Below, one piece after another: positions 1 to 27,036 of a DNA stretch of 27,036 nucleotides (its first letter is position 1; every line of letters starts with the position of its first letter). The position numbers were made by a program, and so were the translations under genes. The DNA is from a virus, in IMG/VR virus record IMGVR_UViG_3300027573_000099, positions 1 through 27,036 of that record. One strand, 5' to 3'. The notes under the pieces are model-generated. The model did not search any database. It was given only the letters and a program-made list of their open reading frames with translations, and was not told the DNA's origin.

Positions 1-455
1 CGTGCCTTGCAACGCTCGCCCGTTTCGCTGTTCTGCCATACAACTGTTTGCTCAGGATCGCCGATGCCGAGTAACGCGCGTGCTGCTTTGTTTTTGTGTA
101 CCGAGTCGCGCATCGCAACCGCCAGATCCAACTGCGACTCTGTTACGACTTGCTTGTGCGCGTTCTCTTTCAGCCATGCGGCGTACTCGTCTCTGCCGAG
201 TTTCGTTCTGCGATTGATTTCTTGCGGCGCTGTGACGAACTGCTGCGTCAGCAAATCGGGTTCGAGCACTGCGACATGCACAAGGCGACCGAGTATCAAA
301 GCAGGCGTGTCTGGTCGTTCGATGCCGTCAAGGTACGCGCGCAGGTGCGCGGGTGATCGGTCGATTCGATCCAGCCACCCTTTGCTGACCGCTGACCGAT
401 CTGCGTGATATTGCTCGGCAGGCAACGAAATCCGACCAAGTTCCAGTTCTGCCAT
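1..455 (-). CDS. RecE/exodeoxyribonuclease VIII-like PD-(D/E)XK nuclease, 5' part only (runs off left edge)
   Basis: I translated this from the reverse strand; 151 residues are visible from an ATG at 455, preceded by GCGAGGA. The N-terminus has the YHAD..AVSKGWLDRI and ALILGRLVHVAVLEP blocks typical of the RecE-like putative exodeoxyribonuclease 8 family (formerly DUF3799). The visible end, TVVWQNSETGERCKA, matches the start of its nuclease core, where a TG..CK.R.D stretch carries a catalytic aspartate. That aspartate lies just outside the window. In phages this protein degrades one strand of linear DNA to start single-strand-annealing recombination, usually with a RecT-type partner, which would be further left. 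It is divergent from the Cro-like gene at 628, so both are probably controlled from 456-627. Family assignment is by motif only; the length and active site cannot be checked here. Confidence 0.8.
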   Translation of the reverse strand, partial: MAELELGRISLPAEQYHADRSAVSKGWLDRIDRSPAHLRAYLDGIERPDTPALILGRLVHVAVLEPDLLTQQFVTAPQEINRRTKLGRDEYAAWLKENAHKQVVTESQLDLAVAMRDSVHKNKAARALLGIGDPEQTVVWQNSETGERCKA

Positions 456-492
456 GCTTGCATCCTCGCCGTGATAAAACGTCATGCACTAA

Positions 493-522
493 CGCTACTG
501 CATTAAATAAATCGCGCTACTG
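493..522. promoter_or_regulatory. Candidate operator: CGCTACTG direct repeat 22 bp apart
   Basis: CGCTACTG occurs at 493-500 and again at 515-522, two helical turns apart, in the gap between the divergent nuclease and Cro-like genes. The AT-rich spacer contains a possible leftward -10 (TTTAAT, reading 507 to 502). The placement fits a repressor binding site for the leftward promoter. Function is inferred. Confidence 0.4.
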
Positions 523-557
523 TATAAAAAACACCGCATATTTCTCATCTTACTCCC

Positions 558-585
558 TTTTCAACCTGCATTACAACATTATAAT
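558..585 (+). promoter_or_regulatory. Sigma70-type promoter for the Cro-like gene
   Basis: TTTTCA at 558-563, a 16-bp spacer, and a perfect TATAAT at 580-585 lie 43 nt upstream of the ATG at 628. A short inverted repeat, AGGT-4-ACCT (586-597), overlaps the expected transcription start and could be an operator. The gene has an AAGGA ribosome binding site at 615-619. Confidence 0.65.
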
Positions 586-627
586 AGGTGCCTACCTTTT
601 CAGAACTTCTCAACAAGGATTGCGACA

Positions 628-927
628 ATGCCTGTCAGACGAAACGCAAAAAATTCGAAACTGTTTCTTTTCTGGCGTCGCCTCGGTGCTGATAATCGAC
701 GCGAGTTCTGTGACACCATGCAAATCTCGCCGGGCATGTTGAACGCCATTACTACCGGCTACACGCGCACGGGTCCTGCGCGCGCGCGCGTCATTGTTGA
801 AACTTCGCAGAAGATGTTCGAAGACGACGACCTGCGATTGGACCTTTGGGACTTACGACCTGACATCTGGCCTGCGCCAGTCGAAAAACAAAAGCCTGCG
901 CGACGCAAACAGAAGTCAGTGAAGTAA
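628..927 (+). CDS. Cro/YdaS-like helix-turn-helix regulator
   Basis: This 99-residue protein has a helix-turn-helix in its first half: FWRRLGADNRREFCDTMQIS then MLNAITTG, the recognition-helix pattern of Cro/YdaS-type phage regulators. The segment ending LRPDIWP matches the 'LRPDLWP' signature near the end of that family's DNA-binding domain. The C-terminal tail is rich in lysine and arginine. It is the first gene of the rightward unit, faces a RecE-like nuclease, and is followed directly by a strong terminator. A role as early-region repressor or lysis/lysogeny switch component is likely. No CI-type partner or integrase is visible here. Start at 628 is supported by AAGGA eight bases upstream. 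Confidence 0.8.
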   Translation: MPVRRNAKNSKLFLFWRRLGADNRREFCDTMQISPGMLNAITTGYTRTGPARARVIVETSQKMFEDDDLRLDLWDLRPDIWPAPVEKQKPARRKQKSVK

Positions 928-930
928 GGA

Positions 931-993
931 ACCGGCCGTGCTGTCATGTAAACGCCCTCAGTCGTTTGCGTGATGGCGCGGTCGGTTTTTTTT
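931..993 (+). terminator. Strong rho-independent terminator with a 24-bp stem
   Basis: The arm 931-954 pairs along its whole length with 963-986, leaving an 8-nt loop (CCCTCAGT) and followed by eight T residues (986-993). About seven of the 24 pairs are G-U wobbles, so the structure is fully paired only as plus-strand RNA. It lies 4 nt after the Cro-like stop and 24 nt before the next gene. Downstream genes therefore need antitermination, read-through or their own promoter. Confidence 0.85.
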
Positions 994-1016
994 GCAACGA
1001 AAAAGGGAGATGCAAA

Positions 1017-1295
1017 GTGTTCGGAAAGAATTCGAAGTTAATAGTTGACGCGTCGCTGCCATGGCAAGCGAAAGTCACAATATTCCCACTGATCTGGTTT
1101 TGCGATGAGGATGGAATCATCGATGCGACGCCAGATGAAATAGCAAAGCAAACCGGCATTCCCATCGAGCACATCGAGGCGGGAATCAAATTATTGGAAC
1201 AAGGTGATCCATCGCGCCCGCCCGCAGATGGCGGTCCGCGCATCGTGCGACTGGCCGAGAATTTTTGGCGTTTGATCGATCATGAAAACTACTGA
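1017..1295 (+). CDS. Small winged-helix-like phage protein of the replication block
   Basis: Translation from GTG at 1017, preceded by GGGAG with about 7 nt spacing, gives 92 residues starting MFGKNSKLIVDASLP. An in-frame TTG at 966 would place the start inside the terminator hairpin, so I reject it. The middle (DGIIDATPDEIAKQTGIPIEHIEAGIKLL) reads like a DnaD/replisome-organiser winged helix. The D.SRP...G.RI..L....W..I.H..Y ending resembles small phage proteins found beside replication genes. It ends 14 nt before the next gene, so they are likely co-transcribed. A precise function cannot be given. Confidence 0.7.
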   Translation: MFGKNSKLIVDASLPWQAKVTIFPLIWFCDEDGIIDATPDEIAKQTGIPIEHIEAGIKLLEQGDPSRPPADGGPRIVRLAENFWRLIDHENY

Positions 1296-1309
1296 CAAGG
1301 GGAATTGCT

Positions 1310-2179
1310 ATGAGCCTACCGTGGTTCCGCATGTATGCGGAATTTGCGAAAGACCCGAAAGTGCAAAGCATGGACGAAACATTGCAGCGCCGACTCGTCA
1401 TGATGTTCTGCCTCAAATGCTCTGAGGAAATAAATCTAAGCCACGACGAACTCGCTTGTGCCATGCGCATTTCAAGCGAGGAACTTGAAACAACGCTGGA
1501 AGTATTTCGACGTAAAGGATTCATGGACGCGAACGACGAAATAGTCAACTGGGAGAAGCGACAGCCTGTTTCTGCCAACAGCACGGCACGGGTGCGCAAG
1601 TATCGCGAACGGCAAAAGAAAAGACCAAACAAAACAATACCTAACAATCCTGAAACGGCGAGGAAACGTTTCAGTAACGGCGAGGTAACGGCCTTAGATA
1701 CAGATAAGACCGCTTGCGCGGCAGATGGAGACGCAGACCGAGACGCAAAAAACGTGGTATCGGAAAGTCCTTCACACGGAAAACTATCGACACGTAGTGA
1801 ATCATTAGTACATCGCGTCGCCAAAAAGAAAGCGACGCGACGCTCACAAAAAAAACAGCCCACTTTCGACTTCGAAGAACTGAAGCGAGTCTACCCGAAG
1901 CGTGCAGGCGGACAATCATGGAATCGAGCACTGCGCGCCTGTAACACGCGACTGAAAGGCGGTGAGGATTGGCAAACGATCATCGAAGGAGCGCGACGAT
2001 ATGCCGCGTGGTGCGACGCCACAGACACAACCGGCACCGAGTTCGTCAAACAGGCTGCCACGTTCTGCGGCCCTGACAAACATTACCTAGAACTGTGGGA
2101 AGTGCCGCGCAACAAAGGCGAGCGTCGATTCGAGAAAAATGTTGCAGCCTCAGTGGAGTGGTTAAATGAAACAGCATGA
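1310..2179 (+). CDS. Phage replication initiator / replisome organiser-like protein
   Basis: This 289-residue protein has an N-terminal winged-helix-like part (residues 1 to about 85), then STARVRKYRERQK, a basic motif common in lambda O-like and DnaD-like phage replication proteins. A low-complexity lysine- and serine-rich linker covers roughly 100-185. The C-terminal domain has YPKRAGGQSWNRALRA and ARRYAAWCD...FVKQAATFCGPDKHYLELW, typical of phage replisome organisers. The expected role is binding the origin and recruiting the helicase loader. It overlaps the next gene by 14 nt, which fits an initiator/loader pair. The ribosome binding site is AAGGGG. Assigned by motif and context. Confidence 0.75.
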   Translation: MSLPWFRMYAEFAKDPKVQSMDETLQRRLVMMFCLKCSEEINLSHDELACAMRISSEELETTLEVFRRKGFMDANDEIVNWEKRQPVSANSTARVRKYRERQKKRPNKTIPNNPETARKRFSNGEVTALDTDKTACAADGDADRDAKNVVSESPSHGKLSTRSESLVHRVAKKKATRRSQKKQPTFDFEELKRVYPKRAGGQSWNRALRACNTRLKGGEDWQTIIEGARRYAAWCDATDTTGTEFVKQAATFCGPDKHYLELWEVPRNKGERRFEKNVAASVEWLNETA

Positions 2180-2669
2180 AAAGCAAAAATTTCTGGAAGT
2201 GATGAATCGATTAGGCGCAGTTTTCAAAGAGGACATAACTAAAGACTTGCTCGCTGCCTATTGGGATTCGTTCGCTGACTGGACATTTCCAGAGTTCAGC
2301 GAAGCGGCGACGCACCTTACACGCACGTGCGATTTTTTTCCTCGACCATCTGCGTTTGAAAAACTTCGCAAGGCTGCACAGACGAGTCCGCGCGAGGCAT
2401 GGCAACGTGCGATGGATCATGCAACTGGCGTCGGTAGCGATTGGCGCAAGTCTCGTACTTGCGGCGATGAACGGATCGACAAGGCGGTCGGCGTTATCGG
2501 TGGCTACGAAACTCTCGCTCTTGAGCCTATGTCTGAGCACCAGTGGCTGAGTAAGAAATTCATGGACGCGTATGCAGATATTGCCGAAGTCGAGACTGCG
2601 CGCAACGTAGCGCGACTCAGCGACGACACGGTGGCGAAACGGCGGATCGGACATGACGACGACGAATAG
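2166..2669 (+). CDS. Probable helicase-loader-like replication protein
   Basis: This 167-residue protein starts inside the end of the replication gene (14-nt overlap) with GGAG upstream. The N-terminal helix bundle, MKQHEKQKFLEVMNRLGAVF followed by LLAAYWDSFADWTFPEFSEA and DFFPRPSAFEKLRKA, resembles small phage loader proteins of the lambda P / G39P type, with the recurrent 'FP.P..F' turn. Such proteins bring the host DnaB helicase to the initiator complex. There is no Walker motif, so it is not a DnaC-type ATPase. The last residues are acidic. The gene ends in TAG, which shows that TAG is an ordinary stop in this genome. Confidence 0.65.
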   Translation: MKQHEKQKFLEVMNRLGAVFKEDITKDLLAAYWDSFADWTFPEFSEAATHLTRTCDFFPRPSAFEKLRKAAQTSPREAWQRAMDHATGVGSDWRKSRTCGDERIDKAVGVIGGYETLALEPMSEHQWLSKKFMDAYADIAEVETARNVARLSDDTVAKRRIGHDDDE

Positions 2670-2904
2670 GATCTGCATGTGCGGCGCATCGCCGGCGAAG
2701 TTCGACATCAACGAAACCTGTGGCGGCAAGTGGGCATACGGTACGCCGAACTGCTGTGGCGAATGGATGTTCGAGTTTCGGAATCACTACACGACCGATG
2801 CAATCGAACAGCAAAAACTCGCTGGCATTGCATGGAACAATCTTCCGCGTGGATTACACGACGAACTACTTGAAGCACTGCAATCTGATCCGGCAAACAA
2901 CTGA
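2653..2904 (+). CDS. Small cysteine-containing phage protein
   Basis: This 83-residue ORF overlaps the preceding gene by 17 nt. It contains CMCG near residue 9 and a CGG...PNCCGEW pair near 23-37, which could hold a metal, then a helical segment (DAIEQQKLAGIAWNNLP). Another possible start is ATG at 2677, with AGGA close upstream, which would drop the first eight residues. I do not recognise the family. It is followed after 10 nt by the next gene with a good GAGGG site. Confidence 0.6.
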   Translation: MTTTNRICMCGASPAKFDINETCGGKWAYGTPNCCGEWMFEFRNHYTTDAIEQQKLAGIAWNNLPRGLHDELLEALQSDPANN

Positions 2905-2914
2905 GGGCGAATAA

Positions 2915-3487
2915 ATGAAAACGGAACTATGCGGGAAGCACATCGACACGCTGCGCGAGTGGCGCGTGACCTGTGGACTGCCGAAGGATCACGAAGGCTA
3001 CTGCGTGACCATTGCCATTGGTGGCGCAGGCGGAGGCGGTACTGACGGCAGACAGTTCGCAGCGACTGAACAGTTAGTGACAATCGAAGAACGAGTCGCG
3101 TATGTGCCGCTTGTAATCGGCGACGGCGGGAGTACGCCGAAGCGAGACTCCGCGATCACGCCGCGCGAGGCGTTCGAGGCTGGATTCCAAGTCGGCGTCA
3201 ATTGGATCGCGGATAGTTCCGACGAAACATCCAAGTCAAAACGCATCGAACTCTCATGGGAACACTTTCAAGCCGCGCGCATGAAAGCGGCGGCATCGAC
3301 TGAGGAATCGTCATGCGAAGGACGGCGAAGATTAACGCCAGACGAGGCCGAGGCAACTTCACCGAAGCACTCACGAGACTGTGAGTACGTGACAAGTGAC
3401 GGACCTGCACCTTGCACATGCAAGCCAAAATATCCGCCCGGCGCGGACATGAAAGGCGCGACATCGACTGAGGAACCCTGCGGATGA
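2915..3487 (+). CDS. Hypothetical protein carrying the AFEAGF...RMKAA module
   Basis: This 190-residue protein starts with MKTELCGKHI, where C..H and a later C (residue 20) suggest a small metal site. A glycine-rich linker follows, then a module EAFEAGFQVGVNWIA...IELSWEHFQAARMKAA (about 88-126) that recurs almost unchanged in the next gene. The C-terminal part (CEYVTSDGPAPCTCKPKYPPG) has CxC and another cysteine. The function is unknown. The stop overlaps the next start (ATGA). Ribosome binding site is GAGGG. The repeated module suggests duplication and reshuffling between neighbours. Confidence 0.65.
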   Translation: MKTELCGKHIDTLREWRVTCGLPKDHEGYCVTIAIGGAGGGGTDGRQFAATEQLVTIEERVAYVPLVIGDGGSTPKRDSAITPREAFEAGFQVGVNWIADSSDETSKSKRIELSWEHFQAARMKAAASTEESSCEGRRRLTPDEAEATSPKHSRDCEYVTSDGPAPCTCKPKYPPGADMKGATSTEEPCG

Positions 3488-3795
3488 AAAATACTTTCAC
3501 GGTTGGCTATTTCGACTCTGAGAATCGTTGGCACTTCAAGTCGAAATTTTCAAGCAAACAGGAAGCGATGGAACAGGCGCATAAACTCAATGGCGAGTTA
3601 AGCCAGAAAGAAATCGAGCGCCTGACTGCTGAGAACGCGCGACTGCGGGCTGAGCAGCGCGATGCGTTCGAGGCCGGATTCCGCATAGGGAAAAATTACA
3701 TTTTTACAATGACAGAATCGAAAGTCGTAGCCACCATCGAACTCGCATGGGAGCACTTCCAAGCCGAGCGCATGAAAGCGGCAGGTCCCGAATGA
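3484..3795 (+). CDS. Hypothetical coiled-coil protein with the AFEAGF...RMKAA module
   Basis: This 103-residue protein begins in the ATGA overlap with the previous stop. Residues 1-40 form a small unit (FTVGYFDSENRWHFKSKF). Residues about 38-58 (ELSQKEIERLTAENARLRAE) are a predicted coiled coil. The C-terminal part, DAFEAGFRIGKNYIF...IELAWEHFQAERMKAA, is the same module as in the gene just upstream, at protein and DNA level. Function unknown; recent duplication is the simplest explanation. It ends in an ATGA overlap with the next gene. Confidence 0.7.
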   Translation: MKNTFTVGYFDSENRWHFKSKFSSKQEAMEQAHKLNGELSQKEIERLTAENARLRAEQRDAFEAGFRIGKNYIFTMTESKVVATIELAWEHFQAERMKAAGPE

Positions 3796-4028
3796 GTGTC
3801 GTGCGCATTGTTCCGGGACTTCAGTACGCGCAAGACGGCGCACAGTACACAGTCGGCACTCGTCTTTTCGTTGACGACATCGAAATTGATGGCGTCGTGC
3901 GCATTGAGTTAACTGCCGAAATTAGCGAAACATGGCGCGCGACCGTTGTGTTAAGTGGCTGTCGCATTGATGCCGGGCGCATGAAAGCGTCCGAGCAGGA
4001 TGGAATTAAAAAGACGGGATTGTGCTGA
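3792..4028 (+). CDS. Hypothetical protein ending in an RMKAS tag
   Basis: This 78-residue ORF starts at the ATG of the ATGA overlap (MSVVRIVPGLQY). A longer frame opens at 3747 but would lie inside the preceding gene. The body looks like a small beta-rich domain (YTVGTRLFVDDIEIDGVVRIEL). Near the end, AGRMKASEQDG carries the 13-mer found in its neighbours. No family recognised. Confidence 0.6.
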   Translation: MSVVRIVPGLQYAQDGAQYTVGTRLFVDDIEIDGVVRIELTAEISETWRATVVLSGCRIDAGRMKASEQDGIKKTGLC

Positions 4029-4064
4029 AGTAATCACGAGCGAGCAGCGACCGGAGTCCTGCGG

Positions 4065-4259
4065 ATGAATCTCCTACAGTACCTAATGATCGTCGGCGAC
4101 GACGAACCGGAAGTGTGCAGCCTGCACGGCTGCGAAATGGACGGCGAGTTCTGCCCGGAGTGTGAAGCGGAGAATGCCGAGCGCATGAAAGCGGCGACAG
4201 ACGGCCGCGAGTACGTGAGCCTCATGGGTGGCGAAATGTGGATCGAATCCGACCATTAG
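4065..4259 (+). CDS. Small zinc-ribbon-like protein with an ERMKAA motif
   Basis: This 64-residue ORF has CSLHGCEMDGEFCPECEAE (about residues 18-36), a likely metal-binding knuckle pair (C..HGC and CPEC). AERMKAATDG follows, sharing the 13-mer of the upstream genes. CGGAG lies upstream, and the start context CCTGCGGATGA repeats the start context of the gene at 3484. Function unknown. Confidence 0.6.
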   Translation: MNLLQYLMIVGDDEPEVCSLHGCEMDGEFCPECEAENAERMKAATDGREYVSLMGGEMWIESDH

Positions 4260-4272
4260 AGGCGCGCGACGG

Positions 4273-4602
4273 ATGAATGACGACAACCAACATGCTGCAC
4301 AAATCGCGAATGGCGTGCTGCTGCAAGTGCTGCTCGAGGTCGGCGGCGTTGACCGTCACCAGTTACGCCTGTGCGTCGAATTGAAAAATGCGCTGATCGA
4401 AGACTTGGACCACGAGCCGGACGAAAAGTGGATTGACGGTCTGCATCGAGAACTGACAGCGATGGCTGGCACAGTCGATCAAGCGTTACGCGACGCTGAA
4501 CGAGACGACGCACAAGACGCGTTCCGAAGGGTGCAGGGCGTCGGTCGTCGACCGTGGCGAAAGCGTCAGCCAGCCGCCGCGTGGACACCCTACGCGACGT
4601 AG
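4273..4602 (+). CDS. Hypothetical helical protein, last gene of the first rightward block
   Basis: Translation from ATG at 4273 gives 109 residues (MNDDNQHAAQIANGVLLQ). An in-frame start at 4228 would overlap the upstream gene and adds an unlikely N-terminus. The protein is mostly helical and charged (LRLCVELKNALIEDLDHEPDEKW) with a basic end (GRRPWRKRQP). It faces queC tail to tail across only 10 nt, and no terminator is visible between them, so antisense read-through into queC is possible. No family recognised. Confidence 0.6.
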   Translation: MNDDNQHAAQIANGVLLQVLLEVGGVDRHQLRLCVELKNALIEDLDHEPDEKWIDGLHRELTAMAGTVDQALRDAERDDAQDAFRRVQGVGRRPWRKRQPAAAWTPYAT

Positions 4603-4612
4603 CCGAACCCGA

Positions 4613-5380
4613 CTAACCTGCCTGCAGTAGGTCTGTTGCAAGCAAGGACTTGGCAGGATCTTCGATCCCAGCATCAGCGAACCCGCGTGATCGCAACAGA
4701 CAAGCGTGGCAGTGACCGCAACCAACCGTTACAGATCCGTCGTCATGGACCGTACCGCGCAACCCGTTGTAGCAAGTGTGCGACAGACCGACGAGTTCCA
4801 TTCCGAATTCGGTATCGCGCGCAAGTCGCACCGTGTCCGCCTTGCTCAAGTAGATGAGCGGCGTTTCGATTACAACATTCTGTAGAGAATCGTCTAGATA
4901 TAGACCGCGATTGAGAGAGGTCTGCATCGCTTCCATGAATGTAGAGCGGCAGTCCGGGTAGCCGCCGAAGTCCTCTTGACTAACGCCGGTCACTAACAAG
5001 AACGGGTCTCCGTCGAAGTGAACGTACCCTCGGCTGGCCGCGATGGCTAGGAACAGAATATTGCGACCGGGGACAAACGTTTTTTCCAGACCGCCCGGAA
5101 GTGTGTCTGCCGATTCGTACAGTTCGACCACTTGCTCCCTGTTTGTCAACGGACTCGTGCCGATCAGAACATCAGGCACCTTCACCAGATCGTGTGGTAT
5201 ACGACGACCTGATAACTGGCTTGCGCGTTCGATGATTGCGACCGCCTGAACCAACTCGATCCGATGCCTTTGGCCGTAGTCGAACGTGACCGCCCGCACA
5301 TTGTCGTAGGTGTGCAGCGCACAAGCCAAACAGGTTGCACTGTCCTGCCCTCCTGAGAGGACAACCATCGCGTTTGTCAT
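4613..5380 (-). CDS. queC: 7-cyano-7-deazaguanine (preQ0) synthase
   Basis: The 255-residue protein has every hallmark of QueC, the ATP-dependent ligase-like enzyme that turns 7-carboxy-7-deazaguanine and ammonia into preQ0. The PP-loop SGGQDS is at residues 9-14, FVPGRN at 102-107, and QEDFGGYPDCR at 135-145. The zinc site is Cys203 plus the CGHCHAC cluster (221, 224, 227). In phages queC usually supports 7-deazaguanine modification of the genome as protection against restriction. Its start overlaps the stop of the ArcS-like gene (ATGA), so the two are coupled. No folE, queD or queE is visible here; the precursor may come from the host or from genes outside the window. Confidence 0.93.
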   Translation of the reverse strand: MTNAMVVLSGGQDSATCLACALHTYDNVRAVTFDYGQRHRIELVQAVAIIERASQLSGRRIPHDLVKVPDVLIGTSPLTNREQVVELYESADTLPGGLEKTFVPGRNILFLAIAASRGYVHFDGDPFLLVTGVSQEDFGGYPDCRSTFMEAMQTSLNRGLYLDDSLQNVVIETPLIYLSKADTVRLARDTEFGMELVGLSHTCYNGLRGTVHDDGSVTVGCGHCHACLLRSRGFADAGIEDPAKSLLATDLLQAG

Positions 5381-6408
5381 TGTCGTGTCCGTTGTTCGTT
5401 GAAAAAGTAGTACACCGGGTCAGTAAGGCCGTGGTAGCCGGCCACATGTGAGAAGTCAGAAGTCAGCGAGGCGGACAGGCACGCCAGCGCGGTGCGTCCC
5501 ATGAGGTCCTCGTAGTCGTAGTGAAAGTTGATCGGTCTAGTGAATTGGATACTCGGCTGCGCAGGCACAGGCGGAGTACCGACAGACCATCCGAGCAACT
5601 GAAACGCGCGCAGTAGCGACAGGCTGTAGTAGTCGGTGTGGCAGACGATGCGTTTGTAATGCGCTCGCCACTTGTGAAAATACCACGCGGCAACATGCAT
5701 CAGTCGCCATTCATTCGGAATGCCGCTGTCGTAGTGAGGCATGAAGTCCCACAGGTCGCGCGGCACGAGACCGAGTACGCCAGTTGCATTCATTATGTCC
5801 CACGAATCGTCCGGCAGAGCATCTATGACCATCTGGTGCAACGGACTTGGATAAGGCTTGTCGGCAGCGCAAGGCACGAGCACCAAGTTCGGCGCGCGCG
5901 GTACATAGTGCTTGAGTTGATCCATGTACTCGAATATCTCGGCACGGAAAAACGAGCCGTTGCAAGTGACCGAGAAGTCACGAAGCGAAGTCGCGAACAC
6001 GCCACGCTCGGTCCGCGGTGCGCGCCACTGACAGTCACACTTCCATAGCGCATCGACCGTCTCAGGCCGCATCGCGCAAAACGCCTCGAGCGCCGTTCTG
6101 TCGCGCGCGCGCAGGGGCGCGCCCACGAACGATGCCACGCTTTCAGCGATCACCCGATCTTCGTGGAACGCGATTGTGGCCGCGCCAGAGAATTGTGCGC
6201 CTAACGCGTGCAGCAGTGGACGCCACGTCGGCGGTGCGTTCTCCACCGTGACATCGAAGTCCAGTGAGGCATAGGCAACGGACTTAAACAGTCCCATGAA
6301 GCCACCGTAGCGATCCTCATAGCGACCGGGCGCATTGAGTTGTTGGCCTGCGTCGAAGACCAGTGGCTGGCGTGGCCGGTCGGCTGCTGACGGATGAGAC
6401 GTTGGCAT
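5377..6408 (-). CDS. ArcS/DUF5591-like protein, probable partner in 7-deazaguanine DNA modification
   Basis: From ATG at 6408 this gives 343 residues. The N-terminal ~170 residues are not recognised (LWKCDCQWRAPRTERG near 122-135). The C-terminal half has VLVPCAADKPYPSPLH (176-191) and GVLGLVPRDLWDFMPHYDSGIP (210-231). These match the PCSA.KPYS..SH and LG.VPR.L....P..YD..V signatures of the DUF5591 domain of archaeosine synthase ArcS, which acts on preQ0 in tRNA. Coupled to queC, it is a good candidate for inserting or remodelling preQ0 in phage DNA, either as a diverged DpdA-type transglycosylase or as an ArcS-type modifier; I cannot tell which. The frame stays open upstream to 6585, but that stretch looks non-coding. 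Confidence 0.7.
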   Translation of the reverse strand: MPTSHPSAADRPRQPLVFDAGQQLNAPGRYEDRYGGFMGLFKSVAYASLDFDVTVENAPPTWRPLLHALGAQFSGAATIAFHEDRVIAESVASFVGAPLRARDRTALEAFCAMRPETVDALWKCDCQWRAPRTERGVFATSLRDFSVTCNGSFFRAEIFEYMDQLKHYVPRAPNLVLVPCAADKPYPSPLHQMVIDALPDDSWDIMNATGVLGLVPRDLWDFMPHYDSGIPNEWRLMHVAAWYFHKWRAHYKRIVCHTDYYSLSLLRAFQLLGWSVGTPPVPAQPSIQFTRPINFHYDYEDLMGRTALACLSASLTSDFSHVAGYHGLTDPVYYFFNEQRTRQ

Positions 6409-6417
6409 GGCCGGCCA

Positions 6418-6447
6418 TTTATACCGCAGCCACGGCCAAGGTGTCGC
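6418..6447 (-). promoter_or_regulatory. Candidate leftward promoter for the queC pair
   Basis: On the minus strand GCGACA (6447-6442), an 18-bp spacer and TATAAA (6423-6418) precede the ATG at 6408. Transcription would start only a few bases before the ATG, giving a nearly leaderless mRNA, and no clear ribosome binding site is visible. If translation starts elsewhere this assignment weakens. Confidence 0.35.
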
Positions 6448-6476
6448 GCCCCAGCGCGAATCGACGACGCGACGCA

Positions 6477-6546
6477 CGCCCCGCCCCATGCCCCCAAATC
6501 GCGCAGAATCGCGCAGGGCGCGCGATCCCTCGCGCCCCGCCCCATG
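6477..6546. repeat. GC-rich repeats between divergent units
   Basis: The 14-mer CGCCCCGCCCCATG is at 6477-6490 and 6533-6546. Between them AATCGCGCAG is repeated in tandem (6497-6506, 6507-6516), and GGGCGCG (6516-6522) pairs with CGCGCCC (6531-6537). This dense cluster in a non-coding gap could be a control region or an origin; no function can be shown. Confidence 0.6.
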
Positions 6547-6586
6547 ACATGTCGTCGCACGACTCAACGTTGACGCGGCCCACAAT

Positions 6587-6623
6587 TCGTTGCCTGTGAA
6601 ACATTACTCGTTGCCTATGAAAC
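6587..6623. promoter_or_regulatory. Candidate operator: TCGTTGCCT(G/A)TGAAAC direct repeat
   Basis: Two 16-bp copies differing at one base lie at 6587-6602 and 6608-6623, 21 bp apart (two helical turns), directly upstream of the -35 of the rightward promoter at 6627. This is a typical arrangement for an activator or repressor that controls the small-gene block. Confidence 0.5.
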
Positions 6624-6626
6624 CTT

Positions 6627-6655
6627 TTGGTGACACGGAGACGGCGCCGTATAAT
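6627..6655 (+). promoter_or_regulatory. Rightward promoter for the small-gene block
   Basis: A perfect TATAAT (6650-6655) is preceded at 17 bp by TTGGTG (6627-6632). It is the only clear promoter before the long run of small genes starting at 7071. The weak -35 next to paired direct repeats suggests regulation by a bound factor. Confidence 0.55.
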
Positions 6656-6699
6656 GACGACGTGACAACGTATCCCACAAACGATGAACGACGCACGAA

Positions 6700-6972
6700 G
6701 TGCCCCGACGTGAGTCACGGCACGCGTACATCATCGACCCATGCGCACGCGACGACGACGGTCCTCAGCCGAAACGAATCGCGCACGCGCATGGCGACCC
6801 GGGGTTTCAACGTTGTCCGTCTGATGGGAGACGAACAGGAAGTCCCATCGTCCGCCGGTCCGCATAGTGGGGTCGGGCTACACGAAGTTTCAGAGGTTCG
6901 TGTAGCAACCGTTTAGTCGGTCGGTCGGCGCCAGCCGACGCGAGAACCGAAACGGGGAGGGGAATTAACCCC
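6700..6972 (+). ncRNA. Candidate structured leader or non-coding RNA with six hairpins
   Basis: Six perfect inverted repeats follow one another: GTGCC plus GAC (6700-6709) with GTC and GGCAC (6714-6723); CCATGCGC (6739-6746) with GCGCATGG (6787-6794), plus inner CGCGA/TCGCG; GATGGGA (6823-6829) with TCCCATC (6843-6849); CTACACGAA (6878-6886) with TTCGTGTAG (6897-6905); GTCGGC (6924-6929) with GCCGAC (6934-6939); GGGG (6959-6962) with CCCC (6969-6972). They lie between the promoter at 6627 and the first gene at 7071. A 108-codon frame is open over most of it but has no ribosome binding site or recognisable protein. It could be a regulatory leader or a separate RNA. Confidence 0.5.
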
Positions 6973-7013
6973 AAGCATTTTCTCAAACCCGCTCACCAGT
7001 TTTGGATTTCATT

Positions 7014-7047
7014 ATGAGCCGTTCGCGACGACGCGAGTGGCACTCAT
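7014..7047 (+). repeat. Intercistronic two-stem hairpin, divergent first copy
   Basis: Outer arms ATGAG (7014-7018) and CTCAT (7043-7047), inner CGCG/CGCG around ACGA. The AACTGAGGA ribosome binding motif follows before the ATG at 7071, as in the later copies. Confidence 0.5.
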
Positions 7048-7070
7048 GCAATTCAAACTGAGGAACGACA

Positions 7071-7259
7071 ATGAACGCAGTAGCAATCGAAGCAAAGAAA
7101 AATCTGTTACGGATTCTTTGCGATGCACCAAACGACGCAGAAGTTTTAATCACGCGGAGTTTGAAAAACTTTACCGAAGTTTGCGTTTTCAAAGGCGCGT
7201 GTCTGTATGCGAAGTTTCGCGTCAGTAAGAGAACAGGTACGGTCGTCAGGCAGATTTAA
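7071..7259 (+). CDS. Small hypothetical protein, first of the hairpin-spaced array
   Basis: This 62-residue protein (MNAVAIEAKKNLLRILCDAP...) has a helical N-terminus and a basic, beta-like second half (VCVFKGACLYAKFRVSKRTG). The start is fixed by AACTGAGGAACGACA just upstream, the motif shared by the whole array. An overlapping frame from 7037 is its shadow. Family not recognised. Confidence 0.7.
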   Translation: MNAVAIEAKKNLLRILCDAPNDAEVLITRSLKNFTEVCVFKGACLYAKFRVSKRTGTVVRQI

Positions 7260-7264
7260 ACCGA

Positions 7265-7317
7265 GTGGATTTTCCAAACGCATTGCTTAGGCAATGCGTT
7301 TGCTGATTTTCATTCAC
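7265..7317 (+). repeat. Intercistronic two-stem hairpin
   Basis: Outer arms GTGGAT (7265-7270) and ATTCAC (7312-7317), one G-U pair. Inner perfect 11-bp stem AAACGCATTGC (7276-7286) with GCAATGCGTTT (7291-7301), loop TTAG. The AACTGAGGA motif follows. Confidence 0.75.
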
Positions 7318-7338
7318 CATCAACTGAGGAAACACAAA

Positions 7339-7563
7339 ATGGAAAATCAATTCGAAGTATCGCATGGAATTTGGTGCCGCGTATCGGGCGGCGTCACCGG
7401 CACTCGCGAAGCATGGCTTCGTGAGGCTGGCAAGCAATGGGTCGGCACGCACGAGCAAGCCGAACAATACGCGAACAAGTTGCACACCGCAGCACAAAAA
7501 CGCGACGGCCTCACATCGTACAGTTACAAAGCACGAGCACTTTCCGAGCGCAGTTACTACTGA
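7339..7563 (+). CDS. Small hypothetical protein
   Basis: Start at 7339 (MENQFEVSHGIWCRV) is chosen because CAACTGAGGAAACACAAA directly precedes it; the frame remains open to 7294, inside the hairpin. The 74 residues have a tryptophan-rich start and then a helical stretch (HEQAEQYANKLHTAAQKR) followed by SYSYKAR. It looks like a compact alpha/beta fold that I cannot name. Confidence 0.7.
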   Translation: MENQFEVSHGIWCRVSGGVTGTREAWLREAGKQWVGTHEQAEQYANKLHTAAQKRDGLTSYSYKARALSERSYY

Positions 7564-7569
7564 ACAAAA

Positions 7570-7616
7570 GTGAATAACTCGGGAGCATTCGCAAGAATGC
7601 TCCCTCTGATATTCAC
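7570..7616 (+). repeat. Intercistronic two-stem hairpin, GTGAATA class
   Basis: Outer arms GTGAATA (7570-7576) and TATTCAC (7610-7616). Inner stem GGGAGCATTC (7581-7590) with GAATGCTCCC (7595-7604) and a GCAA tetraloop. Seven bases after the preceding stop; CAACTGAGGA follows. Confidence 0.85.
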
Positions 7617-7634
7617 CAACTGAGGAACGACAAA

Positions 7635-7868
7635 ATGAATACCAAAGAAGCAAAAGAAATCGCGAAAGAGTTTCCGAAAATCGAACTCTGGTGGGATCGG
7701 CACATCAAGTTGTGGACGATCACGCCCGCGAAAGGTTACGACGGCCCAGCGGATTACATTCCTTCGGGATGGTTTCCTGACATGACCGACGACGAGTTGC
7801 GCGCGAACTTCGCATACAACTCGGACAACTACGAAGCATGGTCGTCAAAAGCGACCGCATACCGCTAG
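7635..7868 (+). CDS. Small hypothetical protein
   Basis: This 77-residue acidic protein (MNTKEAKEIAKEFPKIELWWD) has a helical start, an aromatic core (KLWTITPAKGYDGPADYIPSG) and MTDDELRANFAY. The start is set by the array motif. It ends in TAG. No known family recognised. Confidence 0.7.
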   Translation: MNTKEAKEIAKEFPKIELWWDRHIKLWTITPAKGYDGPADYIPSGWFPDMTDDELRANFAYNSDNYEAWSSKATAYR

Positions 7869-7871
7869 AAA

Positions 7872-7917
7872 GTGAAAGCCTCAAGCCCGTTCGATGAGCG
7901 GGCTTTTTGATTTTCAC
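7872..7917 (+). repeat. Intercistronic two-stem hairpin, GTGAAA variant
   Basis: Outer arms GTGAAA (7872-7877) and TTTTCAC (7911-7917): the outer stem has changed on both sides relative to GTGAATA/TATTCAC. Inner AAGCCCG/CGGGCTT with a TTCGATGAG-type cap. CAACTGAGGA follows. Confidence 0.85.
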
Positions 7918-7938
7918 CAATCAACTGAGGATACAAAC

Positions 7939-8166
7939 ATGGCACACGCATTCAACATCGACACCGCACCGTCTGCACAAGTTCAAGCAATGATGATGCT
8001 CGAAAAGGTGCTTGACGTTTCAAGCAACTGGCAAACGGGCAGCGATCACGACGAAGCATGGAACGCGCATACGAACAAGGCGGGCGAGCATTGGTACATC
8101 GTCGTCGATTCAGACGGCAGCATCGATCATGTACGCAACCACGAAGCAGGCGAGTCGACTTGGTAG
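7939..8166 (+). CDS. Small hypothetical protein
   Basis: Start at 7939 (MAHAFNIDTAPSAQVQAMM) follows AACTGAGGATACAAAC; the frame is open to 7894 inside the hairpin. The 75 residues have a helical N-terminal half and a WYIVVDSDGSIDHV strand-turn-strand near the end. It ends in TAG. Family unknown. Confidence 0.7.
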   Translation: MAHAFNIDTAPSAQVQAMMMLEKVLDVSSNWQTGSDHDEAWNAHTNKAGEHWYIVVDSDGSIDHVRNHEAGESTW

Positions 8167-8174
8167 CAGCAAAC

Positions 8175-8216
8175 TGAACCACCATGTCCGTTCAATCGAG
8201 CGGGCATGTTAGTTCA
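8175..8216 (+). repeat. Intercistronic two-stem hairpin, TGAAC class
   Basis: Outer arms TGAAC (8175-8179) and GTTCA (8212-8216), a CACC/GTTA internal loop, inner ATGTCCG with CGGGCAT (one G-U pair). AACTGAGGA follows. Confidence 0.8.
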
Positions 8217-8246
8217 ATCCGAACTGTATCAACTGAGGAAACAAAC

Positions 8247-8438
8247 ATGTCACGCAAAGACTACATTGAACTCGCCAACGTTATCGCTGGTTGCAAACTG
8301 CCCGGTTACGGCAAGGCTGCCGAAGCAGCGAACGCGACACGACGCACCATTGCGCGCGAACTCGCGAGCATATGCAAACGCGACAACCCGACCTTCGACC
8401 GCGAACGTTTTCTTGACGCTTGCAACATGACGGACTGA
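8247..8438 (+). CDS. Small conserved-type phage protein
   Basis: From ATG 8247, 63 residues: MSRKDYIELANVIAG then TIARELASICKRDNPTFDRERFLDAC. The pattern 'KDY..IA..I......R......LA..C..DNP.FDRERFL.AC' is one I recall from many unrelated phage genomes as a hypothetical protein. Helical throughout, no catalytic motif. The start is set by the array ribosome binding motif; the longer frame from 8184 overlaps the hairpin. Confidence 0.75.
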   Translation: MSRKDYIELANVIAGCKLPGYGKAAEAANATRRTIARELASICKRDNPTFDRERFLDACNMTD

Positions 8439-8443
8439 CACAA

Positions 8444-8485
8444 TGAACCACCAAGCATTCGCGCAAGCGAGTGCTTGTTAGTTCA
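8444..8485 (+). repeat. Intercistronic two-stem hairpin, TGAAC class
   Basis: Outer TGAAC (8444-8448) and GTTCA (8481-8485), CACC/GTTA internal loop, inner AAGCA and TCGC paired with GCGA and TGCTT, GCAA tetraloop. AACTGAGGA follows. Confidence 0.85.
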
Positions 8486-8509
8486 ACCCACATCAACTGA
8501 GGAACGACC

Positions 8510-8617
8510 ATGACCAACGAACTTCTGGAACTACTCGCGCTGTTGGCGAGGCACGACGATCAACTGGCCGCGCAAATTCTCGCGCATGTCAAACACGAAA
8601 CGCCAGCGAGTGAATGA
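8510..8617 (+). CDS. Very small leucine-rich helical protein (35 aa)
   Basis: A 35-codon gene, too short for most gene finders, lies exactly where the array spacing predicts one: hairpin, AACTGAGGAACGACC, then ATG at 8510. The product (MTNELLELLALLARHDDQLAAQ...) is one amphipathic helix with regularly spaced leucines. Its TGA stop forms the first three bases of the next hairpin. Function unknown; a helical interaction peptide is possible. Confidence 0.65.
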   Translation: MTNELLELLALLARHDDQLAAQILAHVKHETPASE

Positions 8618-8655
8618 ACCACCAAGCCCGTGCGATGCGCGGGCTTGTTAGTTCA
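8615..8655 (+). repeat. Intercistronic two-stem hairpin, TGAAC class
   Basis: Outer TGAAC (8615-8619) contains the preceding stop codon and pairs with GTTCA (8651-8655). Inner AAGCCCG/CGGGCTT capped by GCGATGC. Identical to the copy at 9305-9345. Confidence 0.85.
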
Positions 8656-8680
8656 ACGCAAACCAACTGAGGGTTAGAAA

Positions 8681-8896
8681 ATGAAACGCACATTAGGAAC
8701 AATCAATTCTGAAATCCGACAACTGTTTGCTGACAACGATGTGGTTGTGGACGGACCGGGCATCGAAGCATTCGAGAACGCGTGTGAAGATCTCGCGGAA
8801 GTCAATCCAAAAGCGGCAGCGCGCATGAATAAGTTGGCAGACGAATGGGACGTAGCATTCGCCAAGACTGCGCCGCGGTCGTACTGGAACAAGTAA
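8681..8896 (+). CDS. Small acidic hypothetical protein
   Basis: This 71-residue helical protein (MKRTLGTINSEIRQLFADN) has an acidic middle (IEAFENACEDLAEVN) and aromatic end (WDVAFAKTAPRSYWNK). The ribosome binding motif is AACTGAGGGTTAGAAA, the one copy where AGGA is replaced by AGGG. Family unknown. Confidence 0.7.
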   Translation: MKRTLGTINSEIRQLFADNDVVVDGPGIEAFENACEDLAEVNPKAAARMNKLADEWDVAFAKTAPRSYWNK

Positions 8897-8902
8897 CGAA
8901 GC

Positions 8903-8948
8903 GTGAATAACTCGGACGCACTCGTTGAGCGCGTCCTTTGATATTCAC
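8903..8948 (+). repeat. Intercistronic two-stem hairpin, GTGAATA class
   Basis: Outer GTGAATA (8903-8909) and TATTCAC (8942-8948); inner GGACGC/GCGTCC plus CTC/GAG with one A-C mismatch. CAACTGAGGA follows. Confidence 0.85.
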
Positions 8949-8965
8949 CAACTGAGGAACGACCA

Positions 8966-9304
8966 ATGAGCAACATGAGTTACTGCCGGTTTCAAAACAC
9001 GCTGTCCGATCTGCGCGACTGCGCAAACGCATTGCGCGACGGAGCAGGATCACGCAGCGACGAGGCGAAAGAAGTGCTTGATGATCTGACAATGCTGCGC
9101 GCCAAACTCGACAAGATGCGCGACGAAGGCAAGGAAGGAACGCCCGAGTACGAGGAAGTTTTGGAAGACTACGATCATGGTCAGGAAGAATACGACGAAC
9201 TGCTCGACAACGAACTGATGCTTGATGCAGAAGAAACGCGCGCGAAGGACGCGCTGATCGAACTGTGCAAAGAAATCGCCGAAGACTTCGGCGACGAAGA
9301 TTAA
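8966..9304 (+). CDS. Conserved-type acidic phage protein (MSNMSYCRFQNT family)
   Basis: This 112-residue protein starts MSNMSYCRFQNTLSDLRDC, an N-terminus I recall from many phage hypothetical proteins. The remainder is strongly acidic and helical (LDDLTMLRAKLDKMRDEGKE, EEVLEDYDHGQEEYDELLD), probably coiled coil. Its function is not established to my knowledge. The start and spacing follow the array rule. Confidence 0.8.
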   Translation: MSNMSYCRFQNTLSDLRDCANALRDGAGSRSDEAKEVLDDLTMLRAKLDKMRDEGKEGTPEYEEVLEDYDHGQEEYDELLDNELMLDAEETRAKDALIELCKEIAEDFGDED

Positions 9305-9345
9305 TGAACCACCAAGCCCGTGCGATGCGCGGGCTTGTTAGTTCA
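9305..9345 (+). repeat. Intercistronic two-stem hairpin, TGAAC class
   Basis: Outer TGAAC (9305-9309) and GTTCA (9341-9345), directly after the preceding TAA. Same 41 bases as 8615-8655, and the identity continues through ACGCAAACCAACTGAGG. Confidence 0.85.
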
Positions 9346-9369
9346 ACGCAAACCAACTGAGGAACGACA

Positions 9370-9561
9370 ATGTACTACGAAATAAATGTTAGCAAAAACG
9401 GCAAGCACTTTTTCGCGACGCACGAACGGTCACTGACTAACCTGATCAAAACGTCGGCAGCACTTGAGGTATTCAGAAAAGTATTTCCTAGCGAAGAAGG
9501 CTACGACTTGCGCGTGACACGATACGAAACGCACGGCTACGAAGTTGCGTTTACTGAGTGA
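9370..9561 (+). CDS. Small hypothetical protein
   Basis: This 63-residue protein reads MYYEINVSKNGKHFFATHER, a beta-hairpin-like start, then a helix (TNLIKTSAALEVFRKVFPSEEG) and a strand (YDLRVTRYETHGYEVAF): a small alpha/beta fold. Its TGA is inside the outer arm of the next hairpin. Family unknown. Confidence 0.7.
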   Translation: MYYEINVSKNGKHFFATHERSLTNLIKTSAALEVFRKVFPSEEGYDLRVTRYETHGYEVAFTE

Positions 9562-9604
9562 ATGACTCAAGCCCGTTGGCGACAGCGGGCTTTCTGATAT
9601 TCAC
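9558..9604 (+). repeat. Intercistronic two-stem hairpin, GTGAAT class
   Basis: Outer GTGAAT (9558-9563, containing the stop TGA) and ATTCAC (9599-9604); inner AAGCCCG/CGGGCTT. CAACTGAGGA follows. Confidence 0.8.
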
Positions 9605-9621
9605 CAACTGAGGAACTACCA

Positions 9622-9837
9622 ATGAACAAACGCCAACTGTCCGTTGCGAACGACGCCTACTTGGAAATGTTTTGCACCGATATGGAACTCACCGATAGTC
9701 AGCGCGTAGAACTGCGCAGCGTCAAGACGGTGCATCATCTGTGGGACATACGCGACAAGCAGGACGAGGACGACGAGGACGGATACAGCGAAGGTCAATT
9801 CGATTGCTTGATGTGGGCAATAGAAACGACCAAGTGA
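9622..9837 (+). CDS. Small acidic hypothetical protein
   Basis: This 71-residue protein (MNKRQLSVANDAYLEMFCTD) is helical, with a strongly acidic patch (DKQDEDDEDGYSEGQ) and CLMWAIETTK at the end. Its stop is inside the next hairpin's outer arm. No domain recognised. Confidence 0.7.
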   Translation: MNKRQLSVANDAYLEMFCTDMELTDSQRVELRSVKTVHHLWDIRDKQDEDDEDGYSEGQFDCLMWAIETTK

Positions 9838-9879
9838 ATAACTCAAGCGCACGCGAGCCGTGCGCTTTTTGATATTCAC
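9834..9879 (+). repeat. Intercistronic two-stem hairpin, GTGAATA class
   Basis: Outer GTGAATA (9834-9840, containing the TGA stop) and TATTCAC (9873-9879); inner AAGCGCAC/GTGCGCTT with loop GCGAGCC. The inner hairpin is the exact reverse complement of the one at 12835-12880. Confidence 0.85.
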
Positions 9880-9901
9880 CAACCACAACTGAGGAATAGA
9901 A

Positions 9902-10279
9902 ATGACTACAAGCAAAGCAAAGCAAGAGCAAGGCCATCACTACTATGCGGCCACCGTGTTCGGCTGGAAGACCGCGGACACCCGCAAGGAAGCGCTCGAC
10001 GGACTGGTAAGTTCGTTTCGTTCGAGTCTCAAGCCGATGGTGGCGCGCGCGCAGAAGGAAGGTGGGCCGGGCGTTTACATATGGTGCTGCCGCGTTGAAG
10101 CGCCAAGCGACGCATCGTATGAGATAAGTTGGTACGTCCCGCAAGGTGTCGAGGTCAGCGAGGCTGCGGAAGTCTACGTTACCAGCATCACCGCGAAAGG
10201 TCAGGCGTACTTCGACCTGACAGCAGAAGTTGAAAAGCACAACAAACGCAAGACTCGCCAGTCGGCAGTCGGCGAGTAA
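9902..10279 (+). CDS. Hypothetical protein
   Basis: This 125-residue protein (MTTSKAKQEQGHHYYAATVFGWKTADTR) has an alpha/beta pattern: HYYAATVFGW strand, EALDGLVSSFRSSL helix, VYIWCCRVEA strand, YEISWYVPQGVEV strand, and a basic tail (KHNKRKTRQSAVGE). Array-type start. I do not recognise a family. Confidence 0.7.
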   Translation: MTTSKAKQEQGHHYYAATVFGWKTADTRKEALDGLVSSFRSSLKPMVARAQKEGGPGVYIWCCRVEAPSDASYEISWYVPQGVEVSEAAEVYVTSITAKGQAYFDLTAEVEKHNKRKTRQSAVGE

Positions 10280-10321
10280 GAAACCACCAAGCCCGTTCGC
10301 AAGAGCGGGCTTGTTAGTTTC
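10280..10321 (+). repeat. Intercistronic two-stem hairpin, GAAAC variant
   Basis: Outer GAAAC (10280-10284) and GTTTC (10317-10321), both arms changed in step from TGAAC/GTTCA. CACC/GTTA internal loop, inner AAGCCCG/CGGGCTT plus TTC/GAG, GCAA loop. Confidence 0.85.
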
Positions 10322-10340
10322 ACCAACTGAGGAAACGAAA

Positions 10341-10562
10341 ATGAAAACCGAAACGGTCTATGGCTTTGATGGGAACGGATACGGGATCGGCGACCGCGTT
10401 GAATTGCACCCTTGCACAGACCTGTGGATGCGTGGAGCGCGGTACGGCGTAGTGGTGGGCATGTCATTGACTCCGAATGATCGAGTCAAGGTCGAACTCG
10501 ACGCGAGGCCGGGGCAAGTCTTTGCAGGCAGCGCGGACACCTTTCGCGCACTGCAAGAGTGA
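10341..10562 (+). CDS. Small hypothetical protein, possible SH3-like barrel
   Basis: Start at 10341 (MKTETVYGFDGNGYGIGDRVELHP) follows CAACTGAGGAAACGAAA; the longer frame from 10230 runs through the hairpin. The 73 residues have the shape of a small beta barrel: GIGDRVELHP, ARYGVVVGMS, DRVKVELD, then a helix turn. KOW/SH3-like barrels of this shape occur in many phage accessory proteins, but the match is structural guesswork. Confidence 0.7.
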   Translation: MKTETVYGFDGNGYGIGDRVELHPCTDLWMRGARYGVVVGMSLTPNDRVKVELDARPGQVFAGSADTFRALQE

Positions 10563-10604
10563 ATAACTCAGGCGCGTTCGATGAGCGCGCCTTTTGATAT
10601 TCAC
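10559..10604 (+). repeat. Intercistronic two-stem hairpin, GTGAATA class
   Basis: Outer GTGAATA (10559-10565, with stop TGA) and TATTCAC (10598-10604); inner GGCGCG/CGCGCC plus TTC/GAG with loop GAT. All 46 bases are identical to 10827-10872. Confidence 0.85.
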
Positions 10605-10623
10605 CACCAACTGAGGAACGACA

Positions 10624-10830
10624 ATGAGGTTAACCAGAGAACAGCGTGTGTCACTAAAGCGAATCTACGAACGTCCGACCAGCACAGCAGACAGCGTGTA
10701 TCGGATCGACCTGTCACTGCGCGGGTATCGGCGATTCCGTCGCACCGTGCAACCCGGACCGGGCTGCGTCATGGTTCGATGGCAGGGCATGTGGCTCGGC
10801 ATTGAAAAAGACGGTTACGTCCACTCGTGA
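10624..10830 (+). CDS. Small basic hypothetical protein
   Basis: This 68-residue arginine-rich protein (MRLTREQRVSLKRIYERP) has a helical start, then SLRGYRRFRRTVQPG and strands MVRWQGMWLGIEKDGYVHS. The basic character is compatible with nucleic-acid contact, but no motif proves it. A frame from 10581 is a shadow. The array motif sets the start. Confidence 0.7.
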   Translation: MRLTREQRVSLKRIYERPTSTADSVYRIDLSLRGYRRFRRTVQPGPGCVMVRWQGMWLGIEKDGYVHS

Positions 10831-10872
10831 ATAACTCAGGCGCGTTCGATGAGCGCGCCTTTTGATATTCAC
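10827..10872 (+). repeat. Intercistronic two-stem hairpin, GTGAATA class
   Basis: Outer GTGAATA (10827-10833, with stop TGA) and TATTCAC (10866-10872). Perfect copy of 10559-10604 although the genes on either side are unrelated. Confidence 0.85.
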
Positions 10873-10887
10873 AACTGAGGACACCAC

Positions 10888-11094
10888 ATGAAATCCAATC
10901 AGCATTTTATCGTTCGGTTCTGGAACGGTTATAAATGGAGCGTTGTTCAAGACAAGGACTATTTTTGGGAAGCAAGGACTTGGAACTCACGCGCAGCGGC
11001 GCAAGAGTTTGCCGATGTTCACAAGCCGCAATTCGGCGGCAAGGTAAAAGTGTTCGCGCGTTTTAGTTCGCATAAAAAGTGCGAGCATTCGTGA
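10888..11094 (+). CDS. Small basic aromatic hypothetical protein
   Basis: This 68-residue protein (MKSNQHFIVRFWNGYKWSVV) is rich in tryptophan, phenylalanine and tyrosine, with a helix (SRAAAQEFADVH) between beta segments, and KVKVFARFSSHKKCEHS at the end. It resembles small single-domain phage accessory proteins in general; no family recognised. Confidence 0.7.
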   Translation: MKSNQHFIVRFWNGYKWSVVQDKDYFWEARTWNSRAAAQEFADVHKPQFGGKVKVFARFSSHKKCEHS

Positions 11095-11135
11095 TTGACT
11101 GAGGCGCATTCGATGAGTGCGCCTTCTGGCAATCA
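11092..11135 (+). repeat. Intercistronic two-stem hairpin, TGATTG variant
   Basis: Outer TGATTG (11092-11097, containing the stop) and CAATCA (11130-11135), a third outer-arm sequence that still pairs. Inner GGCGCA/TGCGCC plus TTC/GAG. AACTGAGGA follows. Confidence 0.8.
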
Positions 11136-11160
11136 TGCCAAAACAAACTGAGGAAAGAAT

Positions 11161-12261
11161 ATGAATACGAAAACAAAAGGCTTAACGCTGAACGAGTTGG
11201 CGGAAGAAATCACGCGACAGAATGCCGCGAAGTATGACTTCGTTGCCGACACTCGACACCTGACCGTTGAACCCGACAGCAGCAGTCCGACTAATCTCAT
11301 ACTGAAAGCGGGCAGCAGTGAACGGTTCCCGATCAAGCAGCACGCCATTCGACAGATGGGCACGCAACTCGCAATCCCGGCCACGTTCGTTGACCGGCTC
11401 GCAGAGTCGCACCCAGACATGCTGGCATGGAACATAAATCAGTTGTTCCAGCGCGAGCCTGCGACGCGGATGGTTCGTGTGCTGTTTGATAACGTCAGAG
11501 CGTACCTGTCGAACGGTTATCGTCCACTTGATAACTACGACTTCGCCAACGCCACATTGTCGCGACTTCAACAACTGAAAGCAGAAGTGCTGAACTGCGA
11601 CATACTCGAGAACCGCCTGTATATCAAAGCAGTCATTCCGGGCATCGAGAGAATGGTGTCGAAGGTGAAAGGCGCGTACTTCGGCGACGGCGGACACAAT
11701 CTCATCCACTTGTTCAAGCCCGGCACTTGCCTGTCGAATTCCGAAACGGGTCAAGGTTCGGTTGCGGTCGAGACAGGCACTTGGGAGAAGGGTTGCTCGA
11801 ACATGGCAATACGGTCGAGCGGTTCAATGCGCAAGTACCATGTCGGCGGCAAGTTGTCAGAAGGCGACGGCGTGCAGGAACTGTTCTCTGACGCCACCAA
11901 GATCGCAAATGACAAGGCGTTCTGGATGAAAGTGCAGGACCTCGTGACCGCTGGCCTGTCGCTCGAACGGTTCAACGCGTCAGTCGATGAGTTCGAGGCA
12001 GCCATGACAGGCAAACAGATCGAACGCCCGGCAGACGCCATCAAGGCTCTGCCAAACCTGACGGCAACTGAACAGGACGGCATTCTGGCGTCGCTCATTC
12101 AAGGCGGCGACTTGTCACAGTTCGGTATGCAGTGGGCGATAACTCACTACGCGCAGAACGAGCAAGTGAGTTTCGAGCGTCAAGTCCAACTGGAACGTCT
12201 CGGCGGCGACATAATCGAGTTGCCGAAGACCGACTGGACACGCATCGCAGAAGCAGCGTGA
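11161..12261 (+). CDS. DUF932 (TIGR03299-like) phage/plasmid protein
   Basis: At 366 residues this is the one large gene in the array. It matches the DUF932 phage/plasmid protein family: RFPIKQHAIRQMGTQLAIPATF near 55-77, MVRVLFDNVRAYLSNGYRPLDN around 100-122, then a segment with VSKVKGAYFGDGGHNLIHLF and a helical C-terminus. DUF932 proteins are widespread on phages and plasmids; their biochemical role is not settled to my knowledge. The length fits the family. It sits between ordinary array hairpins, so it seems to have been placed into the same gene cassette format. Confidence 0.85.
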   Translation: MNTKTKGLTLNELAEEITRQNAAKYDFVADTRHLTVEPDSSSPTNLILKAGSSERFPIKQHAIRQMGTQLAIPATFVDRLAESHPDMLAWNINQLFQREPATRMVRVLFDNVRAYLSNGYRPLDNYDFANATLSRLQQLKAEVLNCDILENRLYIKAVIPGIERMVSKVKGAYFGDGGHNLIHLFKPGTCLSNSETGQGSVAVETGTWEKGCSNMAIRSSGSMRKYHVGGKLSEGDGVQELFSDATKIANDKAFWMKVQDLVTAGLSLERFNASVDEFEAAMTGKQIERPADAIKALPNLTATEQDGILASLIQGGDLSQFGMQWAITHYAQNEQVSFERQVQLERLGGDIIELPKTDWTRIAEAA

Positions 12262-12271
12262 TGTAACAAAG

Positions 12272-12313
12272 TGAACCACCGTGCCACTTCGCAAGAGGTG
12301 GCACGTTAGTTCA
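12272..12313 (+). repeat. Intercistronic two-stem hairpin, TGAAC class
   Basis: Outer TGAAC (12272-12276) and GTTCA (12309-12313), CACC/GTTA internal loop, inner GTGCCAC/GTGGCAC plus TTC/GAG, GCAA loop. The inner stem is new but still fully paired. Confidence 0.85.
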
Positions 12314-12332
12314 ATCAACTGAGGAAACGACA

Positions 12333-12833
12333 ATGAATGGAAACATACCATTACACCCAAAGCGCGGTCTCGACCCGCACCTGACGTTCTGCCCGCGCTG
12401 CGGCGGCGATGCGAACGACCTCACGATAGGCCACTTGCGCCGCGTCGAACTGATAGACAACTGGGGTAGAAGTTACGATCCGAAGCAGTACGCCTATGCC
12501 AATCGCGGCGAAGGCACGCGACGCGTCATACAGGAACTGGAAAAGGCAAATCGCCGTTTCAGAGATTGGCAGGACGTACCCGAAGGCGAGCGCGTTCCAT
12601 CCAATGGACCGTGCGACAAGTGCGAGGCCGAACTGGTCGAGCACAAGGCACTGGTTGCAGCAGGTGGTATCTATTGGAACTGCAACAGTTGTTCGCAAAG
12701 TGGCGTAATTAAAGCGCAATCAGAATTGGCAAAGGCTGTGCGTCGGCACGCAGGCATTGAGGCACCGGCCCCGGTCGGTGTGCAGTTCGAAACCTGCGAC
12801 GAGCACACGCCGCGACCGATCAGCCTGACCTGA
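12333..12833 (+). CDS. Multi zinc-ribbon hypothetical protein
   Basis: This 166-residue protein has three cysteine pairs: CPRC (about 20-23), CDKC (about 93-96) and CNSC (about 116-119), the spacing expected for zinc ribbons. Between them is a charged helix (RRVIQELEKANRRFRDWQDV). Zinc ribbons of this kind often bind nucleic acid or other proteins; here there is no further clue. Array-type start and downstream hairpin. Similar to widespread phage hypothetical zinc-ribbon proteins, not to an enzyme I can name. Confidence 0.75.
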   Translation: MNGNIPLHPKRGLDPHLTFCPRCGGDANDLTIGHLRRVELIDNWGRSYDPKQYAYANRGEGTRRVIQELEKANRRFRDWQDVPEGERVPSNGPCDKCEAELVEHKALVAAGGIYWNCNSCSQSGVIKAQSELAKAVRRHAGIEAPAPVGVQFETCDEHTPRPISLT

Positions 12834-12834
12834 A

Positions 12835-12880
12835 GTGAATAACTCAAGCGCACGGCTCGCGTGCGCTTTTTGATATTCAC
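12835..12880 (+). repeat. Intercistronic two-stem hairpin, GTGAATA class
   Basis: Outer GTGAATA (12835-12841) and TATTCAC (12874-12880); inner AAGCGCAC/GTGCGCTT with loop GGCTCGC, the reverse complement of the loop at 9834-9879 with unchanged flanks. Confidence 0.85.
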
Positions 12881-12897
12881 CAACTGAGGAAAAGACA

Positions 12898-13095
12898 ATG
12901 ATTGAGCAAAGCGACCGACCACCGATAGTGGACGACAAGCACCTGACCTATCTGGACGGACTGCGTGCATCAGGCATCACCAATATGTTCGGTGCATCGC
13001 CGTACCTAACCAGAGCCTTCAAACTGACATCGCCTCAAGCACGCGAGGTGCTTCTGTATTGGATGCAGTCGTTCGAGAAACGGCACAAGCAGTGA
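12898..13095 (+). CDS. Small conserved-type phage protein (TNMFGA..YL motif)
   Basis: This 65-residue protein has YLDGLRASGITNMFGASPYLTRAF...AREVLLYWMQSF. The pattern 'YLD.LR.SG.TNMFGA.PYL...F.L....A..VL..WM.SF' is one I recall from many phage hypothetical proteins. Helical, no catalytic residues. Function unknown. Confidence 0.8.
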   Translation: MIEQSDRPPIVDDKHLTYLDGLRASGITNMFGASPYLTRAFKLTSPQAREVLLYWMQSFEKRHKQ

Positions 13096-13138
13096 ATAAC
13101 TCAGGCACACGCGCGCGCGTGTGCCTTTTGATATTCAC
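13092..13138 (+). repeat. Intercistronic two-stem hairpin, GTGAATA class
   Basis: Outer GTGAATA (13092-13098, with stop TGA) and TATTCAC (13132-13138). The inner 22 bases form a perfect palindrome starting GGCACACGCG. ACAACTGAGGA follows. Last clear copy of the array. Confidence 0.85.
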
Positions 13139-13157
13139 CACAACTGAGGATTCAGAA

Positions 13158-13481
13158 ATGAAAGTAACACTTACGATAGAAGTTAATTCGCTCATGGACG
13201 CCGCACTGATCGACGAGTTCGTCGTGCGGGAAAAGATGCAAGCCAATGTAACCATGACGACCACGCCGAATGGGCAGCAGTCACGAGGCAAGCGCAAGGC
13301 TCGCGTGATTATATCGCGTTCGCTGTTTTCGCAGATTGCGGCGGTACGCAACGAAGGTCTGTCCCATGACGAAGTAGCAAAGCGGTTCGGTGTATCGCAC
13401 GCAACGGTCGGCCGAATTTTCAATGGCAAGCATGTGCTGCAAAAGAAGGCGGCGAAGGTCGCGGCGGCGAAAAAGAAGTAG
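13158..13481 (+). CDS. Helix-turn-helix DNA-binding protein
   Basis: Start at 13158 (MKVTLTIEVNSLMDAALIDEF) follows CAACTGAGGATTCAGAA; the frame from 13059 overlaps the previous gene. The 107-residue protein has a helix-turn-helix near 65-90 (AVRNEGLSHDEVAKRFGVSH then ATVGRIFNGKHV), of the resolvase/Hin or HTH_23 type, and an alanine/lysine tail that may contact DNA. No recombinase catalytic domain is present. Being last in the hairpin array, it is a candidate regulator of this block. Confidence 0.75.
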   Translation: MKVTLTIEVNSLMDAALIDEFVVREKMQANVTMTTTPNGQQSRGKRKARVIISRSLFSQIAAVRNEGLSHDEVAKRFGVSHATVGRIFNGKHVLQKKAAKVAAAKKK

Positions 13482-13491
13482 GAGAAAACGA

Positions 13492-13587
13492 ATGGACAAT
13501 CTGTTTGGATTTTTACTGGTGGCGGCGCTCGCGTGTGGAGCGTTCGTTTGGATGGGTTTGATTGTTGAATGGTGGCTGCGAAAATGA
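13492..13587 (+). CDS. Very small single-span membrane protein (31 aa)
   Basis: ATG at 13492 follows GGAG with good spacing. The 31-residue product (MDNLFGFLLVAALACGAFVW...) is almost entirely one hydrophobic helix with a WWLRK end. It overlaps the next gene by ATGA, which supports real translation. Small phage membrane peptides include lysis regulators, exclusion proteins and inhibitors of host membrane enzymes; none can be singled out. Confidence 0.6.
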   Translation: MDNLFGFLLVAALACGAFVWMGLIVEWWLRK

Positions 13588-13751
13588 AAGACACACCGGG
13601 CGGTGCCCTGTCGGATATGCGCCGACGCGTCAGGCACAAGTGCGCGTGGTGCAAGACATCATTCGTGGCAGTCAAGAGCGCGGTCTACTGCAGCAACTCG
13701 TGCCGACAGAAAGCGAAGTACGCGAGGAAGAAACAACAACAGGAGAATTGA
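13584..13751 (+). CDS. Small zinc-ribbon protein
   Basis: From the ATG in the ATGA overlap (13584), 55 residues: MKDTPGGALSDMRRRVRHKC. CAWC (about 20-23) and CSNSC (about 37-41) form a zinc ribbon, followed by a basic RQKAKYARKK tail. This C..C...YCS..CR..A...R form is common in phage and bacterial small zinc fingers that may bind nucleic acid. Exact role unknown. Confidence 0.7.
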   Translation: MKDTPGGALSDMRRRVRHKCAWCKTSFVAVKSAVYCSNSCRQKAKYARKKQQQEN

Positions 13752-13763
13752 GGTTCTAACTAC

Positions 13764-13783
13764 GAGCGCCCTGCGGGGCGCTC
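13764..13783 (+). repeat. Simple intercistronic hairpin
   Basis: GAGCGCCC (13764-13771), loop TGCG, GGGCGCTC (13776-13783). It sits in the same position as the array hairpins but lacks their outer stem. No T run follows, so termination is uncertain. Confidence 0.6.
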
Positions 13784-13823
13784 ACTGGTAGGACTTTCCT
13801 GCCGTTTACTGAGGGAGAAAACT

Positions 13824-14168
13824 ATGTACGTTTATATCAAGACCGAGCCGGGAGTGTGGACGGTCGGCTACACCAAGCCAAACGGCGACTGGGACGCGGA
13901 GTCGGATCACAACAGCAGAGAGGTCGCGGCGAGTCGTTGCAACTACCTGAACGGCAATCATGCGGCTGTCGATCCAGACGCGGACGTGATCGGACGAATA
14001 CTCGACACCGATCTCAAGTCGGTGCAACTGCAACTGGAACACGAGCGGATTAAGAACGAACGCTTACGAGAAAAGAATGCGGAACTGCGCGAAGCATTAC
14101 TCGCAATCAAGGACGCGTTCCTGATCGTATCGCGTGAACGCGAGCAGACTGAAGGAGACGCATCATGA
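13824..14168 (+). CDS. Hypothetical coiled-coil protein
   Basis: This 114-residue protein has a beta-rich start (MYVYIKTEPGVWTVGYTKPN) of a type seen in phage hypothetical proteins, and a long coiled coil (VQLQLEHERIKNERLREKNA, continuing to about residue 95). GGGAG precedes the ATG. It overlaps the next gene by ATGA. Function unknown. Confidence 0.7.
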   Translation: MYVYIKTEPGVWTVGYTKPNGDWDAESDHNSREVAASRCNYLNGNHAAVDPDADVIGRILDTDLKSVQLQLEHERIKNERLREKNAELREALLAIKDAFLIVSREREQTEGDAS

Positions 14169-14353
14169 GTGGTGCAGCCTGCACGCATACCTATGAAAAT
14201 TCGTGGTGGGAATATGATGCGCGAGGCATCGCGCTAGCGCGGGTGTGCGAGAACTGCAAGACGGCAACGTTGGCGAAGTATCGCCCGGAAGTATTGACGG
14301 ACGGCGACTACGAATGCGACGAACCGATTGAGCCAGAGGACGAACTGTACTAG
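14165..14353 (+). CDS. Conserved-type small zinc-binding protein (YDARGI...KYRPEVL)
   Basis: This 62-residue protein has CTHTYENSWWEYDARGIALA, then RVCENCKTATLAKYRPEVLT. I recall the combination H....W..YDARGI.L..VC..C......YRPEVL...Y..DE.IEP as a widespread phage and bacterial hypothetical family. The CxxC plus an upstream Cys/His probably bind zinc. Starts in an ATGA overlap with the preceding gene; stop is TAG. Confidence 0.75.
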   Translation: MSGAACTHTYENSWWEYDARGIALARVCENCKTATLAKYRPEVLTDGDYECDEPIEPEDELY

Positions 14354-14362
14354 TGCAACCCT

Positions 14363-14385
14363 GATGCCCGGTGAGAGCGGGCATC
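14363..14385 (+). repeat. Simple intercistronic hairpin
   Basis: GATGCCCG (14363-14370) pairs with CGGGCATC (14378-14385) around a 7-nt loop. ACTGAGGAG follows before the next ATG, echoing the array format. No T run. Confidence 0.6.
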
Positions 14386-14420
14386 GTGGTCAGCATTGAC
14401 CGATACTGAGGAGAAAAGAA

Positions 14421-15071
14421 ATGGACAGGAAGTTGTTACTGAAGATGGCTGGCTCGTTCGTGGCAGTCATGCTGATGGTGTTCGTTACCATCCGCTTGAT
14501 TGATCGGGAGCAAGCGCAGCAGGTGTCGCAACTGGACGCGATTGTCGAAGCGGGATTCAGAACCGACAGTCAAACCAAGCGACAACTGCCGAGCATCGAA
14601 TTGCCGGTTGTAGGCAGGCCGGTGAGTGACTTCCAATTACCCGCAAGCGACCACGCGTACTCGGTCTATTCAGACGACGAGTTGCGTGCTATGTCGGTCA
14701 GCGATCCGGACGCCGCTGTGCTTCTTGCACGGCGCACGGACAACGACGACGCTGCCGAGTTGCTTTACGAACGCGCGGTGGCGTTGAGCGGCAGCCCGGA
14801 CCCATTGTTCGAGTGGCTGTTCAACAGGCACAGCCGCGCGGGCGCGCGCACGGGCGGGGAACTCGAAAGTCTTGAGAGCACAGAAACGGCCTACGAGATC
14901 GCGCTGACGACTTCGAAGATCGTTGACTGGCCGGACGGCGTGCAACGCTATGCCAACGAGTTGCTTGCAGAGGGCGTAGACCTTGCGCCGATCAAGCAGC
15001 GAGCAGACAGGCGCTTTGATCGATTGACACGGGAGCGGCAAGCATTGCTTGGCGAAGGGTGGCAGTCATGA
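14421..15071 (+). CDS. Membrane-anchored hypothetical protein
   Basis: This 216-residue protein has one N-terminal membrane segment (residues about 8-26, KMAGSFVAVMLMVFVTIRLI); the positive N-terminus suggests the rest is periplasmic. The body is helical and repeat-like (DDELRAMSVSDPDAAVLLAR, AAELLYERAVALSGSPDPLF), reminiscent of Sel1/TPR-type repeats, which bind proteins. It overlaps the next, exported, protein by ATGA. Together they may act at the cell envelope, for example in superinfection exclusion. This is inference. Confidence 0.65.
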   Translation: MDRKLLLKMAGSFVAVMLMVFVTIRLIDREQAQQVSQLDAIVEAGFRTDSQTKRQLPSIELPVVGRPVSDFQLPASDHAYSVYSDDELRAMSVSDPDAAVLLARRTDNDDAAELLYERAVALSGSPDPLFEWLFNRHSRAGARTGGELESLESTETAYEIALTTSKIVDWPDGVQRYANELLAEGVDLAPIKQRADRRFDRLTRERQALLGEGWQS

Positions 15072-15724
15072 GAATCGTTGTCCTGATTGCACTACTCGTG
15101 CCTGCGTTCGCTTATGCGGCGTGCCCAATGGACACAACGGGAACGCAGCCGACCGACGACTATAGCGAGTATGGATTGACTGCGCAGGTTCCGTGTCGCA
15201 ACTGCCGCGAGATCAGCAAGTTTCCCGGTGACGTAGGGAACGCGGCATGGAACTATGTCATGGTCGGATCGGCAGCGGGAGTGTATGACAAGGAATACGG
15301 CATAGGATCTATCGGTTACAAACTCGGACCTGAATCCAGTTTCACCATTCGCGTCAAGAATGGTTTGGGTCAGACCGAGAACGTAACCATCATCACCGTA
15401 TTCAGAACGCTGAGCGTGTCAGGCGTCGCCGTGTCATTGCAAACGCGTACCAGCATCAAAGGCTGGCGCGTGTTCTCGGTGTCACCAAGCGGCGTGCCAA
15501 GCACTGCACCTTACGAATATCAGAAGATATTGGAATCGACTGCATTCAAAATTCCAAGCAGTGCGGGTGACGACGGCTACACGGCAGGCGAAGATTGTCT
15601 CAAGAATGACGGCACAGTCAGAACGAGTGGCGGTGGTTCAGACGGCGGTGGCGGTGGCGGTGGAATATCACCAAGCGCGCCTCGTTGCTATCGGGATCGC
15701 GGCGACCGCTATGTTTGCGACTAA
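15068..15724 (+). CDS. Exported hypothetical protein with signal peptide
   Basis: From the ATGA overlap at 15068, 218 residues. MRIVVLIALLVPAFAYA then ACPMDT is a textbook signal peptide with AYA-A cleavage. The mature part has CRNC and a beta-rich middle (SSFTIRVKNGLGQTENVTII). A low-complexity glycine linker (about 186-202) is followed by a small C-terminal piece ending CYRDRGDRYVCD, where two cysteines could form a disulfide. Likely periplasmic; function unknown. An in-frame GTG at 15059 is less likely than the coupled ATG. Confidence 0.7.
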   Translation: MRIVVLIALLVPAFAYAACPMDTTGTQPTDDYSEYGLTAQVPCRNCREISKFPGDVGNAAWNYVMVGSAAGVYDKEYGIGSIGYKLGPESSFTIRVKNGLGQTENVTIITVFRTLSVSGVAVSLQTRTSIKGWRVFSVSPSGVPSTAPYEYQKILESTAFKIPSSAGDDGYTAGEDCLKNDGTVRTSGGGSDGGGGGGGISPSAPRCYRDRGDRYVCD

Positions 15725-15752
15725 GTGATCGATTGAAGTACAGGAGACAGCA

Positions 15753-15872
15753 ATGATTCAGCGTGACAAGGACGACCTGCGCGCGATGCGTGGCATCCTG
15801 TTCAGCATAGTGGTTTCGGTAATGCTGTGGGGTGTGCTGATATTATTGTTTAGAATTATTTTTTATCACTGA
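15753..15872 (+). CDS. Very small membrane protein (39 aa)
   Basis: ATG at 15753 is preceded by CAGGAG at ideal spacing. The 39-residue product has a charged start (MIQRDKDDLRAMR) and one membrane helix (GILFSIVVSVMLWGVLILLF). It is the last rightward gene, and its 3' end overlaps the 3' end of the minus-strand gene by 17 nt. Position near the end of the tail operon is compatible with a lysis or exclusion role, but nothing proves it. Confidence 0.6.
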   Translation: MIQRDKDDLRAMRGILFSIVVSVMLWGVLILLFRIIFYH

Positions 15873-16128
15873 TACAACGTTGCTCGAATAAGCGCTCCAA
15901 TGCCGACGACTCGGCTTGGAGCGCTTTTTTTTTGGCTTCGGTTTCTGCGTTCGCTTCGTCCGCGTACAACTGCGTCAGACGCATTCCGTAGTACACGCAG
16001 ACGGCATCGCGGTGCGGCGTCACGCGAGTCGAGTATTCCACAGTGAACTTCTGATCGTGCCCGCACGCGACGACATAGCACGCGGCATTCGCCATGATAA
16101 GCAGACAGAGGATCGGAGCGCTGTGCAT
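15856..16128 (-). CDS. Small lipoprotein or secreted coiled-coil protein, possible spanin-like
   Basis: The 90-residue protein has a hydrophobic start and a possible lipobox (VVAC, cysteine about residue 22). ANAAC is an alternative cleavage site. The C-terminal half (ADEANAETEAKKKALQAESS) is a strong coiled coil. A small lipoprotein or exported coiled-coil protein after the last tail gene could be a spanin subunit or other lysis helper; it lacks the proline-rich look of Rz1. The rightward terminator at 15890-15933 is encoded inside this gene, and its T run reads as the KKK of the protein. Confidence 0.6.
   Translation of the reverse strand: MHSAPILCLLIMANAACYVVACGHDQKFTVEYSTRVTPHRDAVCVYYGMRLTQLYADEANAETEAKKKALQAESSALERLFEQRCISDKK
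15890..15933 (+). terminator. Rightward rho-independent terminator
   Basis: AAGCGCTCCAA (15890-15900) pairs with TTGGAGCGCTT (15916-15926), with inner GCCG/CGGC, then nine T residues (15925-15933). On the minus strand no T run follows, so it ends only rightward transcripts, just after the gene that stops at 15872. It lies inside the opposing CDS 15856-16128. Confidence 0.88.
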
Positions 16129-16146
16129 GTCATTACATCGCAGTCT

Positions 16147-18687
16147 CTATGTTCCAACCAGCCGAAGAATTTGAGAATTAATATGCGAACTGATCGCATG
16201 TGTTCCGTCGCATGTGAGTTCACCTGCGGTGAACGTTAGTCCTGATCCCGTTGGTACAGATTTCCACGCCCAATAGACTGCCCAAGATCTTTTGTTTGTT
16301 GTCACTGTATTCATAAACGCCAAGTTACCAATGGCGTCGAGTTGAGCATCATCGGTAACTTGAGTCCAGCCCGGCGCCGTCCCGGTAGTTGTTTGATAAC
16401 GCACGGCAATTAATAGATACAGCCATGAGCCAGTTGTTGCGGAGGTAAATTGTAAATATGGGAAGTAAGGTGCCGATGCGACAGTACCTTCCTGCAATGA
16501 GCCACCAGCATTTTGCGCGACAGGGTTGGTAACTGAAGCAGGATCGGTAAACGATGCCATCTGCGCGGCGCACGGATTTCCTGTTGACCATGACAGAGTA
16601 AAATCATCATTAGAGTCGTTGGTTGCTATGCGCGAAAATAATTTCGCGTGTGAAGTGGTAAGGAATGCGTTGTCGTGAAACTGTGTCCAGCCCGCAGGGG
16701 CTGACAAATCTTGCGCAAGACCGGTGTAGTACACGATCAACTGATTTCCGGCAGTGCGCGCCGGCAAGTCAAGCGCCACAGAGCCGCTCGACGATCCGGA
16801 GTTCGATGCCCAATTCCCTGCCTCTACTAACTCATACGCGAGTGGCGTGATGTATGTGGCCGAAATATCAAACGTCGCGCTGGATATAATGTTTGTCCCT
16901 GCATCGTCGTCGGCAATTTCAATGGTGATATTGAGTAGATCGGTGCCTGCTGTTGGACGATTGCAACTGAACTCCCTGTCCACATCGAGGAATTGCCAAG
17001 TATCGGCTGTGCCGACATCAAGTGTGCCGAAGTTGACAGTGCATCGCACCCATCGGTCGCCGAGTTCAGAACCGCGCCACTCGCCCTCTGGCACACCGGT
17101 CTGCGTCGGCACTCCAGCGGCATTCAAATAATACAAGCGACCATCGGCACCTACTACGATGCCTGAATAGCATGTCGCATTAATTCGCTCGTTGTGAAGT
17201 TCGGCGTTTGTCAAACCTGCTGCCTGATCGTTGAACACCAAGTCGCCGGTTGAAGTGCGCGTCACATAATCTTCGGGATCGTCCCAAACAGAATCGTCTT
17301 CCTGCACCATTACAAGATTGACGCCCTTGCCCTCCTTGTCGAGTGTCCACTCGGTTACAAAATACTTCTCTCCACTCAAGCCAAGTTCTTCGCAGTCAAG
17401 GTTCACTGTCGTTCCGGGCTGAACACGAAAGCACGACCAGTTGCCTTGAAAGTTTACGACCCGCTGCATCCGTGACTTACGCAATCGAATGATTGCGTTT
17501 CGCTGTGCCTCGTAGGAATTATTACAGGCGTTCTGATCGAACGTTTGATACTTGACCTCGTTGTCAGCGTCCTCGTATGTACTGTCTCGCTGCTCAGGAT
17601 AAGGGTTCGCAGTGTAGTTACGAGTCGGATCGACGAACTTGCCATTGATTCGGTTGTACCGATTCTCGCTAGGCGTCGATGCTTGAAACTGTAAAGAGCC
17701 GGAAAGATTCGCTTCGCTGAGTGTCACTGTTGCAGCAATCGGTGCACCCGCGAACATGCGCCACTTGCCCTGCGAGAAAACCATTCGACCAAGCATCGCG
17801 GTTTCCAGAATTTCTCTGACAGTTTCCCGACTCTGATCGGCGTAGAATGTGAAGTTGCAGGTGTACCGTTTCTGCGTACCGGACGGGACAGTAACCAGTT
17901 CGTCACATATGTCGGCCGCCGCCGCGACCAAATCCCAATCTATCCGCTCATGTGACTCGCCGTAACCAATGCGTCCCCATCGCATGAAATCTGCTAAACA
18001 CAACGCCGGGTTCTCTGTCCATTCCCAAGTTTCGTGATCTTCTATGTCGTGCGCTTCGCGCGGATCGTAGACCTTGCTCCCTTTAATGAGTGCTCGAAGA
18101 TTCTGTGGGATGCCTCCTTCAAACGCTTCGTTATTCGCAACCAATGACATTTTGGTATAGAACAATGACCAACTTCGACCCGTGTGGTCGGTCGTCCAGT
18201 TGTCCGGAAATTCGCTGAGCAAGTTAGCGATGGCGGTCTGCGTTGACGTACCTCTGCGCGTATCAATCTCTACTACGTCTGCGAATGGGCCGCCGGTAAC
18301 AAGTCCGGAGTCGCCAGTAATATGCGTTCCGATAACTATGTCTGTATCGTCAATTCGAAAGGCGACAAACGAATCAATCTCGCGCCCGGTAAGCGCCACC
18401 AACCTATGCAGATCATTGTTTCCCTCACCGCCTGTATTCGCGAACAGCAACGGGCCGCTCAACATGTCCTGCCCGTACACGAATGCTTGCGGTTGTACCG
18501 ACGAGCGAACGGTCAGCAACTTATCAGCGGCGGCTTGAGACAGGTCGATCTTCGGAGCCAGTGCTTTGGAAATCAGAGACAGTATCGCAATGCGTGCGAG
18601 ATTGACCGCGACGACATACGCGAGTGATGCGGTCGCAAGGCCAGTGCCAAAAAATACTGCGCCGAGGAACGCTAGTGCCGGTCCCAC
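16147..18687 (-). CDS. J-like tail tip / host-recognition protein
   Basis: The 846-residue protein starts at GTG 18687 in a 16-nt overlap with the upstream gene. Residues 10-45 form a hydrophobic stretch, then KIDLSQAAADKLLTVRSSVQ and LHRLVALTGREIDSF, characteristic of the tail-tip proteins (lambda J/TipJ class, Phage-tail_3 type). The middle holds the fibronectin- and insertion-domain region (NRINGKFVDPTRNYTANPY). The C-terminal ~300 residues are a glycine- and serine-rich beta region with a likely carbohydrate-binding fold. It is expected to form the tip of the tail and contact the host receptor. Its order after the NlpC-like gene matches lambda K-I-J. Confidence 0.8.
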   Translation of the reverse strand: MGPALAFLGAVFFGTGLATASLAYVVAVNLARIAILSLISKALAPKIDLSQAAADKLLTVRSSVQPQAFVYGQDMLSGPLLFANTGGEGNNDLHRLVALTGREIDSFVAFRIDDTDIVIGTHITGDSGLVTGGPFADVVEIDTRRGTSTQTAIANLLSEFPDNWTTDHTGRSWSLFYTKMSLVANNEAFEGGIPQNLRALIKGSKVYDPREAHDIEDHETWEWTENPALCLADFMRWGRIGYGESHERIDWDLVAAAADICDELVTVPSGTQKRYTCNFTFYADQSRETVREILETAMLGRMVFSQGKWRMFAGAPIAATVTLSEANLSGSLQFQASTPSENRYNRINGKFVDPTRNYTANPYPEQRDSTYEDADNEVKYQTFDQNACNNSYEAQRNAIIRLRKSRMQRVVNFQGNWSCFRVQPGTTVNLDCEELGLSGEKYFVTEWTLDKEGKGVNLVMVQEDDSVWDDPEDYVTRTSTGDLVFNDQAAGLTNAELHNERINATCYSGIVVGADGRLYYLNAAGVPTQTGVPEGEWRGSELGDRWVRCTVNFGTLDVGTADTWQFLDVDREFSCNRPTAGTDLLNITIEIADDDAGTNIISSATFDISATYITPLAYELVEAGNWASNSGSSSGSVALDLPARTAGNQLIVYYTGLAQDLSAPAGWTQFHDNAFLTTSHAKLFSRIATNDSNDDFTLSWSTGNPCAAQMASFTDPASVTNPVAQNAGGSLQEGTVASAPYFPYLQFTSATTGSWLYLLIAVRYQTTTGTAPGWTQVTDDAQLDAIGNLAFMNTVTTNKRSWAVYWAWKSVPTGSGLTFTAGELTCDGTHAISSHINSQILRLVGT

Positions 18688-19052
18688 TTGAACCCCTGAC
18701 CGCAGTGCTCGAATGGCACTCGGTAAATAGTGCGACGATATTTCACAGCAATATATTCCGGCATCATCAAGCCGACGAAAGAGTCAGTGAAATAAGCAAT
18801 GTCGCCGGGGATCAATTCACTACGCGGCACTGCCTCGCCGAGTACGCGCGCGAATGCGTCGTAGAGTCCGCCATCCTCGCGTAGTTGCGCCACCGCCGAA
18901 CGCCGGCACTGATAGCGCAGGCAATCGCGGAAGTCTCGGCCCCACCCGATGCGGATTGATTCGATCACGAAGCGCACGCAATCCAACTCACCGAGCACCG
19001 AAGGACGCGTAGAGACTTCGGAGAAGTACGAGCGCAGAGCAGTGACATTCAC
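18672..19052 (-). CDS. NlpC/P60-like (DUF6950-type) tail assembly protein
   Basis: The 126-residue protein starts at a GTG that overlaps the upstream stop (GTGA, 19052); the frame is open further, but coupling favours this start. LDCVRFVIESIRIGWGRDF has the Cys of papain-like NlpC folds, and PGDIAYF...MPEYIAVKYRR carries the following strand of the family I know as DUF6950. In lambda-like tails this position is gpK, a peptidoglycan peptidase or its inactive relative. The His expected after GDI is not evident, so activity is uncertain. Confidence 0.65.
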   Translation of the reverse strand: MNVTALRSYFSEVSTRPSVLGELDCVRFVIESIRIGWGRDFRDCLRYQCRRSAVAQLREDGGLYDAFARVLGEAVPRSELIPGDIAYFTDSFVGLMMPEYIAVKYRRTIYRVPFEHCGQGFKWDRH

Positions 19053-19678
19053 GCGCGCGGAACCGAAAAGTTCAATCGACCGGGACTGCCTTGCACCTGC
19101 TCGCCACCCCATTTGATCTGCAAGTCGGCCATGCGAAAAACATATTCAGCGATCAAATCTCCGGAGTCGGTGATCTGTTTGTCCTCATCAGTAAATCGGA
19201 TGTCCGATCTGCCGCGACCATTCGTGCCACGCGACTCACAGATCATTGTCAGTTCAGCCGTATGCTGTCCGAGTGAAATAATTACATGATCCATGTAACC
19301 GGACCACACGATTACCGGATCATCAATCAATACGCCATTCACATCGTCGAAGCCGAACATCAGTTCAATATCTCGACGGTGGTAGTCGTCAGTCTTCGCA
19401 TCCTCGATTAGTGCAGGATCAACACCAGTCAGCGACAAACTCACACCATTCGGCGCAAGACTGATCGACTCCTTGATGTCTCCCGTTATGCCTCCAAAGT
19501 CTCCGACACCCGAGTAGGTTTCGCTTCCGTAGATCGGATGCACCGCAATGCGCGGGCCGATCTCAGTGTGAAAGCGTTTCACACCTGACGCGAAGTCCAA
19601 TCGCGCAAACAATATCGGGCGAATGACTGCCGAGTTAAGGGCATTGATATTGTCGATTGAAATATCGCGCGTAGTCAT
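19049..19678 (-). CDS. Distal minor tail protein, DUF2163-like
   Basis: This 209-residue protein (MTTRDISIDNINALNSAVIR) has features of the tail-hub protein family (DUF2163 / phage BR0599-like): LFARLDFASGVKRFHTEIG at the start, ITGDIKESISLAPNGVSLSL, and RDIELMFGFDDVNGVLIDD...WSGYMDHV. It corresponds in position to lambda L. It starts in an ATGA overlap with the preceding gene. Assembles at the tail tip. Confidence 0.7.
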   Translation of the reverse strand: MTTRDISIDNINALNSAVIRPILFARLDFASGVKRFHTEIGPRIAVHPIYGSETYSGVGDFGGITGDIKESISLAPNGVSLSLTGVDPALIEDAKTDDYHRRDIELMFGFDDVNGVLIDDPVIVWSGYMDHVIISLGQHTAELTMICESRGTNGRGRSDIRFTDEDKQITDSGDLIAEYVFRMADLQIKWGGEQVQGSPGRLNFSVPRA

Positions 19679-20310
19679 TGCGTTGCAAACACGTCTTCGA
19701 TCATCGACAGCGTAACCGACGACAAGGCGTCACCGTTCTTCCAGTTGCGCGAGGTCCAGCCGTTCACCGGGTTTTCCAATACGAACACGCCGACTGGAAT
19801 GTTCTGCGGCTCGACGTACACAGTGGCACCGTTCGCGGGCGAGGCGCGCAGGCGCGGCTCGAACGTTACCGTGACCAAGCCGGATCCATTGCTCGACGCA
19901 TTCGCCGTGACCATTTTCAATTCGTGATCGCCGTTCACCACCACCGAGAAGTAGTCGCCGAGCATCAGCCAGTTCGTGACGGTCGGAGTTGCCCCGGACA
20001 GGTTCAGCGTATTGCCGACCTGACTCGCGCCTGCGACTACGGGCGTGCCCCCGCCCGCGCCCCTGCGCGGGTTATCGTACACGGGCACGCGCAGGCGATG
20101 CGCCTGCCCGCGCACGGCTGCGATGATGCCAAGCATCACTGCGCGATCTTCCTCAACCAGTGCATCGAAGCCGTACACTAGTTTCCACTTGTAGCCCTGT
20201 CGATCTAACGTCTGTGCGCTCGCGATCAGAGGCGACGCATATAGCGCAGTGTTTGCAATCAGTGACACCTGAACGCTCGTCGGGCATTGCGTTAGATTAA
20301 AGGTCGTCAT
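19675..20310 (-). CDS. Distal tail protein, lambda M-like position
   Basis: The 211-residue protein (MTTFNLTQCPTSVQVSLIAN) has an N-terminal beta domain (LDRQGYKWKLVYGFDALVEE), then RVPVYDNPRRGAGGGTPVVAG, and a C-terminal beta part with VVNGDHELKMVTANASS. It falls between tape measure and the L-like gene, the place of lambda M. Overlaps the tape measure stop (ATGA). No direct family signature seen, so this is assigned by context. Confidence 0.65.
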   Translation of the reverse strand: MTTFNLTQCPTSVQVSLIANTALYASPLIASAQTLDRQGYKWKLVYGFDALVEEDRAVMLGIIAAVRGQAHRLRVPVYDNPRRGAGGGTPVVAGASQVGNTLNLSGATPTVTNWLMLGDYFSVVVNGDHELKMVTANASSNGSGLVTVTFEPRLRASPANGATVYVEPQNIPVGVFVLENPVNGWTSRNWKNGDALSSVTLSMIEDVFATQ

Positions 20311-23300
20311 GAATACGTCCCGCGCCGCAGTTCTTGCAGGAATTCGCCTTTCAGTTTCTTGTTGTTCTCGTCCAAGATCGCGACCATCTGTTCCGGTCCA
20401 AGGTTAGAGCCTTCGATGTTATTCACTTGCGTGATATTCACTACCGGACCTGCATTGGCAGAAGTGGGCAGGCCAGCGTTGAGGTTCGGCATAAACAACT
20501 CGCCACCGCGTTCGCCGACCATGTAGGTGCGGCCGCCTGACACCATGCCACCGGCAGCGCGAAACCCGCCGAAGCCAAACAGGCTTTGCATGATGTTAAC
20601 GCCCGCGCTGCCTTTTACGAAAGATTCGTGCAGTCGCTTAACCTGTTCGACGAAACGTACCTCGCTGCGCTGGTTGTGTTCGTTGCGTTCGCTACTGGTT
20701 GACTTGACGACCGATGGCACCAGCGCATTGGGAATGATTCGACCGCTGGCAGGCGCAGTGAACAACTCAGGGCCGCGCTCGCCGACGAGGTAGACAGTGC
20801 CCGGCGATACAGGACCGCCCGATGCGCGACCGCCACCGAAGTCAAAGCCAAGACTGCGAAACAGTATCGACGCATTCAGGCTCGGCATAAAGTGGGTCAT
20901 GTGATCCTTTATTATTTCACGCCACTCTCTGACCCGTTCGATCAGGGACGACTCGTGTCTGTGTTCGCCGTGTGTCTGATTGCTGGCGATTGAAACTTGC
21001 TCACGCTGACTAAACAATTCACGCAACTGCGTGATGCGATCCTGCAATGATTCGTGCGAAGTGTCTGTCGCTAGACGGCTCGTGGCTTTCGAGACTTCGG
21101 TACGTTCGAACAGTTCATGCACGCGTTCCAGTACGTTGTTCGGAATGATCGACCCGCTGACCAAAGGCTTCAGGAGTTGAGGCCCGCGCGCGCCAACGAT
21201 AGACACGCTGCTATCGCCGAACAGATGACGAATGAATTCAGCAAACGAACTGATCGACTGGTCTACATTCTGCGTGAACAAATCCGGCCCGCGCCTGTTC
21301 ACTGTCGAAACGTTTTGATCACCGAACCTGTTGCGAACCAAGTCAGAAACGTTTGAGTGAAAGGCTCTGACATTTTTCGTGAACAGTTCAGGTCCGCGTT
21401 CACCTACAACGTAGGTTGTTCCAGCACTGACCGGTCCACCTTTCTCGCGTCTGAACAGATCACCTATGAACCCAAACAACCCGCCGCCAGAATTCACGCC
21501 ACCGCCACCGAACAAGGCTTTGGCAATGTCGGCGGCTACCGCTTGCGCAAGAATCTCCTGAATGAGTTTCCCGAAACTCTCAAGCATTCCTTTCGCGCCA
21601 TCGTCGAAGCCGTTTATAAGTCCATCGGCAATGCTGTCCTGTATGTTCTCGCTGGCGCGTTCAGCAAACGTATTGACGCCGCGTATCGCATCCTCGTAGG
21701 ACTTTTGTATGGCGAGAATTTCGCGCTCGGCTGTCTCGGCGCTTATCAGCGGTTCGCCTGAAAGCGCGTCAATCGAGTTGCGCTTTTGCTCAACGTCCGC
21801 GAGTGCTTCGTTCATTCTTTCTAACGGAGTCAGGTTTCGTTCCGTCATTGCAGCCGCTTCTGACTGCATCGTCGCAACTGCCGCTGACGCCTCCGCGGCA
21901 GCCTTAGAAGCGCGGGCCATTTCGTCTTGCGCTGCTGCACTCTCCAAAAGCCGTTCGCGATAATCTTCAAGATCAACGCCAGCAAGTGCGGCCGCTGCGC
22001 CTGCCGCTTCGAAGGTGCGAGCAAGTTCGCCAGTCGCAAGACTGTATTCCATCGTCTCAAGTTGCGACGCGTCCATCGTCGCCGCTTGCTGCTCTATACC
22101 AGTGATCAAATTCTGGATGGTTGCGAGCGCGCTTGCGGATTCCGTTTGGAGTTTTTGTGCGGCGCCTTCGTCAACGAATGTCAGTTTGCGTTTCGGCAGT
22201 TCTGATAAATCTATTTCTTCAATGGCAGCGCCGAAGTTGCGCACGCCGTCTTTCATGTCCTCCCATATGCGCTGATACTTGCCGAGGTTCGGATCGTTGA
22301 CGAGATCGTCGAGGCCATCGGCGATGTCCGCTTCCCATTCCTCCTGTATGCGCGCAGCATCGTCGAAGTTGCCAGTGATCTGAGCGACGAACTTTGCCAT
22401 GCCTGCGCCAGCAGTTTTGCCGACCGTTTCGAAGCCGAACTTGAGTACCGAAAACCCCGCTCGAAAACTATCCAGCACAACGGCGAGCACGCCGGTGACG
22501 AGTTCGCCCCAAAAGATAATGGCGTCGCCGCTGTCCTTCAGACCTTCCTTGAGACTGGCAACTATCTCGCCTGAGAATTCAGCAAGCGTAGGCAGAACCG
22601 CACTGGCAAATCGATTGACGAAACCCTGTCGCGCGTATCCGATCTTGGTCAGGTTGTCGTTGAACTCGTCCGCTGCGTCAGAGGATTCCTTGCTTACAGT
22701 GAGGCCCCATTCCTCTGCTTCCTGTTGCATCTGGCGAAGGCCGTCTGCGCCTGCGTTGAGCAACGGAATCAGTTGCGCAGCACTCTTGCCGAAGATCGCG
22801 GTGACTACTGCGGTCTTGCCAACACCATCCTCGAAGCCTGCAACTGCGTCGGACGTTTCAAGGAACAGCGTTTCCAAATCCTTGACAGTGCCGTCCGCAT
22901 TCTGAACTTCAACACCGAGTTTCTTGAATGCGTTCGCTGCTGGTCCGGTGATGTTCTCGATTGATGCGACTGCCGCCTTGGACATCTTGGTGAAACTATT
23001 CGCAACAGCATCGAGACTTGTGCCTGACAATTCGGCTGCCGACTTAATCTCGGACAAGAACTCCGTGGACGCGCCGGTGGATTTCGACAAGTCTCGAATC
23101 TTGTCCTGCGCGTCAATCGCCTGCTTGGTGAAGTACGCAAGGCCTGTCGCAGCAGCAGTTCCAAACGCCGCGAGTTTCTTCGCCAGCGATTCGAACTGCG
23201 CGCCCATCGACTTCGATTGCTTGCCTGCGGCACGGCCAGCCGCGTCCAAGCCTTTCACAAAGCCAGCCGCCTTGAGTACCAGATCGACTGACAATGTGCC

Positions 23301-23318
23301 GATGTTTCTACTTGCCAT
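20307..23318 (-). CDS. Tail tape measure protein
   Basis: This 1003-residue protein has the typical N-terminus (MASRNIGTLSVDLVLKAAGF), long helical regions (residues about 30-600, including an alanine-rich coiled coil near 430-500), and a hydrophobic stretch near 265-300. The C-terminal third carries the GGPVS.G..Y.VGERGPELF element in several copies. It sets tail length and may help DNA pass the cell envelope. Two copies form a 35-residue tandem repeat. Downstream genes overlap it. It overlaps the GT chaperone end by 11 nt. Confidence 0.9.
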   Translation of the reverse strand: MASRNIGTLSVDLVLKAAGFVKGLDAAGRAAGKQSKSMGAQFESLAKKLAAFGTAAATGLAYFTKQAIDAQDKIRDLSKSTGASTEFLSEIKSAAELSGTSLDAVANSFTKMSKAAVASIENITGPAANAFKKLGVEVQNADGTVKDLETLFLETSDAVAGFEDGVGKTAVVTAIFGKSAAQLIPLLNAGADGLRQMQQEAEEWGLTVSKESSDAADEFNDNLTKIGYARQGFVNRFASAVLPTLAEFSGEIVASLKEGLKDSGDAIIFWGELVTGVLAVVLDSFRAGFSVLKFGFETVGKTAGAGMAKFVAQITGNFDDAARIQEEWEADIADGLDDLVNDPNLGKYQRIWEDMKDGVRNFGAAIEEIDLSELPKRKLTFVDEGAAQKLQTESASALATIQNLITGIEQQAATMDASQLETMEYSLATGELARTFEAAGAAAALAGVDLEDYRERLLESAAAQDEMARASKAAAEASAAVATMQSEAAAMTERNLTPLERMNEALADVEQKRNSIDALSGEPLISAETAEREILAIQKSYEDAIRGVNTFAERASENIQDSIADGLINGFDDGAKGMLESFGKLIQEILAQAVAADIAKALFGGGGVNSGGGLFGFIGDLFRREKGGPVSAGTTYVVGERGPELFTKNVRAFHSNVSDLVRNRFGDQNVSTVNRRGPDLFTQNVDQSISSFAEFIRHLFGDSSVSIVGARGPQLLKPLVSGSIIPNNVLERVHELFERTEVSKATSRLATDTSHESLQDRITQLRELFSQREQVSIASNQTHGEHRHESSLIERVREWREIIKDHMTHFMPSLNASILFRSLGFDFGGGRASGGPVSPGTVYLVGERGPELFTAPASGRIIPNALVPSVVKSTSSERNEHNQRSEVRFVEQVKRLHESFVKGSAGVNIMQSLFGFGGFRAAGGMVSGGRTYMVGERGGELFMPNLNAGLPTSANAGPVVNITQVNNIEGSNLGPEQMVAILDENNKKLKGEFLQELRRGTYS
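20485..21440 (-). repeat. Internal GERGPELF-type repeats within the tape measure gene
   Basis: Five related blocks occur at about residues 640, 675, 712, 848 and 937 of the tape measure protein (GERGPELF, RRGPDLF, ARGPQLL, GERGPELF, GERGGELF). The first two are adjacent 35-residue units with the shared plan RGP.LFT.NV....S......R..FGD..VS.V. Usually this element is found once near the C-terminus. Confidence 0.75.
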
Positions 23319-23993
23319 TGGCCTTGCTCTTCGGCTTGGTTGCTAGACTTTTAATCATTGCGAAAACGTCCTTGACATCGGCTTCGACAGGCTCGATCAC
23401 CGGCCACAGTAGCAGGTCGCGAGGGGTGACGTTCTTAAAGAACGGCGACACCGCGCGCGCGATTGCAAGTTCAGTTCGGTACGATGCGTTGAACGGTCCA
23501 TGCTTGTCGCGATACAGCATGAACTTGTTCACCCACTCGACACTCAACGCCGCCTGCCACTCGTCAGGCGTGCGCCCGCCGAGCGCCAGCGTTAACTCGA
23601 TCCAGAACTCGTCGCCGGTTTCGAGTTCTGGTTTTTTCCCAACAGTTCGCCCGCCGCCTGCATGAGCGGAAGCACCAGCCAGTTGTCCAGCGAGCGAACC
23701 TGATCCAACGATTCGAATACCGGAGCACCGTCTGGCGTTGCGATCATGCGCTGCAACATGACGAGTTCCCGGTCGCCATCATCGGCCTTCGATGCCGCGA
23801 GTTGATCGGCAAACGACAGCAAACGAAAATGGACATCCATGTCCACGGTTTCCGTTTCGCCAGTGAACTCTGGCTCGCTCGGATCGAGCCATTGCTCGGC
23901 CGGAACGAGAACAGGCTTCGTGACTTCGATGGTTCGCTTGACCGGTTTCTTCGAAACGAACGCACCCATTGCTTGCAGTTCTGAAATATCCAT
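23308..23993 (-). CDS. Tail assembly chaperone GT fusion, made by -1 frameshift
   Basis: The G frame (23592-23993, 133 residues, MDISELQAMGAFVSKK...) ends SSGSS. Near its end is a slippery GGGAAAA (23640-23634), read G-GGA-AAA in the zero frame, the same form as lambda G-T. A -1 shift there continues as KPELETGDEFWIELTLALGG and joins the downstream frame ending at 23308 (NVTPRDLLLWPVIEP, KSKANGK), giving about 228 residues. GT and G are chaperones that wrap the tape measure before the tail tube polymerises. The T part has no start codon of its own that explains it. The start has GAGGA upstream. Confidence 0.88.
23592..23993 (-). CDS. Tail assembly chaperone G (unshifted product)
   Basis: This 133-residue protein is made when the ribosome does not slip at 23640-23634. 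It shares the first 120 residues with the GT fusion and ends after a short serine-rich tail. In the lambda-like scheme the G:GT ratio controls assembly. Located between tail tube and tape measure, as expected. Confidence 0.85.
   Translation of the reverse strand: MDISELQAMGAFVSKKPVKRTIEVTKPVLVPAEQWLDPSEPEFTGETETVDMDVHFRLLSFADQLAASKADDGDRELVMLQRMIATPDGAPVFESLDQVRSLDNWLVLPLMQAAGELLGKNQNSKPATSSGSS
23634..23640 (-). promoter_or_regulatory. Programmed -1 ribosomal frameshift site GGGAAAA
   Basis: On the minus strand GGGAAAAAAC is read G-GGA-AAA-AAC. The first seven bases are a canonical XXXYYYZ slippery heptamer, and the -1 frame continues with a family-consistent T domain. Confidence 0.85.
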
Positions 23994-24002
23994 AGCACTT
24001 CC

Positions 24003-24084
24003 TCGCCGTTAAAGGTGGAGGCCCGGGAATCGACGGCGAGTACGCCCACAGACAGCCTCCATAGATTGGTGGTATCGCCGTTAA
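24003..24084. repeat. Short repeats between tail tube and chaperone genes
   Basis: TCGCCGTTAA is found at 24003-24012 and 24075-24084. Inside, TGGAGGC (24016-24022) can pair with GCCTCCA (24055-24061). The distal copy overlaps the tail-tube stop. No T run on the minus strand, so a terminator is not supported; RNA processing or expression tuning is possible. Confidence 0.45.
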
Positions 24085-24563
24085 CTTACCTTCGGCACGA
24101 ATTGTGGCTCGCCGGAGACCTGAATGCCAACCGTCGATTGCACTACAGAGTTCAGTGCAAAGGTGAACGGGAAGGAATTCATGAAGCCTTCGAACAGAAT
24201 CCACGAGCGCGAGGTCGGCGGCGTGGCCCACGCGTACTCTGCATCCGAACCGAGGTTCGATGTCGGAAGCGAAGTGCCGTCTGACCAACCGACAGCCCAC
24301 TGCATGAGAGCGCCTTCGATCTTGAGTTCGTGCAGGCGTACATGCGACGGATCTTGCGGATCGGTATTGATCGCGAACGTGGCCGTTCCCGGTGTTGGCA
24401 TACCTGCGACATACTCGCGAGCGAGCGAGTCAAGGCATGTCGTTTCGATCTGTTCAATAGCGGTATCGATGCCATCGATTGAAGTCGGGCAACCGACTGT
24501 GATTACGTCACCAGTGTCCGGATCGATTGCGAACAACTGCGTGCCTTGTGTCTTTACTGCCAT
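24081..24563 (-). CDS. Major tail tube protein
   Basis: Start at 24563 (MAVKTQGTQLFAIDPDTGDV) follows GGAG by six bases; the frame opens at 24575 (METQ) but with worse context. The 160-residue protein has the tube-protein look: an acidic N-terminal arm, IEQIETTCLDSLAREYVAGM near 38-57, GTATFAINTDPQDPSH and a beta-rich end (FPFTFALNSVVQSTVGIQVS). Homologous in position to lambda V. It is preceded by a terminator, suggesting control of its level. Confidence 0.85.
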   Translation of the reverse strand: MAVKTQGTQLFAIDPDTGDVITVGCPTSIDGIDTAIEQIETTCLDSLAREYVAGMPTPGTATFAINTDPQDPSHVRLHELKIEGALMQWAVGWSDGTSLPTSNLGSDAEYAWATPPTSRSWILFEGFMNSFPFTFALNSVVQSTVGIQVSGEPQFVPKVS

Positions 24564-24575
24564 CTGAGTCTCCAT

Positions 24576-24600
24576 AAAAAAACCGGCACTGAGGCCGGTT
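24576..24600 (-). terminator. Leftward terminator-like hairpin before the tail tube gene
   Basis: On the minus strand AACCGGC (24600-24594) pairs with GCCGGTT (24587-24581) around a 6-nt loop, followed by a T run (24582-24576). It lies between the DUF3168 gene and the tail tube, only 13 nt before the ATG, so it probably attenuates rather than fully stops the late message. Confidence 0.75.
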
Positions 24601-24635
24601 CAAAGTGAATGCTGCAATCGCAGCGGTATGCCCTT

Positions 24636-25004
24636 CTAACCCCGAGGTGTCCAGAACTCGAAGGTCATTCCAACTCTGAATAATCCAGTATCCTGCTCCC
24701 ACGATTCGCCATTGTGCGCAATCATGTGGCAATCCAATTCCAGTGCATCGCGAACCGCGGCCGCAACGGTGCGTGTCTCGGTTACACTGCGCGCGTATAC
24801 GTCCACCTGCACCGCGCAGTGATCGATGTCGGGCACGCATGACAAACTATTTTCCGGGCTGCCGAATACGGCTTGATGCACAGCGTAAGGTCTTGTCTCT
24901 GCCTGCGGCGCTAACCCGAAAGGCCAGAAGCGAATCGGATCGGGACCGAGTGCGGCAATCACGCCAGCGTCAGCCGATACGATCTCGAAGATGTTCGGAT
25001 ACAT
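24636..25004 (-). CDS. DUF3168 tail completion protein
   Basis: This 122-residue protein (MYPNIFEIVSADAGVIAALG) has AETRPYAVHQAVFG, the typical 'P.A.y..i.G.P' block, then HCAVQVDVYARSVTETRTVA and a strand near VGMTFEFW. This fits the DUF3168 family (HK97 gp10-adjacent / lambda U class), which caps the tail at the joint to the head. The start overlaps the gp10-like stop by one base (TGATG), a coupling that is informative about the amber codon upstream. Confidence 0.8.
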   Translation of the reverse strand: MYPNIFEIVSADAGVIAALGPDPIRFWPFGLAPQAETRPYAVHQAVFGSPENSLSCVPDIDHCAVQVDVYARSVTETRTVAAAVRDALELDCHMIAHNGESWEQDTGLFRVGMTFEFWTPRG

Positions 25005-25531
25005 CAGTTGACCTTCGCAAGTTCGCGGTCAATCTTTTTCGGCAAGTCTCGGGTTATTGCATTGATCGCGGGCTGCGCACCTTGTGCCGCTGCATTGCGC
25101 ATGAAAGGCCGCGCGTAATTCTTTGACGTACCGAACTCAACGAAGCGCCAGTAGTAAGTATCGCCGCCGGGATTAAACTCGGAACCAAGCGTCTTATATT
25201 TCTTGCCAACTCTATGCTTGCGAACGTTGCCCTTGTTCTGAACATAACGCTTTGCGCCACCCTAACGCCTATGCGCATGACCCAAGCCGCCATTCTTTTT
25301 CTCGGATCGTGCGCCGCCTGTCTTAGCGATTATGTTCTTCGCAATGTTTTCGTAGGTCGCAGGATTGTCAGACGGTCGCACAAACTGCACGGCAAGTTTC
25401 TTGATCTCATTCGCGCCGACGCGCACCGATGAACGCATCGCACTCTTGGCTTTTTTGCTGTCCAAGGACTTCAGACGCTTTACGATTTTCTCGATGCCTT
25501 CTACCTTCACATCGAATACGTCACTAGCCAT
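25004..25531 (-). pseudogene. HK97 gp10-like tail/head-joining protein interrupted by in-frame TAG (possible read-through)
   Basis: The frame from ATG 25531 reads MASDVFDVKVEGIEKIVKRL for 89 residues and meets TAG at 25264-25262. The same frame, with no shift, continues for 85 more residues (GGAKRYVQNKG... to KKIDRELAKVN) to TGA at 25006-25004. The second part contains YYWRFVEFGTSKNYARPFMR, the unmistakable C-terminal signature of the HK97 gp10 family. No start codon lies near the beginning of part two, so it cannot be a separate gene. Either the amber is suppressed, it is a recent mutation or a sequencing error, or only the first half is made. TAG is used as an ordinary stop elsewhere (2669, 7868, 8166, 14353, 25524). 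Confidence 0.8.
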
Positions 25532-26315
25532 AGTGGAGCGCTCCGTGTTTCAGTTCGTTGACTATGCCGATCAGCGCGTCGCCATTGCGTATCTCGTCCA
25601 GTGTCCATTGCTTCCACGCGAGCGCGTGCGCCCACGCCTCGCGCGCGCGCGGGGGCGCGTCGCCTAACGAATGCGCGCACACTGTCCACGCCATTGAACC
25701 CGCATCCATGCAGACAGTAGGCTTGCCAGCGAGTACAGACTCGACTGCGGTATTCGAATTGAACGTCACCACGACCGCCGCACCCATAAGCGCATCGCGC
25801 AATTTACCGAGATCGGTTTCGCAACCTGCGACCGTTGTGCTGTGTCCGCGTTTCAATTCTTCCGGGTGCGGTCTGAATCGAACGGGCAAGTTGTAGACGG
25901 TGCGCGCGTGTCTGGCTGTATCGGCATACCAGTGACGAAGATTCTGCCCGCGCAATGACGCATCGCCTTTGACCTGCCCGATCAGTAACACGTATTCGCC
26001 GTGCGGATTCCAGTCCTCAATCTCAACGCCCATTCGGGAGAATCGATCGCCGCCATCGTCGGCGTAATGTGGAAAGCGCGCGTATCCGTTCAGACCATTC
26101 CAACCGATAGACGTATACGAAAATCGATCACCGATGTAGCCGCGTTCAAGAATCAATACGTCGCGACCCATCCTGCGGAATCGTTTCCCTGTGCGCCAAC
26201 TCCAACAAGCCGTCACGTTCGGACCGAGCGACAAGGCATTGTGCCGATCCAATCCTTCGATGAGTGCTGCCTTCGCGTCGAGTTGGTGCCGACCGTTTAC
26301 GAAATATAGTTGCAT
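25524..26315 (-). CDS. Glycosyltransferase-like protein (capsule/surface polysaccharide type)
   Basis: Start at 26315 (MQLYFVNGRHQLDAKAALIE) overlaps the preceding gene by 19 nt; the earlier in-frame start at 26390 lies deeper in it. The 263-residue protein has a Rossmann-like layout and a segment VTFNSNTAVESVLAGKPTVC near 183-202, the N-S-T...E....GKP.V motif of the nucleotide-sugar side of GT-B and capsule synthesis proteins. It sits in the tail operon with a methyltransferase, between head-side genes and the gp10-like gene, so a virion or host-surface sugar target is plausible. Substrate unknown. Overlaps gp10-like by 8 nt; stop TAG. Confidence 0.65.
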   Translation of the reverse strand: MQLYFVNGRHQLDAKAALIEGLDRHNALSLGPNVTACWSWRTGKRFRRMGRDVLILERGYIGDRFSYTSIGWNGLNGYARFPHYADDGGDRFSRMGVEIEDWNPHGEYVLLIGQVKGDASLRGQNLRHWYADTARHARTVYNLPVRFRPHPEELKRGHSTTVAGCETDLGKLRDALMGAAVVVTFNSNTAVESVLAGKPTVCMDAGSMAWTVCAHSLGDAPPRAREAWAHALAWKQWTLDEIRNGDALIGIVNELKHGALHYG

Positions 26316-26884
26316 ACCACGCCGATGCCCATGCGCGAATCGCTGGCGACGAACTCCAAGTTTCGGTGATGCTTTTTTATATTTTCCCAAAGGATCGGAA
26401 CCTCGACCGGATTGCCGTTTACCTTTTCTGCTTGACCCGTGCCAGCAATGTCATGGAACGCAACTATCGGTGCCAGTTCTCCGTACAGTTGCCAGTCGCG
26501 CGTCACACCGTCCAAGGTGTGATCGCCGTCGATCAGGATTGCGTCATAAGGGCCGCGACCTACGATCAGTTTCTTGGTGGCTTGCGTATGCGAATCGCCG
26601 AACAGGCAACTGCAATGGTAGCCGCGATGTCCCAAGTTCGCGACCGCGCGACGCAGGCACACGGACGATTTCTTATCACCCCACAAAGCGCCGGGCAGAT
26701 CGACCGCCACTCCTGTACTGCCCGCAGGCAGCGCCCGCATCACTTGGTGAAAGGTGTCTCCGTGGCGCGCACCGATCTCAAGATACCGTCGCACATTCCG
26801 CTCGCGCAGTAGCGCTATGAATGCGCTCAACTCCTGTTCGTTCTGCGAAGCCCTGCGCCCGGAATATGTTTTCGTCGCTGCCAT
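26297..26884 (-). CDS. Class I SAM-dependent methyltransferase, Methyltransf_24-like
   Basis: ATG at 26884 (MAATKTYSGRRASQNEQELS) has AAAGG eight bases upstream; the frame from 26890 begins with TTG and adds two residues. The 195-residue protein has motif I YLEIGARHGDTF (34-45), VDLPG (61-65), GDSHTQAT (97-104) and IDGDHTLDGVTRDW (118-131), the acidic-loop pattern of Methyltransf_24 / cephalosporin hydroxylase-like enzymes, often linked to sugar or surface modification. FHDI follows at 143-146. It is coupled to the glycosyltransferase-like gene by overlap. Confidence 0.8.
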   Translation of the reverse strand: MAATKTYSGRRASQNEQELSAFIALLRERNVRRYLEIGARHGDTFHQVMRALPAGSTGVAVDLPGALWGDKKSSVCLRRAVANLGHRGYHCSCLFGDSHTQATKKLIVGRGPYDAILIDGDHTLDGVTRDWQLYGELAPIVAFHDIAGTGQAEKVNGNPVEVPILWENIKKHHRNLEFVASDSRMGIGVVCNYIS

Positions 26885-27036
26885 ATTCAAAACCTTTCAA
26901 GAGTGATCCCGGCGTGCAGTTCACGACTCGCACATTCGGATACTTATGCGCCCATTGTCTGAACTGCGTTTGGTGCGTCTGCCGTTTGTCGGCTGTAGTA
27001 TTTTTCAGTCCGGTCTTGATGTTCTTCTTGTGCGTT
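26778..27036 (-). CDS. 3' part of an unknown minus-strand gene (cut by right edge)
   Basis: The reverse frame entering from the right edge is open for 85 codons to TGA at 26780-26778: HKKNIKTGLKNTTADKRQTH, later WAHKYPNVRVVNCTPGSLLK. The VRVVNCTPGSLLKGFEYG stretch resembles the last strand and turn of a Rossmann-type protein. It would overlap the methyltransferase by about 107 nt, long for this genome. A second frame stops near 26942, but its peptide looks less protein-like. Function unknown; may belong to the same sugar-modification group. Confidence 0.45.
   Translation of the reverse strand, partial: THKKNIKTGLKNTTADKRQTHQTQFRQWAHKYPNVRVVNCTPGSLLKGFEYGSDENIFRAQGFAERTGVERIHSATARAECATVS

Follow-up and report, generated by a model that had tools for sequence, protein, structure and literature searches.

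A probable structured leader RNA ahead of a phage small-gene array, with a loop complementary to the shared Shine-Dalgarno sequence

The gap in front of a small-gene array in a metagenomic phage probably encodes a structured plus-strand leader RNA, spanning positions 6662-6975. What lies beyond chance in this region is the fold as a whole, not the number of its hairpins. The region combines a promoter-like site, a robust non-coding fold and, displayed in an unpaired loop, a unique complement of the Shine-Dalgarno sequence of the array. From these features we infer transcription of the leader, its acting strand and pairing of the loop with ribosome-binding sites. The single mechanism that we favour, tentatively and with the existence of the leader counted as part of the claim, is operon-wide control of Shine-Dalgarno sites by this structured leader.

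Genomic setting

The window, which is the whole analysed stretch of 27,036 nucleotides, is contained in reverse orientation within the 51,104-base IMG/VR contig IMGVR_UViG_3300009678_000070. It carries tail genes (tape measure, fibre), a minus-strand DUF5591-queC pair and a plus-strand small-gene array, and the leader occupies the divergent gap between the pair and the array. In the DUF5591-queC pair at 4613-6408, queC beside a DUF5591 protein presumably points to 7-deazaguanine modification of the phage DNA. Phages often carry long rows of tiny genes without annotated function behind one promoter. The sequence CTGAGGA, present in 18 exact copies between 7058 and 14412, is used as a Shine-Dalgarno site by almost every array gene. 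The features around the leader are as follows.

4613-6408, minus strand, adjacent pair of a DUF5591 protein gene and queC
6587-6602 and 6608-6623, plus strand, two direct repeats TCGTTGCCTRTGAAAC, set 21 bp apart and immediately ahead of the -35 box
6590-6916, plus strand, open frame of 108 codons that spans promoter and leader, judged non-coding
6627-6655, plus strand, sigma-70-like promoter TTGGTG-17-TATAAT from a weight-matrix scan
6976-7056, plus strand, linker to gene 1, weakly structured (z -1.5), with a hairpin at about 7013-7047
7058-7064, plus strand, first array Shine-Dalgarno CTGAGGA, the first of about 18 such sites
7071-13481, plus strand, array of about 18 genes, most of them short, presumably the operon that the leader precedes

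Promoter and upstream repeats

A promoter upstream of the hairpins had been proposed in the preliminary description, and the weight-matrix scan agrees: TTGGTG-17-TATAAT at 6627-6655 ranks second among all sites on both strands of the 27 kb. A stricter promoter scan reported none at this position. The RNA start is predicted from the sequence at G6662, two bases before helix P1. The two TCGTTGCCTRTGAAAC repeats are probable operator or activator sites; no further copy with at most 2 mismatches occurs in the 51-kb contig. Further direct repeats are located at 6497-6516. Divergent genes and direct repeats at 6497-6516 and 6587-6623 would suit a DNA-level element of a divergent control region, such as operators or a replication origin, with the RNA fold being incidental. 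We regard this as highly improbable, since the operator-like repeats lie outside the fold and the most distinctive trait of the region is how well the plus-strand RNA ensemble is defined.

Global fold and domain architecture

The predicted fold of 6662-6975 is one robust two-domain RNA with about seven arms. For 6661-7070, the fold energy has a z of -4.62, matched by 0 of 100 shuffles; for the plus strand of 6662-6975, it is -3.8 (0 of 200). The ensemble diversity of the latter amounts to 0.068 per nt, compared to 0.226 +/- 0.073 in shuffles, none of 200 being as low, and an equally well-defined ensemble is seen in just one of 662 same-length tiles outside the leader on both strands. Of the originally described interval, 6700-6972, the right end holds (about 6973), whereas the structured part begins further left, at 6662-6664. 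The predicted elements are listed below.

6662-6818, plus strand, Domain I, three-way junction of helix P1 with arms P2 and P3; z -3.0, diversity as low in 0/200 shuffles
6664-6671/6810-6817 and 6672-6676/6801-6805, plus strand, helix P1, closing the three-way junction
6682-6736, plus strand, arm P2 of Domain I
6739-6794, plus strand, arm P3 of Domain I
6759-6771, plus strand, P3 apical hairpin with loop CCUCA at 6763-6767, unpaired probability 0.96-1.0
6820-6973, plus strand, Domain II; z -4.7, 0/200 shuffles
6822-6850, 6855-6876 and 6877-6906, plus strand, Domain II hairpins, the last a 10-bp perfect stem
6909-6955, plus strand, predicted compound arm of Domain II
6959-6972, plus strand, predicted small hairpin of Domain II

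Pair probabilities in P1 and at the base of P3 are about 1.0. The Domain I helices are unchanged at 37 C in four contexts of up to 939 nt and, within 6662-6975, also at 25 and 45 C. In the linker, CAGTTT at 6997-7002 is able to pair with the AAACTG of the first Shine-Dalgarno. A hammerhead reading of GTCTGATGGGAGACGAACAGGAAGTC in Domain II was rejected, as stems II and III are absent by inspection and Rfam gives no match.

The six perfect stems described in a row at 6700-6972 are all present; their stated lengths of 4-9 bp need correction, the longest measuring 10 bp.

6700-6723, plus strand, stem GTGCC/GGCAC, 5 bp
6739-6794, plus strand, stem CCATGCGC/GCGCATGG, 8 bp
6823-6849, plus strand, stem GATGGGA/TCCCATC, 7 bp
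6877-6906, plus strand, stem GCTACACGAA/TTCGTGTAGC, 10 bp
6924-6939, plus strand, stem GTCGGC/GCCGAC, 6 bp
6959-6972, plus strand, stem GGGG/CCCC, 4 bp

Their density, previously held to be much above that of neighbouring coding DNA, turns out to be near chance in shuffles and window tiles. Counted as non-overlapping perfect hairpins, stems of at least 6 bp number 3 in 6700-6972 compared to 1.36 in shuffles, a count that 41 of 300 shuffles attain, as do 32 of the 295 window tiles. For stems of at least 5 bp the count is 4 against 3.8, and for at least 7 bp it is 2 against 0.5 (reached by 24 of 300). Given these near-chance numbers, hairpin counting was dropped as evidence for an RNA. The share of A-rich unpaired plus-strand bases was likewise dropped as an RNA sign (0.43, compared to 0.42 in shuffles).

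The fold also bears on the earlier suggestion of an independent phage RNA, which is possible only if the RNA is processed, because no good terminator follows the fold. A separate trans-acting RNA, either cut out of the leader or terminating near 6985 and directed at host or phage targets other than the array, would be consistent with the compact, self-contained fold and the weakly structured linker at 6976-7056. We consider it decidedly unlikely: its end has no canonical terminator, UUUU lying several bases past the 4-bp stem, and the sole strong complement that we noticed is to the array itself.

Coding potential of the 6590-6916 frame

The view that the region encodes no convincing protein is upheld, and a conserved protein from the 6590-6916 frame, which would have spoken against it, did not appear. 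The frame has no Pfam or PHROG match, tblastn on 50,697 phage records gives no match even at E 1, and among viral contigs it matches only itself. At 0.06 bits per codon, its codon score falls near the bottom of the array-gene range (-0.02 to 0.40), it has no Shine-Dalgarno, and its start lies upstream of the -10 box. A home-made gene caller accepted the 6617-6916 frame, so the non-coding verdict is not absolute. This acceptance of an open frame of 100-108 codons would fit a fast-evolving protein gene at 6617-6916 or 6590-6916, which we think most improbable in view of the missing relatives, the codon score and the placement of its start.

Strand of the leader RNA

In terms of energy, the opposite strand has the lower z, with -4.9 on the minus compared to -3.8 on the plus strand for 6662-6975. 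The tile scan gives -5.3 and -3.8, respectively, and the best of its 342 tiles, 6595-6908, lies on the minus strand. The plus-strand call, which we favour, thus rests on promoter, ensemble definition and orientation. For the whole leader, ensembles as well defined are found in 0 of 200 shuffles on the plus strand and 5 of 200 on the minus strand; for the two halves, the values are 0/200 and 3/200 against 23/200 and 105/200. The AT skew of the leader (0.23) is that of the plus-strand array (0.21) rather than that of the minus-strand genes (0.06). A minus-strand RNA, or a 5' leader of the DUF5591-queC pair, would account for the energy values. It is very unlikely in our view, given its less well-defined ensemble, the skew and a weight-matrix scan in which no minus-strand promoter near 6980-7050 ranks better than 208.

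A loop complementary to the array Shine-Dalgarno

UCCUCAG at 6762-6768, comprising the P3 loop CCUCA and its closing bases, matches the array Shine-Dalgarno CTGAGGA as an exact complement. As in Shine-Dalgarno-pairing RNAs, the complement to the target sites is thus displayed in an unpaired loop. TCCTCAG occurs as a single plus-strand copy in the 27 kb. In dinucleotide shuffles of the leader it is present in 12 of 4000, and CCTCA falls wholly within a predicted hairpin loop in 14 of 4000; the match itself was spotted after the fact. A separate uniform test for 7-mer complements gives 7 of 500 shuffles for the window leader. The predicted loop-Shine-Dalgarno duplexes range from -10.6 to -15.1 kcal/mol and those of a 16S tail with the same sites from -5.9 to -9.2 kcal/mol; the former are about twice as strong, with the cost of opening the loop not charged. 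The seed is short, consisting of five loop bases and one U-G pair, and the invariant A that precedes CTGAGG in the array sites has no partner in the P3 loop. A role as a CsrA sponge was discarded, as the leader has no A-N-G-G-A.

Array spacers and ribozymes

Covarying RNA hairpins sit between most array genes. Within 7570-13139, sixteen array genes are each followed by an intergenic hairpin, and these hairpins fall into two kinds.

7570-13139, plus strand, 10 copies of the type A hairpin, GTGAATA-ACTC-variable stem-TYTGA-TATTCAC
7570-13139, plus strand, 6 copies of the type B hairpin, TGAAC-CACC-variable stem-GTTA-GTTCA

Changes on both sides of a pair are seen in 9 of 14 cases for type A and 6 of 12 for type B, with conserved internal loops. 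A search of two records recovered these hairpins in the window's own contig alone; in 26 other loci no match is better than E 0.05, and Rfam gives no match. The spacers 8613-8672 and 9303-9362 are identical over 60 nt, which reflects recent copying of a spacer module. Models R1 and R2 of types A and B score at best 4.8 and 3.3 bits on the leader, compared to 61 to 77 and 64 to 69 bits for their members, which rules out that the leader was assembled from these array elements.

Type II hammerhead ribozymes lie between the array genes of two other phages that have the 8966-9304 gene (L048, 6821-10280; L088, 7553-9560). At E <=0.01, one record of 55 kb has 11 hammerhead matches, 8 of them reaching the Rfam cut-off, and another of 58 kb has 4, with 2 at that level. 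Ribozyme copies along one operon suggest gene-by-gene cutting of the mRNA. In another locus (L043, 5371-7361), the array spacers differ from those of the window: a repeated GTCGGGGCGGTTCCCG element precedes GGAGAA sites, and Rfam gives no match.

The hairpins between array genes have a further bearing on the leader. The main rival to Shine-Dalgarno control is a put-like cis-acting antiterminator, in which the nascent leader loads onto RNA polymerase and secures read-through of inter-gene hairpins. It would suit a leader that opens a long transcript, is base-paired from about +3 onward and stands ahead of six terminator-like hairpins between plus-strand array genes. Of the 25 top-ranked promoter-like sites before 13 kb, the one at 12894 is the only plus-strand site within the array. 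In a study of put, such elements act over at least 10 kb without a protein (PMC9378689). We judge this rival reading unlikely. Many of the intergenic hairpins have no strong U tract and show conserved outer stems and internal loops instead. The leader is about 310 nt long, compared to about 70 nt for put. The boxA-like motifs [CT]GCTCTT[TA] and CTCTT[TA]A are absent from 6656-7070. A blastn comparison of the leader with 2.5 kb of the HK022 early region gives pieces no better than chance (E >=1.4), in a coarse test in which the put sites were not pinpointed. The put- or nut-like element of the preliminary description therefore receives no positive support from boxA, HK022 similarity or size, and it is the six terminator-like array hairpins that keep the idea alive.

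Array-upstream regions in other phages

For comparison, we used phages sharing the 8966-9304 gene. From 80 loci, those with no plus-strand gene called at the match, with no boundary before the contig end or with gaps below 250 nt were dropped, yielding 24 distinct gaps of at least 250 nt upstream of the array, in 35 tiles. Many of these gaps are unremarkable. The lowest z among the 35 tiles (-5.2) belongs to the 320 nt preceding the array of L012, a locus that also shares the window genes at 11161 and 12898. These 320 nt are the last part of a 1.2-kb gap before the array (1981-3156) with little coding signal. Upstream of the array of L017, 5017-5350 forms two long imperfect hairpins with the same GAACTCCAGGCTCAAG arms (z -5.8 on the plus and -4.6 on the minus strand).

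In L088, the best promoter of the locus is located about 400 nt ahead of the first array gene, and the leader is moderately structured (z -2.5 on the plus strand). It contains two tandem AAACCTCC copies, at 6356 and 6365, the complement of the GGAGGTTT of its array; five positions of the locus carry the array site in the form GGAGGTTTT. These tandem repeats pair with the site of the first gene as well. Two AAACCTCC copies are found in 0 of 5000 shuffles of the L088 leader, a parallel that was found after the fact.

In the uniform test across the 24 other regions, only L012, L017, L056 and L088 share a 7-mer complement with at least two genes, and none is striking, their scores being reached by 300, 108, 34 and 39 of 500 shuffles, respectively. 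A general rule that array leaders carry an anti-Shine-Dalgarno is unsupported across these 24 regions. A summed 7-mer excess (11 against 2.4) was left unused, as it came from A/T-rich 7-mers without a Shine-Dalgarno core.

Search for relatives of the leader

The leader RNA is an orphan of one metagenomic phage contig. By blastn, it has no match in phages and plasmids or in 82 loci recruited through array genes, and none was found in 8 related records. Tail-fibre relatives (L093-L098) have 49-76% of that protein in common, and the leader region is not shown there. Routes via the queC-side gene, the array genes, the phrog_1362 gene, the tail fibre and the array hairpin pattern yielded no homologous leader; several related contigs end short of the region. 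A single-sequence structural model of Domain I matches only itself in 90 sources (1.16 Mb) and, across 12 records, only the window's own contig. Rfam gives no match at the gathering score for the whole window, nor at E up to 10 for 6560-7080, and the 10-bp hairpin pattern finds nothing in genome contigs. The matches in L099 and L102, inside seemingly ordinary genes, were judged to be due to chance. As no relative was found, fold and loop stand without support from covariation or conservation.

Proposed role of the leader

The earlier proposal of a leader that controls the array gains support from the promoter, the orientation, the fold, the lack of a strong terminator before gene 1 and the loop complement of the Shine-Dalgarno. 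We postulate that 6662-6975 would be the structured 5' part of the array mRNA, made on the plus strand from the 6627-6655 promoter, and that it most likely sets the strength of array translation. The P3 arm would display CCUCA/UCCUCAG to the Shine-Dalgarno sites of almost every operon gene. Since the loop complements this common sequence, the leader could cover those sites, either in cis or, after being cut off, in trans. Their release may come later, for example through processing, through competition by ribosomes or through dilution by accumulating mRNA.

A leader that addresses a common ribosome-binding site would provide simple joint control of a gene row and would explain the uniformity of the sites. 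A bolder version, rather unlikely as we see it, is an operon-wide switch in which one loop addresses the Shine-Dalgarno that all operon genes were selected to share, so that one RNA sets the translation of about 18 genes together. L088 would have arrived at this logic independently, using tandem complements and a different Shine-Dalgarno. In part, the additional conserved bases flanking GAGG would then code for the leader and not for the ribosome. Should the Shine-Dalgarno mechanism be wrong, what remains is an orphan RNA of the phage, about 310 nt long, whose predicted fold is unusually well defined.

Comparison with known systems

GOLLD and ROOL are associated with phages. Like these two and OLE, the leader is a structured bacterial RNA of unexplained role; those RNAs are large, and the leader differs in being much smaller, in lacking an Rfam match and in having the array directly after it (PMC12286853). 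Like HK022 putL and putR, the leader is a non-coding RNA at an early-type transcript start, before terminator-like hairpins, and putL pairs from its third base on, as the start of the leader likewise does (PMC9378689). Put forms two stem-loops in about 70 nt and has conserved residues that are known, whereas the leader is roughly four times longer and is built from a three-way junction and further arms.

A literature search returned no phage leader with an operon-wide anti-Shine-Dalgarno, a negative that carries little weight. In staphylococcal RNAIII and RsaA, C-rich apical loops pair with Shine-Dalgarno sequences (PMC2837412, PMC3961350). The leader resembles these in being a larger stable RNA with an apical loop that complements ribosome-binding sites, and differs from them in that its presumed targets are the roughly 18 genes of its own operon, reached via one common 7-mer. 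Phage leaders with a regulatory loop are already known; new would be that a single loop serves the ribosome-binding site shared throughout the long operon behind it.

Follow-up and report, generated by a model that had tools for sequence, protein, structure and literature searches.

Hairpins before eighteen consecutive small phage genes form a probable array of RNase III processing sites that includes a T7/T3-type class

The RNase III sites of bacteriophage T7 have long served as a model for substrate choice by this enzyme, one that comes from a single phage group. SAS/ESAS elements were described in cluster K mycobacteriophages and cluster EF Microbacterium phages, where an over-conserved ribosome-binding motif precedes many small genes, in many cases with an inverted repeat upstream (PMC3203893, PMC7302621). 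The ESAS inverted repeats of the cluster K phages reportedly do not allow RNA base pairing and were interpreted as likely DNA-binding sites (PMC3203893).

A motif of this sort with an upstream inverted repeat is found in the phage DNA analysed here (“the window”, the whole stretch of 27,036 nucleotides). Between 7,014 and 13,157, each of 18 consecutive small genes is preceded by one RNA hairpin, and in 18/18 gaps the hairpin is followed by AACTGAGG and ATG. This motif, expected 0.7 times by chance over the whole window, was observed at 18 starts, a conservation beyond Shine-Dalgarno pairing as in SAS elements. The initial annotation, which counted at least seventeen gaps where there are eighteen, had described a real design; the leader it considered common to them, AACTGAGGA, is kept at 17 of 18 starts, the exception being AACTGAGGG at 8665. 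Its estimate that about half of the outer arms contain the stop codon has to be lowered to 7 of 17 gaps, the hairpin beginning 0-10 nt past the stop in the others.

The array is composed of ten type A hairpins (lower stem GTGAATA/TATTCAC and variants, internal loop ACTC/TTTGA, upper stem of 9-10 bp), six type B hairpins (TGAAC/GTTCA or GAAAC/GTTTC, a 3/3 loop CAC/TTA that reads CAC/UUA in RNA, upper stem of 11 bp) and two variants, hairpins 1 and 2, with two looser members downstream. No Rfam family came near its gathering threshold, and amino-acid leader families appeared only far below it. The small genes of the array mostly lack family matches. The features are listed below, with the predicted RNase III cut, the start of the leader motif, the gene that follows and the E-value from a covariance model of T7/T3 sites where these apply.

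6627-6655, + strand: candidate sole promoter of the array, TTGGTG-17-TATAAT, read from sequence, about 360 nt before hairpin 1
7014-7047, + strand: hairpin 1, variant with 10-bp upper stem, AC bulge and 4-bp lower stem; motif 7056-7063, gene 7071-7259
7263-7315, + strand: hairpin 2, diverged type A (...GCTGATTTTCATTC); motif 7322, gene 7339-7563; weak R1 match, E 0.5
7570-7616, + strand: hairpin 3, type A; predicted cut 7607/7608; motif 7618, gene 7635-7868; E 8.5e-8
7872-7917, + strand: hairpin 4, type A; predicted cut 7908/7909; motif 7923, gene 7939-8166; E 1.2e-8
8175-8216, + strand: hairpin 5, type B; motif 8231, gene 8247-8438
8444-8485, + strand: hairpin 6, type B; motif 8495, gene 8510-8617
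8615-8655, + strand: hairpin 7, type B, identical to hairpin 9, arm includes stop codon; motif 8665, gene 8681-8896
8903-8948, + strand: hairpin 8, type A; predicted cut 8939/8940; motif 8950, gene 8966-9304; E 7.9e-4
9305-9345, + strand: hairpin 9, type B; motif 9355, gene 9370-9561
9558-9604, + strand: hairpin 10, type A, arm includes stop codon; predicted cut 9595/9596; motif 9606, gene 9622-9837; E 5.7e-9
9834-9879, + strand: hairpin 11, type A, arm includes stop codon; predicted cut 9870/9871; motif 9887, gene 9902-10279; E 6.8e-9
10280-10321, + strand: hairpin 12, type B, arms GAAAC/GTTTC; motif 10325, gene 10341-10562
10559-10604, + strand: hairpin 13, type A, arm includes stop codon; predicted cut 10595/10596; motif 10609, gene 10624-10830; E 7.4e-8
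10827-10872, + strand: hairpin 14, type A, identical to hairpin 13, arm includes stop codon; predicted cut 10863/10864; motif 10873, gene 10888-11094; E 7.4e-8
11091-11136, + strand: hairpin 15, type A, arms GTGATTG/CAATCAT, arm includes stop codon; predicted cut 11127/11128; motif 11146; E 3.5e-6
11161-12261, + strand: gene behind hairpin 15, 366 aa, PHROG 1362
12272-12313, + strand: hairpin 16, type B; motif 12317, gene 12333-12833
12835-12880, + strand: hairpin 17, type A; predicted cut 12871/12872; motif 12882, gene 12898-13095; E 1.3e-8
13092-13138, + strand: hairpin 18, type A, arm includes stop codon; predicted cut 13129/13130; motif 13142, gene 13158-13481; E 5.4e-8
13752-13800, + strand: diverged member, rod, upper stem GAGCGCCC/GGGCGCTC; ACTGAGGGAG at 13808, gene 13824-14168
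14353-14396, + strand: diverged member, rod, upper stem GATGCCCG/CGGGCATC; ACTGAGGAG at 14405, gene 14421-15071

The hairpins are conserved through their pairing, as had been proposed, and both stems covary in types A and B. In type A, 98% of cells are paired with double changes at 11 of 17 pairs (shuffled mean 4.3), and in type B 100% with double changes at 8 of 16 (shuffled mean 2.8), figures that rest on fewer events than copies, since some copies are recent duplicates; hairpins 7 and 9, and likewise 13 and 14, are identical, so that not all copies are independent. Read on the + strand, the exceptions to pairing are G·U in 17 instances and A·C in 1, which identifies the + strand transcript as the folding molecule. 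A recombination linker for gene exchange was also suggested. The hairpins would then be DNA-level linkers by which small gene cassettes are exchanged or duplicated, with an incidental RNA structure, and the identical copies, the small genes mostly without family matches and the different gene content between hairpins in a sister phage would fit such a role. The compensatory changes, the G·U exceptions and the strand-specific loop speak against it, however, and the arm sequences are too variable among copies to offer homology or a site-specific target. Since pairing is maintained on the strand that is transcribed, and the element always sits after the stop codon and ahead of the ribosome-binding site, we regard a linker function as exceedingly improbable, even if the array may contribute to gene exchange as a by-product.

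The type A hairpins are recognisable as RNase III sites of the T7/T3 type. A covariance model built from the ten “GTGAATA” (type A) hairpins only, with leaders removed, gave as its best five matches in T3 the annotated “RNase III recognition site” features R4.7, R0.5, R0.3, R1.1 and R18.5 (E 2.8e-8 to 0.007); the T3 record annotates ten such sites, and under a simple model the chance of all five falling in them is about 3e-10. The best five matches in T7 (E 1.7e-9 to 0.02) lie at the known sites R0.5, R18.5, R1.1, R0.3 and R4.7, and the best in lambda had E 0.11. In reverse, a model from ten T7/T3 sites recovered 10/10 type A hairpins on the + strand only (E 5.7e-9 to 7.9e-4), with no match below E 1.9 in lambda or in G007, a virus record with another array described below. 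Across 24 sites from three lineages (window, sister phage, T7 and T3), nearly all carry the internal 4/5 loop NCUC/UNUG(A/G), while double changes affect 16 of 17 pairs and 96% of cells pair; the ten type A copies conform to the loop except for one substitution (ACTG in copy 15). Each forms a rod of about 20 bp in total, with an upper stem of about 10 bp, the internal loop and a lower stem. They are intercistronic, and the predicted cut would leave a leader of 24-33 nt with the ribosome-binding site; the same cut rule applied to T7 gives 34 nt at R0.3 and 27 nt at R0.5, and a cut at U^GAUUGACC is consistent provided that T7 5900 is the end of the substrate. Of the five T3 leaders that most resemble those of the window, four are found at genes that follow an annotated early RNase III site. 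When 2.9 million viral contigs were scanned with a pattern, the only matches were in this phage, in seven T7/T3-like phages (at R0.3) and at one place attributable to chance. BLAST with a single hairpin did not detect T7, as expected for a short interrupted match, and exact-pattern scans with type A with GTGAATA arms, type B or the G007 hairpin returned only their own record and chance-level matches.

GC-rich upper stems could also suggest leaky intrinsic terminators between all genes, which would give graded expression or need a phage antiterminator. Seven type A copies have U-rich tails and score above 0 as terminators if the U's of the stem are counted as tail, so that about seven copies could act as weak terminators as well. 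Yet a GC stem directly followed by a U tract is found, even on this lenient reading, in only 7 of 18 copies; the other 11 lie at or below approximately zero, including all type B (best 0.4). Moreover, T7 RNase III sites, which have the same form, receive terminator scores of about -30 to -40, terminators are not characterised by a lower stem or a conserved internal loop, and a promoter scan showed no promoter-like excess within the array. Termination as the general explanation is thus very unlikely, and the earlier judgement that simple termination is not the best one mostly stands, apart from those seven copies. RNA processing, which the initial annotation had named first among the possible roles, is supported by the match of type A to T7/T3-type sites; the annotation had rightly read an RNA element other than a simple terminator, but had missed that type A is a known one.

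The six type B hairpins probably act as RNase III sites too. They lack the T7-type 4/5 loop, and the T7/T3 model gives only partial upper-stem matches; conversely, the type B model did not match a complete site in any of T7, T3 and the sister phage, its best T7 match being the upper stem of R1.1 (E 0.012). They are therefore kept out of the T7-group class as likely analogues.

Structure, covariation, transcript strand, position and the two-way match of type A are directly supported, and we consider it very probable, from sequence, that the array is a set of processing sites at which the host RNase III cuts a long transcript into single-gene mRNAs. A long array transcript would start at a single promoter, the candidate with TATAAT at 6650 (a hexamer with 3 occurrences on the + strand of the window), and in each gap the rod would fold once the ribosome has moved off the stop codon. 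The RNase III of the host would then bind it and, in type A, cut on the 3′ side of the asymmetric 4/5 loop (ACUC opposite UUU^GA). The upstream message would end with a stable stem-loop and the downstream one start with 5′-GAUAUUCACCAACUGAGG..., an open leader of 24-33 nt with its ribosome-binding site. Type B and the variants would be processed in the same manner, with presumable effects on message stability and translation. In this way the operon would be resolved into mRNAs of one gene each, with standard termini on the 5′ and 3′ sides. The T7 early region is processed similarly, whereas here the cutting would occur at each gene.

A sister phage (G009; terminase 78% identical) has six type A/T7-like sites in the related gene region, with different gene content between hairpins. 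ACTGAGGR stands at many of its starts and several of its genes have the ACTGAGG leader without a hairpin, which indicates that processing is not needed at every gene. Another virus record, G007 (IMGVR_UViG_3300043707_000134), has seven gaps with a rod hairpin followed by the conserved leader CTCAAACCAAGGAGAC and ATG, several arms containing the stop codon as in the window; its sequence is unrelated, however, and is matched neither by the window models nor by the T7/T3 model. Apart from this different array in G007, relatives of the 366-aa gene (PHROG 1362) have none, so that gene and array are not linked. A custom detector, applied to loci totalling about 0.9 Mb and consisting for the most part of viral contigs hit by chance, reported dispersed arrays only in the window and G007. 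Weak model matches in two other contigs (G043 and G024) were rejected as sites, since on inspection they resemble a terminator and chance. Within the open-licence papers searched, no RNase III site arrays were found outside T7-like phages.

The same internal loop persists in phages that are not related, although almost all of the base pairs around it differ; nature thus provides evidence that the loop belongs to the requirements of the enzyme or of the cut. The array also suggests that a phage can resolve an operon of small genes, step by step, into messages of one gene each, so that the purpose of such processing becomes open to experiment, and other arrays that combine a hairpin with a start motif may be interpreted on the same model. 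Perhaps, and we put this forward tentatively, with less than even confidence, some siphophages generally build their operons with a processing hairpin at each gene, RNase III sites serving as modular expression cassettes with standard ends; the type B and G007 hairpins would then be further undescribed classes of sites for RNase III or another nuclease, and the NCUC/UNUG(A/G) loop would be an epitope for recognition that unrelated phage groups have retained or evolved anew.

In a layout similar to that of the SAS/ESAS elements, the array has hairpin and extended ribosome-binding motif always together, and its invariant internal loop is a possible protein site, so that a protein of the phage or the host could be imagined to bind these RNA elements near the starts and control translation without cleavage. 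Nevertheless, both the loop and the layout match T7/T3 RNase III sites, and the sister phage, in which the leader motif occurs without hairpins, shows the two parts to be separable. Pairing is strongly kept here and the ESAS repeats reportedly do not support it (PMC3203893), which sets these hairpins apart from ESAS and leaves control without cleavage a highly improbable reading. The T7 group, to which we return for RNase III processing, differs in having its sites spread over the genome (ten in T3) rather than one at each of 18 consecutive genes, in the loop (UAUGA in T7, UUUGA in the window) and in the upper stems; the window array mixes in a second hairpin class, type B, and its phage carries siphophage terminase, tape measure and tail genes, with no T7-like genes seen. 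The sites R0.3, R0.5, R1.1, R4.7 and R18.5 of T7 and T3 nonetheless share with type A the upper stem of about 10 bp, the NCUC/UNUG(A/G) loop, the 7-bp lower stem, the intercistronic position before a short leader with a ribosome-binding site and models that match both ways, and T3 R0.3 even has GAATAACTCAAG...TGATATTCAC in common with the type A hairpins of the window.

Each of the 18 gaps in front of the consecutive small genes carries a hairpin, confirming the array that the initial annotation had placed in the intercistronic gaps. The relevant features of the window are:

4613–5380, minus strand: QueC-like 7-deazaguanine synthesis gene (PHROG 1550), adjoining a 402-aa ORF that matches no PHROG
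6586–7013: about 430 nt with no evident gene, from a divergent minus-strand ORF to hairpin 1; possibly a long leader, containing the candidate promoter
6650: TATAAT, candidate promoter upstream of the first hairpin
6878–6905: perfect 9-bp stem, CTACACGAA/TTCGTGTAG, within the 6586–7013 stretch
7,071–13,481: 18 genes in the same direction, 16 of them shorter than 130 codons
13,752 and 14,353: two further diverged hairpins, downstream of the array

The motif AACTGAGG precedes all 18 array starts (chance expectation over the entire window, 0.7). Relative to the last base of the stop codon, the hairpins begin between 4 nt upstream and 10 nt downstream; they end 15–30 nt before the ATG. The window (27,036 b of a virus record) lies reversed within a longer record (IMGVR_UViG_3300009678_000070, 51,104 b), identical wherever compared, and its genome is siphophage-like, with terminase, major head protein, portal, tape measure, tail proteins and a J-like tail fibre. 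The QueC-like gene raises the possibility of DNA modification. An 18-base period (AGCGACCCA N9 AGCGAGCCA) runs over long stretches of locus L018 (5617–6351, 7399–7443 and 14443–15818), and on the minus strand it would give a six-residue Gly-Ser-Leu repeat, perhaps of a fibre protein. Elsewhere in the same phage (locus L086, minus strand, near position 7720 from the far end) lies a strong ordinary terminator-like hairpin, GCCCGCC...GGCGGGC-TTTTTC, followed by a further AACTGAGG with no ATG nearby.

Two principal kinds of hairpin were distinguished: type A (n = 10), with a 7-bp lower stem, a loop of ACTC against TTTGA and an upper stem of 9–10 bp, and type B (n = 6), with a 5-bp lower stem, CAC against TTA and an 11-bp upper stem. 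Hairpin 1 is a variant, and hairpin 2 a diverged type A. What is conserved in them is the pairing. It is kept in 98.2% of type A and 100% of type B cells, and the covariation proposed earlier for the stems was borne out by both-side changes in 11 of 17 type A pairs (shuffled mean 4.3) and 8 of 16 type B pairs (shuffled mean 2.8), counts that are not independent events because some copies are recent duplicates. Pairing in both types is lost when the partner is slid by one base, and mismatches rise from about 1% to 25% when arms are exchanged between copies. Two pairs of hairpins are identical (8615/9305 and 10559/10827), which suggests recent duplication or gene conversion inside the array. On the plus strand the non-Watson-Crick cells comprise 17 G-U and one A-C; therefore, plus-strand RNA is the folding molecule. 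The same imbalance rules out a DNA cruciform, and such strand-specific pairing also speaks against DNA linkers as the main explanation of the hairpins.

The region upstream of T7 gene 0.3 (GGATAACTCAAGGG...CCCTTTATGATATTCACTAATAACTG) resembles the window hairpins (GAATAACTCAAGCG...CGCTTTTTGATATTCACCAAC). As this resemblance was spotted after the fact, it was tested with a covariance model (R1) trained on the ten type A hairpins only, leaders excluded; run on other phages, as the initial annotation had proposed, R1 matched sites in T7, T3 and a sister phage. Its best five T7 matches, all on the plus strand, were at 1430 (E 1.7e-9), 36819 (2.3e-7), 5850 (8.3e-7), 855 (3.1e-6) and 13856 (0.02), the sixth having E 2.3; we take these five to be the RNase III sites R0.5, R18.5, R1.1, R0.3 and R4.7, respectively. 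The T7 records carry no RNase III features, and the T3 record annotates ten RNase III recognition sites, five of which were the best R1 matches there (E 2.8e-8 to 0.007). The next match (E 0.41) fell at the annotated putative RNase III site R7 of gh-1, searched together with T3; in lambda the best E was only 0.11. Reversing the search, a model from ten T7/T3 sites (R3) recovered every one of the ten hairpins of type A, with E from 5.7e-9 to 7.9e-4 and matches confined to the plus strand; it gave no match below E 1.9 in lambda or in another virus record, G007. The type A hairpins therefore match the T7/T3 sites in both directions, besides having a defined structure, strand and place. Over 24 sites from the window, the sister phage, T7 and T3, 96% of cells pair, double changes occur in 16 of 17 pairs (shuffled, 9.8), and the internal loop is NCUC / UNUG(A/G) with few exceptions; their common signature is free helices around a fixed 4- and 5-base loop. 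Among 2.9 million viral contigs scanned, the R0.3-form pattern occurred in this phage, at R0.3 of seven T7/T3-like phages, and at one further place attributed to chance, which lacks the GC-rich hairpin. Either transfer from T7-like phages or convergence could explain the signature; shared origin is favoured, because the GAATA/TATTC arms are identical in T3 R0.3 and the window. The type B model matched only the upper stem of R1.1 in T7 (E 0.012) and nothing in T3 or the sister phage, and type B is thus termed an analogue rather than a member.

The sister phage (IMGVR_UViG_3300045885_000249, 48,834 b), whose terminase (78% identical) is the closest among relatives with long records, has five R1 matches (E 1.6e-9 to 2.5e-5) and a sixth site found by eye and by R3. 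The genes that these sites precede lie in a region where several window genes have homologues, and a TATAAT box stands upstream of the first site, as in the window. Many of its genes are preceded by an ACTGAGG leader/start motif (14000–30000) and only six by a hairpin; leader and hairpin are thus separable, and hairpins are acquired or dropped irrespective of the motif. No convincing site was found in the other 39 terminase relatives searched, many of those records being fragments.

By analogy with T7, type A hairpins are most likely cut by RNase III. The R1.1 substrate is cut once, giving products of 47 and 13 nt, consistent with U^GAUUGACC provided that the substrate ends at T7 5900. Applied to type A, this rule most likely places the cut at UUU^GA(U), which would leave leaders of 24–33 nt (e.g. 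GATATTCACCAACTGAGGAACGACAAAATG); the T7 leaders under the same rule are 34 nt (R0.3) and 27 nt (R0.5). The upstream message would keep a protective 3′ end, translation may be affected, and type B hairpins may be processed in the same way. Termination is a less likely explanation: no more than 7 of 18 copies pass a terminator score, on a lenient reading, and T7 sites of like form score −30 to −40 as terminators. A weak terminator effect is possible in those seven copies.

Hairpin-plus-start layouts are also found elsewhere. G007 (IMGVR_UViG_3300043707_000134), reached through a distant relative of the window's 366-aa gene, has seven hairpins at 235–3790 (CTGAACCTACC-stem-TTCAGGTGCAG, then CTCAAACCAAGGAGAC-ATG), several with the stop codon in an arm. 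Three pairs show double changes among five aligned copies, which is weak evidence of covariation, and no model of this analysis matched these hairpins. Since the layout is alike while the sequence is unrelated, such arrays seem to have originated more than once. The start-associated SAS/ESAS motifs of mycobacteriophages likewise share the layout of the window array, which could be read as elements of that type; however, the window hairpins keep RNA pairing, whereas ESAS repeats are reported not to support it (PMC3203893). Compared with the T7/T3 sites, the array is a new arrangement of a known element: one site per gene, in siphophages, together with a second hairpin class.
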